This document shows, in pieces, positions 1-64,000 of a stretch of DNA of 64,000 bases. The translations under genes and the position numbers were made by a program. Origin of the DNA: Schlesneria sp. Its GTDB lineage: Bacteria; Planctomycetota; Planctomycetia; Planctomycetales; Planctomycetaceae. The notes below the pieces were generated by a model. It was given only the letters and a program-made list of their open reading frames with translations. It searched no databases and was not told the origin of the DNA. Position 1 is the stretch's first letter. Each line of letters starts with the position of its first letter. Where the stretch lies: the NCBI GenBank assembly GCA_028291515.1, contig JAQGHU010000114.1, positions 186,001 through 250,000 of the forward strand, given 5' to 3'.

Positions 1-321
1 ATACGGCGGGTAATAGGGTCCCATCGCGCTCTGTGGCACAAATGTCGTCGATAGGTCGTCGGCCTTGGGTGGCAAGACATTCGCAACATAGACCGCAAGC
101 AGGTCACCATCCGCGAGTCGGTGTCCGTCTTTGGGACGTTGCTGACTGAGAAGACTGAGGTCTATTGACTCCATTCCTTCCCGGCTGCACGCGCGAAATT
201 CCATGGGGAGACGATAGGCTGGAACTGCATCTCGAGTGCTCATGATGCAAGATGGCGTGCAACATCCCGTACAAATGAAGGTGAACGCGAGAAGCAACAT
301 TCCAAAGGCGATTGATTTCAT
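1..321 (-). CDS. Wza-like polysaccharide export lipoprotein, N-terminal part (runs off the window)
   Basis: Read on the minus strand from an ATG at 321; the frame stays open to base 1, giving 107 codons of a longer gene. The N-terminus is a lipoprotein signal: Lys2, a hydrophobic stretch of about 14 residues, then the lipobox ICTGC with Cys18-19. Later come DGHRLADGDLLAVYV (about residues 69-83) and NVLPP, which match the start of the polysaccharide export domain (Wza/KpsD/PEP-CTERM Wza type), the periplasmic part of an outer-membrane polysaccharide channel. Position supports this: a Wzc-like partner gene lies divergently at 1843 and the whole glycan locus follows. The C-terminal barrel or helix cannot be seen. 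The family assignment is inferred from about 100 residues. Confidence 0.72.
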   Translation of the reverse strand, partial: MKSIAFGMLLLAFTFICTGCCTPSCIMSTRDAVPAYRLPMEFRACSREGMESIDLSLLSQQRPKDGHRLADGDLLAVYVANVLPPKADDLSTTFVPQSAMGPYYPPY

Positions 322-549
322 GGTTGATCGATCCTTCAGCCCATGGATTCGCGCAAATCCGACTGATGTCAGTATCCAAACTCGTTCGGTCGTAATTCTT
401 CAGGCATTTCGCCCGAAACTGGTTCCATTCGCAAACCGCGTGTAGCTTTTGCCCCAAAACCGGGTACTGCCGACGTCGGCAATAAGCAGACTCTGCGAAG
501 CACCCCTAAAGGCGGGCTTTGTTGAACAGGACTTTCAACGCGTCACTCG

Positions 550-1200
550 TCATTGTAGCCACCTCATTAGTGCGCCACCGGAGCGCACCCCCCACACCCG
601 CGTCTGTTGGGCTTTGCCATCGGGAATTGCATCCGGCGAAAGTGGAGTATCATTCACTGGCTCGCTGGAATTGTCCGGGGACGGTGGGACGTCGGCGGGT
701 CCGGGATCCGCCGGTGGGCTATAAGAGTCCTCTTCACTCGACGACAGAACGCCGAGGATACTTCGGCCGAAGGGATGAAGTGCCCGATCATTGGACAAGC
801 AGTCGGGACTGCATTGCTGGTATTCGCCGGAAATCGGTACGTTACGCAAATTGTCTTCGCAATTCGCCAACGCAGCGGCCGCTCCGTGACGGTATCCCTC
901 GAACCAACACTCAACCGCACAAGAACCTGCTTCAGATTGATATTTGTGCGACCAATAGTTTTGCGGAGGTACTGGCGGACATCTTCCGTCGCCGCCCATC
1001 AGTACATCTGAATATCCACGGTACCAACCGCAAGAATAATGCGAAATCGGGTTCGAGGAAGAGCGGAATTCGGAGCAGCACCACCAGGCGCAATGTGCAC
1101 GTGACTTCTGTGCGAGACAGTATTCATGGTCTTGAAATGCTACGCAGCCGACCGAGTTCAGCGAAAGGGCGAGCACAAAGCAAATTCGGATTGACAACAT
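550..1200 (-). CDS. Cys-rich planctomycete lipoprotein of unknown function
   Basis: Start chosen at ATG 1200 because it gives a clean lipoprotein signal: MLSIRICFVLALS then the lipobox NSVGC (Cys19). The upstream in-frame start at 1239 would only add a non-signal extension. The mature protein of about 197 residues is rich in Cys and Trp. It carries GWYRGYSDVLMGGDG, CPPVPPQNYW and WFEGYRHGAAAA, the pattern (GW..GY.DV..GGDG..P..PP..YW...Y..G) that recurs in lipoproteins of planctomycetes and is often found beside Wza genes. The tail after residue 150 is Pro/Ser/Asp-rich and probably disordered. Function is not known. It points the same way as the wza-like gene 229 bases downstream, so the two may share a transcript. 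Confidence 0.7.
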   Translation of the reverse strand: MLSIRICFVLALSLNSVGCVAFQDHEYCLAQKSRAHCAWWCCSEFRSSSNPISHYSCGWYRGYSDVLMGGDGRCPPVPPQNYWSHKYQSEAGSCAVECWFEGYRHGAAAALANCEDNLRNVPISGEYQQCSPDCLSNDRALHPFGRSILGVLSSSEEDSYSPPADPGPADVPPSPDNSSEPVNDTPLSPDAIPDGKAQQTRVWGVRSGGALMRWLQ

Positions 1201-1842
1201 TCGCAGCCTCCCTGCAACAACCGATACGAGCGCGAGCAACGCTGCAAAGGTCCGGAGAATTCACCCTCCGTTTCCTGAACCATCTGAGAACTCATTCGAC
1301 AATTCGTTAGGAAGACCTATGGACCTAATGGTCTTTCAGGAACAGGTCGCCTAATCCGGAAAGATTGCCATTGCGGAGACAGGTGTCAAAGTAGGTTGAA
1401 GATTCTCATTAGCCTGCACCCAGTCAAAGAATCGCAAAATTCGGCAATCCGAAATCTCGCGATACTAGAGCCGTTTTTGTGGGAATTGAGTGCGTGATTT
1501 GTGTGAGGAAAAACACAGATTTGCATTGCTTCTGGGCAAGCGATATTGGATGGAAGCGTTTCCAAAGATCTGTTCGGAAAGCCGCAATTGCGTGTGAATG
1601 TATTCAATGAAGAACTTGAGCGAATCTGCTTTTGTCTTCTGTTTTCAAAGAAAATCATCAGCGAACCTCTAACACGCGTGTGCCTCGTCCTAATCCGAAT
1701 ATGTGATTCCTTCAGAACTAATTCGTTGCACGGCGTGGTCTCAATTGCCGTGCTGGCACAGATCTTGCCTCCCATCAAGGCAATGTGGGCAATCTAGTCC
1801 AGTTCTCACAACTTTTATGTTCTTTATGAATGTGAAAATTGC
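1201..1842. other. Divergent intergenic region between the lipoprotein and wzc-like genes
   Basis: These 640 bases separate the leftward wza/lipoprotein pair from the rightward polysaccharide operon. No frame has a recognisable protein; short open frames on both strands look random in composition. The one clear signal is a -24/-12 promoter at 1752-1768 facing right. The leftward promoter was not identified. Confidence 0.6.
1752..1768 (+). promoter_or_regulatory. Sigma-54 (-24/-12) promoter of the polysaccharide operon
   Basis: The sequence CTGGCACAGATCTTGCC contains TGGCAC, five bases, then TTGC. GG and GC are separated by exactly 10 bases, as the RpoN consensus (TGGCAC-N5-TTGC) requires. 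It faces the wzc-like gene, about 75 bases before its ATG. RpoN control through an activator such as PrsR is established for several exopolysaccharide loci. No activator gene or upstream activator site was found in the window. Confidence 0.72.
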
Positions 1843-4293
1843 ATGATGCCGACATCGAAGCCGAAATCTACAAAGCCGCCCAAAGTTCGAAATGAGTTGA
1901 ATTTCAGGAAACTGGTTCAAATCATGCGAAAGCGATGGGCCATCATCGCGGTCGCGGTCGCGGCGGGTGCGACGTTTGCCGTTGTATTTCAATTGGTTTG
2001 CCCACGAAAATATGAATCAAAATCTCAATTGCTGGTCATGCGCAAGGATCCTCGATTGGCGGCACGAGGTGTTGAAAGCGGTTCCGACTCCGAACTCAAG
2101 GTTACGGAGGACTTGCTGGCAACGCACATGCAGTTGCTTCAAAGTCGCAGCATGGTTGACGGAGCTCTGAAGGACAATGAGCTCTCTGATCTGCCTTCGA
2201 TCGTTGAGCATCTTGGTGAACGCCAAAAGCCCTGTGATTATGTGATTGACAACATGACGGTGTCGCGGGGCGGCTTCGGCCAGGCGCGGTCGGCACATGT
2301 CCTCAACGTGGCGCTGAAGAGCCCTTCCGACATCGATTCTGAGACGATTCTGCGTGCGATCATCAAGAAATATCAGTTGTTCCTGGACACGAAATTCCAG
2401 GATGTGAATTCGGAAGCCGCAAATTTGATTGCGGTTGCTCAATCAAAGCTACAGACAGAACTGGAGGAAGCGGAAAAGGCTTACGAGCGGTTTCGCCAAC
2501 AGTCATCGAACCTCATGTGGAAGACGGGTTCGGAAACCACCAACATCCATCGTGTGCGCTACGAAACGATCCTTCAAGAAATTGCCTCACTACAACTCAG
2601 TCGCGCCGATTCAGCCGCGAGACTCGATGCCGTAAACGAACGGCTTGAGGGTCGTGAATTGAAGGACCTCTCCGATCTCGAGAAACTTTCGTTGGTTGAC
2701 GAAAAAAACCTCGCTCGTGTTGGTCTGCTGCTCATGGCCCAGCGCGGAGAGACGGAGTCGCCGAGTTTTCAAGCAGAACAGCCCCTCCGGCAAGCTCAGG
2801 CCAGAGTTGAGTATGAAAACTTCGCATCGATGCAAATTAAAGAAAAACAGCTCCTGATCGAGATGGGGCCGCAACATCCCGAAGTGATCGGCCTTCAAAA
2901 ACAGGTTGCGTCGCTCAAAGATTTCATGGCCAAGCAGAGGAGCGATTTGAAGAGTGGGGCATCGATTTCTCTCGACCCTTCTGCATTGTTCACGTCCTAT
3001 CAACAACTCTTAAAAAACGACATCGTGGCGATGGAGCGTCGCGAACATCGACTGAACCTTCTGGCCAATGAGTCTGTGGCACTCGCCAGTAATATGGTGA
3101 CCGACGAACTTCAAGGCGAAGCGCTGCGAAGGGACGTTCAACGGAAACAGGAATTATTCGACGCGGCGGTCGATCGCCTGCGTGACATCAACCTCACTAA
3201 GGATTATGGCGGATTCATCAACGAAATTCTTTCTGAGCCAGAACCAGGGTTGAAGGTCATGCCTCGAATGAGTTTCTCGCTTGGATTGGGGTTCTTGCTC
3301 ACGCTGGCGATCGGTGTGTTTGGTGTAGGTGTCGCGGAGTATCGGGATCGACGGTTCCGCACGCTCGACGATCTGCGAAGTACGCTGGACACCGACGTCC
3401 TGGGTCAGATACCAATCGTTGAAACGGAGGCGCGGAAGAAGCTGTCAATGTTCAAGCGAGGCCCCACAGAGATCTCGCGGCGAACCACGCTATTGCTACA
3501 ACCACAGTCCCGCGGATCCGATGCATTTCGCATGCTCCGTGCATGTCCCATTTTCTCGGACGGTGACGAAGGACGCAAGGCTGTCTGTTTTACGAGCCCC
3601 AATCCCGCCGACGGCAAATCGACGATTGTTGGAAATCTGGCCGTGAGCCTTGGTCAGTTGGGTCGTCGCGTGCTGGTGATCGACTGCGATCTCCGACGGC
3701 CCACTCAACATGAACTCTTCTCGATGTCCAATGAGCGAGGACTGACGACGTTACTCAATGAGGACCTCGATGCTGCGGATGTGATACAGGCGACGGCGTG
3801 TAAAAACGTCGACTTGTTGACACGTGGCGAATCTGTACCGGATCCGTCTGAGTTTCTCGCATCGGGCAAGTTTTCGCGGCTCTTGAAGGTACTGTGGGAT
3901 AAGTATGACAACATCCTACTCGACTGTCCTCCAATATTGCCCGTTGTCGACGCGCTCGTTCCCGCCTCTATTGTCGGAAGCGTCATTCTTGTCATCCGGC
4001 TCGATTGCACGTCTCGGCTTCACACACAGGCCGCCTGTTCGATGATACGACGCTCGGTCGCTCACATCGATGGCGTCGTCCTCAATGGTTCTGAAGGGAT
4101 TCTCTCCGAAGAGTCGTACGGATACGGATACAGATACGGATACAGCGATTATGAAAACGAGGCGCCAGACGCAGCGATAGTCAAGCCAAAGAGCGCGCCG
4201 ACGAACTCGACGGCATCCGGCGGTCGGTTGGATGCTTCGCTGACTGAATCCAAGCTCCATCGAAATGAAAGTAGCAACGGACCTCCTCACTGA
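1843..4293 (+). CDS. Wzc-like polysaccharide co-polymerase with BY-kinase domain
   Basis: At 816 residues this has the length of full Wzz-plus-kinase proteins. The order is: cytoplasmic tail, TM1 (about 32-52), a periplasmic Wzz/GNVR region with long helical stretches (about 60-470), TM2 (about 475-497), then a cytoplasmic tyrosine-kinase domain of the BY (CpsD/CapB) family. Kinase signs are Walker A PADGKST (about 587-593), Walker A' VLVIDCDLRRP (about 609-619) and Walker B ILLDCPP (about 690-696). The C-terminus holds a Tyr cluster, SYGYGYRYGYSDYENE, the usual autophosphorylation target. The protein should control chain length and export at the inner membrane with the Wza-like lipoprotein coded divergently. 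The start is the first of two adjacent ATGs. No strong ribosome site is seen. A sigma-54 promoter precedes it. Confidence 0.93.
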   Translation: MMPTSKPKSTKPPKVRNELNFRKLVQIMRKRWAIIAVAVAAGATFAVVFQLVCPRKYESKSQLLVMRKDPRLAARGVESGSDSELKVTEDLLATHMQLLQSRSMVDGALKDNELSDLPSIVEHLGERQKPCDYVIDNMTVSRGGFGQARSAHVLNVALKSPSDIDSETILRAIIKKYQLFLDTKFQDVNSEAANLIAVAQSKLQTELEEAEKAYERFRQQSSNLMWKTGSETTNIHRVRYETILQEIASLQLSRADSAARLDAVNERLEGRELKDLSDLEKLSLVDEKNLARVGLLLMAQRGETESPSFQAEQPLRQAQARVEYENFASMQIKEKQLLIEMGPQHPEVIGLQKQVASLKDFMAKQRSDLKSGASISLDPSALFTSYQQLLKNDIVAMERREHRLNLLANESVALASNMVTDELQGEALRRDVQRKQELFDAAVDRLRDINLTKDYGGFINEILSEPEPGLKVMPRMSFSLGLGFLLTLAIGVFGVGVAEYRDRRFRTLDDLRSTLDTDVLGQIPIVETEARKKLSMFKRGPTEISRRTTLLLQPQSRGSDAFRMLRACPIFSDGDEGRKAVCFTSPNPADGKSTIVGNLAVSLGQLGRRVLVIDCDLRRPTQHELFSMSNERGLTTLLNEDLDAADVIQATACKNVDLLTRGESVPDPSEFLASGKFSRLLKVLWDKYDNILLDCPPILPVVDALVPASIVGSVILVIRLDCTSRLHTQAACSMIRRSVAHIDGVVLNGSEGILSEESYGYGYRYGYSDYENEAPDAAIVKPKSAPTNSTASGGRLDASLTESKLHRNESSNGPPH

Positions 4294-4811
4294 TTGATGA
4301 GGTCGGCTCGAACAATGTGTGTTTCCATGCGGCGATCGCTTCGTAGGGCTCGGCAAAACGGCCCAGAGTTGCGATGCCCCTGGTCGTAACATGTCCGTCG
4401 TTGACACAACGCTTGAGGCGAGATGACCACTCGTTTCCGAGCGGCAAAAGCGCTACGAATCTGCGCTTCGGTTCGTTCACTAATGTGACATTGCAAACAT
4501 TGTACATAGGTCTTTACGAGCGAATGTTCTTCCCCGAAGCTTCGAACGACGTTGTTGGCGTGGGACCCAGCAAAGCATATCTCATGTTCGTCATTTGGGC
4601 GTGAAATTCTCTACTCGTTCCGAATACGGTTGCTTGCGTTACAAATGTGGCCGACTGCAGAAGCTGCCTATTGGAGCCGGCCCCAATAGGCGTATGCCAC
4701 TGCCGATCGATAATTACGGTCGCTTACGAGCGATCCCAGTTCGACCGCGCGCTTTGTCACTACAGACGCTCGATGTCTGTTCCTTAGTAGTTGCGAAATG
4801 GAGATTTACAA
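4294..4811. other. Intergenic stretch between wzc-like gene and the initiating transferase
   Basis: No protein in these 518 bases resembles a known family; open frames on both strands are short and unlike their neighbours. The region contains one perfect inverted repeat (4666-4691, listed separately). The gap interrupts an otherwise collinear locus, so it may hold a promoter for the second transcript, but no -24/-12 or clear -35/-10 pair was found. Confidence 0.5.
4666..4691. repeat. Perfect 9-bp inverted repeat (operator-like or hairpin)
   Basis: Arms GCCTATTGG and CCAATAGGC are separated by 8 GC-rich bases. It lies about 120 bases before the initiating sugar-transferase start. No T run follows on either strand, so it is a poor intrinsic terminator. 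A protein-binding site or 5'-leader hairpin is equally possible. Confidence 0.5.
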
Positions 4812-6347
4812 GTGACATCACAGGCATTGTTTGCAGAAACAACACACGAATCCGTCCTTGCCGAAAATGTCGTTGAATGTGGCAGCGGCGTTTGGGATAC
4901 ATCTAACCATATGTCACTCCGCTCGACGGGGCGCGGATTTTCTTACATATTTCAGATTTCGAAAACTGCATTTCCACTTTGGCTTTCGGATATGCTGGCA
5001 GTTGGCGTTTCCGTTGGCTTGGCTTGGACGCTTTTGAGCCTGGCGGGAATCCCGGTGAGTAACGTCCGTTGGATAAATCTCGCGTCCTGGTGCCTCGCCA
5101 TGACGGCAGGTTGCGCCATCAGCGGGTTGTATCCGGGAATAGGAATGAATTCCGTCACCGAACTTCGTTTGATCTCACGACTCGTCGGTGGCATTGTCGT
5201 GCTATGCATGGGCTACGACCTGCTTCATGGTGGTGCCAATCAATACGTGATGATGTGGCCATTGCAGGGACTGTTGCTCGCCCCAATGGCTCCAACCGCG
5301 CGTGCGGCGGTTCGTCGGATCGTGTGCCACTACGACTGGTGGGGCATGAGGACAATCATTGTCGGGGCGGGTGCCCGCGGCCTTGACATCATGAACAGAC
5401 TTCAGCGTAAACCTTCGCTGGGCCTCAAACCCGTCGGCATGGTTGACCAATACCGGGCCGGTTGGATCAGCAACGACACAGGATTGCCGACCGGCGGCGT
5501 TTTCCCATTGGAGGAAACCCCGAAGCTCAGTCAGGTTCGACATGCGTATTATGCGATATTTGTCGGTTCGGAATTCCCAATCGAGGAACGGTGCAATCTT
5601 ATTGATTCGATGGCGACCGTGTTTACGCAGCTCTACATCACGATGGATTCCGCCGACGCTGGTCGACAATGGTCGGGTGCGCTTGATCTGGGCAATATAG
5701 GATTGGTCAAAGTCACTGAGCGGCTTTTAACACCGGGGGGGCGGGCAATCAAGCGGGCGATGGACATTGTTGCCATCCTGCTGGCTTCCCCTTTGGTAGT
5801 GCCACTTGTGTTTGGCCTGGCGTTGCTGGTGAGGTCGACAAGCCGCGGTCCGGCTTTTTACCGGAGCCCGCGAATTGGAAAAGATGGACGCACGATTCGC
5901 ATTTGGAAACTTCGGTCGATGATACCGAACGCCGATCGACTTCTGGAGAAATACCTGTCGGACAATCCGCATCTCCGAAGAGATTGGGAATCATTGCACA
6001 AGCTACCGAACGATCCGCGTATTACGTGGATTGGGAGAATACTGCGTAAGACGAGCTTGGATGAGCTGCCGCAACTCTGGAACGTGTTCTGTGGTGATTT
6101 GAGCTTGGTGGGACCGCGTCCGATTTTACCCGATCAGGTTGATAAATATCGAGAAATTTTCCCGCTTTATATCAGAGTGACCCCCGGCATCACCGGCTTG
6201 TGGCAGGTCAGTGGTCGCAGTTCAACCACTCACGATGCGCGACTTTCCTATGATGCGGAGTATGTCAGGAACTGGTCACTTTGTTTGGATCTGGCGATTT
6301 TGGCAAGGACAATTCGAGTTGTTGCAACCTGTGAAGGTGCCTGCTAG
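4812..6347 (+). CDS. Undecaprenyl-phosphate sugar phosphotransferase (WbaP/WcaJ family)
   Basis: This enzyme transfers a sugar-1-phosphate from a UDP-sugar to undecaprenyl phosphate and so starts the repeat unit. The N-terminal half has several membrane segments (about 50-140) and a Rossmann-like CoA-binding-type part (VGAGARG). The C-terminal half is the bacterial sugar transferase domain: a membrane helix MDIVAILLASPLVVPL, then YRSPRIGKDGRTIRIWKLRSM, TSLDELPQLWNV, LSLVGPRP and TPGITGLWQVSGR. Start: GTG 4812 has GGAG 8 bases upstream. TTG 4791 (longer) and ATG 4911 (shorter) are in frame but have weaker sites. It heads a run of rightward sugar-nucleotide genes. The exact sugar cannot be read from sequence. 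Confidence 0.93.
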   Translation: MTSQALFAETTHESVLAENVVECGSGVWDTSNHMSLRSTGRGFSYIFQISKTAFPLWLSDMLAVGVSVGLAWTLLSLAGIPVSNVRWINLASWCLAMTAGCAISGLYPGIGMNSVTELRLISRLVGGIVVLCMGYDLLHGGANQYVMMWPLQGLLLAPMAPTARAAVRRIVCHYDWWGMRTIIVGAGARGLDIMNRLQRKPSLGLKPVGMVDQYRAGWISNDTGLPTGGVFPLEETPKLSQVRHAYYAIFVGSEFPIEERCNLIDSMATVFTQLYITMDSADAGRQWSGALDLGNIGLVKVTERLLTPGGRAIKRAMDIVAILLASPLVVPLVFGLALLVRSTSRGPAFYRSPRIGKDGRTIRIWKLRSMIPNADRLLEKYLSDNPHLRRDWESLHKLPNDPRITWIGRILRKTSLDELPQLWNVFCGDLSLVGPRPILPDQVDKYREIFPLYIRVTPGITGLWQVSGRSSTTHDARLSYDAEYVRNWSLCLDLAILARTIRVVATCEGAC

Positions 6348-6398
6348 CGAATGCGATGACGACCTTAGTTCAACTGTTTCAATGAGAGGATGTAAGTC

Positions 6399-7724
6399 GT
6401 GAAGATTGCGATGATTGGGACAGGCTACGTCGGCTTGGTGACAGGCACCTGCTTTGCCGAAAGCGGAAATGAGGTCACCTGCGTCGACGTTAATGTCAAT
6501 AAAATTGAACAGTTGAAGATGGGCGAAATTCCGATCTACGAGCCCGGACTAACGGAACTTGTAGCCCGCAACTCTGCGGCGGGTCGGTTGCAGTTTACTT
6601 CGACGCCCGCAGAAGCCATTACCGGCGCCAAATGTGTTTTTCTGGCCGTCGGGACGCCGCAACGCGACGACGGTTCCGCTGACCTTCGAATCCTTTGGGG
6701 TGCTCTTGAGTCCATCGCATCGTTTCTGTCGAAGGACGTTGTGGTTGTCATCAAGAGCACCGTACCCGTCGGAACCAACGCGGCGGCTGCGCGGCGATTG
6801 CGAGAGTTGACTGGGCGTGACGTTGACGTCGCCTCCAATCCCGAATTCCTGAAGGAAGGCAGTGCGATTGACGACTTCACTCGCCCCGACCGAGTCGTGG
6901 TCGGCGTGACGCGTCCGGAATGCGGAGCGGTATTGCACGAATTGTACAAGCCGTTCCTGAGAACGGAGAATCCGTTCCTCGTGATGAACTTGGAAAGCGC
7001 AGAAATGACGAAATACGTCGCAAATTGTCTGCTGGCAACCAAGATCAGTTTCATCAATGAAATGGCAAACCTCTGCGAAAAAGTCGGTGCCGACATCAAC
7101 CACGTTCGAAAAGGAATTGGTCACGACGAACGGATCGGTTTTTCGTTCCTGTTCCCCGGAGTCGGATATGGCGGATCATGTTTCCCAAAAGATGTCAGGG
7201 CGCTGATTAGCGTCGCCGCGCGCAGCGGACTTTCGTCCCGCATTCTTCAATCTGTCGATGACGTCAACGCCGCTCAAAAGGATGTTCTTTTTCGAAAGTT
7301 GCGTTCACATTTCGATGGAATTCTGGCAACTCGCACGATCGCGATCTGGGGACTCGCGTTTAAGCCGCGGACGGATGACATTCGCGAAGCACCATCGCTC
7401 GTCCTCATCGATCACCTTCTAAAAGAAGGGGCTAAGGTTCGCGTTCACGATCCTGTGGCAATGGAAAACGTTCGCAGCATCTATGGCGATAAACTCACGT
7501 ATTGCTCCCACCCCTACGATGCGCTCGATGGCGCCGACGCCTTAGCCATCGTCACGGAATGGAGTGCGTTCAGGAATCCGGACTTCAATTTGATCCGTCA
7601 GAAGCTGCGATCACCCTTGATCTTTGACGGGCGAAATCTCTTCGATCCGGACATGATGCGTCAATTGGGATTTGATTATTCTGGAATTGGCCTGGAATCG
7701 CGTCAAACCAAGGCTAATTATTGA
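6399..7724 (+). CDS. ugd: UDP-glucose 6-dehydrogenase
   Basis: Oxidises UDP-glucose to UDP-glucuronate with two NAD+. The 441-residue length is usual. Seen: N-terminal Rossmann [10 protein letters not shown] (about 7-16), the hinge [12 protein letters not shown], the catalytic loop [10 protein letters not shown] with Cys at about 261, and the C-terminal UDP-binding domain with [17 protein letters not shown]. The start is GTG 6399, preceded by GAGAGGA about 10 bases upstream. It lies 51 bases after the initiating transferase. The product is the substrate of the next gene (UDP-xylose synthase), so the two make a short UDP-Glc to UDP-GlcA to UDP-Xyl pathway. Confidence 0.96.
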
Positions 7725-7831
7725 GTTTTCGACGAACATTCAAGCTTGACGAATCTGCGTAACAACGGTTGCTTCCGGTCAATGAATAGACGGATCATGC
7801 GACGAAACTTCCTTTGAATATAAGATCACCA

Positions 7832-8782
7832 ATGAAAACGATTCTCGTCACCGGCGGTGCCGGTTTCCTAGGCAGTCACCTATGCCAACGCTTGCTGGAA
7901 AGGGGAGACTCTGTCATCTGCCTCGATAGTTTCTTCACAGGCAGAAAGCAAAACGTCGCACATCTGATCGGGAATCCACGTTTTGAATTACTGCGTCATG
8001 ACATCGTCGAACCGATCGTGATCGAGGCGGATCAGATCTACAATCTTGCCTGCCCCGCTTCGCCGGTTGCGTATCAATACAACCCGATCAAGACAATCAA
8101 GACTTCAACCGTCGGTGTTGTCAACATGTTGGGATTAGCGAGACGGTGCAAGGCACGAATTCTCCACTGTTCGACGTCGGAAGTTTACGGAGATCCCGAC
8201 GTTCACCCGCAGACAGAAGACTACTGGGGTCGGGTGAATCCCATAGGCCCACGAAGCTGCTACGATGAAGGTAAACGGGTGGCCGAATCTCTTTGCATGA
8301 ATTACCACCAGGAACACGGGATTGAAGTTCGAATCATTCGCATCTTTAACACCTATGGGCCGCGCATGGACCCCAATGATGGACGCGTGATTTCCAATTT
8401 CATCACGCAGGCTTTGCGCGGCGAGCACCTGACAATTTATGGCGACGGCAAGCAAACGCGATCGTTCTGTTATTGTGACGATCTCATTCGCGGAATGATG
8501 CTGTTGATGGATCAAGATCAGGAAACGGGACCGGTGAATATCGGCAATCCTGGCGAATACACAATGCTCGAGTTGGCGAGTGAGATCCTTAAAGCTATTC
8601 CTCACACCGAATCCACGATCAGTTATATGCCTCTACCTAAAGACGATCCGAAGCAGCGCTGCCCGGACATCTCAAAGGCGAAACAATTGCTCGGATGGGA
8701 ACCGACGATTGATTTGCCCACCGGTTTGGAAAGAACCATCAAGTACTACCGACAAGAATTGGGAATGAATGAAAATGCTTAA
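7832..8782 (+). CDS. UDP-glucuronate decarboxylase (UDP-xylose synthase)
   Basis: An extended short-chain dehydrogenase that decarboxylates UDP-glucuronate to UDP-xylose through a keto intermediate. Seen: NAD-binding GGAGFLG (8-14), the UXS-specific stretch [19 protein letters not shown], then TSEVYGDP, and YDEGK with catalytic Tyr144 and Lys148. Later [10 protein letters not shown] and [10 protein letters not shown] match bacterial UXS rather than epimerases. Start ATG 7832 gives the normal N-terminus MKTILVTGG; a TTG six codons upstream is possible. It follows ugd and overlaps the next gene by 14 bases, so it is probably in one operon. Confidence 0.93.
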
Positions 8783-9761
8783 CGTTGTCGAAAGCATGAA
8801 TGAAGGCAATCTCGATATCTGCTGTCCGACTCCCGTCGACGGAATCGACGCTCCACGAATCGCATGGACTGAAATTGCCGTCCAATGGAGCGTCATTGTG
8901 CGCACGTACAATGAGGCACGACACCTGCCGGACCTTCTTTCGATGCTGAAACGGCAAGAAATCCCCGAAGAGAAACTGGAAATCATCGTGGTCGATTCCG
9001 GCTCGACCGACGACACTGTCCGCATCGCCGAGGAAGCCGGTTGTCGAGTCGTCCACATCCCCAAAGCGGATTTTTCATTCGGTCGTTCGCTGAATCTAGG
9101 CTGCGAGGCGGCGACTGGTGAATACTTGGTATTTATCAGCGGCCATTGCGTTCCGGTGCATCGGAACTGGCTTACCGATCTGACGGCTGCCATGATTCAT
9201 GACGGTGCCAGTCTCACTTATGGGCGTCAGATTGGTGGCCCTGAAACAAAGTTCAGTGAGCATCAATTATTCGAGAAATACTTTCCCGCCGAGAACCACG
9301 AAGCGCCGCATCCGTATTTCTGCAACAACGCGAACGCGGCGATTTTGAAGTCGGCCTGGCAGAGGTTTCGCTATGACGAAGACCTACCTGGCCTGGAAGA
9401 CATGGAAATTGGTCAGCGTTTGGTGCGCGCTCGACTGAAGATTTGCTATGCGCCTGAGGCCGTCGTCTATCACTATCATTTCGAAAACTGGGCGCAAGTC
9501 AAACGCCGCTACGAGCGCGAAGCGATCGCGCTGCAGAGGATACTTCCAACGGTTCACGTTTCCGCTTTGGATGCCCTTCGCTACTGGTTCGCCGGAGTAC
9601 TGGGAGATTGGGCCAAAGCGATCCTGCAGCGGAGTTTCTTACGGAAAGCAGTGGAGATTGTCACATTCCGGGCCTGCCAGTTCTGGGGGACATGGCGAGG
9701 AAGTAATAGCCATAAGCAACTGACGCGACAAATGAAAGATCGATATTACTATCCAATCTAA
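8769..9761 (+). CDS. Family 2 glycosyltransferase
   Basis: A GT-A fold transferase of 330 residues. Seen: [18 protein letters not shown] (about 38-55), the nucleotide-binding VDSGSTDDT, and [20 protein letters not shown] leading to the sugar-nucleotide region. [12 protein letters not shown] motif near residue 217 corresponds to the ED of the catalytic-base region. The first 30 residues precede the domain and have no match, so later in-frame ATGs (8775, 8805) are possible. The start overlaps the UDP-xylose synthase stop, indicating coupling. The donor is unknown; UDP-glucuronate or UDP-xylose made next door are candidates. Confidence 0.88.
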
Positions 9762-9875
9762 ATATGTGTATAGCTCGCAGGAGATATTTGATCGCAGCGA
9801 TGGTGACGGAGGAATCGTTTGCATTCAGCCAAAGCGGTGGCGACCAGTGCCGAACAGGCGTTGAGGCGATCTCAA

Positions 9876-10550
9876 ATGATAGTGACGATTGACGGACCGG
9901 CGGGCACCGGCAAAAGCTCTGTTGCGAAGACGTTGGCAGAGCGCCTCGGCTTCGAATTTCTAAATACCGGGGCGATGTATCGCGCGGTCGCGTACGCTTG
10001 CCTCGATAAACGGATTGATGTTGACGACCGCCGCGCAGCTGCAGAAACAATGGCCAATCTCGAGATCAGATTTGCGAACAATCGTTTGTTGCTTGCTGGA
10101 GACGACGTCACGGACCAGTTACATCGACGAGACGTAACTTCGGTGGTTTCGTTCGTCCCTCAAAATCCCGAAGTGCGGAGTCGGCTTGTGGGGCTTCAGC
10201 GCGGCGTTGGTAGAAGGGTAAACCTCGTTACGGAAGGAAGGGACCAAGGCACAATTGTGTTCCCTGACGCCGAATTCAAGTTCTTTTTGACGGCAACAAA
10301 AGAGGAGCGAGCTCGGCGTCGTCAACGTCAGCTGCACGACCTGGGGAACATGGTCTCTATTTGGGACCTCATCGACCAACAAGAGGTTCGAGACCGTCGC
10401 CACGAGGCTCGGGCTTGCGCGCCCTTGCGGCCTGCACAGGATGCGCAGATCATCGATACCACCGAGATGAGCCTTTCCGCGGTAGTAGATCTGCTTGATG
10501 AACAAGTAGCGGCCGGTCGGCGCGAGTTCGGTGCTTGCCAATATCATTGA
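9876..10550 (+). CDS. cmk: Cytidylate kinase
   Basis: Phosphorylates CMP/dCMP to the diphosphate with ATP. Seen: P-loop GPAGTGKSSVAKTLAERLG, TGAMYRAVAY, EGRDQGTIVFPDAEFKFFLTA, and the C-terminal EVRDRRHEARACAPLRPAQ, AQIIDTTEMS. These match the conserved CMP-kinase blocks with small changes (EGRDQ for EGRDI). ATG 9876 gives the standard N-terminus MIVTIDGPAGTGK. A TTG at 9819 has an excellent GGAGGA five bases upstream and would add 19 residues. It lies between a glycosyltransferase and a CMP-sugar synthetase instead of its usual rpsA neighbourhood. This suggests recycling of the CMP freed by CMP-sugar transferases (inference). Confidence 0.9.
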   Translation: MIVTIDGPAGTGKSSVAKTLAERLGFEFLNTGAMYRAVAYACLDKRIDVDDRRAAAETMANLEIRFANNRLLLAGDDVTDQLHRRDVTSVVSFVPQNPEVRSRLVGLQRGVGRRVNLVTEGRDQGTIVFPDAEFKFFLTATKEERARRRQRQLHDLGNMVSIWDLIDQQEVRDRRHEARACAPLRPAQDAQIIDTTEMSLSAVVDLLDEQVAAGRREFGACQYH

Positions 10551-11007
10551 GTCGGTCTGGCGCCGGCGGAGGATTATCACGTTCATCGTCGATCCCGTCG
10601 AACAGCACTGCTCAAAACCTGAGCACTCGACCTTACTCCAGGTGTAATCCGAACGGATTTGGCCGCAGGTAATCGAAAAAGACAACGAAGCGGAGATTTG
10701 TAGACGAAAGTTGATTTCACGCCTGAACACCTTCACGACCTTCTCGGATAAATGCGCAACATATATATGGATTAATACTTACGGACATTATACGGTTCTG
10801 AATGCAGCTCCGAACACGACCTCGGGAAACACTGAAATGACTGTCAAGGCATGTTTCGGCGCGAGGTTTGCGGAACATGCTGGCAATCAATCGGTTTCGT
10901 TCCGCAGCCGACTCGGCCAGCAATAACCGATATTGAAGAACGGCATCATCTTGGCGTCAGCGAAGGCTGACTTGATCACGACTCCTTCATAGAACAATTG
11001 GACGTCC
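10551..11007. other. Non-coding or decayed stretch before the CMP-sugar synthetase
   Basis: No frame in these 457 bases gives a recognisable protein. The base composition is mixed, with an AT-rich patch near 10755-10795 (ATATATATGG) that could hold a promoter for the cytidylyltransferase gene. A decayed gene is possible, since several other gaps in this locus hold remnants, but no homology can be named. Confidence 0.4.
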
Positions 11008-11697
11008 ATGTCTGGTTTGGTTGCTCTCCTGCCGATGAAGGCTCATAGTGCCCGCGTCTCCGGTAAGAACTTTCGGAGCTTTGCCGGCAAACCGTTGTTT
11101 CGCTGGATCTTGGATGCGCTGCTCGAAGTCGAGGCGGTCCGTCAAATTGTCATCAATACGGACGCGCGTGAGATTCTTGCAAGTCATGGCTTGACCGATT
11201 CGGACCGTGTGCTGATTAGGGATCGCAAGCCTAATATCTGCGGCGACTTTGTCAGCATGAACCTCGTGCTGAAAGATGACATCGAAAACGTGCGGGCCGA
11301 CGCATATCTGATGACACATACCACAAATCCGCTGCTGTCAGCGGTGACGATCCGCACAGCAATTGAGCAGTATCAGGCCGGCCTGCTCGCTGAAAAATTC
11401 GATAGCCTGTTCTCAGTAAATCGCTTTCAAACCCGGTTCTACCGCGCCGATGGATCCCCTGTGAACCACGATCCCCAGAACCTGATTCGCACGCAGGACC
11501 TTGAGCCCTGGTTTGAAGAGAACTCGAACTTGTATCTGTTCAGTCGGACGAGTTTTGAGCGAACCCAGGCGCGGATCGGTGGCAAACCGTTGTTGTTTAC
11601 CACCCCCTCCTGCGAATCGGCGGATATCGACGATCAAGACGGCTGGGATCTCGCAGAACGCTTGGCGCGGACGATACCCGGCATAGACCCTAGGTGA
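11008..11697 (+). CDS. CMP-sugar (acylneuraminate-type) cytidylyltransferase
   Basis: A 229-residue nucleotidyltransferase of the NeuA/KdsB superfamily, which activates acidic sugars as CMP-sugars. The N-terminal signature LLPMKAHSARVSGKNFRSF, AGKPLFRWILDA corresponds to the CTP-binding R..S..V..KN.R...GKPL pattern of NeuA-like enzymes. It is unlike the ARY.S.RLPGK form of KdsB. VINTDAREI and a TSCESADIDDQ-like end (SCESADIDDQDG) follow family order. The substrate, whether sialic, legionaminic or Kdo-like acid or another acid, cannot be fixed. No neuB-type synthase is in the window. The 3' neighbour is a hydroxyacid dehydrogenase, a pairing that may bear on the substrate. Confidence 0.83.
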   Translation: MSGLVALLPMKAHSARVSGKNFRSFAGKPLFRWILDALLEVEAVRQIVINTDAREILASHGLTDSDRVLIRDRKPNICGDFVSMNLVLKDDIENVRADAYLMTHTTNPLLSAVTIRTAIEQYQAGLLAEKFDSLFSVNRFQTRFYRADGSPVNHDPQNLIRTQDLEPWFEENSNLYLFSRTSFERTQARIGGKPLLFTTPSCESADIDDQDGWDLAERLARTIPGIDPR

Positions 11698-11797
11698 GTA
11701 CTCACGAACTTACGCGGAAGGCTGGTTCCGTATGAACCCCGGAACGCAGCCCAAATGATACGACCGATTTCAAGCAGAAATTTCCGAAAGCGATCCA

Positions 11798-12739
11798 ATG
11801 CGTGTTGTGATTACGTGCCCACCGATGATTCGCTCGATTCAGCACTACAGCCATCTACTGACGGATCATGGCATCGAATTTCATTGTCCCGAGTTTACGC
11901 AGATCCTCTCGGAACCCGAGTTGTTGGAACTCATCCCACAGTTCGATGGTTGGATTATCGGCGACGATCCGGCCACTCGGCGCGTTTTCGAGACCGCCGT
12001 TCGCGGAAAGTTGCGAGCTGCGGTAAAGTTCGGAGTTGGAATCGACAATGTGGATTTTGCCGCCGCTCGCGATCTGGGACTCCCAATCACAAATACTCCC
12101 GGGATGTTTGGCCAGGAAGTCGCGGATATCGCGCAATGCTACGTGATCGCCCTGGCGCGGAAGATCTTCGATGTCCATCGCGGCGTGGTCGCCGAGAGGT
12201 GGCCCAAGCCCGTCGGATATTCGCTCGCCGACAAGACGGCCGCTGTCGTTGGATTCGGCGATATCGGGCGTCAGACCGCGAAACGTCTTCTGGCAAGCGG
12301 GATGAAGGTCATCGCGTATGACCCACGTTTCGCTCCCGCACCAGGGTTGGAGGCTGTGGAGTCGGCCGCCTGGCCTGATCGCATCCAAGAAGCCCAGGTG
12401 ATTGTGCTGACGTGTGCGTTGACGCCCGAGAACCGCCATCTCTTGAATGCCTCGACCTTCGCAATGTGCAAGCGCGGTGTCGATATTGTGAACGTATCTC
12501 GCGGTCCGCTGATCGATGAAGCCGCACTGTCACAAGCTCTCGAGTCGGGACAGGTCAGCGCGGCGGCGCTTGAGGTATTTGAAGTGGAACCCTTGTCTGC
12601 GACATCGCCGTTGCGCCAGTTTGAACAGTGCTTATTTGGATCGCATAACGCTTCTAACACCCGAGACGCAGTCATACGGACGAGTGAGCGAGCCATTGGC
12701 CTACTTCTCGAAATGCTGAAAGTGAAGGCACCAACCTGA
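11798..12739 (+). CDS. D-2-hydroxyacid dehydrogenase (phosphoglycerate dehydrogenase-like)
   Basis: NAD-dependent enzyme of the SerA/2-hydroxyacid family, 313 residues, without the C-terminal ACT domain of housekeeping SerA. Seen: VKFGVGIDNVDFAAARDLG, NTPGMFGQEVADI, Rossmann VVGFGDIGRQTAKRLL (about 150-165), catalytic Arg in VNVSRGPLIDE (about 233), acid loop VEPL and His in GSHNAS (about 285). It lies 100 bases after the CMP-sugar synthetase and before the flippase. The likely role is making or modifying the acid that is CMP-activated, but this is inference. Oxidation of a phosphoglycerate-like acid in another pathway remains possible. Confidence 0.85.
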   Translation: MRVVITCPPMIRSIQHYSHLLTDHGIEFHCPEFTQILSEPELLELIPQFDGWIIGDDPATRRVFETAVRGKLRAAVKFGVGIDNVDFAAARDLGLPITNTPGMFGQEVADIAQCYVIALARKIFDVHRGVVAERWPKPVGYSLADKTAAVVGFGDIGRQTAKRLLASGMKVIAYDPRFAPAPGLEAVESAAWPDRIQEAQVIVLTCALTPENRHLLNASTFAMCKRGVDIVNVSRGPLIDEAALSQALESGQVSAAALEVFEVEPLSATSPLRQFEQCLFGSHNASNTRDAVIRTSERAIGLLLEMLKVKAPT

Positions 12740-12850
12740 TCTAGTTGGCTATTTGGCATTGTTGAACGTTCGATCTCACTCCCCTAGCGACACGCCCCGG
12801 CATCGGTCAGACGGGTGATCTTGTCGGCAACCGCGTCAACGAAAGGCGAA

Positions 12851-14368
12851 ATGCATCTGATCGCTGCCAGAATTCGACAAATGTGGAACTCTCCCACGGT
12901 CACGACCTGGATGAGCTTTCTGGCGCGCGCGTTGGGACTACTGCTGATCACTCCGATCATCCTCACTCGCTTCAGTCCCGCGGAGGTTACTGTCTGGTAT
13001 TCGCTGCTGACTCTTATTGGCCTGCAGATGATGGCCGACTTCGGCTTCTCATCAACGTTTGCCCGTGCAATCGCATTCGCGATGGCAGGATTGGAGAATC
13101 TACACGAGATTCGTCAGCCAAATAGGCCGGCACTCACGATCACCGAACCAAACTGGTCGCTGCTTCGCAGAATTCTGAGTACGATGAGCGTGATCTACAC
13201 GCGTTTGAGCCTCAGTACGCTGTTAGTTATGGGGATTGCTGGTACCGCGATGCTGTGGAAGCCGATCAGCGAAATCTCCAACCCGTGGAATGCCTGGGCG
13301 GCATGGGGCGCGGTTCTGTCAACAATCTGTATCACGTTTTGGGGCAACTACTTGGGCGCATACTTGCAGGGCATTGACCAAATTGCGATTCTCAGGCGGG
13401 CGGAAGCGATCTGGACTGTGTCCGGTTTAGTGCTCGCCGCCGCAGTGGCTGCCGGTGGCGGTGGTATTCTGCCGACCATCGCGGTGTATCAAGCCTTTGC
13501 AGTGTTCAACGTCATCTGGAACCTTCGCGTCGCCCGAGGACTCTTTGACGGCCGGTTACGAACTCCTCAGCCAGTGATCGATCGCGAAGTCTTCGCAGCG
13601 GTCTGGCCGCCAGCCTGGCGAAGCGGCGTGGGCGTACTGATGTCAACAGGTGTTTTGCAGGTCACTGGACTCATCTACGCGCAACTTGGCCCCACAGTCG
13701 AAGTCGCGTCGTACCTGCTCGCGATGCGATTCATCACGGCGATCGCGCAGTTTTCCCAAGCACCGTTCTATAGCAAGTTGCCCGGCATGGCTCGAGAATA
13801 CGCCCGCGGCAACTTTGCCGCGGTGATGCAGGTGGCCAATCGCGGCATGCGTCGCTCGTATTTCGTCTACGTCTGTGGCGTGTTGGGTGTCGGTTTGATG
13901 GCTGCACCACTACTGCAATTGGTGCATTCCCGCACTCCCTTTGTCAGCCCCGCCCTGTGGGCAGCGATCGCTCTCGCCTACTTTCTGGAACGGCTGGGAG
14001 CGATGAATATTCAACTTTATAGTCTTAGCAATCATATTGTCTGGCACATCCTCAATGGGATTACAGGAGTGTTATATATCGTTTTGTGTATGGCAACGCT
14101 CGATTCTCTAGGTCTCTGGGCTTTTCCGTTGTCGATGACAATCGCATATTTGGCCTGTTACACGACCTGCTCGTTATACTTCGCGTATGGATTGTTCAAA
14201 TTGCCTCCCCTGCGTCAAGAACTGTCAACCGGGAGCCTCTTGACGGCGATTCTGTTGGTGGCATTCTGTATGATTAGCTCAACCTTCGACGTCTCGAAAC
14301 CTTTGCGTTGGCTCGTTGATCGATATCAGCCTGCCACTCCTGCGACTTCAAAAGTCGCCAAGCTTTGA
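12851..14368 (+). CDS. Wzx-like polysaccharide flippase (PST/MATE superfamily)
   Basis: A very hydrophobic protein of 505 residues with about 12 membrane segments. These begin at LARALGLLLITPIILTRF and continue through TLIGLQMMADFGFSSTFARAI, the pattern of oligosaccharide flippases that move lipid-linked repeat units across the inner membrane. ATG 12851 (AAGG close upstream) gives the N-terminus MHLIAARIRQMWNS; a GTG 12 codons upstream is less likely. It is the only flippase candidate in the locus, so it probably serves the product of all the glycosyltransferases here. No MurJ-specific features were seen. Confidence 0.85.
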   Translation: MHLIAARIRQMWNSPTVTTWMSFLARALGLLLITPIILTRFSPAEVTVWYSLLTLIGLQMMADFGFSSTFARAIAFAMAGLENLHEIRQPNRPALTITEPNWSLLRRILSTMSVIYTRLSLSTLLVMGIAGTAMLWKPISEISNPWNAWAAWGAVLSTICITFWGNYLGAYLQGIDQIAILRRAEAIWTVSGLVLAAAVAAGGGGILPTIAVYQAFAVFNVIWNLRVARGLFDGRLRTPQPVIDREVFAAVWPPAWRSGVGVLMSTGVLQVTGLIYAQLGPTVEVASYLLAMRFITAIAQFSQAPFYSKLPGMAREYARGNFAAVMQVANRGMRRSYFVYVCGVLGVGLMAAPLLQLVHSRTPFVSPALWAAIALAYFLERLGAMNIQLYSLSNHIVWHILNGITGVLYIVLCMATLDSLGLWAFPLSMTIAYLACYTTCSLYFAYGLFKLPPLRQELSTGSLLTAILLVAFCMISSTFDVSKPLRWLVDRYQPATPATSKVAKL

Positions 14369-14510
14369 TCGCCGCTCATTGGCGTGTTCGGCCTGGCCTT
14401 GAAATCCACTATTGGCGCGTGTGCTCCGACATTCAGATAAGGTGCGAGTTTGCTTACTAACTCCACGACTGCAAATAGCGCTCGTCAGCGTCGTACTTGA
14501 GGATTGAGAA

Positions 14511-15773
14511 ATTAAAGTCATTGTCGTCCATGATACAGTAGCCATTGATGGCGGCGCATCAAAAATTGCGATTCTTGCGGCTCGAGGATGTGCTGATGCC
14601 GGTCTCGACGTCCATTATGTTGCCTCGAACGGAACTGTTGCGCCGGAATTGCAAGGCAGTGAGCGACTGAAAGTCACATGCCTCGAGCAATTGGACATCA
14701 AGGAAGATCCAAATCGCATTCGGGCCGCTGTTCAGGGCATTGCCAACACGCGGATGTCGTCCGCTTTGGCCAAGATCATCGATGATGCTGGTCCTGACAC
14801 GGTCGTGCATATTCACTCCTGGAGTAAGTCGCTTTCGCCGTTGTGCGTACGAACCGTCGCGCGCGCGGCCGCTCGCAAGGGCATTCCAGTCGCAATGAGC
14901 CTGCACGAATATTTCACGGCGTGTCCGAACGGCGCATTTTTTGACTTTCCAAAAAACGAAGTATGCCACCGCACCCCGCTCAGTTGGAGTTGCGTGAGTT
15001 GTAACTGCGATTCTCGTTCGTATCGAATCAAGCTATGGCGGCTGGCGAGAGTGTTCGTTCAAAAGCACTTATACGGCGTCCCGGCCTGTATTACGAATTA
15101 CATCATGATGACGAAAATGAGCCGGGACGTGCTGACGCCCTTCTTGCCATTAGACTCGAATATCTACATGCTGGACAACCCGATCTCCGTAACAGACGAG
15201 GGCAGATCGCCGGTCGAATCGAACAAGCGCGCACTCTTTGTCGGCCGACTATCCCGGGAGAAAGGGGTTGCCAACCTGTCGCAAGCGTTGCGCGATCTGG
15301 GAATGTCTGCCGTATTCGTCGGCGATGGACATTTGAGAGCCGAAATACAAGCGCAGCTTCCGGACTCGGAATTCACGGGTTGGCTGAATAAAGAGGGCGT
15401 CAGCGCGAAGATGCGTGAGGCAAGAATACTGGCATTTCCATCAACTTGGTATGAGGTCCAACCGCTAACCCCCATTGAGGCCGCCGCGAACGGAGTCCCT
15501 TCGATTGTATCGAATTGTACGACCGCCATCGAATGCATCGAGCACAACGAACGAGGACTGCACTTCCAGCATGACAGCGTTGAAGCACTCAAACAACAGT
15601 TGATTGCATCGCAAGACGACAAGCTTGTGGAACGCCTCAGTCGGAATGCCTATTCCTGGTATTGGAACAATCCGTGGACAGTCCAGCGCCACACCCGAGA
15701 ACTGATTGCAATATATGAGCAGTTGCAGAGCGGCAAGACGTCCGTAGCTTCTCTTCCACACCCCGTCACTTAG
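14511..15773 (+). CDS. GT-B glycosyltransferase (family 4 type) with an apparent ATT start
   Basis: A GT-B enzyme; the C-terminal domain shows ALFVGRLSREKGVANL, the E-x7-E region FPSTWYEVQPLTPIEAAANGVP and a typical last helix. The conserved N-terminus is KVIVVHDTVAIDGGASKIA. In frame it begins directly at ATT 14511, because GAA and a TGA stop (14505) come just before. GAGG lies about 9 bases upstream. The first in-frame ATG (14649) would remove the whole first beta-alpha unit. ATT is a known rare initiator (infC, pcnB). A base error or frameshift is the alternative. The encoded length from ATT is 420 residues. Confidence 0.82.
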   Translation: MKVIVVHDTVAIDGGASKIAILAARGCADAGLDVHYVASNGTVAPELQGSERLKVTCLEQLDIKEDPNRIRAAVQGIANTRMSSALAKIIDDAGPDTVVHIHSWSKSLSPLCVRTVARAAARKGIPVAMSLHEYFTACPNGAFFDFPKNEVCHRTPLSWSCVSCNCDSRSYRIKLWRLARVFVQKHLYGVPACITNYIMMTKMSRDVLTPFLPLDSNIYMLDNPISVTDEGRSPVESNKRALFVGRLSREKGVANLSQALRDLGMSAVFVGDGHLRAEIQAQLPDSEFTGWLNKEGVSAKMREARILAFPSTWYEVQPLTPIEAAANGVPSIVSNCTTAIECIEHNERGLHFQHDSVEALKQQLIASQDDKLVERLSRNAYSWYWNNPWTVQRHTRELIAIYEQLQSGKTSVASLPHPVT

Positions 15774-15814
15774 GACCCGCACTTAGGTAGAATACGACGC
15801 TACATGACGCACAC

Positions 15815-16075
15815 GTTGCCATCGTATCCGAACCGGGTGCCAAACGGCATGTGAATCGGCTTTCTTCGGCACATAGATCTCACCAACCCTGACGTGATGT
15901 ACTCTAGATCACAGCTCGAACAGATTCGACGTACTCCGCGGAGCTTGACGAGTTGCGAGGTCGTGTTTCGACGACCTCCGAGCTGAGCAGCAGCTTTGGA
16001 AACAAGTTACGACGTTTGAAGTCGGACGCACTGCATCTTTATGGTTTTAGGGCGAACTGACCGGGGCGATTCGCG
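15815..16075 (+). pseudogene. Decayed glycosyltransferase N-terminal fragment
   Basis: Fragments in shifting frames match the start of the intact glycosyltransferase that follows at 16130. VAIVSEPGAKRHVNRL (about 15817) matches its VVISEPG..VKRHVVDL; TYSAELDELRGRV (about 15929) matches its TYQTEITELSTRG; LRRLKSDALHLYGF (about 16008) matches its LRRIRPHLIHSHS. Stops and at least two frameshifts separate the pieces, and nothing of the C-terminal domain is present. It is a broken partial copy of a paralogue, left by duplication or recombination. Confidence 0.65.
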
Positions 16076-16129
16076 ACCTGCCTCATGGACGAATTCCCCC
16101 TGTATTAAGAAAGACTGTGCTGAACACAA

Positions 16130-17296
16130 ATGAACGATCGCCCCCGAATCGTCGTGATCTCAGAACCCGGCTCCGCTGGAGTGAAAAGGCATGTCGTCGA
16201 TTTGCTTCGTTTGATTGACGTCATGAGATTTGAAGTTTACTTCATCTACAGCCTCGAGCGGTCCGACGCGACCTATCAGACTGAAATCACTGAACTGAGC
16301 ACACGAGGAATAACATGTATCGAAATCCCCATGAATGCACCGCTATCCGTTCGGAAAGATACCGCTGCATTGATGACGTTGATTGGTGAACTTCGACGAA
16401 TCAGGCCCCACTTGATTCATTCACATAGCTCGAAGGCCGGTGGCTTGGCGCGGATAGCGTCATTGTGTTTATTCCCGCGCCCCAGGAACGTGTATACGCC
16501 CAACGCCATGGCTTGTCACCGTTCTTCGTTATACTGGGGTATCGAAGTCGTCCTGGGTCTCCTCACAGACCGGCTGGTGGCCGTTTCGCGAACCGAATTC
16601 GCCGATTGGCAGCGTTGGAGAATTCCCGGAGCAAAGCGCGCGGCAATCATTCCCAACGGAATGTCGGTAAGAACCAGCGAGACTGTCGGCCATCGCGAGA
16701 TCCCCCACAATGCAGAATGGACGTTTGGCGCGTGTGGGCGAATCTGTCGCCAAAAGAATTCACTCCTGATGTTCAGAACGGCAGTCGAAATGCTGCGGCG
16801 GGACAGTCAAGCTCGCTTCGTCTGGATCGGCGACTTTGGCGACGATGACGAGGCGCAAAGTGTCCGTACTTTCCTGAGCCAAGAGAAGGAATTTGGAGAT
16901 CGACTGCGCGTCACTGGTTGGGTTTCAGATCCTGAGTCGCTGCTTTTGACTCTTGATGTATTCTGCATGATCTCGCGCTATGAAGGCCTGAGCTATGTAT
17001 TAGGAGAAGCGCAATTGCTTGCACTCCCAGTCCTCGCAGTTGATGCTCCAGGAATTAGTGACCTTGTGGTGCAGGATGTCACAGGAATCGTCGCCCTCCC
17101 GCAAATAGAGTCGTTATGCGACGCCCTGACCGGCCTCCGTGATGACGTAGAATTGCGCAGGCGTTTGGGCGAGAAGGCGCGCCGCGAAATAGCGTTACAC
17201 TACACCGTAGCCGGAATGGTTGCGGCAGTCGAAGATGTTTACGAGCAGCTTACGCCGCAGCGGTCGAGCACAACACTTGATGCAACTACGGTATAA
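16130..17296 (+). CDS. Family 4 glycosyltransferase
   Basis: A GT-B enzyme of 388 residues. The N-terminal acceptor domain has RIVVISEPGSAGVKRHVVDL, LIHSHSSKAGGLARI and VYTPNAMAC, close to the EpsD/Cps19-like pattern of polysaccharide transferases. The C-terminal donor domain has FGACGRICRQKNSLLMF, RVTGWVSDPESLL and a catalytic E-x7-E region in SRYEGLSYVLGEAQLLALPVLA. The start ATG 16130 is preceded by a decayed copy of its own first part. The gene probably adds one sugar of the repeat unit at the inner face of the membrane. Donor unknown. Confidence 0.9.
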   Translation: MNDRPRIVVISEPGSAGVKRHVVDLLRLIDVMRFEVYFIYSLERSDATYQTEITELSTRGITCIEIPMNAPLSVRKDTAALMTLIGELRRIRPHLIHSHSSKAGGLARIASLCLFPRPRNVYTPNAMACHRSSLYWGIEVVLGLLTDRLVAVSRTEFADWQRWRIPGAKRAAIIPNGMSVRTSETVGHREIPHNAEWTFGACGRICRQKNSLLMFRTAVEMLRRDSQARFVWIGDFGDDDEAQSVRTFLSQEKEFGDRLRVTGWVSDPESLLLTLDVFCMISRYEGLSYVLGEAQLLALPVLAVDAPGISDLVVQDVTGIVALPQIESLCDALTGLRDDVELRRRLGEKARREIALHYTVAGMVAAVEDVYEQLTPQRSSTTLDATTV

Positions 17297-17311
17297 GGGA
17301 GACTTTCGAAG

Positions 17312-17850
17312 ATCAGGTCACTCGCCCTTCTGGGAACGTCGCATTTGATCGCGGCAATCTCTCTTGATGAAACGGCCGTCGACCTTCACTCCTTCCACTA
17401 AAGATCAGCGGAATGAACATTTCAGCACGCCGAAGCCGCCGCAAAGATATGGAACCAGTGTCCAAAAATTGATGCCGGTGACTTGGATTGCTTCTGGCTG
17501 CCATCGATTCAGGCCCAGCTCTCGCAATCGAACTGTTCATGCCGCGCCGAGTCCTGCATCGTTTGCTCTCGCCCGACATCAGTCCGGTTTGCCTACAAAC
17601 TGTGCAACGCTCGTCGCGACAAAGCGCAGCGACAACGAATTGTTGAACACAGTTTACGTCCTACTCTACCTGAGGATTTCCAGAAGGCCACTTTCACAGA
17701 GATTGCGGCTACACCAAAAAGCCTCTCGGCAACTACGTCGAACTTTCTTAGCCGCAAAATACCTCGCGGCACGTCGAACCCAATGCCTTCGGCGCTACGC
17801 TGCTCCAGTTGGGTATTGGGACTTTGTCGCAGAATTTGGCTCACGGTTTG
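17312..17850 (+). pseudogene. Probable decayed gene, SGNH-hydrolase-like ends
   Basis: The 672 bases between two intact genes have no full open frame. In one frame near 17314, KIRSLALLGTSHLIAA resembles the LGTSH N-terminus of SGNH-like proteins seen in polysaccharide loci. Near 17785-17845 the frame reads HVEPNAFGATLLQLGIGTL, which resembles the H-x-N/P C-terminal region of such proteins. Stops and shifts lie between. The identification is weak. What is firm is that the stretch holds no intact gene. Confidence 0.35.
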
Positions 17851-17852
17851 CT
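17837..17852 (+). promoter_or_regulatory. Sigma-54-like promoter before the GT42/DUF115-like gene
   Basis: TGGCTC, five bases, then TTGC followed by T, with GG and GC exactly 10 bases apart. Only one of the ten core bases departs from consensus (TGGCTC for TGGCAC). It is about 117 bases before ATG 17969 and faces it. It could also arise by chance in the decayed gene it lies in. Confidence 0.42.
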
Positions 17853-17968
17853 TTTGAAGTCGTTTGGCAACCTAAATGCTTCGCTCCAAGAACGAGCATT
17901 CCGTATCTGCAAACCCAAGAGTCATCACTCACGATCGATCCTGCTTTCAGCCATAGGTTTTAACCAAT

Positions 17969-18715
17969 ATGAACGCAACGCGGCCGCACACTGCGCTCGT
18001 CTTGGGGAACGGTCCATCGATCGATCAACTGGATCCGGCATGGCTGGAGCGCGTGTACTCATTCGGAAGCAATCATATCTACAAAAAATTTGACACCTGG
18101 GGGCGTACAACCGATGCCGTGGTCATTACCGATTCGAATCGCATTCAAGAGATTGGCACCGCATACAAACACTATCCGGGGCAGCTGTTTGTAGGGAGTG
18201 AAAAGTGCATTATCCCTAACTATGCATCGCTTCGGCGTGTTCTCGGACGTGACTTCGTGGCACTCAAGCAACTGTCCAAGCCAATGGTTTCGAGATACAG
18301 CTTTTTCAAGTGGTTTACCTACGGTGAGCGCCTGCAACAGGTAGTCTTCGACAAAACAAGATATCCGTTGTCCTATGAACACGGCTTGAATTTTGGCAAC
18401 AGCGTGATCACGTCCGCCATACAAATTGCTGCGATTGAAGGCTTTCGACGCATTTTGCTGACGGGAGTCGATGCCAACTATCCCACGCCAAAGTCGTATT
18501 TCGCAGGCGCTGACACATCTATCAATTTTGTAAATCATACCTTTATAGACAATCCGCGGCTGTGGATGGAGCCAATTCTCGTTGGGCTGCAGATCGCTCT
18601 CGAGCCTGCCGGAATCGAGCTAATCGATTGCACACCCGGCGGAAAACTTCGCTTCATTACTAAAGGAACATTCGCCGACTGTCTTCCTCCAGTTGAGAAC
18701 TCGCATGCGGTTTGA
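17969..18715 (+). CDS. GT42/DUF115-like putative CMP-sugar transferase
   Basis: A soluble protein of 248 residues. It begins ALVLGNGPSIDQLD (about 9-22) and has SFGSNHIYKKF, DAVVITDSNRIQEI and, near residue 147, GLNFGNSVITSAIQIAAIEG followed by RILLTGVDANY. This order (LV.GNGPS, N.IY, G..AI.IA...G...I.L.G.D) is shared by Campylobacter-type sialyltransferases (GT42) and the DUF115/MptE-like family of flagellin-glycosylation proteins. With a CMP-sugar synthetase and CMP kinase in the same locus, a CMP-sugar transferase is the favoured reading. The MptE-like alternative cannot be excluded. It overlaps the polymerase gene by 11 bases. Confidence 0.6.
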   Translation: MNATRPHTALVLGNGPSIDQLDPAWLERVYSFGSNHIYKKFDTWGRTTDAVVITDSNRIQEIGTAYKHYPGQLFVGSEKCIIPNYASLRRVLGRDFVALKQLSKPMVSRYSFFKWFTYGERLQQVVFDKTRYPLSYEHGLNFGNSVITSAIQIAAIEGFRRILLTGVDANYPTPKSYFAGADTSINFVNHTFIDNPRLWMEPILVGLQIALEPAGIELIDCTPGGKLRFITKGTFADCLPPVENSHAV

Positions 18716-20006
18716 TCCTTTCGTCTTGGGGGCTATTGTGCCGAGTGATAACGCACTCGTCATAGCAGCACTAGCGTTGTTCATTGGCACTTTTCTATAT
18801 TTACTCTCAATGCAAATGGCGGTGTCGCCGCAAGGCGTGTCGCTAATTGTCTTCATCGCGTCATCCGTGTTTGTCTTATGGCCAATACTCCTCCATTCGA
18901 GCAACCGGGATTATGTTCTCTCAGGTCCGTGTCAGTGGTTGGTACTCGGCATTGCTGTAACATGGGCGATTGCGATTATCGGATTTATGACAAAGCCCTC
19001 CGAGGAAGTTGAATACCCAGAATTGCGGACACGATTCATCCCGCAACAAATGTGGCTTTCGCTTCTCACCGTCGTCTGCACGATCGACCCAATCGTGACC
19101 GTCGCCAAATTCGGGAAAATCGGCCTGATGTATTCTAATGAAATGGTGGGAAACGGAGGGGGATACGGGGATGTCTGGTCAATCACTACCACACTCGGAG
19201 TCGTATGTGGAATGGTCGCATCGGCGATGCTCCAAGCCGATTTCTTGGTCAGTCGACTGGATTGGCGTCAGTTTCTTTTTGGTCGCAAAAAATGGCTTGA
19301 TCTTGGGTTGGTTACTTGGTGCTTATGTTGCAATTCAGCCACGGGCAATCGCTTTGTCATCGTGATGAACGTCGTTGCTCTTGCCAGCGGGTTGGCGATC
19401 TTCAATCGATTGCAAGTAAAAATGGCGCTGTTGGGCCTGGTTGCTCTGACGGCGTTTTTCATTGCTATCGGAAACTACCGGTTCGGACGGCTCGAAATCA
19501 AGAATCTGCTGTCGTTTGAGACAAATATCAAGGTTGTTGATTCGGGACTTGGTTGGATCGCATCGTACTCCGAACCAATTTTTCCCACACTAGACACATA
19601 TCTTGCAAATGCCCCTCCGCCAGCCTTGGGTGGATTTTGGCTAAATGCAGTTGCGCCTACGGCATTGCGGGGCATTATTACGGGAAAGGACCGTACTACG
19701 GCGATGGATGAGATGAGTCAGCTCTTACCACATTTCGGCATGACGTTTAGGACGATGTACGCGGAGCTTGCTTTCGATTTTGGACTAGTTGGATCATTAC
19801 TCGTCGGCACCGTTGTATTACTGCTAAGCATTTGGTTGTACAATAATGCTACCGCCTCGCCATTCCTGCTGTCCATTTATATTGCTACTTTCCATATGTT
19901 CGGCTTCATGGCTTTGCTGGCTAACTTTTATACACAAATCCCATTTATGGCAGTTGCGCTTTTATGGATTGTCGTCGCCCCCTCTGACCTGGAAAGCGAG
20001 CCTTAG
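18705..20006 (+). CDS. Wzy-like O-antigen/polysaccharide polymerase
   Basis: A membrane protein of about 433 residues with 10 or more hydrophobic segments and one longer loop (about residues 275-345, TTAMDEMSQLLPHFGMTFR). This is the layout of oligosaccharide-repeat-unit polymerases, which join repeat units at the outer face of the inner membrane. Start ATG 18705 lies inside the end of the preceding gene; TTG 18693 is also in frame. Sequence conservation in Wzy proteins is low, so the call rests on topology and neighbours. A second O-antigen-ligase-type protein is coded at 24443, so the division of labour between them is open. Confidence 0.75.
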   Translation: MRFDPFVLGAIVPSDNALVIAALALFIGTFLYLLSMQMAVSPQGVSLIVFIASSVFVLWPILLHSSNRDYVLSGPCQWLVLGIAVTWAIAIIGFMTKPSEEVEYPELRTRFIPQQMWLSLLTVVCTIDPIVTVAKFGKIGLMYSNEMVGNGGGYGDVWSITTTLGVVCGMVASAMLQADFLVSRLDWRQFLFGRKKWLDLGLVTWCLCCNSATGNRFVIVMNVVALASGLAIFNRLQVKMALLGLVALTAFFIAIGNYRFGRLEIKNLLSFETNIKVVDSGLGWIASYSEPIFPTLDTYLANAPPPALGGFWLNAVAPTALRGIITGKDRTTAMDEMSQLLPHFGMTFRTMYAELAFDFGLVGSLLVGTVVLLLSIWLYNNATASPFLLSIYIATFHMFGFMALLANFYTQIPFMAVALLWIVVAPSDLESEP

Positions 20007-20049
20007 TTCATCAGGCATCGCACCGATTGTTCTGAAGAGGGAATAGAAC

Positions 20050-20100
20050 GTGAAAGTGATGTGGGCTTGGAGAACGCAGAGGGTATTTGGCGGCGCCTGA
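20050..20100 (+). pseudogene. Possible glycosyltransferase N-terminal remnant
   Basis: A GTG at 20050 with AGAGGGA upstream opens a 16-codon frame reading KVMWAWRTQRVFGGA and then stops. The K-V-x-W-x-x-R-x-x-R-V-F-G-G-A pattern is like the first strand and loop of GT4 enzymes. The following 110 bases up to the intact glycosyltransferase show no continuation. The fragment is short, so chance similarity is possible. Confidence 0.3.
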
Positions 20101-20210
20101 AATGCCGACGTGGTGACTGAGCCCACAACACACTCATTCAAAGCGTTATGTAGAGTTGCACGAGAGAGCGACATACTCGCTCTGACAATGGCCAGAATGA
20201 GAGTTGACAG

Positions 20211-21395
20211 ATGTTAATATTGATGACGATCGGCACTCCGGATTTCACTGGCGCGCCGCGGATGGCATTTGACATAGCTCGTGCCTTGGTTGCTGCGGGA
20301 CACCGCCTCATTGTTGTAACAGGCCGACGCCCGGTCGACGGCCGCGCGAGCGTGATTGACAAGCTTCGGGGAATTGGCATTGAGGCAGTTGAAGAGGATG
20401 GTTTTGACCGACAGATCCCTGATCGTGGGCTGATTCGTCGGATATCAGAACTCGTGGTACGAGAACGCGTCCAACTCCTGCTGAGCGAAGTGCAATTGGA
20501 TGTCAAGATCATGGTGTTTGTGGCTCAGAAGACGAAGGTTCCATTAGTTTATCACGCCCTCAACCATGTAATGTTCCATAATCGCTCATTCATGGTCAGG
20601 GCACTTAAAAAATATTTGTACGGACGCCTGCTAAGAAAGCGAGTCGCCAAGGTCATCTGCTGCTCAGAGTCCGTACGAATTCAGCACATTCGTGAGTTTC
20701 GGATACCTGAATCTCGAGCTGTCACGATCGACAATGGGATTGACTTATCTCGTTTTAAGCCGATCGATCAAGCCGAGAGAGATCGGATTCGATCAGACTT
20801 TGGGATCTCGAATGATCAATTGATGCTTCTGAATGTCGGAAGGATCACGCACCAGAAAGGCCAAGACCTCTTACTGAGATCGCTGATCCAGGCCGATCTG
20901 GCAGGCCGTGATTACAGGCTTGTCCTTATTGGTGCGAGGGCACCCGACTCTGACGAAGATGCTGAATATGAGCAGAAGCTTCATCGATTGGCTGATGCAC
21001 CAGAGCTCAAGGGGAAGTGCATATTCGCCGGATGGCGTAACGACGTTCCCAGCGTGCTTCATTCCGCGGACGCGTACTTTCATAGTGCGAACTGGGAAGG
21101 CTTGCCATTAGCCGTCTTGGAGGCAATGGCTGCGGGGCTGCCAACTGTGTGGACGGATTGTGCCGGAACGCTGTCAGGGTTTGCCCCAGGCGTACATGGA
21201 TACATCGCCAGGACTGGTGATCAACCAGGGTTTACTTCACTGATCGAAGAACTGCTCAGCCTGACTGAGTCACAACGTCGCGAAATGGGACGCGCCGCCG
21301 TGGAACTCGTTCGTACAACGTTTGACGTGGAAATCCTCGGGCGTCGCTTTGTAGAGCAGGTTCAACAGGCTGCGACACCTATTGGCGCCATGTGA
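20211..21395 (+). CDS. Family 4 glycosyltransferase
   Basis: A GT-B enzyme of 394 residues. The N-terminal domain has TPDFTGAPRMAFDIARALVAAGH. The C-terminal domain has LLNVGRITHQKGQDLLLRSL (about 203-222), GWRNDVPSVLHSADAYFHS and the E-x7-E motif NWEGLPLAVLEAMAAGLP (about 299-316), followed by FDVEILGRRFVEQV. Start ATG 20211. It is the last rightward gene of this part of the locus; the next two genes face it. Donor and acceptor are unknown. Confidence 0.93.
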   Translation: MLILMTIGTPDFTGAPRMAFDIARALVAAGHRLIVVTGRRPVDGRASVIDKLRGIGIEAVEEDGFDRQIPDRGLIRRISELVVRERVQLLLSEVQLDVKIMVFVAQKTKVPLVYHALNHVMFHNRSFMVRALKKYLYGRLLRKRVAKVICCSESVRIQHIREFRIPESRAVTIDNGIDLSRFKPIDQAERDRIRSDFGISNDQLMLLNVGRITHQKGQDLLLRSLIQADLAGRDYRLVLIGARAPDSDEDAEYEQKLHRLADAPELKGKCIFAGWRNDVPSVLHSADAYFHSANWEGLPLAVLEAMAAGLPTVWTDCAGTLSGFAPGVHGYIARTGDQPGFTSLIEELLSLTESQRREMGRAAVELVRTTFDVEILGRRFVEQVQQAATPIGAM

Positions 21396-21463
21396 CTGGA
21401 TGCTCCCCACAACACTGCGATGAGCGCCGCACCTCGCACCAAATACGTCGACTGATGCCACCC

Positions 21464-21533
21464 AAACCTTTTTGCCAGATCAAAGGTTTCGATGGAAGAA
21501 ACGACGTGGAACGCGACTAGCCGTCGCTAGTCG
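21464..21533. repeat. Two inverted repeats between convergent genes
   Basis: AAACCTTT (21464-21471) pairs with AAAGGTTT (21482-21489), and CGACTAGC (21514-21521) pairs with GCTAGTCG (21526-21533) across a 4-base loop. They lie between a rightward glycosyltransferase and a leftward acyltransferase, where bidirectional termination would be expected. Neither has a proper T run, so the terminator role is only suggested. Confidence 0.4.
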
Positions 21534-21681
21534 GAGATTCCATTCTGCGGCTAACATGCATCCTGGACATCGGATGATCGCATCCTCCAGTGGAAGCCCT
21601 TCATATCAGACTCCCCCAACTTCGCTTATTGAGCAACTCGAACGCCATCGTTGCTTTCCCCAATGGTTCCAACCGCAGCTT

Positions 21682-24039
21682 CTAGGAGGTCACTCCGACG
21701 CTACTTTTCCGATACAAAAACGGACGTTCGCAACAAAACCAAAATAACCAAGCCATAGGCACTGATGCAAGCATACAAAGTGGCACCGTCAGACACAATG
21801 TTGCCAAGTCTGATTTAAGCCCAAGCTTCATCATGAAGCGCGCAATGATCGGAACAACGGGCGCATGTATCAGATATAGACTATATGATATCACTCCAAC
21901 AAACGCCAGCGCCTTGAATGGCCGAAGCGTGCTCAGATATGCATCCCAGCGATGCATCACGATCAATGACACGCCAAAAATCATCGACACAGCGAGATTA
22001 TGGACAAAGGCGTGGTCCGCCTCGTCTAAGTGTATCGGAGCCAGGTCAATTGCGAGTGCTGCGATCGCCGCACTCGCCACAGAGACATCGATGAAACAAC
22101 GGTCGCGAATGCTGGCGTGACATAAACGATAGTAAACGAGCACGCCAATTGCGAACGAAAACCAGTAACGGTCAATACTAAATCCTCTGATATCCACTAC
22201 ATTTAAAGCAGACAGCAGAAGACATGCGATACTAATCACCGAAAGCCAGACTATCGATCGAAAATACTTCCGAGGGAAGGCAATCAAACTAAGGCCCACG
22301 AAGAGATAGAATTGCTCTTCATAACAGAGTGTCCATGCGTGCTTCAGAAAAAGCTTGCTTTCGCTACCAAATAGGTGATATCTCCACGTTTCCGTCAATG
22401 TGACGTTACCAAGAAATTGGGATGCCGTCAGCGTCAATGGCGATTTCGAATTGTTCAACCCCTGCGGAACCCAGCCGCGGGATGCGGCGAACTCCAAAAG
22501 CGTGACGGCGATCCACATGAGAATGAAGAGCGACCAGTACGGCGGATAGATTCTCCAAAAGCGCCGAGAGAAATAGCGTAGAACGGAACTGTTGCGCCTC
22601 CCAAACCCCTCCACCGTCGCCGAAATACAATAGCCGCTTATAACAAAGAATATCTGCACTCCAACACGAAATGTCCCCAAGAACACTACCAGCTGACCGG
22701 CGAAGTCGGAAACCGGCTCATTGCCCTCCAGGTAACGGAGTTCGGCGGGCTCTCGCGCGTGTGCTATGACAACCATCAAACACGCGATCCCTCGCCAGCA
22801 ATCAAGAAGCGCAAATCGCTTCGAAGCGACGGGCACAACTGGTACATCTGTTGCCTGGGTCGGCGCACAGGGTGCCGCTTCAGGCTCGCACTGCATCGAT
22901 TTGGCGTTGGCGTTTGACGGACTACTGCCTATGCGCGAAGGAGTCCGGAAGAACCTTGCAAGCGGCCGCTCTACACAGAGATACGTCAGTACACCGACTA
23001 CAATGGCTATCACAAATATCAGGGAAGCCAACACTACACTCGCCGATGAACTAGCGGAGCTCCATTTAATGAGAACCTTACTCATGATCGAGATGACCGG
23101 CAAATGGATAAGGTAAATTGAATATGACGCTGTGCCAACCAACGCAAGCCACCGCGGAACCCACGTTCCACGACCCATGAGATCCAGCTGCCCAATGCCA
23201 AGTACGACTAGGGCTGCGGCACAGCCGAATCGGATAGTCCAGAACACTCCAACCAAACTTCCATTCGTATAGCCCCTGTCACCTGTCCCGTCGTTTAGGC
23301 CGAAAGCGACAAACAGAAGCACCCCTGCTGCAGTCAGGGCTTCCGGAAACGGTAGTCGGTATTTTCGTAAAACAAATGCACATCCAATTCCGAGAACGAA
23401 TTCTAAATTGTAAAGACTCAAGAGGAAGTCGATCAGATAGTGAGTATGGCTTCCCGAAATGGAATTCATGACGCAAGAGCCAACCCAAATAGGTAAGGCG
23501 AACGACGCTATTCGCGCGTTCCACAAGACTAAAGAGAACAGCATGTAGAAAAACATTTCATGTCGCAGAGTCCAGAGTACAGTTAATAGTGGATCAATAT
23601 CTAGTGGTATAAGCGTCAATGAAGTTATGATTGCTGCACATCGTTTATCGATGTTCTTTGGAACGTATTCTGATTTGTATAATACACTGGCGATTATAAA
23701 CGGGACCGTGACACACCAGAGTAGTGGATAGACGCGTGCGACTCGATTACGGATATAGCGAGGTAGACGGTGCGCATTTCCGAAATCATTCCAATGCACA
23801 TACGTAATTATGAACCCACTTAACACGAAGAAGAAGTCGACACCTGCGAAACCACCTAAGAACCAACCATTGAATGGATCGAAGTTCAGGTATTTGTCCT
23901 TCTTGAGATGAATTTCTACATGAAAAAGCGCTACTAGAAGTGCCGCTATACCGCGGCATGCATCGATGCCCTGCATCCGGACCGGAACGTCCAGCCGGGG
24001 GGCGACGGCAGTAGGCACACGTGCTTGACAAGTATTCAT
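21682..24039 (-). CDS. Tandem double acyltransferase-3 (OafA-like) membrane protein
   Basis: At 785 residues this is twice the normal AT3 length. The first domain (about 20-380) starts MQGIDACRGIAALLVALFHV; the second (about 410-770) starts RFALLDCWRGIACLMVVIAH. Each has the R..A..V...H motif with the catalytic His, about 10 membrane segments and a C-terminal YLCVERPL or WFCCERPF end. A hydrophilic linker (about 375-410) joins them. There is no frameshift, so it is a true fusion. AT3 proteins transfer acetyl or other acyl groups onto sugars at the membrane; here the glycan repeat is the likely acceptor. It is transcribed against the main operon with the ligase gene upstream of it. Confidence 0.88.
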   Translation of the reverse strand: MNTCQARVPTAVAPRLDVPVRMQGIDACRGIAALLVALFHVEIHLKKDKYLNFDPFNGWFLGGFAGVDFFFVLSGFIITYVHWNDFGNAHRLPRYIRNRVARVYPLLWCVTVPFIIASVLYKSEYVPKNIDKRCAAIITSLTLIPLDIDPLLTVLWTLRHEMFFYMLFSLVLWNARIASFALPIWVGSCVMNSISGSHTHYLIDFLLSLYNLEFVLGIGCAFVLRKYRLPFPEALTAAGVLLFVAFGLNDGTGDRGYTNGSLVGVFWTIRFGCAAALVVLGIGQLDLMGRGTWVPRWLALVGTASYSIYLIHLPVISIMSKVLIKWSSASSSASVVLASLIFVIAIVVGVLTYLCVERPLARFFRTPSRIGSSPSNANAKSMQCEPEAAPCAPTQATDVPVVPVASKRFALLDCWRGIACLMVVIAHAREPAELRYLEGNEPVSDFAGQLVVFLGTFRVGVQIFFVISGYCISATVEGFGRRNSSVLRYFSRRFWRIYPPYWSLFILMWIAVTLLEFAASRGWVPQGLNNSKSPLTLTASQFLGNVTLTETWRYHLFGSESKLFLKHAWTLCYEEQFYLFVGLSLIAFPRKYFRSIVWLSVISIACLLLSALNVVDIRGFSIDRYWFSFAIGVLVYYRLCHASIRDRCFIDVSVASAAIAALAIDLAPIHLDEADHAFVHNLAVSMIFGVSLIVMHRWDAYLSTLRPFKALAFVGVISYSLYLIHAPVVPIIARFMMKLGLKSDLATLCLTVPLCMLASVPMAWLFWFCCERPFLYRKSSVGVTS

Positions 24040-24442
24040 AGGGATTCGTGTTTCATCATGAAGTACGCCAAATTACTGCCCAAATGTGGTTCTGCGTCAA
24101 GATGCGGCCAATTGATTGAAACGGACTAACGGCTTCGCTGGATGGGAGTAAACGGAGTTACATACAATTCGCGGCCATCGATGGATGCACGTCCTATGCC
24201 ATGTAGCAGAAGCGAGTGCTGTTTCGCACCAGATCGAGTGGGGGACTGCGAATTTCAGCGCGCGGTGATTAACGCCAGAGCTGACTTCGATGTGATGGTT
24301 TGCAGGAACGAAATGAGGGTTCGGCTTCTTATTCACGGTGGTCAGATCGCCCTATTGCAGCTTCCACAGGCCTCTACCGATGCTGCTACTCGCGGCCGCA
24401 CTCGTACGAGTGTGATCATCGCCGTTTTTAGGGGTCCGCGCA
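24040..24442. other. Gap between ligase and acyltransferase genes, with a 14-bp palindrome
   Basis: No recognisable protein in 403 bases. The stretch contains a perfect palindrome CACTCGTACGAGTG at 24399-24412, just downstream of the O-antigen ligase stop. It may be an operator for the leftward acyltransferase gene or a cruciform site. No promoter of the -24/-12 type was found on the minus strand here. Confidence 0.45.
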
Positions 24443-25864
24443 CTACAAAGTGGCGATCGATTCTCCGTGAACCTTTTTGATGGTTCGATGGCTCCGCTGG
24501 GCGAAACGACTTGGAGCTTGAGTGGCCGTCGTCATTCGAATGCCGTTTGCCGCTCCACAAAGCCAGAGAAACAGAAACCCGTAGTCAGATGGCATCCACT
24601 CAACCAGAAAAACACACATCACCGCAGGTAGCGCCGCGGCAATGGCCAAGGGGGCCAATCGTTCTTTGGCGTCGCAAAACTGTGATTGCTGAAGGATGTG
24701 CCACATCGACGTCAGGCAGATCGCCGCAAATGCGGCAAGTCCGAACCAGCCAAATCTCAATAGAATAATCAGGTATTCATCGTCGATCGTCCAGAAAACC
24801 GAGGTTGCTTGTACTGCATCTGGCCCCAACGGCACATTGAAGGGGAAGTCGGCCGTTCTGGTATTTCCATATCCGAGCAGTCCGGCATTAGAGATCGCGC
24901 GACGATAGGCGGAAAATACAAGCCAACGGTGCGACATTGCCGTCCATTGGTGTTTTTCGCCGTCAACATCGATTTGCTTCCCTGCTTGTGTCGAATACCT
25001 CGAGTTGTCCCAGTATTCCAATCCGTATCTCAAATGCGGCTGAAAAAGGAACCCGGCGCAAACCGCAGCGATGCCGGCGCCAACTAGGTACCGTCTCGCG
25101 TTCGGCCAAAAAAACAAGCAGAGGAAATACGGTATCGCTAGCGCGGCCAACGCCGGTCCGCGCGACATCGTCGCCAAGACTCCGCAAACAGAACAGATCG
25201 GAGTGATAGACCACCACAACGGACCGTCGCCCCGTAGGCCTCGCGCTGCGGCTACAAGGGTCCAAGGCAGTAGAAGGCATTGCAACATTCCAAACCAGAT
25301 GGGATGTCGAGTCGGGCCTTCAGCCCGTTTTAGCCCGTTCCGAATCATCATTTGGGGTGCCCGATCTTTTGGGCGATTTCCAAAGACCTTTTTGGTTGGA
25401 TTCACATGGGTTGTTGCCTCCGCCACACTGGAGACCGCGAAAATCAGGGCGACCACCACGAAAAGCCCAGTCATCCACCGCCAGTCTTGCACGGTCTCAA
25501 TGGTGAGTCTTCCGGCGATGTAGGGCAAACTCCATGTCCCGAACGCCAAGACAAAGTGCGAAATACTGAACCCGTCTTGGCATGTATCGGATGCGACACT
25601 CACGAAGAACATGACAAAGATGGCCCAATCGCCGGCGTTGAACCACCAGCAAATCTGTTCGCGCGGATCGAACAATCGCCAAATCAAAAGTATCAGCGCC
25701 GTGGCAACACGCAGGTCGATCGGGGTCCCGTAAATGTTATTGACGATCCAACTTGGAAAGAGGAAGGACAGCAGCACCCCCGCCCCCAACGCCGCACGAG
25801 GACCACTTCGGAGATCCACAACAACTGAGATCGCCAAGAGAAGTGCCAAGGATGTCCACCACAT
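24443..25864 (-). CDS. O-antigen ligase/polymerase (WaaL/Wzy family) membrane protein
   Basis: A protein of about 473 residues with 10-12 hydrophobic segments and a large soluble loop (about residues 270-350, with GLEYWDNSRYSTQAGK and HQWTAMSHRWLVF). The loop includes MSHRW, and the motif RNGLKRAEGPTRHPIWFG sits earlier; both are usual in O-antigen ligase-like proteins of planctomycetes. Start chosen at ATG 25864 (MWWTSLALLLAI), where the first membrane helix begins. An ATG at 25972 would add 36 polar residues. It may ligate or polymerise the glycan. Together with the Wzy-like protein at 18705 it gives the locus two such enzymes. Confidence 0.8.
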   Translation of the reverse strand: MWWTSLALLLAISVVVDLRSGPRAALGAGVLLSFLFPSWIVNNIYGTPIDLRVATALILLIWRLFDPREQICWWFNAGDWAIFVMFFVSVASDTCQDGFSISHFVLAFGTWSLPYIAGRLTIETVQDWRWMTGLFVVVALIFAVSSVAEATTHVNPTKKVFGNRPKDRAPQMMIRNGLKRAEGPTRHPIWFGMLQCLLLPWTLVAAARGLRGDGPLWWSITPICSVCGVLATMSRGPALAALAIPYFLCLFFWPNARRYLVGAGIAAVCAGFLFQPHLRYGLEYWDNSRYSTQAGKQIDVDGEKHQWTAMSHRWLVFSAYRRAISNAGLLGYGNTRTADFPFNVPLGPDAVQATSVFWTIDDEYLIILLRFGWFGLAAFAAICLTSMWHILQQSQFCDAKERLAPLAIAAALPAVMCVFLVEWMPSDYGFLFLWLCGAANGIRMTTATQAPSRFAQRSHRTIKKVHGESIATL

Positions 25865-26045
25865 GATTTTGACTCGTTTGAAAATGGGAACGACGTTTCT
25901 CGCTATAGAAACGCTCTTCGTGATAAATTTCCGATTTCCGACAATCGATCGATGCCCAGTATTGATGCACAAGTGCCCATTGATTGCCTCACACGATCAC
26001 CACTTGAGGTGCTGGCCTTTATTGCCGTGGGTTGCCGAATTACCG

Positions 26046-26057
26046 CTGTCATGACAG
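26046..26057. repeat. 12-bp palindrome upstream of the ligase and epimerase genes
   Basis: CTGTCATGACAG is a perfect palindrome in the divergent gap between the leftward ligase gene and the rightward epimerase gene. It could be a dimeric regulator site acting on either. No regulator is coded nearby. Confidence 0.35.
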
Positions 26058-26118
26058 TGCAATGCATCGACCGTTTGTCTGTATGCCCGCTGAAGCGAAT
26101 GATCTTGCGCAATCGATG

Positions 26119-26134
26119 GCACATTGTTAGCTAC
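26119..26134 (+). promoter_or_regulatory. Sigma-54-like promoter before the epimerase gene
   Basis: TGGCAC, five bases, then TAGC followed by T. GG and GC are 10 bases apart and the -24 element is perfect; the -12 element has one change (TAGC for TTGC). It faces the epimerase gene, about 124 bases before its ATG, in the divergent gap. Confidence 0.4.
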
Positions 26135-26257
26135 GCTTTGCTTGTGCGGTGTGATTTACGTGATAGCAAACTGCAAACCCAGGTGCAGAATATTTGTTCT
26201 GGGATGATTTGAACGAAGACTGAAGGCGAGCGACGAATCTTCTGGACAGGATTTGGC

Positions 26258-27223
26258 ATGAAAGTACTCGTAACCGGCGGCGCAGGATTCATTGGCAGTC
26301 ATATCGTTGACGCGCTAATCGCGAAGAAACATTCTCCCTTTGTGGTTGACGATCTCTCGACTGGATCTCGAGACAATCTCCCGCCGGCGGTTCCAGTGTT
26401 TGAAGTCGACATTTGCGATAAGGCTAGACTGTCTGCTGTTTTCGACGAAGTCAAACCGGACTGGGTTTGCCATCAAGCCGCCCAAATGTCAGTCAGTCGA
26501 TCGATGCGCGAACCGGTTTTCGATGCTGAGATCAACATCATGGGACTGCTGAATGTCTTCGACAATGCGGCACGCGTCGGCGCACGGCGAATCGTTTTTG
26601 CGTCGTCTGGGGGCGTACTCTACGGTGAAGTTACCAACCCGGCGCCCGAAGATGCCCCTAAGAAGCCGTTGTCGGCCTATGGCATCAGCAAATGGGTGGG
26701 TGAACAATACCTGGAGTTCTACGCTCGCGAACGAAACCTGCAGGGTGTCGCCCTGCGATATTCAAACGTCTATGGTCCGCGGCAGAATCCCCATGGAGAA
26801 GCAGGAGTCGTCGCGATTTTCTGCAAGGCGATGCTCGCGGGAAGCGCTGCAACAATTAATGGCGACGGGCGCTATGTTCGCGACTACGTTTATGGTCCCG
26901 ACGTCGCTCGGGCTAACGTCGCGGCCTTGGAAACCGGCCTGGAATCGCAGTTCACCGCCATCAACATCGGAACCGGCATCGGCGTCGACGTCAATGAAAT
27001 CGCGGCCCGACTGATGGAGTGTACGCAAGACTATTTGAAACAAAGCGGCAGTTTGATTCAAAGTCGTGAATGTCGACACGGTGAAGCCCGTCCCGGCGAT
27101 TTGCGATCGAATCTGATTTCACCAGCGGCGGCCGGACAACTCCTTGCGTGGAAGCCGACTGTGCAACTCAATGATGGGATTCGTCAAACCGTGAACTGGT
27201 TTGCTCAGAAGATCCACGGATAA
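26258..27223 (+). CDS. NAD-dependent UDP-hexose epimerase (GalE-like)
   Basis: An extended short-chain dehydrogenase of 321 residues. Seen: [20 protein letters not shown], the Asp that binds the adenine ribose in VVDDLSTG, HQAAQMSVSRSM, SSGGVLYGE, and the catalytic pair in YGISK (Tyr141, Lys145), then RYSNVYGPRQNPHGEAGVVA. This subgroup (archaeal/planctomycete GalE-like) acts as UDP-glucose or UDP-GlcNAc 4-epimerase. ATG 26258. The next gene makes UDP-sugars, so the pair probably supplies UDP-Glc/Gal or UDP-GlcNAc/GalNAc. Confidence 0.92.
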   Translation: MKVLVTGGAGFIGSHIVDALIAKKHSPFVVDDLSTGSRDNLPPAVPVFEVDICDKARLSAVFDEVKPDWVCHQAAQMSVSRSMREPVFDAEINIMGLLNVFDNAARVGARRIVFASSGGVLYGEVTNPAPEDAPKKPLSAYGISKWVGEQYLEFYARERNLQGVALRYSNVYGPRQNPHGEAGVVAIFCKAMLAGSAATINGDGRYVRDYVYGPDVARANVAALETGLESQFTAINIGTGIGVDVNEIAARLMECTQDYLKQSGSLIQSRECRHGEARPGDLRSNLISPAAAGQLLAWKPTVQLNDGIRQTVNWFAQKIHG

Positions 27224-27310
27224 TTCGACGAACTTCCGATCTTGGTACAGCAGTAATTCCAAGCACCTCTGATTTGCCAATAACCGAAGTTCACAGCAAA
27301 GGAAGAATAA

Positions 27311-28717
27311 ATGATTGATGTGGCTTCGTTATCGCAGATTGAACAGTTGGGACAACAACATGTGCTGCGGTATTGGAGTGAGCTATCAGAGACTCAAAAG
27401 GCACGCCTGAATGAGCAGTTGACCCACGTCGATTGGGAGATGATTCGTTATTATTTGTCGGACCTCAAGAGTTCTGAGCGCGACGTGAGGAGTGGACGCG
27501 GAACGATCGCTCCACCTGCTCATATCGTGCGATGTCCACGAACCGACGCGGAGTTGGATTCTTGGGACGAAGCCCGTAGGAAGGGCGAGCAAATTCTGCG
27601 AGAAGGCAAGGCGGGCGTGATTCTCCTCGCCGGTGGCCAGGGGACGCGGCTCGGATTCCCGCATCCAAAGGGGATGTATCCGATCGGGCCGGTTTCCGGT
27701 AAGTCTCTGTTCGAAATGTTCGCCGATCAGGTCGTTACCCTTGTCGCTCGTTTCGGGCATTCGATTCCTTATCTGATCATGACCAGCGATGGCACGCATG
27801 AAGAAACGGTCGCCTTTTTTGAACAGCGAGACTACTTCGGTCTCGGCCATGCCAATGTCTTCTTTTTTCGGCAGGGATATGCGCCGTGCGTTGATTCTGA
27901 AACGGGGAAGTTACTGTGCGTTGACAAGGGTGTCCTAGGCATGAGCCCCGATGGTCATGGTGGACTACTGGCGGCACTGCTGAAAGCCGGGCTGTTTTCC
28001 GAAATGAAAAACCGCGGAGTCGAATTTCTGTTTTTGCACCAGGTCGACAATCCACTCGTGAAGATCTGCGATCCCGCATTCCTCGGCCTGCACGTGCGAC
28101 ATGGATCAGAGGTTTCCACCAAAGTCGTTTCCAAAACCTCCCCCGATGAAAAGGTCGGCCTGGCCGTTGACCTGAACGGCAGAACGGCCATTATCGAGTA
28201 CAGCGATTTGCCAAGCGAACTGGCTAACGAACGAGAGGCCGACGGCGGCTTACGGTTTTGGGCAGGAAACGCGGCGATTCACATCTTCAATCGCTCGTTC
28301 ATGGAAACCGTCGCCACATCGGCGGCGAACCTACCCTGGCATCGAGCCCACAAAAGGATTCCGCACATCGACGACGAGGGACATCTTATTCAATCAGAGG
28401 TTGAGAACGGCATCAAGTTTGAGCGATTTTTATTCGACACGCTGCCTCTCGCCAAAACCGCGTTGATTGTGGAATCGAGCCGGAACGAAGAATTCGCTCC
28501 GCTGAAAAACAGCTCAGGCGAGTTCTCCGCAGAATATGTGCGAACTCACATCGTACAGGTCGCCTTGAATTGGCTGAAAGCGGCGGCTGTCACGGTTCCG
28601 GAAGCCGCAACCGTCGAAATCAGTTTCAGGTTTGCCTCATCGGCCGAAGACCTGGCGCTGCGAGTCAAAGAAGTCGAAGATCTGACGTTTGATCGTCCAG
28701 TTTATATAGGACCATGA
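27311..28717 (+). CDS. UDP-N-acetylhexosamine/UDP-sugar pyrophosphorylase (eukaryote-type UDPGP family)
   Basis: Forms a UDP-sugar from UTP and a sugar-1-phosphate. The 468-residue length and motifs match the UAP1/AGX-like UDPGP family, not bacterial GalU or GlmU. Seen: VILLAGGQGTRLGFPHPKGM (about 103-122, UTP-binding), YLIMTSDGTHEETVAFFE, FFRQGYAPCVD, the uridine/sugar-binding SPDGHGGLLAALLKAG, and FLFLHQVDNPLVKICDPAFL. AGX-type enzymes make UDP-GlcNAc or UDP-GalNAc; others accept glucose-1-phosphate. It is 87 bases after the epimerase and probably in the same operon. Planctomycetes commonly carry this family. Confidence 0.88.
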   Translation: MIDVASLSQIEQLGQQHVLRYWSELSETQKARLNEQLTHVDWEMIRYYLSDLKSSERDVRSGRGTIAPPAHIVRCPRTDAELDSWDEARRKGEQILREGKAGVILLAGGQGTRLGFPHPKGMYPIGPVSGKSLFEMFADQVVTLVARFGHSIPYLIMTSDGTHEETVAFFEQRDYFGLGHANVFFFRQGYAPCVDSETGKLLCVDKGVLGMSPDGHGGLLAALLKAGLFSEMKNRGVEFLFLHQVDNPLVKICDPAFLGLHVRHGSEVSTKVVSKTSPDEKVGLAVDLNGRTAIIEYSDLPSELANEREADGGLRFWAGNAAIHIFNRSFMETVATSAANLPWHRAHKRIPHIDDEGHLIQSEVENGIKFERFLFDTLPLAKTALIVESSRNEEFAPLKNSSGEFSAEYVRTHIVQVALNWLKAAAVTVPEAATVEISFRFASSAEDLALRVKEVEDLTFDRPVYIGP

Positions 28718-29815
28718 AATCATTGGGGCTTCTCGCTTGTCGGGAATCAGCTTATCCGGCGAAGTCCAGGATACTAATCAGCCGCATGTCTCCGCAGCTG
28801 GAAAATCTTTTGCGACGTACATGCGGGCTTATACTTGAGTCATGTCGGCACGAACCAATGATTGACGAGCGGCGCAATGAGGCCGTATCCGGACAACGCT
28901 TGTTGAATACGTGGAGTGTGCAGAGTGCGGCTCTCCATCTGATCGGCGCTCGGCGTCTTGGATGTCGAGAGCGAGCATTTCAAGTGTGCTCTGTCAACGA
29001 TCTGGGCATTTGGCAAAATCAATGCCGCAAGTCTGCGTGCTGAATCAACCCTAGGAAATGGCAAGATGATGGTAACAACTAAGGATGGGACAATGATGAA
29101 GAAACGCGGGTTGCCCCTTCCTGCACGATCGCGAACATGTCGCGGCACTCTCGCGCCGCGATTTGAATTAATAGTTCCACTTGTCCAGGCGGGTTGGGTC
29201 TACCCTGCTCAATACATCCACGCGTCGCGATGAGCAGAAGAATGATGGGCAGACTCCACCATAACCCCGCTTGTTGACATTCGGTGACATGCGCTAAAAC
29301 GACCCTCTGCACGGCTTTTTTCTTGTATAGAGGCTAACACTGGGTACAGTTGCGCTCCTCGATCCCCGGTCACGACCGGAGCCTACAGTGAACCTGCCCA
29401 CTCTGATCTCCTACGCGAAGAAATGTTTATTGGGCATCGCAGACTCGTCATCTTCGTCCGTCGCAATCAAGGAGGCACCCGGTCGACAGCCGTCATGGGA
29501 GACAAGCGGGCAATCTTCTCCGACGGAGTCCACGCCCAACGGCCTGTTGATTACTACGGATAATCCGAGACACTATTCCACAACGCGCCTGCCGTGAACG
29601 TGTGACAACTCGGACAATGGCACGCTCCGTCAGGGCGCGCCTGACCTACCGAAGTTCAAAGATGGCATTACTCACTGAATCATAGACAACTTCAATGCCC
29701 TTTGCTACATCACCTTGACCCAAGAAGAGAGGTCCAAATCGGACCGACAGAATCTAGGGTCGTGGTTCTCACACCAGGAACCAGCTAAATGACACGGAAA
29801 TGAAGAGGAATCCAC
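28718..29815. other. 1.1 kb without a convincing gene
   Basis: Short open frames occur on both strands but none has a recognisable domain. One starts with an ATGA overlap on the preceding stop (28714, 109 codons), an arrangement typical of coupled genes, yet its sequence looks non-coding. A minus-strand frame (29079-29312) has a weak hydrophobic stretch and a Cys. A small hairpin CCGGTC/GACCGG lies near 29365. A decayed gene is likely, given the neighbouring remnants, but cannot be named. Confidence 0.45.
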
Positions 29816-31132
29816 TTGGTCGATCCGAAAAACAAATCCGGAGCGATACTCTACATGCTGTACGACGTAGCAGTCCTAACCATGTCGACAATCTATTATT
29901 GGCACTCAGCACTTTACCGACACAGTGGCCAAAGGCGTTTAGCGTGGTTCAAAATGCGAAAGCGCAATATTCTGCCGCCGCTCCCAGTTGACCGACGCCC
30001 CTTAATTTGGATTCACGCGGTGTCTGCCGGCGAAGTTAAAGTTGCCGAGAAGCTAGCTGAGGCGTTACGGCGTCTATTGTTACGGGCGACAATCGTTATA
30101 TCTTCTTCGACTGAAGCTGGGTATGCAAAAGCACAAAATGTCATCGAGGCCGATGTCGCGATTGTAATGCCGCTCGATCTTCGCAAGCCACTCCAACAGA
30201 TCTTCCAACATCTTCAGCCAAGTGTGTTGATAACTGTTGAGTCGGAATTGTGGCCGCACCTTTTTCGGATCGCAGAACAAATGTCAGTCCCAATCAACGT
30301 AACAAATGCGACGCTATCGGATCGATCCTTCAAGAACTTCAAGAAACATGGATGGTTCGCGAAGGCGACACTCTCAAAAGTGAGTCATTTCTATTGCCAG
30401 AACATGAGCACAATGTCGCGACTAAATGAACTCGGGGTCGCGGATAACAAGATCGATATCACAGGCAACATGAAATTGTCGCCTCCGTCTCGCCAAGCTA
30501 TTGCTCACGCTCAAGCATTGGTGCCCGCCTGTGACAGGCGCGAGACTAAGACCATTACATTTGGCAACATTCATCCGGCGGAGATCAAAGACACGAGAGA
30601 TCTAATTTGTAGACTACATTCCGTCACCGATACGAGAGTTCTCATCGTCCCGAGGCATATCGATAAATTTACTCCAAAAGACATAAAAACAACGTTCGGT
30701 GACGACGTTAAAGTAGTGTCTGACATTTCCGAGATATCGCCTTCTGATCGATTGGTGTGGGTTAGTGCCATGCATATACTGGAGGCTATATACGCAGCAA
30801 CTGATATAGCAGTAGTAATGGGGACATTTTGCGACGTAGGTGGTCACGATCTTGTCGAGCCTGTGCATTTTGGCGCGCTCACTTTTTACGGGCCTAACGT
30901 CGAAAAGCAAATGTCGCTACACGCGGAGATGTCGGCACTTATGCCTTGGGCGCAAGTCCGTGACTACAATGCCTTATACGAATCACTTGTTGAGATGCTT
31001 GAGGTGGAGTACCTTTGGAATACGCGAGTGAATGAACTGCACAGCGCACTTGCTCAATTTGCGTCGATCACAAATGACGTAGCGTGTGCAATTGTCGAAC
31101 GAAACCAATTGAAAGACCAGAACGCGTCCTGA
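29816..31132 (+). CDS. waaA: WaaA/KdtA-type 3-deoxy-D-manno-octulosonic acid transferase
   Basis: GT30 family enzyme that moves Kdo from CMP-Kdo to lipid A precursors or a glycan. Seen: N-terminal membrane anchor region (MLYDVAVLTMSTIYYW), WIHAVSAGEVKVAEKLAEAL with the family's catalytic Glu, VESELWPHLFRIA, NATLSDRSFKNFKKHG, and GGHDLVEPVHFGALTFYGPN, which is conserved at the C-terminus (GGHN.LEPA..G). Start TTG 29816 has AGAGGA six bases upstream; ATG 29855 is the alternative. By eye the gene is AT-richer than the neighbouring housekeeping genes, and it borders a mobile-element scar, so transfer is possible. It fits a CMP-acid-sugar module. Confidence 0.9.
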   Translation: MVDPKNKSGAILYMLYDVAVLTMSTIYYWHSALYRHSGQRRLAWFKMRKRNILPPLPVDRRPLIWIHAVSAGEVKVAEKLAEALRRLLLRATIVISSSTEAGYAKAQNVIEADVAIVMPLDLRKPLQQIFQHLQPSVLITVESELWPHLFRIAEQMSVPINVTNATLSDRSFKNFKKHGWFAKATLSKVSHFYCQNMSTMSRLNELGVADNKIDITGNMKLSPPSRQAIAHAQALVPACDRRETKTITFGNIHPAEIKDTRDLICRLHSVTDTRVLIVPRHIDKFTPKDIKTTFGDDVKVVSDISEISPSDRLVWVSAMHILEAIYAATDIAVVMGTFCDVGGHDLVEPVHFGALTFYGPNVEKQMSLHAEMSALMPWAQVRDYNALYESLVEMLEVEYLWNTRVNELHSALAQFASITNDVACAIVERNQLKDQNAS

Positions 31133-31206
31133 AACGCGTGTGCTAGTGTGCGAAGTGGCAAGAGTCTGTTATTGACTTATCTGCTGTCATTTGCTGATGT
31201 TAGGTG

Positions 31207-31266
31207 ATGAGCACGACACGGAAGTCGTATCCCAGCGACGTGGCAGATGCCGAATGGGAGTTTTTT
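31207..31266 (+). pseudogene. IS5-type transposase N-terminal remnant
   Basis: ATG 31207 opens MSTTRKSYPSDVADAEWEFF, the standard N-terminus of IS5/IS4-type transposases (S.P.D..D.EWE). The match ends after about 20 codons, where the sequence passes into a recombinase fragment in another frame. The element was interrupted or deleted here. Confidence 0.65.
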
Positions 31267-31510
31267 GGTTGGTTATCTCAGTCTGATGCGTGAAGATGCA
31301 CCTCGGCGCGGATACTCTTCGCGGGAGGTCCCTTGGGTGCTCAAGGATCTTCGAAAGACCTGCGCGACCTACTACGATGAGCATCTTCCGGAGTCATCGA
31401 TCGAGATTCTTGGACACGCGGTCGGCGGCATCACCTACCGCCACTACGCTCACCGATCTCCGTTACCGCCAAGCCACTCGCTGCGCACGAAGGCATCCCT
31501 TCGTATGTGA
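31267..31510 (+). pseudogene. Tyrosine recombinase (integrase) C-terminal remnant
   Basis: In the frame that ends at 31510 the protein reads LKDLRKTCATYYDEH, SIEILGHAVGGITYRHYAH. This matches the catalytic block of tyrosine recombinases: Arg of the LR.T motif, His of ILGH, and the nucleophile Tyr in the final YRHYAH. The N-terminal and core-binding parts are missing; an IS5-type fragment takes their place. It is not expected to be active. Confidence 0.65.
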
Positions 31511-31635
31511 TAAGGGGCACCGCCGGGGACTGACGTCGGTTCCGACGGTCTCACGACATCCATGAACAGTAATACCTTCAAGCCGTCCGACAAGCGAAAG
31601 ATCCGTTCCACAAAAGCATCGGCAGAGGTGACGCC

Positions 31636-33714
31636 ATGAAGATAGCCCACTTCTTTATCGAACGCCCGATTTTCGCAGCCGTTATCTCATTCGTGATCAC
31701 GATCTTCGGAGCTATCTCGTATGTGTCGCTGCCCGCTGCTCAATACCCGGACATTGTGCCACCGACAATCGTTGTGCGCGCGTTCTATCCAGGCGCTTCT
31801 CCCGAAGTCATCGCCGACACGGTCGCGACACCAATTAAACAGGAAGTGAACGGCGTCGAAGAGATGCTGTACATGTCGTCACAGTGCACGGTCGACGGCC
31901 AGATGGAACTGACTGTCACTTTCAAGCTGGGTACGGACCTCGATAATGCTCAGGTGCTGGTTCAGAATCGCGTCGCGACAGCAGAACCACGGCTTCCTGA
32001 AGAAGTGCGTCGGCAGGGGATCACGACCACCAAATCCAGCCCGGACATTCTGATGGTGATCCACCTGGTGTCGCCTGACAAGCGGTACGACCAGCTTTAC
32101 TTGAGCAACTATGCGTTGATTCAAGTGCGCGACGAGTTGTCTCGAGTTGAGGGCGTCGGGAGCATCAATACGCCCGGCCTTCGCGAATACAGCATGCGAG
32201 TCTGGCTGGATTCCGAGCGACTGTCGCATTTATCGCTGACTCCGGCCGATGTCGTCGCAGCGATTCAAACTCAAAACCTGCAAGTGGCGTCGGGCGTCAT
32301 CGGCCAGCCTCCACAGTCGACAAAAGGAGACTTTCAGTTGACGGTCAAAACTCTGGGCCGGCTGATGGAACCGCAGCAGTTCGAGCAGATGATCGTGCGA
32401 ACAGGTGAAGATGGTCGAGTGATACGAGTCAGCGATGTTGCTCGGATCGAACTGGGAGCTCGCGACTACACGATCAATAGCTATGTCGATGGCGAGACCG
32501 GTATCGGCATGGCGATCACACAGCGTCCCGGTGCGAATGCTCTTGCGACAGCTGCAGCTTTGCAGCAGACGATTGATCGTCTCGCGAAGAACTTTCCCGA
32601 AGGGCTGACATACCGCGTAGCGTACAACCCGACCGTGTTCGTGCGCGAGTCGATCGATTCGGTGATTCATACGTTGTACGAAGCCGCAATCCTGGTAGTG
32701 ATCGTGGTGCTCGTATTCCTGCAGAACTGGCGAGCGACGCTGATTCCGCTGATTGCGATCCCCGTCTCGTTGGTGGGGACGTTCGCTGCGATGCTCGCAC
32801 TGGGGTTTTCGCTCAACATGCTGTCGCTGTTCGGGCTGGTGCTCGCGATCGGGATCGTCGTTGATGATGCGATCGTCGTCGTGGAAAATGTCGAACCGCA
32901 TATCGGTCAACTGAAGACACGGAACGTAGCTGGCGAGATGATTCCACTCGGCTCGGTCGTCGACGTTCGCTGGGAGACCGGTCCCGATCGCGTCGTTCGA
33001 TACAACATGTATCCATCGGCAGAGGTGCAGGGGGATACAGCACCGGGCTACAGTTCCGGTCAGGCGATTGAGACCATCGAACGATTGGCGAAAGGAGTGC
33101 TTCCGCAAGGGATGTCGATCGAATGGACTGATATCACTTTCCAGGAACGCCTCGCGGGAAACACAGCTCTCTACATTTTTCCACTGTGCGTGCTATTCGT
33201 CTTCCTGGTGCATGCGGCCGAGTATGAAAGCTGGTCGCTGCCAATGGCTATCATTTTGATCGCCCCGATCTGTCTGCCGTTTGCTCTGGGAGGCGTCTGG
33301 CTGCGTGGCATGGATAACAACCTGATCACTCAAATCAGCTTCATCGTGCTGATTGGACTCGCTGCAAAAAATGCCGTGTTGATTGTCGAGTTCGCGAAGC
33401 AGCAGGAGGAAGAGGGCCACGGAACGATTCAGGCTGCGATCGAAGCCTGCCGCTTGCGCTTGAGACCGATCATCATGACGTCGTTCGCGTTCATCCTGGG
33501 GGTGATTCCACTGGCCCGTGCAGTCGGACCTGGCTTCGAAATGCGGCAGGTGCTGGGGACGGCTGTGTTTAGCGGAATGCTGGGAGTGACACTCTTCGGA
33601 CTGTTCCTGACTCCTGCCTTCTACATATTGCTAAGAGGAGCTTCGAAGTGGTTCTGGGGTGCAGAAAAAAAGACAAACGTCTACCAGAACCAAAGTTCAT
33701 CAAGCGTCCATTGA
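31636..33714 (+). CDS. RND efflux permease (HAE1/AcrB family) with large internal deletion
   Basis: Begins like AcrB/MexB: FFIERPIFAAVISFVITIFG, PAAQYPDIVPPTIVV, FYPGASPEVIADTVATPI. TM2-TM4 with VVDDAIVVVENV follow up to about residue 418. The frame then jumps directly into LKTRNVAGEMIPLGSVVDV, which belongs to the second periplasmic loop, and ends normally with TM8-TM12 (GLAAKNAVLIVEFAKQ). The total is 692 residues against about 1030-1060 for the family, so roughly 350 residues (TM5-TM7 and most of the second porter loop) are gone. The frame is intact. There is no adjacent membrane-fusion protein. Probably a non-functional deletion product. Start ATG 31636 has AGAGG upstream. Confidence 0.85.
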   Translation: MKIAHFFIERPIFAAVISFVITIFGAISYVSLPAAQYPDIVPPTIVVRAFYPGASPEVIADTVATPIKQEVNGVEEMLYMSSQCTVDGQMELTVTFKLGTDLDNAQVLVQNRVATAEPRLPEEVRRQGITTTKSSPDILMVIHLVSPDKRYDQLYLSNYALIQVRDELSRVEGVGSINTPGLREYSMRVWLDSERLSHLSLTPADVVAAIQTQNLQVASGVIGQPPQSTKGDFQLTVKTLGRLMEPQQFEQMIVRTGEDGRVIRVSDVARIELGARDYTINSYVDGETGIGMAITQRPGANALATAAALQQTIDRLAKNFPEGLTYRVAYNPTVFVRESIDSVIHTLYEAAILVVIVVLVFLQNWRATLIPLIAIPVSLVGTFAAMLALGFSLNMLSLFGLVLAIGIVVDDAIVVVENVEPHIGQLKTRNVAGEMIPLGSVVDVRWETGPDRVVRYNMYPSAEVQGDTAPGYSSGQAIETIERLAKGVLPQGMSIEWTDITFQERLAGNTALYIFPLCVLFVFLVHAAEYESWSLPMAIILIAPICLPFALGGVWLRGMDNNLITQISFIVLIGLAAKNAVLIVEFAKQQEEEGHGTIQAAIEACRLRLRPIIMTSFAFILGVIPLARAVGPGFEMRQVLGTAVFSGMLGVTLFGLFLTPAFYILLRGASKWFWGAEKKTNVYQNQSSSSVH

Positions 33715-33715
33715 T

Positions 33716-34108
33716 CTAGCTCAAATCCGTCGCGGTGTTCGGCCCAAGATCGCTCATCTGTTCCATCATCAGCAATAAGCCACGATCTAACCGCCGTTTC
33801 ACCGTTTTGTTGGCGACGTCTAGGACTTCGGCAGCTTCGGACACTGTCATGCCCTGGATGCGCATCCAGTCGAATGCCTCTCGCTCGTCCTCCGGCAAGC
33901 CGTCCGTCACCTCAATCATGCGGCGACAATTGGCGGTTAAACCAGAGTCGCTGTCGATGGATGCCGGCACCAATCCGTCGATATCTCCCACGGCAACTGG
34001 TTGATTGTCCATCTGACGTGCCAGATCATTTAACTCGCACCGCATGTGCTTGCTGGCCAGCGAGAAGAATTGGCGAATGGTTGTCGGGCGAGCTTCTCGC
34101 AGAGCCAT
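33716..34108 (-). CDS. ECF sigma factor, region 4 part only
   Basis: A 130-residue protein with FFSLASKHMRCELNDLARQM, then DGLPEDEREAFDWMRIQGM and the helix-turn-helix of sigma region 4, TVSEAAEVLDVANKTVKRRLDRG. This is the C-terminal two-thirds of a planctomycete ECF sigma factor. Region 2, which binds the -10 element and core polymerase, is missing, and the in-frame upstream codon run ends in TGA. Its stop lies two bases from the convergent RND stop. A remnant is the likeliest reading; a stand-alone DNA-binding fragment is possible. Confidence 0.65.
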   Translation of the reverse strand: MALREARPTTIRQFFSLASKHMRCELNDLARQMDNQPVAVGDIDGLVPASIDSDSGLTANCRRMIEVTDGLPEDEREAFDWMRIQGMTVSEAAEVLDVANKTVKRRLDRGLLLMMEQMSDLGPNTATDLS

Positions 34109-34430
34109 CAGCGGTCCTCCACGAGTGCACCGAGCATCTCAAACATACTTCGGTCCGACACACCGCCGCTGGGCGCTTACAAAGGCTCGGTGGCACATCG
34201 TCGCGAGATTAGCGAATAAGCTGCGTTGTAAAGACGCGCACCAGAAGCTGGATTACGGCAGAGAATTAGTTAAGCAATTATCAGCTAGGTTTGCCGCCAT
34301 ACTCAATTTCGACTCGAAATGAATCGAGAGATCGTGAATTTTAGCGGAGATGCCGAATTCTCGGTCGTTCATCATGGCCGCGAGTTGAAACGCAGTTGCA
34401 ATAGTTGGTCGTTGAACAATGTTCCAATAG
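34109..34430. other. Intergenic stretch, possible mobile-element debris
   Basis: About 320 bases with no intact gene. On the plus strand near 34180-34310 the frame reads RRWALTKARWHIVARLAN, KLRCKDAHQKLDYGREL, faintly like the helical region of OrfB/TnpB transposases. The similarity is too weak to call. On the minus strand a short frame, MFEMLGALVEDR, ends in a TGATG overlap with the sigma-fragment start. Confidence 0.3.
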
Positions 34431-34431
34431 C

Positions 34432-34480
34432 TAAAAAAAACACAACCTGGGGCTGCCGAAGTGGCAACCCCAGGTTGTGT
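34432..34480 (-). terminator. Intrinsic terminator (leftward)
   Basis: The arms ACACAACCTGGGG (34440-34452) and CCCCAGGTTGTGT (34468-34480) pair perfectly, with an extra inner stem TGCC/GGCA. On the minus strand the hairpin is followed by eight T residues. It closes leftward transcription coming from the recombinase region. Confidence 0.88.
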
Positions 34481-34530
34481 AGCGTTCAATTGGAAAGACC
34501 ACAATCGACCTGTTGTCGCTCGGCTTGAAC

Positions 34531-34683
34531 TCAACTGCGCATTCTGTCACCTCCTCCCTTCTCAGTTCGTTCTTTATTCGCATGGTTGCGCTGCTTGCTG
34601 AGGCGGTCGGAGACCGCTTTGGCCCAGAGTCGAAGCAAGCGCATGATCGGCATAGCCGGCTGTTTTAGTGGGGACGGGCGCAC
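34531..34683 (-). CDS. Small basic ORF downstream of the serine recombinase (hypothetical)
   Basis: Starts at GTG 34683 with a perfect AGGAGG five bases upstream and codes 50 residues: VRPSPLKQPAMPIMRLLRLW followed by a Lys/Arg-rich tail. No known domain. It sits between two leftward intrinsic terminators. A second frame of 39 codons (GTG 34550 to TAG 34431) overlaps its end but runs through the terminator hairpin and is doubtful. Whether the 50-residue frame is translated is uncertain. A helper of the recombinase, such as a directionality factor, is only a thought. Confidence 0.32.
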   Translation of the reverse strand: MRPSPLKQPAMPIMRLLRLWAKAVSDRLSKQRNHANKERTEKGGGDRMRS

Positions 34684-34700
34684 AAGTTCCTCCTGACCAT

Positions 34701-34740
34701 AAAACGAAAATGCCGTGCCTCATGGTGTGAGACACGGCAA
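34701..34740 (-). terminator. Intrinsic terminator after the serine recombinase
   Basis: On the minus strand TGCCGTG-T-CTCA, a short loop, then TGAG-G-CACGGCA is followed by TTTTCGTTTT. It starts about 35 bases after the recombinase stop codon and is well placed to end its transcript. Confidence 0.75.
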
Positions 34741-34773
34741 GGGATGTTCTAAATTGGATGGCGATGAACGGCA

Positions 34774-36720
34774 TCAAATTTCTGGAAAATCTGGCCGCTC
34801 ATAACCGGATAGTGGTTCGAAGTGAAATCTTGGATGGTGGTGGCGACGGTACTTGGAATTCCCTTCGATTGGAGCTCGGATCGGCAAGTAGGGATCGCTG
34901 ACGCCTGCGGAATCCATTAGTCGCTTGATTTGTCCGGCCCTTTGGGCAACTGACGGAAAGATCTCTAGTTTCTCGGCCATGTCCTTGAAAGTCGTTCCCT
35001 CAATCTGCATACCCGCAACAACTTCAGGGCGATGTCTTTCTCTGTCAGGCTTTTTAAAAAAGTCAACTACTAGCATTCGCTCAAACGAGAGGGCTGGTCC
35101 TGGCAGACGTGATTTGGAGGGCATGAAAGCCATCAGATTCAACGAGAGCTTGGCTCGCAACACCGGTAGACCACCGTCGATCAGGCGAAACGGATAAACA
35201 TGAATATCGCTGATCAGCTCTCTCATCAACCGAGCAAACTCTGGCGTCCCGACGTCGATATCCAGAAACGCTTCGTTTGCCAGAGTTCTCAACTCGTCTG
35301 CTGTTGGCATTGCAGGTATTTTTGCTAGCTGCGCCTTTTTCAAACCTTGACGGCGGAAATTGAGGTCCGTCAGCCGAGTTTCGGCCTCACGTAGGCTGTT
35401 GAGCAGTGCTGAACTCATCCCGAGTTCGCCGATCGCTTTTGTGTAGTTATCGATTGAGCGAGCGAGAGATCGTTGCTGGCTATCCACCCTGGCAATCTCT
35501 TCTGCCATTTCTTTCACACCAGCTTGTGCCTCCTCGATCACTAAACATCGAAACGTCTCGTCAAAGCCTTCAAGACGCTCTACTTCGCCCAAGATGGCTG
35601 CGAGCACCTTGCTAACGGCCAGCGGGCCGTCACAAGTCACGCTGTTCCAGCACAAATGATGTCGGGCGCCATCGCACATCAAATGGTCCTTCTGTCCATG
35701 GCCTCCAAATACGAACTTGCGACCGCAAATACCACAACGAAGGTGTTGTCCTGGCCAGCGAGTTCGTCCCCGCGGCACGTTTCTTCGACAGTCAGTACCG
35801 TCCTTACCGCGACGATACTTACCGTTTCGGAGTCGCAGCATGGCAATCATTCCGTCGTAGTAGGCCGGGTCGAAGAACGCTAAGTGTGGACAATGACGAA
35901 TCAATAGTTCCGATGCGGGGGCCTTGATTGATTTCTTGCGGCCTGATTTGTTGACCCGGTCGGACATTCGTACATTTCGGCGACGTTCACCTTTCAAGAT
36001 GGGGTTGTGAGTCACCTGAGCTACAAGTTCAGGTGTCCATTTGTCCCTCCGAACGTAGGGGCCCACAGGGATGTTATTGGCGACAAGCCAGTCTGAAATC
36101 TCCGCATATGATTGCCCTTCCTCCAGCCGTTCAAACCATTCCTTGTAGATGGGTTCCGCACTCGCATCCTTGAAACAATCGGAATCCGCAGCCTTTGGAT
36201 GGGGTTTGATGTAACCATATGGAAAGCACTGGACGACTCCACCTTGGCTGAAACGGTTTCGTAGGCTCCGCCGAATTCGTTTGCTGGTATCCTTGTTGTA
36301 GGTCTCGTGACGCATGACTGCGAAATATGAAGACATTTCCCAGCCATCCTTCGCCGTGTCAAGATGGTCGTTGATGGCGATCACTCGTGTCTGAACATCG
36401 ACGGCATTCTCGCAAAAGATGTGCGCATGAACGCGACGACAGATGCGACCGAGGTCTTCAGTTAGCACAAGATCAAATTCTGCGGTGCGCTCAATCAAGT
36501 CGAGATATGCGGCACGCTCGAGATTCTCACCGCTGCCCTGGCCGGCAATGACTTCGCAAGTCCATGGAATTTCGACATGCTCTTCGAGCCATTTGCGGTA
36601 AAGCGCTTCTTGGTCAGCCAGACTGCGCGTATCTTGGAGTAGAGTGCTTATTCGACAGATCATGACAACTTTCAGCACATTCCCTGATTTAGGTGCGAAC
36701 GCAGGATCCCATTTGCTCAT
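34774..36720 (-). CDS. Large serine recombinase
   Basis: Site-specific recombinase of the resolvase/integrase group, 648 residues. Seen: catalytic domain VVMICRISTLLQD with the nucleophile Ser25, LVLTEDLGRICR, then the recombinase domain (FPYGYIKPHP; WTPELVAQVTHNPILKGERR). A zinc-ribbon CGICGRKFVFGG with later Cys residues and a coiled-coil stretch follow (about residues 420-500). Start ATG 36720 has GGAG about nine bases upstream; ATG 36783 would add 21 residues. Such proteins integrate or excise phages and genomic islands. It stands among mobile-element remnants and may have moved the accessory genes here. No att sites were recognised. Confidence 0.88.
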   Translation of the reverse strand: MSKWDPAFAPKSGNVLKVVMICRISTLLQDTRSLADQEALYRKWLEEHVEIPWTCEVIAGQGSGENLERAAYLDLIERTAEFDLVLTEDLGRICRRVHAHIFCENAVDVQTRVIAINDHLDTAKDGWEMSSYFAVMRHETYNKDTSKRIRRSLRNRFSQGGVVQCFPYGYIKPHPKAADSDCFKDASAEPIYKEWFERLEEGQSYAEISDWLVANNIPVGPYVRRDKWTPELVAQVTHNPILKGERRRNVRMSDRVNKSGRKKSIKAPASELLIRHCPHLAFFDPAYYDGMIAMLRLRNGKYRRGKDGTDCRRNVPRGRTRWPGQHLRCGICGRKFVFGGHGQKDHLMCDGARHHLCWNSVTCDGPLAVSKVLAAILGEVERLEGFDETFRCLVIEEAQAGVKEMAEEIARVDSQQRSLARSIDNYTKAIGELGMSSALLNSLREAETRLTDLNFRRQGLKKAQLAKIPAMPTADELRTLANEAFLDIDVGTPEFARLMRELISDIHVYPFRLIDGGLPVLRAKLSLNLMAFMPSKSRLPGPALSFERMLVVDFFKKPDRERHRPEVVAGMQIEGTTFKDMAEKLEIFPSVAQRAGQIKRLMDSAGVSDPYLPIRAPIEGNSKYRRHHHPRFHFEPLSGYERPDFPEI

Positions 36721-36785
36721 GACAAGATTCTCCATGAGGAGCCATCTCGCCCAGAGGGATGAATGGCACAGTGTGCCATTCATCC

Positions 36786-36830
36786 TGACCGTAAGTGAGA
36801 ATCCTTGACCAATGCTGACCAGGGGTGACC
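36786..36830. repeat. Phased TGACC direct repeats upstream of the recombinase
   Basis: TGACC occurs at 36786, 36806, 36816 and 36826, spaced 20, 10 and 10 bases, so the copies face the same side of the helix. They lie about 65-110 bases before the recombinase start. They may be binding sites for a regulator or for the recombinase itself. Confidence 0.45.
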
Positions 36831-37233
36831 ATCCTCAACTCTATGCCCGACAGAGCACTTGCGATGCAAGGGCCTGTAGCAGCGTGAGTTGCGACTTGTC
36901 GTGCGTAGTGTCCCTCCCTCTCCGCTTGACTGACTGCCCACGAGCCATAACTTTATGTCTCGTGGGTATTTGCATTTCTGAGGACCTCCCGTTTGTGGGC
37001 ATTTTGTAGTGGGGAATTCTCTGACGGAGCCACTCATGCCAGTCCAGAAGCAGCCATCCACAGCCAAACCTGCCCGGAATCTAAAGCGAAATTCCAGCCC
37101 AATTCGAATCGGAAAAGTCCAAGGTTACCTCGGCGGCTGCGTGTGGTATCTCTAGTACCACGAGTAGGGGCAACGGCAACGCGTAGGCCCTGATCTCGAA
37201 GTCGCCCGGCAGACAGTTCCTGCGGGATCTGAA
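36831..37233. other. Gap upstream of the recombinase, with a hairpin at 36937-36966
   Basis: No recognisable gene in about 400 bases. CCCACGAG (36937-36944) and CTCGTGGG (36959-36966) form an 8-bp stem with a 14-base loop, followed by a T-rich stretch (TATTTGCATTTC), so a weak rightward terminator is possible. Confidence 0.4.
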
Positions 37234-37833
37234 CTATAATAGTGGCTTTATGGACGTGTTAATGGTTTCGGAAATTAGTTGCTGCCCGCGAATCAGAAAC
37301 GTCTGATATCTGTAGGCCGCGTCAAGAGGCTCCTTGTTGGTGGCAGCCAGCATGAAAGCTCCAGTGATTGCCTCCGCAGTCAGAGCCTCACCTGGAGGGA
37401 CCGCGGGAAGTTCGGGACCTGCGAGACTGCCACCGCTCCAGAAGGCACTCAGTGCCAGCCAACTTGCCGCTCCACTATAGGCACTCGCGGTCGCAGTGCC
37501 GCCGACAATGCGGTCCGGTCCGACGGTGTCAGTCCTTCCCCGGAGGTTTTCTCGACACACTCGCAGGCCCAGGCAACTGCTGTCGGCTTGGGAAGCCAGA
37601 ACGCCAGGAATCGTAAACCGTCGGTGTAAAGCTGGCTTTCAATCAGCAGGCGCAGGTATTCCGCCGGTTCCATGTCATCCAGTAAGAGTTCCTTTGCCTG
37701 ATCACTCATCTTGAGCGCGCGACAGAATTCGGCGGCGTGAACGGGAGTTGGAGGAGGCTCCGTGGCTGTCTCCGCGACTGTGTCAGCGGTAACAGCATGT
37801 CGAACCGGAGTCGATTCGCCCTCGACAATGACG
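37234..37833 (-). pseudogene. Frameshifted DUF6931-family gene
   Basis: The first frame, from about 37830 down to about 37500, reads AAEFCRALKMSDQAKELLLD, MEPAEYLRLLIESQLYTDGL and RFLAFWLPKPTAVAWACECV. The rest of the domain is in another frame, 37500-37234: ASWLALSAFWSGGSLAGPEL, PAVPPGEALTAEAITGAFML, YRYQTFLI. Together they make the DUF6931 domain known from planctomycete proteins, split by one frameshift near 37500. No good start codon lies in the N-terminal frame upstream of ATG 37709, so the 5' end is also damaged. Confidence 0.72.
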
Positions 37834-37949
37834 GAAAATGTCGTTCAGCACCACTACAGTCAGGTCACCTTTGACTAACCTGGCCCACAAGCCGTGGACT
37901 CACTCAGGACTGACAACCAGATGCGCTAACACATTTTCCAATCCCTCGG

Positions 37950-38122
37950 ACGCAGAACAATCCCTCTGCCCCTTCCAGCAGATGACGCTTTCAGAGATGG
38001 ATCTGAGTCGAAAGAACGGCGTAACGGCTCGATCACGGCGAAACCATTTCTTGCTCTCGCAATGCTGCGATCGCCACCTTCGCTTTAAGGCTCACACTGT
38101 GAGACTTCCGCTTTCCCGACAT
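37950..38122 (-). pseudogene. IS3-family transposase orfA remnant
   Basis: ATG 38122, with a perfect GGAGGGG upstream, opens MSGKRKSHSVSLKAKVAIAA, LREQEM and stops after 29 codons. In another frame the homology continues with LSTQIHL, RHLLEGAEGLF. Both pieces are conserved in IS3-type OrfA (K.H....KA.VALAA...; ..Q.H.WKK.LLEGA..LF). At least one shift and two stops make it inactive, and no orfB follows. Confidence 0.7.
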
Positions 38123-38142
38123 CTTTCCCCTCCAAAATGAAC

Positions 38143-38172
38143 CCAGGAAATACTATCTCATTTCCTGGTCCA
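38143..38172. repeat. Probable IS3 terminal region with inverted repeat
   Basis: CCAGGAAAT (38143-38151) and ATTTCCTGG (38160-38168) form an inverted repeat next to the IS3 orfA start. The outer sequence on the minus strand begins TGGACCAGGAAAT, as expected for the tip of an IS3-type element. The other end of the element is not identifiable. Confidence 0.5.
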
Positions 38173-38664
38173 GTTTTTGAGGCCATCGCAATCCCGTGGA
38201 TCTGTCCATCCCAACCCGGTTGACGACAATCTTTCTACTGGTGACATGAGCGCCTCAACACTTATGAGTTGATCGATTCTTGGCCTTCAGCGTCAATTGC
38301 GGCCAATTATCGCGACGCTCAAGCGGGATAACCTCCAAAGCGACTTGTACGGTCTAAGGGCGGATGACGTGCAATGGTGCCATCTGCTCTCACGATAGCG
38401 ACGAAAGCTGGTGCTTTCGGTTGTCGCGTCACCCATCAGCGCAGGAATTGGCACTTCACTTTTTTAGTACGTCCCGGACAGGGCAAAGTCTTTCCTTCAC
38501 TTTTTCCCGTAATTCAGGCAAAAAAATTTGCCGGCCGGGAAATCTGAACTAGGTTGACGATATCGGCGACAAAAAAGTGATCGGAAACGTAGCCGTTCAA
38601 CCGGCGGACGGATCCTCCGACTTCGACAAATTCCGCCTGGACCATCGAATTTTAAGGATCGCTC
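38173..38664. other. Gap between IS remnant and pilus locus
   Basis: No recognisable gene in about 490 bases. It holds one copy of a palindromic repeat (38402-38419). An AT-rich stretch near 38460-38535 could hold a promoter for the pilus locus. Confidence 0.4.
38402..38419. repeat. Palindromic repeat copy 1 (CGAAAGC-tggt-GCTTTCG)
   Basis: Perfect 7-bp arms with a 4-base loop. Read on the minus strand, its surroundings (CCGAAAGC....GCTTTCGTC) match copy 2 at 38806, so the two form an inverted pair 387 bases apart around the small ORF before the prepilin peptidase. Confidence 0.6.
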
Positions 38665-38781
38665 ATGTTTCCGTTTTGGTGTGAATTGTCCGGCAGCCAG
38701 CTTCTCCAGTGGATTTCCAGCGGCATGGTTCTGCTGGTTTGTCTGGTGAACCTGGCCGCGGGACAGCGGAACGGCTACTGA
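38665..38781 (+). CDS. Small membrane peptide upstream of the prepilin peptidase (hypothetical)
   Basis: ATG 38665 has AAGGA six bases upstream and codes 38 residues. The middle, WISSGMVLLVCLVNLAAG, is hydrophobic enough for one membrane helix. It precedes the prepilin peptidase by 83 bases. There is no class-III prepilin processing site (G/XXXXEY), so it is not a Flp pilin. Expression is uncertain. Confidence 0.35.
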   Translation: MFPFWCELSGSQLLQWISSGMVLLVCLVNLAAGQRNGY

Positions 38782-38805
38782 TCCAATCGCAGCCAAATGG
38801 CTGTC

Positions 38806-38823
38806 CGAAAGCTGGAGCTTTCG
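38806..38823. repeat. Palindromic repeat copy 2 (CGAAAGC-tgga-GCTTTCG)
   Basis: Second copy of the hairpin at 38402, in opposite orientation as judged by the flanking bases (GTCCGAAAGC, GCTTTCGTC). It lies just before the prepilin peptidase start and could act as a REP-like element or an RNA hairpin. Confidence 0.6.
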
Positions 38824-38864
38824 TCTAATAGTCACCCTCACTCGTTCAGAAAGGTAGTTGGAAC

Positions 38865-39416
38865 ATGGACTGGCAACAGTTCTTGCTCTCTCACTGGGAA
38901 GTTAAACTCGTCTCGGCAGTACTGATTTTTGCTGCCTACATCGACGGTAAACAACTGAAGGTTCCGAACTGGATCACCTTCCCCATGGTCTTGTCGGGAT
39001 TACTGTATCACTCCATCGCCTACGGTTGGACCGGGGCCTGCGATAGTGGGAACGGAATCTTCTGGGGCCTGCTCTGCCTGTTGCCACTGTATGCGATTGG
39101 TGGCATGGGAGCCGGTGACGTGAAACTGATGGCGGGTATTGGTGCCTGGCTGGGAGCCGTCACAACTTGCTACGCATTCGCGGTCACGGTCGTTGTCGGA
39201 GCCTTGATGGCTGTCATCATGATCCTGCTCAGCGGACGAATTCAGCACCACGCACGTCAATTCGTGCATATTGCCTACGAAATCATGGTCGTTCGCAATC
39301 CGCGAGCCCTGTTTGCGACTGCCAAAGAACGTAAGCCAACTATGTACCTGCTCCCTTACGGCATCCCGATTTGCATCGGTTCGATCATCTACTTCGTGTA
39401 CGCCGGTCTGATCTGA
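38865..39416 (+). CDS. cpaA: Prepilin peptidase (CpaA/TadV type, A24 family)
   Basis: A 183-residue membrane aspartyl protease that cleaves Flp-type prepilins. It has the short form without the N-terminal methylase domain, as in Tad systems. Catalytic Asp27 lies in YIDGKQLKVPNW and Asp85 in GMGAGDVKLMAG, the two conserved sites of the A24 family. About six membrane segments. ATG 38865. A strong terminator follows at 39464, so it seems to be separately transcribed from cpaB although it opens the pilus locus. Its prepilin substrate is not coded in the window. Confidence 0.9.
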   Translation: MDWQQFLLSHWEVKLVSAVLIFAAYIDGKQLKVPNWITFPMVLSGLLYHSIAYGWTGACDSGNGIFWGLLCLLPLYAIGGMGAGDVKLMAGIGAWLGAVTTCYAFAVTVVVGALMAVIMILLSGRIQHHARQFVHIAYEIMVVRNPRALFATAKERKPTMYLLPYGIPICIGSIIYFVYAGLI

Positions 39417-39828
39417 CCGAACGATCTACGAATGTCGATGCGAATTGCACTGGCAAAAACGACAGCCCGCAAGTGAAAACTTGCGGGCTGTTTTCTTGTC
39501 CTCTGCCAATTCTTGCCGGACGCAAATTTCGGCTGCGACAGGAAAAACCTTGAGCTATGTTTGTGGAAATGCCGCAGATTCGTGGCAAATACACCACTTC
39601 GGCGGCACCAGTCGCCAGCGGGTTCCTGTCGTTACAACCGATAGCATCGTTAAAAGCTGAAGAGTTTGACTTCTGCCGGTCGATCAAAAGTGAGTAGTCG
39701 CGGTCTGTACCGCGAAAGGCCGACCGGCACGAGGAGTTCGTTTAAGTACTTGATCTGTGGATTTCACCGTTTTGGAAGTCACCTTCCAGGCGGCCCTCGG
39801 CCACGACCTTTCCGTCGGAACTCGAACT
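39417..39828. other. Gap with the cpaA terminator and the cpaB leader
   Basis: It contains the intrinsic terminator at 39464-39497. The rest, about 330 bases, has no recognisable gene and presumably carries the promoter of the cpaB-secretin-cpaE transcript. No -24/-12 element was found. Confidence 0.5.
39464..39497 (+). terminator. Intrinsic terminator after cpaA
   Basis: An 11-bp perfect stem AGCCCGCAAGT / ACTTGCGGGCT closes on a GAAA tetraloop and is followed by GTTTTCTT. It begins 48 bases after the peptidase stop codon. Because the stem is followed by T on the plus strand and preceded by AAAAACGA, it may also work weakly leftward. Confidence 0.92.
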
Positions 39829-40977
39829 ATGAAAAACAAATCACTGATGCTGCTGATGGTTGCCGCAGGCTGCGGCCTGGTCGCCATGATTGGTGTTCAG
39901 CAGATCATGTCGACTGGAGAAACGGCTCCCAAGACTCGAATTCTTGTTGCCCGGACTGAGATCGACGCGGGGACTCAACTCGACAAGACGAATGTCGGAT
40001 TCAAGGAATGGCCTGCCGAGGCTCTGCCGGAAGGAGCCATTCAAACAGAGGAAGAGTTTCTCGAGCGTGCCTTGAAGCACCGTGTTGGCCCCGGGCAACC
40101 GATCTTGTTGTCCGAACTCGGCAATAAAGGTGAGTACGGGATGCAGATCCAGATTCCTGCTGGAATGCGCGTCGTGACTTATCCTGTGACGGCCACAATG
40201 ACACACAGCGGTTTGATGAAACCCGGAAACTTTGTCGATGTCAGTGCCGTTATCGAGGTTCCAACAAAGGGTGGCCAAAAACGGACTGAAGTGAAGCCCG
40301 TTCTCCAGTGCGTACAAGTTTTTGCAGTCGATCGTCGTATCGTCGGTTCGGAAGAATCCAAGGATCCCAAGGCGGCGGTTGATTTCAAAAACATCTCGTT
40401 CTTGGTCTATCCCCTGCAGGCCCAGCTGCTGCAACTTGCCAATAAGCAGAGCAATGGTTCGCTGCAATTCGCATTACGGTCCGGCGCCGACAAAGGACTC
40501 GTCAACGCTCAAGACTTGAGTGACGAATCGTTGTCGATGCTCTCCAATTCGCTGTTGGGTCATCAGGAAGATCGTTCTCCGGCAGTGGCTCCCGCATCAG
40601 AGAAAATCGCCGTGACGAATACGGGAAAACCGCAGTCGGCATTCCGATCTTACCTTGCTCCTGAAACTCCAGCCGCCGTCACATCGGTCGGTGATCAAGC
40701 TTCGAAGCGAACTTGGAAAATCGAAATCTTCCAGGGTGACCAACGTGAGGTCCAGGAAATCGATTGGCCGGAGGAACCTGTTACCAAAGCGAAACCGACC
40801 TCGACCAATTCCGGCAATCCGGTCCTGAAGCTGTTCAACCGACGCGAGAAAGCAGAAAAGCCAGTCGGCGTCGAAACGAAATCGACATCGTTAGTTCGTC
40901 GCAAGGCCGCTGAAGTCACAGAGTCCACCGAAGAAAAGCAATCAGCAGAGCCCACCGAAGGCTCTGACAACAAGTGA
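39829..40977 (+). CDS. cpaB: Flp pilus assembly protein CpaB (RcpC)
   Basis: A 382-residue protein that works with the secretin in Tad pilus export. It has an N-terminal membrane anchor (LMLLMVAAGCGLVAMIGVQ) and then the SAF/CpaB domain: VARTEIDAGTQLDKTNVGFK, AEALPEGAI, HRVGPGQPILLSEL, MRVVTYPVTATMTHSGLMKP and GNFVDVSAVIEVP. The C-terminal 120 residues are charged and low in complexity, with no homology. Start ATG 39829 (GGAA upstream) gives the anchor right at the N-terminus; a GTG 24 codons upstream is less likely. It is the first gene of the secretin transcript. Confidence 0.9.
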   Translation: MKNKSLMLLMVAAGCGLVAMIGVQQIMSTGETAPKTRILVARTEIDAGTQLDKTNVGFKEWPAEALPEGAIQTEEEFLERALKHRVGPGQPILLSELGNKGEYGMQIQIPAGMRVVTYPVTATMTHSGLMKPGNFVDVSAVIEVPTKGGQKRTEVKPVLQCVQVFAVDRRIVGSEESKDPKAAVDFKNISFLVYPLQAQLLQLANKQSNGSLQFALRSGADKGLVNAQDLSDESLSMLSNSLLGHQEDRSPAVAPASEKIAVTNTGKPQSAFRSYLAPETPAAVTSVGDQASKRTWKIEIFQGDQREVQEIDWPEEPVTKAKPTSTNSGNPVLKLFNRREKAEKPVGVETKSTSLVRRKAAEVTESTEEKQSAEPTEGSDNK

Positions 40978-41084
40978 TAATGACTAAGGTGGCTGGACTG
41001 AAGTCCGGGGCTGCCAACACGACTAGAATAAACCGCGGAACATGACGTTCTGCGGTCGCATTGGATGCGATTTGGGGAGGCAGG

Positions 41085-41456
41085 ATGCCATCGATTCAAA
41101 CTCATTGCCGCGCGGCGACGCACCAGCTTTCGCTGGCGGTCATTCTGTGCGGCTTTGGCTTTTGTGGCGCGGTCGCGAGCGAGTCGTCGCCAGCACACGG
41201 CCCTATTCATCAAGTCAATGGGACCACGCACAGCATCGATTTCAGCGATGCGGATTCGGTGCTGCTGGAGTATCCCGACTGGCTAACCACCGTCAAAAGT
41301 CTGGACCCCGCCATCATTCGCGTGACCGCAGTCCGTCCGAACTGCTTGCGAATTCAACGCGTTGGTCAGGGGACCACCGAATTGCGAGCTGTCGATCGTC
41401 GCGATCATCAATATGTACTGGCGATCATCGTTCCAGCCTTGGCCAACGTCAGATAA
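41085..41456 (+). CDS. Stand-alone pilus N-domain protein (T2SS-T3SS_pil_N type)
   Basis: A secreted protein of 123 residues: a signal-like hydrophobic segment (LSLAVILCGFGFCGAVAS), then one domain, THSIDFSDADSVLLEYPDWL, LDPAIIRVTAVRPNCLRIQR, GTTELRAVD. This repeats the N-terminal domain of the secretin coded next (IEFKDWLTQVDGFDPKIISV, VDKHKLRVQGLEQGVTTMVV). It seems to be a detached copy of the domain that leads into the secretin ring. Start ATG 41085 follows GGGGAGG. It lies between cpaB and the secretin gene and probably acts in the same periplasmic complex. Confidence 0.75.
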   Translation: MPSIQTHCRAATHQLSLAVILCGFGFCGAVASESSPAHGPIHQVNGTTHSIDFSDADSVLLEYPDWLTTVKSLDPAIIRVTAVRPNCLRIQRVGQGTTELRAVDRRDHQYVLAIIVPALANVR

Positions 41457-41513
41457 CGGTTCGAGATTCATTGCCCGAATTTTCAATTTGGCGCTTATAA
41501 AGTCGAGGTCACG

Positions 41514-43328
41514 ATGACAACTCTCGCATCCGTTCGCAGGAAGCTCAGTCGCTGCCTGTTGGTCGCCATCTGTGCGACATCGCTCGCGGGGACTGGTTTT
41601 GGACAAGAGGCTCCCGCACGGGCTCCCACCAGCGAGGCTGTCCAGATCCTCTCGCTAAAGGCCGCGGTCGAAGTGATCGAGCGCACTGCGAAAGTCATCG
41701 AGTTCAAGGACTGGCTGACACAGGTGGATGGCTTCGATCCGAAGATCATCAGCGTGATCGCAGTCGATAAGCATAAGCTTCGCGTGCAAGGCTTGGAGCA
41801 AGGCGTGACGACGATGGTCGTCACCGATCGCAATAAGCAAGTACACACCGTCGAAGTCTTCGTGACTGGCGATGCTCGATTGTTGCAATCGGTCTTAAAT
41901 CGTGCGTTTCCGAACTCCGCCATTCAATGCACAATGCTGCGCGGCAATGCCGTCTTGTTGCGTGGCTGGGTCACAGATGCTCAGCAGATCTCCAGCATCA
42001 CAGAACTGGCTAATCTCTATTCGCCAAATGTGGTCAACCAGATCCGGGTCGGTGGCCCGCAGGAAGTCCAGTTACGCGTCAAAGTTTTGGAAGTCCAGCG
42101 ATCGAAACTGCGAGAATTTGGGTTGAACTTCGCGGTACTGGGCAAGAGCGCCGCCGTGGCCAGTACGCCTGGTCCGATCACTCCCTTGACAGCCTTAACC
42201 GCTCCGATCGGTGGCATTCCCACTGTTTCAATCGCACCGAACACGGGTGCTCCACCGTCCTTGGGGATCGGTGTCACGGGCAATCAGTTTGGATTCGAAG
42301 GTTTCCTCCAGGCCTTGAAAACTGAAGGCTTGTTGAAGATTCAAGCCGAGCCCGTGTTGGTGACTCGAAGTGGTGAAGCTGCACAACTCGATAACGGTGG
42401 CGAATTCCCGATCCCCGTGCCGCAAAGTTTGGGAACCGTCACGATTGAATGGCGAGAATTCGGTGTCATCCTGCAAGCGCTTCCTATCGTGATTAGCCCC
42501 ACGCGATTGCGTCAACAGGTCTATGCCGAAGTAAGCGAAAAAGATGTCGCCAACGCCGTGACCTTGAACGGAACCACAGTCCCTGGGATCAGCCGGCGCC
42601 GTGTCCAATCGACCGTGGAGATGGACTTTGGACAGACGCTGATTCTCGGCGGCCTGATCACGAACCGCATCCAAGCCAACGTTCAGAAGACTCCTTTCCT
42701 GGGAGAGCTTCCCGTCATCGGCGCTGCTTTCAGCAAGAAACGGTTCGATCACTCGGAAGTTGAATTGATCATCATGATCACGCCGGAATACGTGGCCTCG
42801 ATGCAAGCAGATCAAATGCCGCCGCTTGGCCCGGGCCGGACGACGACGTTTCCGACGGATCGTGAACTCTACCTGCACGGCTTGATGGAAGTTCCGGTCG
42901 TTGGCCCCGAATGCGGCGAACCCGGCGGTGCTTGCGATCCAAACTTCTCGGTCAATGTTCGGTCCGAAACCCCGTGGGCAGGCGGAAATGTGCCCGCCTA
43001 TGGCGCACCGACGTTGGCTCCAACTTCTGTGCCAGCTCCTGCTCCTGCCGCCGCACCAGGAAACGGAGGGGGGATGATTGCTCCGCCAGGAGTGACACCG
43101 TCGGAAGTTCCTCCTCCGCCGGCGGCGGGTGATGCCGGAGTTTCCATGAGGCAGACCACGCCACGAGCAATGTCCAGATCCATCCCCTCGAAGTTCGATA
43201 GTAAACCTGCGGATGGGGCGAGTCAGGCCAACTTCAGGTCCACAAAGAAGAAGGACAACTTGGTCGAGCCCGCTTCGGGCATCAGGTCGACCGATCCGAA
43301 GCCAATTCCGAATCCTAAGTTCCAGTAA
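41514..43328 (+). CDS. cpaC: Tad/Flp pilus secretin (CpaC/RcpA)
   Basis: Outer-membrane secretin of 604 residues. Order: signal peptide (LLVAICATSLAGTGFG, cleavage near 31), pilus N-domain (about 50-125), BON-like part (VLNRAFPNSAIQCTMLRGNA), then the secretin core with VQLRVKVLEVQRSKLREFGL, VLVTRSGEAAQLDNGGEFPI, TVEMDFGQTLILGGLI and TPFLGELPVIGAAFSKKRFD, ending VELIIMITPEYV. A Pro/Ala-rich C-terminal extension of about 150 residues (APAPAAAPGNGGG) is unusual in length. ATG 41514 follows GAGG. It lies in one rightward run with cpaB and cpaE. Confidence 0.93.
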   Translation: MTTLASVRRKLSRCLLVAICATSLAGTGFGQEAPARAPTSEAVQILSLKAAVEVIERTAKVIEFKDWLTQVDGFDPKIISVIAVDKHKLRVQGLEQGVTTMVVTDRNKQVHTVEVFVTGDARLLQSVLNRAFPNSAIQCTMLRGNAVLLRGWVTDAQQISSITELANLYSPNVVNQIRVGGPQEVQLRVKVLEVQRSKLREFGLNFAVLGKSAAVASTPGPITPLTALTAPIGGIPTVSIAPNTGAPPSLGIGVTGNQFGFEGFLQALKTEGLLKIQAEPVLVTRSGEAAQLDNGGEFPIPVPQSLGTVTIEWREFGVILQALPIVISPTRLRQQVYAEVSEKDVANAVTLNGTTVPGISRRRVQSTVEMDFGQTLILGGLITNRIQANVQKTPFLGELPVIGAAFSKKRFDHSEVELIIMITPEYVASMQADQMPPLGPGRTTTFPTDRELYLHGLMEVPVVGPECGEPGGACDPNFSVNVRSETPWAGGNVPAYGAPTLAPTSVPAPAPAAAPGNGGGMIAPPGVTPSEVPPPPAAGDAGVSMRQTTPRAMSRSIPSKFDSKPADGASQANFRSTKKKDNLVEPASGIRSTDPKPIPNPKFQ

Positions 43329-43412
43329 TGATTTACGAGCAGCATCGTCAGTGGCATGAGCTATCTTTCATTTCGTACAGCGGCGTCGTGTTTCAAGTGA
43401 GGTTGTGATTCT

Positions 43413-44630
43413 ATGAAAAGCGTCATTCGGCTCGCGATCGTCGATCCGCACGACGTCTCACGCCATTCTCTCAAAACCTTGCTTCTGGGAATTGATACTG
43501 TTTGGCTGGAGGCGGAGTGTTCGCGTTACGACGCTTTCAGCGATGTCTTGCTGCAAACCCAGCCGGACATTGCACTGGTTGCGCTCGATTCCGATCAAAC
43601 TCGAGCCATCGACCTGATTGCCAACATCCATCAAAATCATCCTGCCTGTCACATCCTGGCGATCAGTGGGCATCAGGAAGGAAGTCTGATTCTGCAGGCT
43701 GTTCGCAATGGAGCCAAAGAGTTTCTGACCAGCCCGCTGAAGTTGGAAGAATTCTTGGCGGCGCTCGAACGCATCCGACAGGTTGTCAACAAGGCTTCGG
43801 GAGACTCCACGGGGCGAGCTTGCCAGGTGATCAGCGTGGCCGGGGTTTCCGGCGGAATTGGCTGCACATCGCTGGCGATTAACCTCGCCTGCTGTTTCGC
43901 TCAACAACCCGGTCGCAGTGTTGCCGTCATCGACCTTGATCTGGCGTTGGGTGATGCTGATGTCTGGCTGGACATCATTCCCGACTATACGATCCAGGAC
44001 GTGGCCGACAACATCAATCGCCTGGACTACGCGCTGCTGAAGCGATCGCTGACCAAGCATGATTGCGGCGCATTCCTGCTCCCCCGCCCGGTCGAGATGG
44101 AAGATCATCCTCCCATCGGTCCCGACGAACTACGACGAGTGATCTCGTTGCTCAAGGCGACGCTGACACACTTAGTGATCGATCTCAGCAAGACGTTCAC
44201 ACCGCTCGATCAAGCGGCGATGGAACTCTCTGATGTGATCCTGATTGTCACTCAACTCGACCTCCCTTCGTTGCGAAATGCTGTCCGACTGATGCAGTAT
44301 TTCAAGCGACGACCTGGGATGTATGAGAAAGTGAAAGTCGTCGTCAATCGCATGGGGCTGGACGAAAACACGATCAGCTTGCATAAGGCACTTGAGACGC
44401 TGGGGCGAGAGATCTTCGCGACGATTCCGAACGACTATGCGACGATGGTCGAAGCCCGTAATAATGGTGTGCCGTTGATCACTCAAGCGCCCAAGGCGAA
44501 AGTCACGAAAAGTATTCTGCAATTGGTGCAGGCCCTCGATGGGCCGCCCGACCCCGAAGAAAAATCGGATGAGAAAAAGCCGGCCAAAAAAGGGGGGCTG
44601 TTCAGCTTCTTGGGATCAGGGGGACGATGA
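43413..44630 (+). CDS. cpaE: Tad pilus localisation ATPase CpaE/TadZ
   Basis: A 405-residue protein with a receiver-like N-domain (about 1-120; IVDPHDVSRHSLKTLL, HILAISGH) and a MinD/ParA-like ATPase domain from about 135. The deviant Walker A region reads GVSGGIGCTSLAINLA, lacking both the signature Lys and the P-loop Lys. Walker A' follows as VAVIDLDLALGDADVWLDI, then LVIDLSKTFTPLDQAAM. The C-terminus is Lys-rich (EKKPAKKGG). TadZ proteins place the pilus machine at the cell pole; many have weak ATPase motifs. ATG 43413 follows GAGG. A terminator closes the transcript. tadA, tadB and tadC do not follow. Confidence 0.88.
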   Translation: MKSVIRLAIVDPHDVSRHSLKTLLLGIDTVWLEAECSRYDAFSDVLLQTQPDIALVALDSDQTRAIDLIANIHQNHPACHILAISGHQEGSLILQAVRNGAKEFLTSPLKLEEFLAALERIRQVVNKASGDSTGRACQVISVAGVSGGIGCTSLAINLACCFAQQPGRSVAVIDLDLALGDADVWLDIIPDYTIQDVADNINRLDYALLKRSLTKHDCGAFLLPRPVEMEDHPPIGPDELRRVISLLKATLTHLVIDLSKTFTPLDQAAMELSDVILIVTQLDLPSLRNAVRLMQYFKRRPGMYEKVKVVVNRMGLDENTISLHKALETLGREIFATIPNDYATMVEARNNGVPLITQAPKAKVTKSILQLVQALDGPPDPEEKSDEKKPAKKGGLFSFLGSGGR

Positions 44631-44691
44631 GCCTTGGACTCGTAGTCGCGGCCGGGGGGCACGCGGCGCGAGAATCACGCCTCATCGAGAG

Positions 44692-44722
44692 ACCCGGCCT
44701 TCACGGCCGGGTTTTCTTTTTT
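44692..44722 (+). terminator. Intrinsic terminator after cpaE
   Basis: Stem ACCCGGCC / GGCCGGGT with a five-base loop (TTCAC), followed by TTTTCTTTTTT. It lies about 60 bases after the cpaE stop and ends the pilus transcript. Confidence 0.9.
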
Positions 44723-44777
44723 GCAGTGCCACAGAATAATAGCCAGCCTTCCACCATCATCCTCAGGAGGGTTGCCA

Positions 44778-45995
44778 GTGAACATCGTTGTCCCACCGAG
44801 TCGTGTCCATTGGTTGCTCGTCGCGATCTTCGCACTGGCAACTCAGCTCCCCGCAATCGGTCTTGCCGATGAACCCGCTGGTGTGACGCGATCCCTGTTC
44901 GACGGTGCGTCGCTTCACGGCTGGTCGGTCGAGAACGATTGCGATGTGGATGTGGTCGACGGTTGCCTGCGCCTGAAAGCGGGCAATGGGTGGCTTCGCA
45001 GTCATTACACCTATCGCGACTTCGACCTCCACGTGGAATGGAAGGCGCTGCAAGCCGAGAAATACGACGCCGGAATCTACATCCGTGCCAGCCGCGATGG
45101 AAAGCCGTCGCCCAAACCGGCCTATCAGGTCAATCTGCTGCAGAACAAAGAGGGAAACATCGGTTCGCTGCCGGGAGCTGAAAGTTCGGGCTTGGTGAAA
45201 GAGGGCGAATGGAACGCCTTTGATTTACGAGTCGTGGGCGACTCCGTCTCATTGAAGATCAATGGGCAGCAAGCCTATACCGCCGCTGGCTTGAAGCAAC
45301 CGGACGGCTACATCGGCTTTCAGGTCGAGGTTCCTGTGGGTGGTCAATTCCTGATTAGGAACGTCAAAGTGACCGAACTGGGATATCGCCCGCTCTTCAA
45401 CGGTCGCAATCTCGATGGGTGGGAAGCCGAAGGCGGCTCTGCCGAAAGCTGCTGGTCCGTGCAGGACGGCCTGCTGGTCTGCTCCGGCCAAAAGGGACCA
45501 TGGCTACGCAGTACCGAGGAGTTTGGCGACTTCGATCTGCGGCTCGACTATCGCCTCTCCACGGGAGGCAACAGCGGCGTCTATGTCCGAGTCCCCAAAG
45601 ACGGCAATCACCATCGCGAGAACGCCACGCTACCAATCGCTGGCTTCGAAGTGCAGGTCCTGGACGACGCCGCACCACAACATCTCAAGCTCAAGGATTA
45701 CCAATACTCGGCGTCAATCTATGACATCGCCGGAGCGAACCCTCGAGTCAGTCGCCCGCCCGGCGAATGGAACACGCTGGAAATCAATTGCCGTGGCGAT
45801 CGAGTCACCACCTGGCACAACGGCTATCAAGTCACCGACATCTCTAGCAGTCAATCGCCTCTGTTGGCACTCCGTTCGGTAAGGGGCTATCTGGGAATGC
45901 AGAACCACAACACCATCGTCAAGTTTCGAGACATTCGCGTCGGGCCAGCGATCGAGCTGCCCGCGATTGCCGTTGAGGCTCCAACAAAGCCGTAG
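44778..45995 (+). CDS. Secreted two-domain DUF1080 (3-keto-disaccharide hydrolase-like) protein
   Basis: A 405-residue exported protein with a signal peptide (WLLVAIFALATQLPAIGLA) and two LamG/concanavalin-like DUF1080 domains. Domain 1 starts SLFDGASLHGWSVENDCDVD (about 40) and has GWLRSHYTYRDFDLHVEW. Domain 2 starts PLFNGRNLDGWEAEGG (about 215) and has GPWLRSTEEFGDFDLRLDYR and GNSGVYVRVP. DUF1080 proteins are abundant in planctomycetes; some cleave 3-keto-glycosides, and most are untested. Start GTG 44778 is decided by AGGAGGG seven bases upstream. It follows the pilus terminator and is monocistronic as far as can be seen. Confidence 0.9.
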   Translation: MNIVVPPSRVHWLLVAIFALATQLPAIGLADEPAGVTRSLFDGASLHGWSVENDCDVDVVDGCLRLKAGNGWLRSHYTYRDFDLHVEWKALQAEKYDAGIYIRASRDGKPSPKPAYQVNLLQNKEGNIGSLPGAESSGLVKEGEWNAFDLRVVGDSVSLKINGQQAYTAAGLKQPDGYIGFQVEVPVGGQFLIRNVKVTELGYRPLFNGRNLDGWEAEGGSAESCWSVQDGLLVCSGQKGPWLRSTEEFGDFDLRLDYRLSTGGNSGVYVRVPKDGNHHRENATLPIAGFEVQVLDDAAPQHLKLKDYQYSASIYDIAGANPRVSRPPGEWNTLEINCRGDRVTTWHNGYQVTDISSSQSPLLALRSVRGYLGMQNHNTIVKFRDIRVGPAIELPAIAVEAPTKP

Positions 45996-46016
45996 CAGCT
46001 CTCCTTCATCGTCGCC

Positions 46017-46385
46017 ATGAATGCCAATCCCATGCTCACCTTCTTCCGCGGCTGGCGACGAAAAGCGGGCTGCATCTCACTCGTGATGGCGTGCATGCTG
46101 ATGGGAATGTGGGTTCGCAGTCGCGACTTTTACTGGTCTCCACTAATGGCCAAATGGAATGGGATATACATCGGTTCCGTACTATCATTGGGTTGGCTTT
46201 GAAACCATCCCCCAATGGAAAGCATGTCTTCTCCAGAAGCGAAGCCCACAAGTCTTAAAACAGGACCGCCATCGACATGGCGCCATAAATGCCGGCGATT
46301 CCCCTACTGGTGTCTCACACTTCCTTTGACGCTTCTTTCCGGCTACTTGAATCTGTGGAGGCCTCGCAAGATGGCGAAATCATGA
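46017..46385 (+). pseudogene. Broken small membrane protein of the GWRRKAGC family
   Basis: The first frame from ATG 46017 reads FFRGWRRKAGCISLVMACML, MGMWVRSRDF and ends at 46200. The family's C-terminus is in another frame at 46300-46385: FPYWCLTLPLTLLSGYLNLW, RPRKMAKS. The intact paralogue at 47244 shows the complete order (FFYGWRRKAGC... then WAMVIPLTLLSAYLILRKPR). The middle part is shortened and shifted. The stop TGA (46383-46385) overlaps the ATG of the LRR gene, so the coupling signal has outlived the reading frame. Confidence 0.7.
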
Positions 46386-47203
46386 TTCAATTCGTCCGGC
46401 GGTATGGCGTGCGCGTTCTTCTTGGGGCAACGCTTCTAGCGCTGCTCTCCGGGGTCATGAATATCTGGCTGCCATACCAAAGAGACTTGCGCCTGTCGAA
46501 GCGGATCGAATCGGTTGGTGGCATCGCGATTCTACATTCCCCTGATGAATACTTGCTTTCCCATGGATTGTGGGAGCTGCATGCTCAAGTGCCAGTTTTC
46601 GCACGACTGGCGGAGGTACAGCTTCACGAAGAGGTGCCCTCAGATCTTCTTGAAGACATTTTGCAATGTCGATCATTAAGTCTCTTGCTCGTCACTGGGA
46701 GAAACGTTCGTGATGCGGACCTCAAAAATCTCCAGAAGATGACCGAACTTTCCCACCTCAGTCTCTTGAAAACATCAATTAGCGATCTAGGACTTAAGAA
46801 TCTGCGTGAACTCAGCTACTTGGATACCCTCGATCTTTCTGAAACCGAAATCGGTGATGAAGGACTTCGTTTTCTACGGGAATTGCCACTAGTTCAAATT
46901 GCTCTTGCTGACACGAAAGTTACCGACGAAGGACTTGAACAATTGGCAGGGGCAACAGGCCTGAGGAGCATTTACCTCGACAAGACAAACATAGGCGATC
47001 TTGGGTTGCTGCATCTGCGTGGACTGTTCCGGCTCGAACGCCTCGATGCAATTTCAACACCAATCAGCGATGCTGGGCTTGTACACCTTAGGGGGTTGAA
47101 CAACCTCGACTATCTCGATTTGAACAACACCCAAACTACAGTCGAAGGGCGCGACATGCTTCGGAAGGCGTTACCGAAATGTAGAATCTTCCCGCAGCCC
47201 TGA
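46382..47203 (+). CDS. Leucine-rich-repeat protein with an N-terminal anchor
   Basis: A 273-residue protein with one membrane helix near the N-terminus (VLLGATLLALLSGVMNIWL), followed by about six LRRs of 23-24 residues (consensus L..L..L..L.L..T.I.D.GL..L). Examples are LSYLDTLDLSETEIGDEGLR and LFRLERLDAISTPISDAGLV. This ribonuclease-inhibitor-like repeat type is common in planctomycetes and serves protein binding. ATG 46382 is favoured because it overlaps the preceding stop as ATGA and starts the anchor; an ATG at 46289 reads through the pseudogene in another frame. Partner unknown. Confidence 0.82.
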   Translation: MIQFVRRYGVRVLLGATLLALLSGVMNIWLPYQRDLRLSKRIESVGGIAILHSPDEYLLSHGLWELHAQVPVFARLAEVQLHEEVPSDLLEDILQCRSLSLLLVTGRNVRDADLKNLQKMTELSHLSLLKTSISDLGLKNLRELSYLDTLDLSETEIGDEGLRFLRELPLVQIALADTKVTDEGLEQLAGATGLRSIYLDKTNIGDLGLLHLRGLFRLERLDAISTPISDAGLVHLRGLNNLDYLDLNNTQTTVEGRDMLRKALPKCRIFPQP

Positions 47204-47243
47204 AGTCAGCCACCATCCGCGACAATCCAGAGATCGCCTCACA

Positions 47244-47726
47244 ATGCGTGACTTCTTCTACGGCTGGCGACGGAAAGCAGGCTGCGTCATGCTGGGGATC
47301 GCTTTGTTGTTCATGGGCGTGTGGATCAGAAGTCGCTACATCATGGAGACCCTTACGTATATCAGTGATGAAGGGAGGCATTCCTTCAGCATCACTCCCA
47401 ATGGCCTCGAATGGGCCCGACGTACTGGAAGCGGACAATACCTCTCACCGCAGTTTATGAATCTGAGTTGGGAGACAATCGAACTCGATGACAGCGACTT
47501 CGAGAGTTTTCCGGAACCGTCCATGGGTTGGGAAACGAGCTGGAATTATCGTTGGTGCGGGTTTAGATCCGGCAAGTTTCAATTGACAGCAGGTGGTCCT
47601 GGGCTCTCGATCCTGTACGGGGAGCTTGCCAGATGGGCCATTCCCCACTGGGCCATGGTCATTCCCCTGACACTTCTCTCCGCGTACCTGATTCTCCGGA
47701 AGCCACGAATGAAGTCTCAGGCCTGA
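47244..47726 (+). CDS. Small membrane protein of the GWRRKAGC family
   Basis: A 160-residue protein with two membrane segments: FFYGWRRKAGCVMLGIALLF at the N-terminus and HWAMVIPLTLLSAYLILRKP at the C-terminus. Between them is a soluble part of about 105 residues with WNYRWCGFRSGKF. This recurrent planctomycete family has no known function. It is the intact paralogue of the broken gene at 46017, with the LRR gene between them, so the set looks like a local duplication. The 3' end overlaps the convergent kinase gene by 10 bases. Confidence 0.78.
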   Translation: MRDFFYGWRRKAGCVMLGIALLFMGVWIRSRYIMETLTYISDEGRHSFSITPNGLEWARRTGSGQYLSPQFMNLSWETIELDDSDFESFPEPSMGWETSWNYRWCGFRSGKFQLTAGGPGLSILYGELARWAIPHWAMVIPLTLLSAYLILRKPRMKSQA

Positions 47727-49846
47727 GGCGGAACGATTGAAGTTTGTTCCGTCGTCGAATCGGAGGCGGGGCTTCTCAGCGCGCGTCGTTTCCGAGTCAA
47801 TGCCTTCATGAGTCGCCGCCGTTGGATCAAACTGGCCAACAACGCCAGACCGATTGCCGACAGCACTGCGATGCCTGCAATCTTGGCGGTCTGTAATGCG
47901 GCAGCCTTCACGGGGCCGGTGATATCCTCTTCGGGAACCACCACTACTGTTACCACAGGCAAACCCTCAGCCGGCTCGAACGCTTCCAGGGCGGCAACGT
48001 AGAATTTCCCGCCATGCTGAAACGAGAATGACCGTGTATCGTCGATCGGCAGATTCGCCAGTCCTTCGGGTAGAGCCGCTGACGATTGATTTATCGCTGC
48101 CGTCAACAGTTCGTCTCGAGTGACTTCCCCTCGGAGTGGCGATGCCAGCAGTTCGCCATCGCGATTCATCAGATAGGCGCGTCCCTGCGTTCCCAATTTG
48201 AGTTTCGCCAGAAAGTCGGCCAGTGTTCCCAGGTGATAATCGGCTGTGAACACCCCCCGAACTTCCTGAGATCCTGCCTTTCTGAGTGCCAGAGCCGACG
48301 TAATGCCCAGACCTTCGTCCCCGAACCATTCATACGGCTTGGTCCAGATCGGTTTGGAAGACGCGCTCGCCAGCAGGTAGAAAGGTCTGGTGCGAGGATC
48401 GTAGGTCCAGTCATCACTCCACCGCAACCGCTCACTGTCCCCGCTCACAAACTCTTCCCGTACATGGCCCCCTTGTTCATCGAGCCACGAGCGTTGGATG
48501 ACGATCCGCCCCGACGGATGTCGCCAGGCACCGGTAAACCGTCCCTGGGCATCCCCATAGCTCAGCCAGGACAGCTTCTTCTGATAGCGAAAGCGAGCCA
48601 CCAGATGCTGCGCGAGTAGATCCGGATCGTCCACCGGCAGCAAGTCCATTTCTGCCAGTGAAACGCATTCTTCCAGCATTGGTAGCGCGGGGTCGAGCAG
48701 CGATCGAACTTCCTGCGCGGTACTTCTCGACGTTCGATCGGCGATATCGCGCCACAGCGCCTGGATCTCTTGTGACCGATACAGAAAATAGCCGGAGAGA
48801 ATCGCCGCTACCACCAGGAGAGCAGCAATGGTTCCCACCAGTCGACCGTGATTGCGCAGTCGTTTTCCAAGCCATCCGAGTCCCCCAAGTTTGCGAGCCC
48901 GCGTCGGTAGCCCCATCGTCACCCGAGTCAGATCGTCAGCGAATTCCAGAGCCGTTTGATAGCGAGCGGTCGGATTCTTCTCCAGGGATTTGAGCAGTAC
49001 CGCTTCCAGATCCGGGCTGATCTCGGCAAACGTACTTGGCGGCGCGGGCGGTTGAGTCACCACCCGCAGCAGCAACTCGGTGAGCGAACCGGCGTCAAAC
49101 GGTCGCTGGCCCGTCGCCAGCACATACAGCGTCGCTCCCAAGGCATAGACATCGCTGCGGGCATCAACGGGACCGCGCCGCGGATCTGCCTGCTCCGGTG
49201 CCATGAAGGCCGGCGTCCCTTGAATCCCCTCTTCCGCTCGAGGTGCCGAACTATTCTCGGCAACGATCAGGGTTTGTTCGTGAGCAGAGCCTTCCATCGA
49301 ATCCGTTACCGTCCCCCCTTCAGACACGGTGACAAGAACTGAGGAAGGAGCAACGCGATCCGAATTGAACGACGCGTCCAAAGTCTTCGCGATGCCAAAA
49401 TCGAGCAGTTGCGGCTCCCCTGCCCGGTCGATAATGATGTTCGCCGGTTTGACATCGCGATGCACAACTCCTCGCCGGTGTGCATGATCCAGCGCAAGCG
49501 CAATCGTCCGCCCATACTCGACCACCTCGGACTCGGGAAGGCTCCCCCGCCGCTTGACGATGGAATCCAGCGTCTCTCCTTCGACGAACTCCATCGCGAT
49601 ATAGGGTGTGTTGTCGACAATGCCCGCATCAAATACCTGGACAATATTAGGATGCTTGCCAAGCCTGGCGATCGCCTGCCCTTCCTGGATGAACCGCTCG
49701 GCAGCGCGGGGATCATGAAACTTCAGCGAGATCGTTTTCAGGGCACACTCGCGCTGCAGGCTGCGTTGCAAAGCGAGAGACACGACTCCCATCGCCCCAC
49801 GGCCCAGTTCACGCGATATGTCATACGGTCCAAATTGGCGGCTCAT
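47717..49846 (-). CDS. Transmembrane Ser/Thr protein kinase with periplasmic dCache-like sensor
   Basis: At 709 residues it has an N-terminal PknB-type kinase domain with P-loop LGRGAMGVVSLA (14-25), Lys37, HRD 129-131 (HRDVKPANI), DFG 149-151 and APE (APEQADP). The activation segment between DFG and APE is about 75 residues, far longer than usual and rich in Ser/Thr. TM1 is LVGTIAALLVVAAILSGYFL. The following periplasmic part of about 280 residues has YDPRTRPFYLLA, PIWTKPYEWFGDEGLGITSA and GVFTADYHLGTLADFL, a double-Cache pattern, and TM2 is IAGIAVLSAIGLALLASLI. Start ATG 49846; in-frame starts up to 49882 lack a ribosome site. Ligand and targets unknown. Confidence 0.9.
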   Translation of the reverse strand: MSRQFGPYDISRELGRGAMGVVSLALQRSLQRECALKTISLKFHDPRAAERFIQEGQAIARLGKHPNIVQVFDAGIVDNTPYIAMEFVEGETLDSIVKRRGSLPESEVVEYGRTIALALDHAHRRGVVHRDVKPANIIIDRAGEPQLLDFGIAKTLDASFNSDRVAPSSVLVTVSEGGTVTDSMEGSAHEQTLIVAENSSAPRAEEGIQGTPAFMAPEQADPRRGPVDARSDVYALGATLYVLATGQRPFDAGSLTELLLRVVTQPPAPPSTFAEISPDLEAVLLKSLEKNPTARYQTALEFADDLTRVTMGLPTRARKLGGLGWLGKRLRNHGRLVGTIAALLVVAAILSGYFLYRSQEIQALWRDIADRTSRSTAQEVRSLLDPALPMLEECVSLAEMDLLPVDDPDLLAQHLVARFRYQKKLSWLSYGDAQGRFTGAWRHPSGRIVIQRSWLDEQGGHVREEFVSGDSERLRWSDDWTYDPRTRPFYLLASASSKPIWTKPYEWFGDEGLGITSALALRKAGSQEVRGVFTADYHLGTLADFLAKLKLGTQGRAYLMNRDGELLASPLRGEVTRDELLTAAINQSSAALPEGLANLPIDDTRSFSFQHGGKFYVAALEAFEPAEGLPVVTVVVVPEEDITGPVKAAALQTAKIAGIAVLSAIGLALLASLIQRRRLMKALTRKRRALRSPASDSTTEQTSIVPPQA

Positions 49847-50086
49847 AGCGCCGAGTGTACTCGCAACCGCCATCGACACCAATCAGATTGTGCCCGCAGT
49901 GTGGCAGATCAACGTTGCAACCGTTCGTCGTCAACAAGATCGATCCAATCGATGCGATCGATCCTCACATTGAACAAGCCAACTTCTTCATCCAGATCAG
50001 CGAAGTCCACGCGCGGAGAGTGATACGCAGACTGACGACTTCACCATCTTATCCGTGTTTCATCTGTGTCAATCCGTGGCTAGGTC

Positions 50087-53000
50087 TTATTCCTGATTCT
50101 CCGTGGCATCGCGGTTGTTCAAGATGTCCCCCACCTTGTTCAAAGAAAGTGCCAACGGGCGGATCTGGTTGACTCGGCAGGTGGTGTGATAGGGACAGTG
50201 GCCGGTGCAGTTCTCGTCGGCATTCTCGACAATGAACTTGCCGTCGCGAATTCCCGCAGCCAATTTGGGAATGATTTCATCCAGCGTCTGCTCCAGCGAG
50301 TCCACGAGGGCGCTGTTCATCGACTCGAGTTTGCCGTCCCGCTGATAGCCTCGTTTGAACCCGGTCGCCTTCAAACTCCAGTAGCCCATTTGATAGAGGG
50401 CCGCGTCGTCTCCGGCGATTCCCAGGCGACGCACGGCAAGTGCATACAGAGCCAGTTGAATCGATCGACCCGTGGCCAGTTCGTCCTTGTTCGATCGCGG
50501 AGGCATCCCGGTCTTGTAATCGATCACGTTGAAGACACGTTGGCCGGTGCTGACGCCGGTATCGACGCGATCGATACGACCACGGACTTGTACGGCATCG
50601 TCGTCAGTTCCGAAAAGCAACGGATTGGTCGGAGCCTCGCCCGATTCGCGCCCGCCCGGCAAACTGCCGAACGGAATTTCAGGATCGAGCGATCGGACGC
50701 CGCCGTTCCATGCCTGCGTGAGCTGCTCGGCATAGGCGGCCTGCTGTTCGCCAAACGCATGGCCCCAATCCGCGAGCAGTCGTCCTTCGATATGAGTCAA
50801 CGCCCGCTGCAGATCCGTTTCGTGAAATCGCTTGGCCAGATGCTGTTCGATCAACTCGTTGAATCGCGAAGTGAGCTCTTCGGCAGAGTGATCGAGTCCT
50901 TCACGCAGCATCTGCGCGAGCACCAGGTGAACCAGGCTGCCTCGGGCGGCATAGTCAGTCCCTTCTTCGGGTGTGGCGAGGTCGTCGACTTTGAGGACGC
51001 TCGACGCCCAGAAGCGATAGGGACAAGTGGCGTAGGCTTCCAACTCGGTGGCGCTGAACTGATGGCGACCGCCGAATCGCTGCCGTAGTGCGATCAGATT
51101 GGCGTCGCCGTCGAGTGCCCCCTCATACCCCGTAAAACCCCGTTCGTGAAAGCGATACGTGTTGACATCGATCGCGGCCAGGACGTTGTTCGCAGTGGGG
51201 ATCCAACTAGGTCTCGAGCAGAGTGTCGCGAACAGACCGGTATCGCCGGCACGGGCCTGACTCATGGACAACAAACGTAGGTCCGATTCCGTGAGGGCTC
51301 GATCAAGGTCAGGAACAGGATCGAGTTGACCTTCATGTGCAACCCGCAGTGCCGACTCGTCGAACAGGGAACGCAGTGCGACTAGATAGGGACTGGCGAA
51401 GACGGGTTGTCCCTTCGAGTTCACCGCAGGGTAGCTAAGCGTCAGGCTCGATCTGGCGCGAGTGACGATGCTGTAGAACAAGAACATTTCATCGCGCTGA
51501 AGCTGTTCGCGATGTTGCAGCGGCAATCCTCGCCGAGCGAACTCTTGTCGCTCGACTTCGCCAAACAGACAATCATCGCTGCGATTCAGTGGAAAGCTGC
51601 TTTCGGCGAGGCCAGCGATGAACAGATGCGGAATATCCAAATGCCGGGCCTGCTCGACATCCAGGATGCGGACGCATCCCCCAGGATCGCTGGTCGCCTT
51701 GATCTGCTCGCCACCCAGTAGGTCACGTAGTTCCGCAGTGAAGCCCGCCAGATCCAGCTTGATCAGTTTGGCCGACTTGGTATCTGCGGACAGCACCAGC
51801 CGCCGCTCGGCGTCACCCGCTGTTCGAATCAGTCGCTGCAGCAGATCCCAATCCTCGCTGTCTCGATTTGCCGTGCTGGATCGCTGAGTCTGGTGATGGG
51901 CTGACCCAGCCGTATCGGCTTGCTGCCAACCTAAGTCGCGGCCCAGCGAGGCAATGACATCGCCCCATTCGGCAAGCGTCCGTTTCTGTCGGAGTCTTTC
52001 CGTGACCTGGGACAACCGCTTGAGAATGACTTCGGCATTGCGGGCGAGACTGGCGACGGCCGCTTGCGTGTCGCCAGTCCATTCTCCTTCGAGATGCTCT
52101 TCGACCGTGATGCCGCCGGAGACTCGGCCAAGCACCCGCAGGATCAGGTCGCGTCCCGCATGCAGTTTCAAGCGACGCAGCGCGACGCCAACATTCCGGA
52201 TTCCACGCCCAAACGAAAGCTCGGACCAGCCCGGCTGAAAGTAATTGGAATTCAGCACCTGCATCAGCCGCGAGAAAGGCCAGTCGTCCAGTTCCAACTG
52301 CAGCACCGAGAACAGCGCCTTAATCATCGAACTGCTCAGCAGCGCTGAGCCAGCTTCGCACCAGTTCGGGATGCCGGCCTGATCGAAATAGTCCTTCCAG
52401 ACAGGTCCTGCTTCCATCACGGATCGCACTGCCACCACAATCTGCGAGGGACGCACACCTGCGGTCAGCAACTTCTTGATCCGCATCGCCACGGCTTGGC
52501 TTTCGCCCAAGGGGCCGGTGGCCGCGATGACTTCCAGACCAGCTCCGTCGACCGCGGGGGTCACCGAACGAGGGTTCGCGAACAACGATGTGGCGATCGT
52601 CGACACGCCCGGCTGCCAGCCGCTTCGATCGGCGATGAGCGTTTCCGTCTGCCAGTGTGTGCCCGGAGGAAGGTGTCGGCGAAGGCGGTCCAATGTCGAT
52701 CGCGGTTTGTCGAAGAGTTCGCGTCGGGACTGGGATTCTTCAATCGGCAGCGAGATGACCGCCCGCGGAATCCACTCCATCAGTTTGCCGAGGATTTCGT
52801 ACTGCGTTTGAGTGAAGTCGGCGAAGCCGTCGACAACCAGAAACTGGACGTTCTCAAAAGGCTTCTTCCCCCCTTCCGCGATGACGGTGCGGGCCAACCA
52901 GAAACGACCTTCAGAGTCGTACCAGTTTTGTTTCGTCAGGTGCTGCTGATACTTGGTATAGATCAGGCCGAGTTCCTTGTCGCGCTTGGCCCGTCGTGGT

Positions 53001-53461
53001 GGCCGATGCGCGCACGCTTCCAGGAATTCATCCGGCCAGATCTCTTCTCGCTTCAGTTCCGAGATGAACGCGGAGACAACGTCGAGAAAGCCCGTCGTCT
53101 GGGTGACCGGTGCGAAATTGACCAGTTGTCCGCGCTGACTAAGGTCTGCCACGATACGGCGCAACAACAGCCTTTTCACGACGGGCGACATCAGCCGATC
53201 CGGCTTGCCAGCCGCCGCCAGAATCTGCTCGGCAAAGATGTCGAATGTCAGGATGTTGGGGGCCAGCTGAACAGGATCGCTTCGGTCCAGCAGTCGCTCC
53301 ACCAGAGTTTGCTGCGTGCGATGGGTAGGGGCGAGCCAGAGGACGCGCCCCGGCCGACGCTCTTCACGCGCTTGCCGCAGCGCGTGACGGTAGTCCGTCA
53401 GCAAACGCTCGGTCTTCCCTGTTCCGGCATCACCTAGCAGCACTGTCAGATTGGATGGCAT
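50087..53461 (-). CDS. AddB-like helicase-nuclease subunit
   Basis: A 1124-residue protein of the AddB/RexB group. It has an N-terminal Walker A LGDAGTGKT (9-17), WLAPTHRTQQTLVERLL and a helicase-like core with VVDGFADFTQTQYEILGKLM and GCVRILDVEQARHLDIPHLF. A C-terminal PD-(D/E)XK nuclease follows: FSATELEAYATCPYRFWA, VRGRIDRVD, and FNVIDYKTGMP. The Cys in TCPYRF and the three in CTGHCPYHTTC can hold the 4Fe-4S cluster typical of AddB. AddAB resects double-strand breaks for recombination. No addA is adjacent in the window; it may lie elsewhere or the protein may act alone. Start ATG 53461 gives the standard N-terminus. Confidence 0.88.
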   Translation of the reverse strand: MPSNLTVLLGDAGTGKTERLLTDYRHALRQAREERRPGRVLWLAPTHRTQQTLVERLLDRSDPVQLAPNILTFDIFAEQILAAAGKPDRLMSPVVKRLLLRRIVADLSQRGQLVNFAPVTQTTGFLDVVSAFISELKREEIWPDEFLEACAHRPPRRAKRDKELGLIYTKYQQHLTKQNWYDSEGRFWLARTVIAEGGKKPFENVQFLVVDGFADFTQTQYEILGKLMEWIPRAVISLPIEESQSRRELFDKPRSTLDRLRRHLPPGTHWQTETLIADRSGWQPGVSTIATSLFANPRSVTPAVDGAGLEVIAATGPLGESQAVAMRIKKLLTAGVRPSQIVVAVRSVMEAGPVWKDYFDQAGIPNWCEAGSALLSSSMIKALFSVLQLELDDWPFSRLMQVLNSNYFQPGWSELSFGRGIRNVGVALRRLKLHAGRDLILRVLGRVSGGITVEEHLEGEWTGDTQAAVASLARNAEVILKRLSQVTERLRQKRTLAEWGDVIASLGRDLGWQQADTAGSAHHQTQRSSTANRDSEDWDLLQRLIRTAGDAERRLVLSADTKSAKLIKLDLAGFTAELRDLLGGEQIKATSDPGGCVRILDVEQARHLDIPHLFIAGLAESSFPLNRSDDCLFGEVERQEFARRGLPLQHREQLQRDEMFLFYSIVTRARSSLTLSYPAVNSKGQPVFASPYLVALRSLFDESALRVAHEGQLDPVPDLDRALTESDLRLLSMSQARAGDTGLFATLCSRPSWIPTANNVLAAIDVNTYRFHERGFTGYEGALDGDANLIALRQRFGGRHQFSATELEAYATCPYRFWASSVLKVDDLATPEEGTDYAARGSLVHLVLAQMLREGLDHSAEELTSRFNELIEQHLAKRFHETDLQRALTHIEGRLLADWGHAFGEQQAAYAEQLTQAWNGGVRSLDPEIPFGSLPGGRESGEAPTNPLLFGTDDDAVQVRGRIDRVDTGVSTGQRVFNVIDYKTGMPPRSNKDELATGRSIQLALYALAVRRLGIAGDDAALYQMGYWSLKATGFKRGYQRDGKLESMNSALVDSLEQTLDEIIPKLAAGIRDGKFIVENADENCTGHCPYHTTCRVNQIRPLALSLNKVGDILNNRDATENQE

Positions 53462-53655
53462 GCAGCGATTGTATGCGAACCGGCGCAAACCGACGAGTCT
53501 GCACGATCACTTCGCGACCGCGATCAAAACGATCCAGTGCGATGATCAAAGTACTGAATCTCGATCGGGTGCCACGGTTTTGGAGTCTTCGACAAGGCCG
53601 TGTCTTTTGACGCACCCTCTTGATTACAGTTCAAGTGCGTCGTCGCTACTCGTCA

Positions 53656-54681
53656 CTATTGATCGCATCTTGATCGAACCAGCGCCGCTGCCGTGCGGAC
53701 CGCCTCGATAAACCCTTCGGCTCGTGCCTGACCTTGCCAGGCGATGTCAAACGCCGTGCCGTGGCTGGGGCTGGTCCTGACGATGGGCAAGCCCAAGGTG
53801 ACGTTTACTGCGCGTTCAAAACCAATGAGTTTCAACGCGATGTGACCCTGGTCATGGTACATCGCCGCAACGCCGTCGAACCCACCGTAAACGGCACGCC
53901 TGAGCAATGCATCTGCCGGAATGGGCCCCGTGGCATTGACGCCTCGGCGTTGCGCTTCCTCGACAGCGGGAGCGATCAACGTTGCTTCTTCGTTGCCGAA
54001 CAAGCCCCCCTCACCGCCGTGAGGGTTCAATGCGCAAACGCCGACGCGAGGCGTCGCGCAGCCCACTTGTTTCAAGAAGCGATCAATCAATTGGATCGTT
54101 TCGACGATGTGGCGGGTATTCAGCAATGCGGGGACGCTCTTGATCGACGTATGCAGCGTGACGTGAGCGACGCCCAGACCGTAGGGCCCCCGTAGCGGTT
54201 CGCCGGGAGGCAGATACAGCATCATTGCGAATTCTTCGACGCCGCATTCTTCAGCCAGGATCTCGGTATGGCCGGGATAGTCAAGGCCCCCTGCATGCAA
54301 AGCCGCTTTGTTCAAGGGGGCCGTCGTGATCGCATCCAGCTTCGATTGCAGCGTGGCCCGCGTCGAAGCGACCAGATAGTCATAGGCGGCACGACCAGCA
54401 CGCCCATCAATCTTCCCAATCGGAATGGCAGAGGCATCAACGTCCGAAGGGTTCCAGCAGAGGATTCCTTCTGCGTTCCACGAGATGTCCTCGAGATTCG
54501 TCAACGGCGCAATTCTGGCGTTGGCCCCGATCAACGACAACGCTCGCCGAAACACCTCGGGATGACCGACAACAATCGGCCGACAGCAACCCAGCACGCG
54601 CTCGTCGATGACGGCGCGAGCCACAATCTCGGGGCCGACCCCCGCGACGTCACCAAGCGTCAATGCAATTCGCGGAGACAT
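53656..54681 (-). CDS. pdxA: 4-hydroxythreonine-4-phosphate dehydrogenase
   Basis: Oxidises 4-phosphohydroxy-L-threonine in vitamin B6 synthesis. The 341-residue length is normal. Seen: IALTLGDVAGVGPEIVARAV at the N-terminus (usually T.GDP.GIGPE; here DVAGVGPE), PLNKAALHAGGLDYPGHTEI with a metal-binding His, LNPHGGEGGLFGNEE with the next, and MYHDQGHIALKLIGFE with the third. The Asp-Pro to Asp-Val change at the N-terminal motif is a small departure. ATG 54681. It lies between the AddB-like and RfbC genes with gaps of about 200 bases on both sides. Confidence 0.94.
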   Translation of the reverse strand: MSPRIALTLGDVAGVGPEIVARAVIDERVLGCCRPIVVGHPEVFRRALSLIGANARIAPLTNLEDISWNAEGILCWNPSDVDASAIPIGKIDGRAGRAAYDYLVASTRATLQSKLDAITTAPLNKAALHAGGLDYPGHTEILAEECGVEEFAMMLYLPPGEPLRGPYGLGVAHVTLHTSIKSVPALLNTRHIVETIQLIDRFLKQVGCATPRVGVCALNPHGGEGGLFGNEEATLIAPAVEEAQRRGVNATGPIPADALLRRAVYGGFDGVAAMYHDQGHIALKLIGFERAVNVTLGLPIVRTSPSHGTAFDIAWQGQARAEGFIEAVRTAAALVRSRCDQ

Positions 54682-54886
54682 CAGAAACTGGCTCCGTCAG
54701 GAAGACATCGACAACGCAAGCCCGTCATGCCAACGGTGCATAAGTCACGAAGGACCGCGCCGGCTTGATCGCCACGAACAGCCGTGCCACTGGTTGGCCG
54801 CTTCGGACAACCAGTGCGATTGTGCCGTCGTGTTAAAAAAGGATCGTGATTCTTCGTGCTAATCCTTTTCAAACAACATCGATGAG

Positions 54887-55429
54887 TCATGCGAACGTCT
54901 CGACATCGCATAGCAATAGGCCACGCTCGTCTTTGGCGGAGAGAATGCGAGGTTCCACTTGCGGCCATTGGATGTTTAACGCCGGGTCGTTCCATCGCAA
55001 CGTTCGTTCGTCCGCTGGATTATAGACTCGCGTGCATTTATAAGCGAAATCGGCGATCTCGGACGTGACGCAGAATCCATGCGCGAATCCTGCAGGCACG
55101 TACAACTGGCGATGATTCTCTTCGCTCAATAAAAAACCGACTGCCCGTCCAAAGGTGGGCGAGCTTCGACGTAAATCGACTGCCACGTCATAAACTTCGC
55201 CGCGAGTCACCTGGACCAGCTTTCCCTGCGGCTGTGTGATTTGGTAGTGCAAACCGCGCAGCGTCCCTCTGCAAGATCGCGAATAGTTATCCTGCACGAA
55301 TTCGGCATCAATACCGGCCGCCGCGTATCGCTCTTTGTGGTAACCCTCGAAAAAGAACCCTCGCGAGTCCCCAAACACTTTGGGCTCGATAATTAACAAG
55401 CCTGAAAGCTCGGACGCGATCACATTCAT
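54887..55429 (-). CDS. rfbC: dTDP-4-dehydrorhamnose 3,5-epimerase
   Basis: A cupin-fold epimerase of 180 residues in the dTDP-L-rhamnose pathway. Seen: LLIIEPKVFGDSRGFFFEGY, FVQDNYSRSCRGTLRGLHYQ with the catalytic His, GKLVQVTRGEVYDVAVDLRR with the catalytic Asp partner, and YVPAGFAHGFCV. ATG 55429. The other rhamnose genes (rfbA, rfbB, rfbD) are not in this window, and the gene is 24 kb from the polysaccharide locus, so it may serve either that glycan or another surface sugar. Confidence 0.94.
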   Translation of the reverse strand: MNVIASELSGLLIIEPKVFGDSRGFFFEGYHKERYAAAGIDAEFVQDNYSRSCRGTLRGLHYQITQPQGKLVQVTRGEVYDVAVDLRRSSPTFGRAVGFLLSEENHRQLYVPAGFAHGFCVTSEIADFAYKCTRVYNPADERTLRWNDPALNIQWPQVEPRILSAKDERGLLLCDVETFA

Positions 55430-55625
55430 CGAGCGAGAATCCGGTCAGGAGTGAAGTTGGTCAGACACTGACGTACGATAGTCCAGACGCACCCAAAGTG
55501 CAAAAGGGATCAAGCGACATCGTATTCGGGATCCCACGCGATACACGTGCGGTGTGTCCGGGTATTTTATGTATTTGTCCCTTAGGGTTTCGTAAAGTTC
55601 GCTGGCAGAAACAGGAAGGGTTGAT

Positions 55626-57344
55626 GTGAAGCCGATTTCCTTCTTTTGTTTGTCCGTTGGATTCGCCATCGCCAATACGATGCGAGTGTTTGCGCAGCCC
55701 GCTGATCTAGTCTTCACCAATGCGGCTGTCTATACGGTAGACGCAAATCGCACCTGGGCCGAGGCCGTTGCGATCAAGGGTGAACGTATCACGTACGTGG
55801 GGGTGACTGCCGGAGTCGCAAAGTGGATCGGTCCCGAAACTCGCGTCATCGACGCCGCTGGAAAGATGCTGCTCCCCGGCTTTCACGATTCGCACGTCCA
55901 TCTAGTGGGTGGCGGCGTGGAGATGGGTGAATGTGACATCAACGGGCTGACGAAGCTGGATGAAATTCTGAAAGCGATCGAGACGTTTGCTTCGCAGCAT
56001 CCAGAAAAAGTCTGGATTCGCGGGGGCGGCTGGCCCTTGACGCTGAATGGCGGGAATCCCCGTAAGGAGATCCTCGACAAGCTCGTGGCCGACCGGCCTG
56101 TCGTCATCGAGGCCTTCGACGGACACTCGACATGGGTGAACTCCAAAGCCCTCGAATTGGCTGGAATTACGAAAGAGACGCCCGATCCACCACGCGGCCG
56201 CATCGAACGCGATGAAAAGACCGGTGAACCGACGGGGACACTGCGGGAATCGGCGATTCGGTTGGTGACTAATAAGATCCCCCCCTACACGGCCGAAGAT
56301 TACACGATCGGCCTGCGACGCGGACTGAAAGAGGCCAATCGCGTCGGCATCACCTCGGTTCAAGAAGCGGCCATTCGCGACGGGCATCTGGCTGCGTATG
56401 CCGCTCTGGAAAAGTCAGGTGAACTCACCGTCAAGGCGGTCGGAGCGTTGCAGATCGAGCCCGAGAAGATGGGGACGCAGGTGCCCCAATTTGTGGAATG
56501 GCGCGAGAAATTTCGGACATCCCGCTTCCGCCCCACGGCGGTGAAGATCTTCCTGGACGGCGTGATCGAATCGCAGACGGCCGCATTGATTGAACCCTAC
56601 GCAGGCGGTGACAAGCGAGGTTGGCTGAACATCGAGCCCGAAGTTCTCAAGCCACTGGCGGCTGATCTGGATCGCTTGGGATTCCAAATTCATATTCATG
56701 CGATTGGCGATCGCGCGATTCAGTCTTCTTTCGATGCGTTCGAGTTTGCTCGTGCTCGCAACGGCAGTCGAGACTCCCGACATCACATCGCTCACATTCA
56801 GCTTTTCGATCCCCAAGATATCGCACGTTTCCGTCATTTGGGCGTCGTCGCGAATTTTCAGCCACTCTGGGCCAGTGCCGATGAGTACATTGTTCAAATG
56901 ACCGAACCCGTGCTCGGCCCCAAGCGGTCTCGCTGGCTGTATCCCATTCGTAGCGTCGCGAACAGCGGCGCGGTCATCGCTGCCGGCAGCGATTGGTCGG
57001 TCAGTTCGATCAATCCGCTGGATGCAATCCAGGTCGCCGTCACACGCCGCGGATTGGAAGAAGAACCCGGCCCACCGTGGCTTCCAGAGGAGATCGTGGA
57101 TCTGCCGCTGATGCTGGCGGCCTACACGATCAACGGAGCATATGTGAATTTCCAGGAACGAGAGACGGGGTCAATCGAAGTCGGCAAGGCGGCGGATCTG
57201 GTCGTGTTGAATCGAAACCTGTTTGATGTTCCCAAGCATGAGATCCACCAGACAAAGGTATTGCTGACGTTATTGGACGGCAAAGAGGTCTATCGAGATC
57301 CGACCTATGAGCCCAGCAACGACGTTGCTACTGAGGAAAAATGA
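55626..57344 (+). CDS. Exported amidohydrolase (YtcJ-type)
   Basis: A metal-dependent hydrolase of 572 residues with a signal peptide (FFCLSVGFAIANTMRVFA). Metal ligands: HDSHVH (HxH, about 84-89), a Lys/His region in PTAVKIFLDGVIES, HIHAIGDRA, and the Asp in AAGSDWSVSSINPL. This is the YtcJ/N-substituted-formamide deformylase-like subgroup (amidohydrolase_3). The substrate cannot be told. GTG 55626 has GGAAGGG upstream. It is monocistronic by position: divergent from rfbC and convergent with truB, which it overlaps by 17 bases. Confidence 0.88.
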   Translation: MKPISFFCLSVGFAIANTMRVFAQPADLVFTNAAVYTVDANRTWAEAVAIKGERITYVGVTAGVAKWIGPETRVIDAAGKMLLPGFHDSHVHLVGGGVEMGECDINGLTKLDEILKAIETFASQHPEKVWIRGGGWPLTLNGGNPRKEILDKLVADRPVVIEAFDGHSTWVNSKALELAGITKETPDPPRGRIERDEKTGEPTGTLRESAIRLVTNKIPPYTAEDYTIGLRRGLKEANRVGITSVQEAAIRDGHLAAYAALEKSGELTVKAVGALQIEPEKMGTQVPQFVEWREKFRTSRFRPTAVKIFLDGVIESQTAALIEPYAGGDKRGWLNIEPEVLKPLAADLDRLGFQIHIHAIGDRAIQSSFDAFEFARARNGSRDSRHHIAHIQLFDPQDIARFRHLGVVANFQPLWASADEYIVQMTEPVLGPKRSRWLYPIRSVANSGAVIAAGSDWSVSSINPLDAIQVAVTRRGLEEEPGPPWLPEEIVDLPLMLAAYTINGAYVNFQERETGSIEVGKAADLVVLNRNLFDVPKHEIHQTKVLLTLLDGKEVYRDPTYEPSNDVATEEK

Positions 57345-58212
57345 TGTGCGGCTGCAATCGCGCAGGCGATTCCTCGAACCGAGCAATTCCGATCAGTTGT
57401 CGATCGGCATCGATCAATGCGACCTCTGTATCTAGACCAGAAGCTGACAGCGAACCGGTCTCGATCGTTCGCCCCTGCCTCAGGGCTCGAAGTTCGTCGG
57501 CGTCCACGATCCGTTGTGGGAATTCCGCAACGGCAGTCAGCGCCGGTTGCAGCGCTAATCGCAGGCGAGCTTCGTCGAGATCGGCGAAGGGGACGGCATC
57601 TTCAATGCGGCAAGGTCCTACCGATAACCGCCGAAGCGAGGTCATGATCGCGCCGCAGCCAAAATGCTCACCCAAATCGCGGCCGATTGAGCGGACATAG
57701 GTTCCCGAACCGCATTCGATCTCCAACTCAAAATTCGGCGGATTGAATTGCGTGACGCGGATCGAATGGACTTCGACCGGACGCGCATCGATTTCCACAG
57801 TTTCTCCTTGGCGAGCTAGCTTATACGCACGTTGGCCGCCCACATGCACCGCGGAAAACTGAGGGGGAACTTGCAATATCGTCCCGACAAATTGAGCCAC
57901 GGCATCAGTAAGCATCTGCTCAGTGATGTGCGTCCAGACACCTCCCTCTGTGATCTGGCCATCCACATCATCGGTATTGCTGCGAACGCCCAATCGGAAC
58001 TGTCCAATGTAGCGTTTTCGACCTTGCTGAAGGTAGGTAATCAAACGCGTCGCCGAACCGACAGCGACAGCGAGAACCCCTGTGGCGAGCGGGTCCAGTG
58101 TCCCCGCGTGACCGGTCTTGGCCGGACGCACGATTTTTGCCACCTTGTCTACAATCTGGCGTGACGTCAAGCCGGGTGGCTTGTCGATGGTCACGATTCC
58201 GCACCAAACCAT
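57328..58212 (-). CDS. truB: tRNA pseudouridine-55 synthase
   Basis: Makes pseudouridine 55 in the T loop of tRNAs. The length of 294 residues is usual. Seen: GIVTIDKPPGLTSRQIVDKV, the catalytic block KTGHAGTLDPLATGVL with Asp40, KRYIGQFRLGVRSNTDDVDG, and GSGTYVRSIGRDLGE. Start ATG 58212 has GGAG five bases upstream and gives the family N-terminus; the frame is open to 58392, but those 60 codons have no match. rbfA and infB, frequent partners, are not adjacent. Confidence 0.95.
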   Translation of the reverse strand: MVWCGIVTIDKPPGLTSRQIVDKVAKIVRPAKTGHAGTLDPLATGVLAVAVGSATRLITYLQQGRKRYIGQFRLGVRSNTDDVDGQITEGGVWTHITEQMLTDAVAQFVGTILQVPPQFSAVHVGGQRAYKLARQGETVEIDARPVEVHSIRVTQFNPPNFELEIECGSGTYVRSIGRDLGEHFGCGAIMTSLRRLSVGPCRIEDAVPFADLDEARLRLALQPALTAVAEFPQRIVDADELRALRQGRTIETGSLSASGLDTEVALIDADRQLIGIARFEESPARLQPHIIFPQ

Positions 58213-58390
58213 GATGACTCCGAAAAACAATTCGACGAACGAGCTACAGAGAACCGTTTGATTCTTGCGCCGAGCGTGAACTTTCGTGTGAGCTGATTGA
58301 CCCTTCCAACTGTGGACTTCTATACTGCGTATGTCTGCCCACAGCCACCTCGAGTTGATCTTGATGAGTTGAATTCGCGGGTCAGCGATC

Positions 58391-58807
58391 ATGTCCTTTC
58401 CATCGCATCGTAAGCCTCTTCTGACACGCCCTACTTTAGGGTTTGCGTGGATACTGTCGATTGCGCTGTCAAGTCTCGGGACGACGATAGCGTCGGCCAG
58501 TTGCGGGGACTACCTGCATCAGATGGTTAGCGATGTTCCCACCTCTTCAGTGCGAGAAATTCCCGGTAAACCGGAGTCACCGCGGCCCGCGGTTCCCTGC
58601 ACCGGGCCAGCCTGCAAGAACGCACCCGCCCTACCGGACATGCCGTCATCGGTTGATGTTCGCTTCTACTTCACAGATCGCCTGGCCGTTGAATGCCACT
58701 CATTGTTCAATCTGCTCGAAACGGGAGAGCAGTTCTCGCGCAATGAGGCCGTTCTGCTTCCCGAAGGTCACCGCGCCGGGCTTGAACGCCCACCCCGAAT
58801 CGCTTGA
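58391..58807 (+). CDS. Small secreted protein with paired cysteines, next to the cytochrome cluster
   Basis: A 138-residue protein with a signal peptide (GFAWILSIALSSLGTTIASA) and a short mature part. It contains SCGDYLHQMV, then VPCTGPACKNAP (C-x5-C) and AVECHSLFN near the end. It has no CXXCH. The CGDYLH/C-T-G-P-x-C pattern appears in unannotated planctomycete proteins that I recall next to multihaem cytochromes; this is recognition only. It lies 138 bases before the cytochrome gene and reads the same way. A redox or assembly role is possible but not shown. Confidence 0.65.
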   Translation: MSFPSHRKPLLTRPTLGFAWILSIALSSLGTTIASASCGDYLHQMVSDVPTSSVREIPGKPESPRPAVPCTGPACKNAPALPDMPSSVDVRFYFTDRLAVECHSLFNLLETGEQFSRNEAVLLPEGHRAGLERPPRIA

Positions 58808-58945
58808 TGGGACTCTCCAGATTTGGAGTGTTGATACGTTAATGGGGATGCCGCCGCAGTTGCAAATAGACAATCGCGCCGGCGCAATCCTGACGTTCCG
58901 ATCAAGCTGATCTCGAATAGCCATCTCAATTGGGTGGAGTTTTTC

Positions 58946-61843
58946 ATGTCTGACGCAATTTCTCCGGCAGCGCCTAAGCCGCTGCGCCGTACATACATCC
59001 CCGCTGTGGGGCCTCGTCTACGCATTCTGATGTGGTTCGTCTTTATTCTGGTGGCTGTCTTGGGGGCCAATTCGGTTTATCTGGGTGGAGTGACCTTCCT
59101 GAGCTGGAGTTCCGGTCGCACCTACGAAAACTGGTTCTACATGCTGATGTTCGCAGGACATCTCGTCCTCGGCTTGTTGCTGGTCGTCCCGTTCGTCTTG
59201 TTTCTGGGAGTCCACCTGCTGAATACCCGACTGCGAAAGAACAAGCGGGCGATTCGCGTCGGATATGCGCTGTTAGTGGCGTCGATTGCCGTACTGATTT
59301 CCGGGTTGCTGCTAATGCGAGTCGACCTGGGTGGGTCGTCGGCACTGGTCATCAAGAATCAAGCGACCCGATCGTTGATCTATTGGGCGCATGTGGCCGC
59401 ACCCTTGTCCTGTTTGTGGCTGTACTGGCTGCATCGCCTGGCTGGTCCGAAAATCAAGTGGAAGTATGGCACCGGTTATTTGGCCATGACGGGTGTGGCC
59501 GCGGGCGGGATGATCCTGCTGCACAATCAGGATCCACGCAACTGGAATCAGGCGGGCCCCAAGGAAGGCGAGAAATACTTCTTCCCGTCACTCGCGCGAA
59601 CATCAACAGGCAACTTCATTCCGGCCGAAGCCCTGATGAATGATGACTACTGCCTGAAGTGCCACCAGGATGCCTACAAGGGGTGGTTCCACAGTTCGCA
59701 CCATTTCAGTTCGTTCAACAATCCGGCTTATCTGGCCAGCGTCCGGGAAACGCGTGATGTCTCCTTGAAGCGAGACGGCAATGTGCAGGCCTCGCGCTGG
59801 TGTGCGGGTTGCCACGATCCGGCACCGTTCTTCAGTGGAGCGTTCGACGATCCCAAGTTTGATGACGTGAACCATCCGACCTCTCAAGCGGGAATTACGT
59901 GTACCACGTGCCATTCGATCGTCCATGTGAACAGCACCCGCGGGAACGCCGATTATACGATCGAAAACCCCGAGCACTACCCGTTTGCCTACAGCGACAA
60001 TGCCATGCTGCAATGGGTCAACAATCAACTGGTCAAGGCCAAGCCGGCCCTGCATAAGAAGACCTTCTTGAAGGATCTGCATAAGTCAGCCGAGTTCTGT
60101 TCGACCTGTCATAAGGTGCATCTGCCGTACGAACTGAATCACTACAAGGAATTTCTTCGCGGTCAGAATCACTACGACCCGTATCTGTTGAGCGGCGTGT
60201 CAGGCCACGGAGCACGCAGCTTCTACTATCCCGAAAAAGCAGTCCAAAACTGCGCCGGCTGTCACATGCCTGCGAAAGAATCGAGTGATTTTGGTGCCAA
60301 ACTATTTGCCGACGCCAAGAACCCCAGCATTCATAACCATCTGTTCCCAACTGCCAACACTGGCTTAGCCTGGCTGAAAAATTCGCCGGAAACGATTGCC
60401 GCTCATCAGGAGTTCCTCAAAGGTAAGCTACGAGTTGACATCTTCGGTGTGAAAGAAGGGGGTGAGATCAGCGGGAAGTTGCATGCACCGCTGCGACCCG
60501 AAGTTCCCGCCCTGAAGCCGGGGCAGTCGTATCTACTCGAGACGGTCGTGCGGACACTAAAAATGGGCCATCCGTTTACCCAAGGGACTGTCGACTCCAA
60601 CGAAGTATGGCTCGATGTGACAGTGACCAGTGGTGATCGCGTCATTGGTCGCAACGGTGGGATCGACGACCAGAGCTCCGTCGATCCTTGGTCCCACTTC
60701 ATTAACGTGTTCATGCTCGACAAGGACGGCAATCGCATCGATCGCCGAAATCCTCAAGACATCTTCGTCCCGCTGTACAACAATCAGATCCCGCCTGGAG
60801 CCGCCGGGACGATTCACTACAGCTTGGCTGTGCCGCCCGATATCACTGAACCGATCACGGTCGAAGTGAAGTTGCAGTATCGAAAGTTTGACAAGACCTA
60901 TACCGACTTCTTCACGAGCAAGGCTCGACCCGGTGATGCACCGATTCGTGGTCACAAGCCGGGTGAGCCGTACGTCAACGAGTTGCCGATCACGACGCTC
61001 TGCTCCGATAAAATCACCTTCCCAATTGATGGCAGTTCGGTGATTGTCGAGAACGCCAAGGTCGAAATCCCCGTCTGGCAGCGCTGGAACGACTATGGAA
61101 TCGGTCTGTTTCTCAAGGGCAAGGCGGAACTGCGGCAAGCGGCAGACGCCTTCACGACATTAGAAGGACTGACAGAGGCTGCTCGCTATGATGGGGCACT
61201 AAATCTCGCTCGCGTGCTGCATCGCGAAGGCCGCTTGGACGAAGCAACGGCAGCACTCGAACGGGCGGCAGAGTTCAAACAACCGGCCGCTCCAGAATGG
61301 ACTGTGGCCTGGCTCAGCGGTGTGATCAACCGTGAACAGGGACACTTGGAAGAGGCCGAGAAAAACTTCCGTAAGGTGTTGGAAGACCGAAGTCCAGAAC
61401 GAACCGCGCGCGGCTTCGACTTCAGTCTCGATTACGAAGTGATCGAACTTCTGGGCCAGACGTTATTCGAACAAGCCAAACAGGTGCGAGACCCCGCGCG
61501 CCGGGCGGAACGAGACGCCCTGCTGAAAGAGTCGATTACAGCCTATGAAAAAGTTCTGAAGCTCGATTCCGAAAACGTCGGGGCCCACTATGGTTTGCAG
61601 TTGGTCTATCAGGATCTGGGCGATGAGGCCAAAGCGGCCGAGCATGCGAAACGACACGCTCGCTTCAAACCAGACGATAACGCCCGCGACGTTGCATTCG
61701 AAAAAGCACGACGAAAATATCCGGCTGCCGCGAAGGCATCCGAGCCGCTAGTGATTTATCCTCTCAATCGATCAGGTGCACCTGGGTTGCAGGTGGCTGG
61801 ACCGCCGAAAAGAGCCGATGCTGCCAAGCCCGGCGACGATTAG
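58946..61843 (+). CDS. Membrane-anchored five-haem cytochrome c with C-terminal TPRs
   Basis: A 965-residue protein. Five membrane segments lie in the first 190 residues (LMWFVFILVAVLGANSVYL; FYMLMFAGHLVLGLLLVV; VGYALLVASIAVLISGLLL; YWAHVAAPLSCLWLYWL; YLAMTGVAAGGMILL). A periplasmic part has five c-haem motifs: CLKCH 236, CAGCH 286, CTTCH 319, CSTCH 385, CAGCH 436. A beta-rich region (about 480-700) and TPR-like repeats (about 715-930; AANERAAEF-like helices such as EGRLDEATAALERAAEF) follow. Start ATG 58946 has GGAG six bases upstream. It is probably an electron carrier from the membrane quinone pool or a multihaem assembly. The next gene (CRTAC1) reads on after 99 bases. Confidence 0.9.
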   Translation: MSDAISPAAPKPLRRTYIPAVGPRLRILMWFVFILVAVLGANSVYLGGVTFLSWSSGRTYENWFYMLMFAGHLVLGLLLVVPFVLFLGVHLLNTRLRKNKRAIRVGYALLVASIAVLISGLLLMRVDLGGSSALVIKNQATRSLIYWAHVAAPLSCLWLYWLHRLAGPKIKWKYGTGYLAMTGVAAGGMILLHNQDPRNWNQAGPKEGEKYFFPSLARTSTGNFIPAEALMNDDYCLKCHQDAYKGWFHSSHHFSSFNNPAYLASVRETRDVSLKRDGNVQASRWCAGCHDPAPFFSGAFDDPKFDDVNHPTSQAGITCTTCHSIVHVNSTRGNADYTIENPEHYPFAYSDNAMLQWVNNQLVKAKPALHKKTFLKDLHKSAEFCSTCHKVHLPYELNHYKEFLRGQNHYDPYLLSGVSGHGARSFYYPEKAVQNCAGCHMPAKESSDFGAKLFADAKNPSIHNHLFPTANTGLAWLKNSPETIAAHQEFLKGKLRVDIFGVKEGGEISGKLHAPLRPEVPALKPGQSYLLETVVRTLKMGHPFTQGTVDSNEVWLDVTVTSGDRVIGRNGGIDDQSSVDPWSHFINVFMLDKDGNRIDRRNPQDIFVPLYNNQIPPGAAGTIHYSLAVPPDITEPITVEVKLQYRKFDKTYTDFFTSKARPGDAPIRGHKPGEPYVNELPITTLCSDKITFPIDGSSVIVENAKVEIPVWQRWNDYGIGLFLKGKAELRQAADAFTTLEGLTEAARYDGALNLARVLHREGRLDEATAALERAAEFKQPAAPEWTVAWLSGVINREQGHLEEAEKNFRKVLEDRSPERTARGFDFSLDYEVIELLGQTLFEQAKQVRDPARRAERDALLKESITAYEKVLKLDSENVGAHYGLQLVYQDLGDEAKAAEHAKRHARFKPDDNARDVAFEKARRKYPAAAKASEPLVIYPLNRSGAPGLQVAGPPKRADAAKPGDD

Positions 61844-61942
61844 GTTGTTGTCTGCCTGTTGTCAGGAAATGTTGGGTCCCCCGCAACGTCAAAGATTCGC
61901 GATGGCAAGCATCGCTGTCCAATAGCTCAGGAATTCCGGCTC

Positions 61943-63766
61943 ATGACTGAATCCCAATTCGATGAGGAACGTGACGATGCCATTGTGGGGCGAGCCTTTC
62001 GCTGGTCCGCGCTGGTTATTGTTCTCATTGGGGCCGGAGCTGGGGTTGCCTATTGGCGATCGACCATCAAACCGCCACCAATTGTCAATCAGTCAATCCC
62101 GGTCAAACCAGAAGTTCGGGAACGGCCGACGCTGACGATTCCGGCGATGCCATTCGCGGACATCACACAGTCCGCGGGAATTCATTTCGTCCACGAAAAT
62201 GGGGCGGCCGGCGAGAAGCTGCTGCCCGAATCGATGGGTGGCGGGGTTGCGTTCCTGGATTATGACGGCGACGGCGATCCCGACATTCTGTGCGTGAACT
62301 CGTGTCGCTGGCCCTGGGATGAGCGCCCCCTGGAGCATCCTCCTACCATGGCACTCTATCGCAATGACGGGGAATGCAAGTTCACGGATGTCACGAACGA
62401 CGCGGGACTCGACGTCACATTCTATGGTCAGGGGGTCGCCGTTGGTGACTACGACAATGATGGCGACATCGATCTGTATCTGACGGCCGTCGGACGGAAT
62501 CATCTCTATCGCAACGATGGAGGGCGATTTGTCGACGTCACCGAATCGGCCAACGTCGGCGGAACAAAAGAGCAATGGAGCACAAGTTGCGGCTTCCTGG
62601 ACTACGACAACGACGGTGACCTGGATTTGTTTGTCTGCAACTACGTTCGCTGGACTCGCGAATTTGATAAGGCTCAGCCATTCACGCTGACAGGTGAACG
62701 AGCTTACGGGCGGCCCCAGGAATTCCCCGGAACTTATCCCTATCTCTATCGAAACGACGGCGAAGGCAAATTCAGTGAAGTCAGCGAAGCGGCCGGCCTG
62801 AGAACGAAGAACCCCGTTCGACAGGAAGTGTATGCCGCGAAATCGTTGGGCGTCACGTTTGGTGATTTCGACGATGACGGCTGGATCGATATCGCCGTCG
62901 CCAACGACACGGTGCAAAACTTCCTCTTTCATAACCAGAAAAACGGCACCTTTGTCGAGAAGGCTGTCGAACGAGGGATGGCGTTCGACCAGCAAGGGCA
63001 GGCTCGCGGCGCGATGGGGATCGATCTGGCACGCATCCGCGGCAGCGATCACCTGGCAATCGCGATCGGTAACTTCGCGAACGAAATGAGTGCTCTGTAC
63101 GTCGCCAGTGGCAATTCGATGCAATTCAATGACGAAGCCATCGCCACCGGGATTGGGCCTCAATCACGACTGGAACTGACTTTCGGAACGCTCTTCGTCG
63201 ATGTCGATCTCGATAGCCGGTTCGATATCGTGGCCGCGAATGGTCACCTGGAGCCCGAAATTAACAAGGTTCAGGCGAGCCAGTTCTACGAGCAACCACC
63301 TCATTTCTTCTGGAACTGCGGCCCGGAATCGCGGACAGAGTTTGTTCCCGTCCCGTCGGAGAAATGCGGCTCCGATTTTCTCAAGCGAATGGTTGGACGA
63401 GGTGCCGCGTTCGCTGATATCGACGGTGATGGTGATCTGGATCTTTTATTTGGAGCGACCGGTTCAAAACCTCGCTTGCTGCGAAACGATCAGAAACTCG
63501 GACACCATTGGCTGCGAGTCGACGTCGCGGGAGTCAAAGGGGGGCGCTCAGCGATTGGTGCGAAAATCGAAGTGGTTTATGCGGATGGAAAGGCCATCAG
63601 CCAGATCATGCCGACACGGGGATATCTGTCGCAAAGCGAATTTCCGGCGACGTTCGGTTTGGGCTCGCAACACAAGGTCTCTAAGGTCACAATTCAGTGG
63701 CCCACGGGCGAGAGCAAAACAATTGATGCTCCGCCGATTGACCAAGTCCTGAAGGTCTCGCCTTAG
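61943..63766 (+). CDS. CRTAC1/ASPIC-UnbV protein with VCBS/FG-GAP repeats
   Basis: A 607-residue protein with an N-terminal membrane anchor (ALVIVLIGAGAGVAYW, about 23-38). It then has at least five calcium-binding VCBS/FG-GAP blade motifs of the D-x-D-x-D-G type: FLDYDGDGDPDIL, VGDYDNDGDIDLYL, FLDYDNDGDLDLFV, FGDFDDDGWIDIAV, FADIDGDGDLDLLF. The ASPIC/UnbV domain is at the C-terminus (HHWLRVDVAGVKGGRSAIGA, GYLSQSEFPATFGLG, VTIQWPTGE). These proteins are frequent in planctomycetes next to TPR or cytochrome proteins; their function is unknown. Start ATG 61943 is favoured over 61859 because it begins just before the anchor. Confidence 0.88.
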   Translation: MTESQFDEERDDAIVGRAFRWSALVIVLIGAGAGVAYWRSTIKPPPIVNQSIPVKPEVRERPTLTIPAMPFADITQSAGIHFVHENGAAGEKLLPESMGGGVAFLDYDGDGDPDILCVNSCRWPWDERPLEHPPTMALYRNDGECKFTDVTNDAGLDVTFYGQGVAVGDYDNDGDIDLYLTAVGRNHLYRNDGGRFVDVTESANVGGTKEQWSTSCGFLDYDNDGDLDLFVCNYVRWTREFDKAQPFTLTGERAYGRPQEFPGTYPYLYRNDGEGKFSEVSEAAGLRTKNPVRQEVYAAKSLGVTFGDFDDDGWIDIAVANDTVQNFLFHNQKNGTFVEKAVERGMAFDQQGQARGAMGIDLARIRGSDHLAIAIGNFANEMSALYVASGNSMQFNDEAIATGIGPQSRLELTFGTLFVDVDLDSRFDIVAANGHLEPEINKVQASQFYEQPPHFFWNCGPESRTEFVPVPSEKCGSDFLKRMVGRGAAFADIDGDGDLDLLFGATGSKPRLLRNDQKLGHHWLRVDVAGVKGGRSAIGAKIEVVYADGKAISQIMPTRGYLSQSEFPATFGLGSQHKVSKVTIQWPTGESKTIDAPPIDQVLKVSP

Positions 63767-63770
63767 CCTC

Positions 63771-64000
63771 ATGATGCCGCTCCCTATCCGAGTCGATGTC
63801 GACAACTTGCCTCCGCTGATCATGGGGGCCTTGCTGCTGTGCGCGGCCGCTTTTATGGCGCTCAAGCAATGGTGGGCTCACCGGCGCTTGATGCAGAACA
63901 TGAAGGTGAACGAAGCGGGCTACCAAATCGCCGAGAGGCAGATTCGCCATCGACTGGCAGTCGGCGTCTTGCTGTTTGTGCTTGCAGTCGCCATTCCGCT
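63771..64000 (+). CDS. Membrane protein, N-terminal part (runs off the window)
   Basis: ATG 63771 (or the adjacent ATG 63774) is 4 bases after the CRTAC1 stop and the frame is open to the window end, 76 codons. It has a first membrane segment LPPLIMGALLLCAAAFMAL and the beginning of a second, LAVGVLLFVLAVAIP, with a basic loop between (WWAHRRLMQNMKV). No family is recognised. Tight spacing indicates it belongs to the cytochrome-CRTAC1 transcript. Confidence 0.65.
   Translation, partial: MMPLPIRVDVDNLPPLIMGALLLCAAAFMALKQWWAHRRLMQNMKVNEAGYQIAERQIRHRLAVGVLLFVLAVAIP

Follow-up and report, generated by a model that had tools for sequence, protein, structure and literature searches.

What kind of acid does a NeuA-like cytidylyltransferase (CT) prepare for a surface polysaccharide when its neighbour is a D-2-hydroxyacid dehydrogenase (HADH)? 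The CMP-sugars known from bacteria are mostly sialic-type acids and Kdo, both of which come from PEP-dependent condensing synthases. The question is raised by a 64,000-nucleotide stretch of Schlesneria sp. DNA (the window), in which a sequence-only reading had singled out a cytidylate kinase, CT, HADH and a DUF115-like protein as a four-gene set, with a WaaA-type transferase further along. All four genes were present between 9.8 and 18.7 kb, and the WaaA-type transferase was confirmed through its N-terminal domain:

8769..9761, + strand: GT2-family glycosyltransferase (PF00535), the usual direct predecessor of CT
9819..10550, + strand: second cytidylate kinase (TIGR00017, 217 bits against a cut-off of 135.6)
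11008..11697, + strand: CT, NeuA-like cytidylyltransferase of a distinct subfamily (PF02348, 58 bits)
11798..12739, + strand: HADH, D-2-hydroxyacid dehydrogenase (PF02826, 159 bits)
12815..14368, + strand: Wzx-like O-unit flippase (NF041503, 160 bits; cut-off 300)
14649..15773, + strand: GT4 glycosyltransferase of the locus (PF00534)
16130..17296, + strand: GT4 glycosyltransferase of the locus (PF00534/PF13439)
17969..18715, + strand: DUF115 protein of Maf/GT42 fold, candidate CMP-sugar-acid transferase (PF01973 sub-threshold; predicted fold)
18693..20006, + strand: membrane protein without a Pfam match, probable Wzy-type polymerase
29816..31132, + strand: WaaA-type Kdo transferase, N-terminal domain (PF04413, 154 bits)

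The family of the membrane protein at 18693..20006 is common to loci L011, L012 and L090. The open reading frame at 17364-17963 has neither a family match nor a match outside the window, and is probably not a gene.

The distribution of CT and HADH supports a genuine functional pair operating without a NeuB- or KdsA-type synthase. Across a survey of 170 genomes of the family, the two occurred in the same four genomes and in no others (HADH at ≥55% identity), the next-best HADH matches elsewhere reaching at most 40% identity. In a cross-phylum sample of 82 CT loci, HADH was linked to CT in 50 of the 59 with full flanks; 65 HADH matches lay within 5 kb of CT and none beyond. CT-bearing loci are 64-76% identical across phyla, and the pair recurs on three RefSeq roseobacter-group plasmids, while phage records contained no match to CT. 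The identical phyletic distribution, coupled with adjacency conserved across phyla, places this linkage beyond chance and bears out the co-occurrence in relatives that had been proposed as a check. The open-access literature searched held no description of the pair.

The conserved set is both larger than and different from the four genes originally grouped. A GT2 glycosyltransferase, MBL-GT2 fusions included, was found near CT in 48 of the 59 full-flank loci (in the window, at 8769), an aldose-dehydrogenase-like SDR in 39, a DUF115-type transferase gene likewise in 39, and a Wzx-like flippase family in 15. The three best NCBIfam matches of the SDR include glucose 1-dehydrogenase and aldose dehydrogenase, both below cut-off. 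A lactonase-like protein accompanied CT in 34 loci, either UlaG-like MBL (24) or SMP-30 (10) and never both (p 0.004). Among these conserved partners no amino-sugar genes stood out and no NeuB was seen. The kinase, despite its clear family membership, does not belong to the set: among the loci compared it adjoins CT only in the window and in one same-genus locus, L090, which rules it out as a module member and dissolves the four-gene unit, although the CT-HADH pair within it stands. For the same reason, the suggestion that the kinase recycles CMP could describe a local addition at most. A further cytidylate kinase copy lies elsewhere in the genome, on C93, and the true start of the copy in the window is probably the internal ATG at 9876.

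In the window itself the SDR and the lactonase are absent, and only the HADH-CT-transferase end is linked. A six-frame search of the gaps at 10551-11007, 15774-16129 and 17297-17968 revealed no decayed SDR or lactonase. Genome-wide, there was no match to the MBL protein, the best SDRs in this genome and its same-genus relative were only 27-36% identical, and SMP-30 has 11 paralogues, which makes an assignment impossible.

Several observations separate CT from the enzymes it most resembles. Its structure model (mean pLDDT 90.9) has the CMP-acylneuraminate synthetase fold, matching CMP-Kdn synthetase (9t4z) best among PDB entries, over 219 residues at Z 24.7 and rmsd 2.5, followed by CMP-sialate synthetase 1eyr (Z 23.9); CMP-Kdo synthetase (Z 18.3) and CDP-alcohol enzymes such as TarI and IspD (Z 18.6-19.1) fit less well. 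With NeuA, 9t4z and PseF it shares this fold over the whole chain, the terminal DID motif and roughly 20-24% identity. It differs from them in its own conserved motifs (LPMKAxSxR...KNF, THTTNP and EENSNLY), in scoring far under the PseF cut-off (TIGR03584, 71.6 against 205.7) and in lacking a NeuB-type synthase partner. In current annotation the CT and HADH genes carry the names acylneuraminate cytidylyltransferase and phosphoglycerate dehydrogenase, which wrongly suggests sialic acid.

Nor is CT the Kdo enzyme of the genome. Like the module, the KdsA/KdsB/WaaA pathway activates a 2-ulosonic acid with CMP for transfer to a surface glycan; however, CT is not matched by the KdsB profile (TIGR00466), and a separate, standard KdsB (C4; TIGR00466, 211 against 155) and KdsA (C97; TIGR01362, 361.7 against 314) lie elsewhere, which settles the earlier question of whether CT might be the only KdsB. 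The WaaA-type transferase at 29816..31132 therefore probably serves the lipid A core, outside the CT-HADH module. The third PF02348 match of the genome, on C5, appears GlmU-like by sequence and is no rival to CT. The earlier claim that the locus has no NeuB- or KdsA-type synthase holds for the main open reading frames scanned in the window; genome-wide, NeuB gave no PF03102 match (search controls positive in 9 of 14). Phosphonate activation was also considered and seems unlikely: PntC enzymes are LicC-type and occur with PEP mutase (PMC6697681), an enzyme not seen in the set of conserved partners.

HADH retains the catalytic Arg-Glu-His set of PF02826 enzymes (R235, E264 and H283, each conserved in at least 95% of rows) and an NAD-type D175. 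Its closest profiles are phosphoglycerate dehydrogenase and hydroxypyruvate reductase, and it belongs to the same family as SerA (PGDH) and PdxB, which provide precedent for biosynthetic C2 oxidation of a sugar-acid phosphate in the oxidative, NAD+-dependent direction. Unlike these, HADH has no counterpart to the long C-terminal stretch of the 525-residue PGDH profile, scores far under the cut-offs of PdxB and SerA (TIGR01327, 178 against 454 bits) and is tightly paired with CT. In D-2-hydroxyacid dehydrogenases generally, reduction is usually favoured.

An exchange at some loci bears on what the pair may produce. One clade of Verrucomicrobia carries an HpaI aldolase in place of HADH with the signature residues of CT unchanged, and none of the 82 loci carries both. 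No position differs consistently between HpaI-linked and HADH-linked CT sequences, which suggests that both groups share one substrate. On the tree the replacement maps to a single event, and its Fisher p value therefore makes the cases look more independent than they are. The two are not strict alternatives everywhere, since in Acuticoccus a more distant CT (44% identical) sits in a row with both (HpaI-CT-HADH-HAD hydrolase). HpcH/HpaI aldolases accept hydroxypyruvate together with small hydroxyaldehydes (PMC7610986), and the HADH and HpaI routes could thus both reach a non-deoxy 2-ulosonic acid.

Maf/DUF115 and GT42 enzymes use CMP-ulosonic acids, and the DUF115 protein of the window is a candidate for the corresponding transfer. 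It scores below the gathering threshold of PF01973 (29.6 against 34.6), which a relative from the other DUF115 group passes at 47.4. Its model (pLDDT 83) nevertheless shares the Maf/GT42 fold: it aligns with Maf 5mu5 over 189 residues (Z 14.2, rmsd 4.0) and with the sialyltransferases CstI/CstII of GT42 at Z 11.9-12.7, and the GNGPS motif and N35 are conserved. It is unlike them in being small and single-domain, in its Wzx/Wzy locus and in its putative catalytic His, which the other DUF115 rows conserve but which is not conserved in the window's subgroup and is absent from the aligned column in the window; close by, the window and L011 have an H where L012 has T and L090 has Q. Maf itself is described in PMC11339370 as transferring nonulosonic acids and Kdo.

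Our best explanation, offered tentatively, is that CT and HADH form the core of a CMP-ulosonic-acid module for a surface polysaccharide that dispenses with a NeuB/KdsA-type synthase. What the analysis shows is which genes are present, how they fold, how they are linked and distributed together, and that HADH and HpaI exclude one another; all substrates named below, the direction in which HADH runs and the part played by the transferase are inferred. In the fuller loci, the SDR would oxidise an aldose at C1 to a lactone, which the lactonase (UlaG-like MBL or SMP-30) would open to an aldonic acid. HADH, working oxidatively with NAD+ as SerA and PdxB do, would turn the hydroxyl at C2 into a keto group and so yield a 2-ulosonic acid. 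CT would link this acid to CMP through the anomeric hydroxyl, which would draw the unfavourable oxidation onward; the DUF115 transferase would add the acid to the growing repeat unit, and Wzx/Wzy would export it. In the Verrucomicrobia clade the keto acid would come from the HpaI-type aldolase, and in the window genome, where only the HADH-CT-transferase end is linked, the aldonate would have to come from unlinked enzymes. It is possible, though more doubtful, that this amounts to a third general CMP-ulosonic-acid route, in which SDR, lactonase and HADH lead from aldose through lactone and aldonate to 2-ulosonate with no PEP- or pyruvate-condensing synthase, its product passing, in at least seven phyla, to a distinct CT subfamily and to DUF115 transferases. 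MBL, SMP-30 and SDR are promiscuous folds, which counts against the chemistry assigned to them. The E. coli K3 capsule, going by reference 32 as cited in PMC10433991, contains 4-deoxy-2-hexulosonic acid and so illustrates short 2-ulosonic acids in bacterial capsules; the likeness is by sugar alone, and no link is claimed.

Other readings must be weighed against this one. In the strongest, raised by the sequence-only reading but in our view unlikely, HADH is reductive and CT activates a D-2-hydroxy acid of the glyceric type, yielding a CMP-hydroxyacid decoration with no ketosidic sugar. The closest profiles of HADH and an equilibrium towards the hydroxy acid agree with it, but CT lies nearer to CMP-Kdn synthetase and NeuA, which use anomeric hydroxyls, than to TarI and IspD, and HpaI, a maker of 2-keto acids, replaces HADH next to the same CT; the SDR and lactonase are also left unexplained. 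A 2-ulosonic acid fits the CT fold and the HpaI substitution better. Rather less probable is that HADH converts glycerate to hydroxypyruvate (or the phosphate of hydroxypyruvate) for an unlinked aldolase, whose ulosonic acid product CT activates. The Acuticoccus row, the use of hydroxypyruvate by such aldolases (PMC7610986) and four PF03328 proteins elsewhere in the genome are consistent with this, yet none of the 50 full-flank loci with HADH has an HpaI-type aldolase linked to CT, and Verrucomicrobia lose HADH where HpaI appears. An ordinary CMP-nonulosonate or CMP-Kdo pathway with an unlinked synthase, already weakened, appears more improbable still: the likeness of CT to NeuA/PseF and the usual use of nonulosonates by Maf-type transferases speak for it, but NeuB is missing from the genome, a standard KdsB exists apart from CT, CT falls far short of the PseF cut-off, and plasmid homologues only 30% identical to CT do adjoin NeuB whereas none was seen among its conserved partners. 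The earlier hint of an acid other than standard sialic acid or Kdo is the best inference. Finally, polysaccharide loci shuffle genes freely, but the notion that CT and HADH serve separate repeat-unit sugars, their pairing having no pathway meaning, is contradicted by their shared distribution and fixed adjacency and is most improbable.

The recurrence of CT with HADH across many phyla, in a conserved set without a sialic-acid or Kdo synthase, points to an undescribed CMP-activated sugar-acid route for surface polysaccharides. A pair this widespread, having a transferase family of its own and no PEP-dependent condensing synthase, would imply that an unrecognised class of acidic sugars occurs in exopolysaccharides from cyanobacteria, nitrospirae, planctomycetes, verrucomicrobia, roseobacters and others.

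The cytidylyltransferase (CT) and D-2-hydroxyacid dehydrogenase (HADH) genes constitute a real and conserved module, which lies in a polysaccharide locus spanning 1.8-31 kb of the window (C79:186001-250000, C79 being a contig of the 8.59 Mb Schlesneria sp. genome). Profile searches bear out the kinase, CT and HADH proposed in the sequence-only reading, and the locus comprises the following:

9819-10550 (+): second cytidylate kinase, above the TIGR00017 cut-off
11008-11697 (+): CT, a NeuA-like PF02348 protein; top NCBIfam profile PseF, score far under cut-off
11798-12739 (+): HADH, a PF02826 protein; top profile PGDH, score far under cut-off; Arg-Glu-His triad and acidic residue at the NAD position retained
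17969-18715 (+): GT42/DUF115-like (DUF115) protein, narrowly under the Pfam threshold
Locus start, in order: Wzz/BY-kinase; initiating sugar-phosphate transferase; UDP-glucose dehydrogenase; epimerase/dehydratase; GT2
After the kinase, CT and HADH genes: two GT4, probable Wzy, GT4, acyltransferase, Wzy_C
Locus end: epimerase, UDPGP-family enzyme, WaaA-type protein

A 199-codon open frame at 17364-17963, with neither a family match nor a relative outside the window, is likely not a gene. At 14369-14700, GT4 homology (37% to an ORF of L090, a CT locus from another genome) reaches 5' of the first ATG/GTG/TTG; the start of this gene is probably non-standard, or its 5' end altered. Just past the locus lies a large serine recombinase (34774-36783, minus strand). 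An RND efflux transporter (31636-33714, 692 aa) aligns with the 1021-position ACR_tran profile in two separate segments and apparently lacks a central stretch.

CT and HADH belong together. Four of 170 same-family genomes carry CT at ≥69% identity; those four also carry HADH at ≥55%, at adjacent positions, all other HADH matches being ≤40%. A kinase gene next to CT is confined to two loci, the window and that of a same-genus relative; of the four-gene set envisaged from the sequence, CT and HADH thus recur in relatives but the kinase hardly does, and its suggested recycling of CMP, though plausible, would be a local trait. Another cytidylate kinase copy is located on contig C93.

A scan of species genomes provided the best-matching 80 CT loci (64-76% identity), which are related to one another and distributed among Verrucomicrobiota, Planctomycetota, Pseudomonadota, Cyanobacteriota, Nitrospirota, Thermodesulfobacteriota, Myxococcota and Bdellovibrionota. 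The set numbers 82 including the window, with two duplicates removed. In the 59 loci with ≥3 kb on each side, the partners were HADH (50/59), GT2 (48/59), SDR (39/59) and DUF115 (39/59), and more rarely UlaG-like MBL (24/59), Wzx-like (15/59), SMP-30 (10/59) and HpaI (7/59). As a control, matches ≤5 kb from CT were compared with those farther out on the same contigs: HADH 65/0, GT2 64/1, SDR 47/4, MBL 31/0, HpaI 11/0, SMP-30 10/2 and DUF115 56/16. The pair also occurs on three RefSeq-annotated roseobacter-group plasmids. The sparseness of CT (1/392 sampled genomes of the phylum, besides the family count) is consistent with horizontal spread.

These partners suggest an oxidative route in which the SDR, with glucose 1-dehydrogenase and aldose dehydrogenase among its top-scoring profiles (each under cut-off), would produce an aldonolactone, a lactonase would open it and HADH would oxidise C2, as SerA and PdxB do on their own substrates. 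CT would then capture the 2-ulosonate as a CMP ester for transfer by the DUF115 protein. MBL is distantly related to L-ascorbate-6-phosphate lactonase, and SMP-30 has a gluconolactonase-type fold; they co-occur in 0/59 loci (p 0.004), as expected of two enzymes with one job. Fusion of MBL to the GT2 preceding CT, at locus L081 (8297-9961) and six others, links the two functionally. In the Schlesneria sp. genome we found no MBL match, no close SDR relative and eleven SMP-30 paralogues, so any upstream steps that this organism may have are unlinked.

The CT model (pLDDT 90.9) best matched CMP-Kdn synthetase (Z 24.7), followed by CMP-sialate synthetases (Z 23.9-21.7), then IspD/TarI and CMP-Kdo synthetase (Z about 18-19). 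The GT42/DUF115 assignment holds as to fold: the model (pLDDT 83) gave Z 14.2 against a Maf glycosyltransferase, 11.9-12.7 against the sialyltransferases CstI/CstII of GT42 and a lower 11.1 against a methanogen pterin kinase. The putative catalytic His of DUF115 is not kept in the window's subgroup. PMC11339370 describes Maf proteins as transferring nonulosonic acids and Kdo.

HpaI relatives make or cleave 2-keto-3-deoxy acids. HpaI occurs in 11 of the 82 loci, HADH in none of those 11 (Fisher value 1e-7, reflecting one event on the tree, not eleven independent ones); these loci form a single cluster on the CT tree, within the HADH-bearing family, and so indicate one replacement event. No CT alignment position distinguishes the HpaI loci from the HADH loci, and 66 are ≥97% conserved in both sets, which argues for one substrate. 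Since HpcH/HpaI aldolases can combine hydroxypyruvate with glyceraldehyde-like partners into dihydroxy-2-oxo acids (PMC7610986), both routes could reach the same non-deoxy ulosonic acid. That HADH instead feeds hydroxypyruvate to an aldolase seems improbable, though favoured by an Acuticoccus CT (44% identical) that has HpaI, HADH and a HAD hydrolase all as neighbours. At locus L016 (near 10001), two CT-type genes, one strongly diverged, adjoin behind an HpaI aldolase.

A disguised Kdo or sialic acid enzyme was rejected, as KdsB (contig C4; TIGR00466, 211 vs cut-off 155) and KdsA (contig C97; TIGR01362, 361.7 vs cut-off 314) are separate and standard, and a genome-wide profile search found no NeuB; CT is therefore not the genome's only KdsB, but surplus to known pathways. 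Escherichia and Enterobacter plasmid capsule loci (L097, L099) carry a 30%-identical CT together with a NeuB-family synthase and a gene resembling inositol monophosphatase; conventional pathways are thus also among those that the wider superfamily serves.

Full-text search of the open-access literature found no description of the CT-HADH pair or pathway, and the module is apparently undescribed. The E. coli K3 antigen, cited as containing 4-deoxy-2-hexulosonic acid (reference 32 of PMC10433991), exemplifies short ulosonic acids in capsules. The module's general kind, CMP activation with Maf/GT42-type transfer, is known, while its putative acid source is unusual; the oxidative route, if shown, would deserve more attention.
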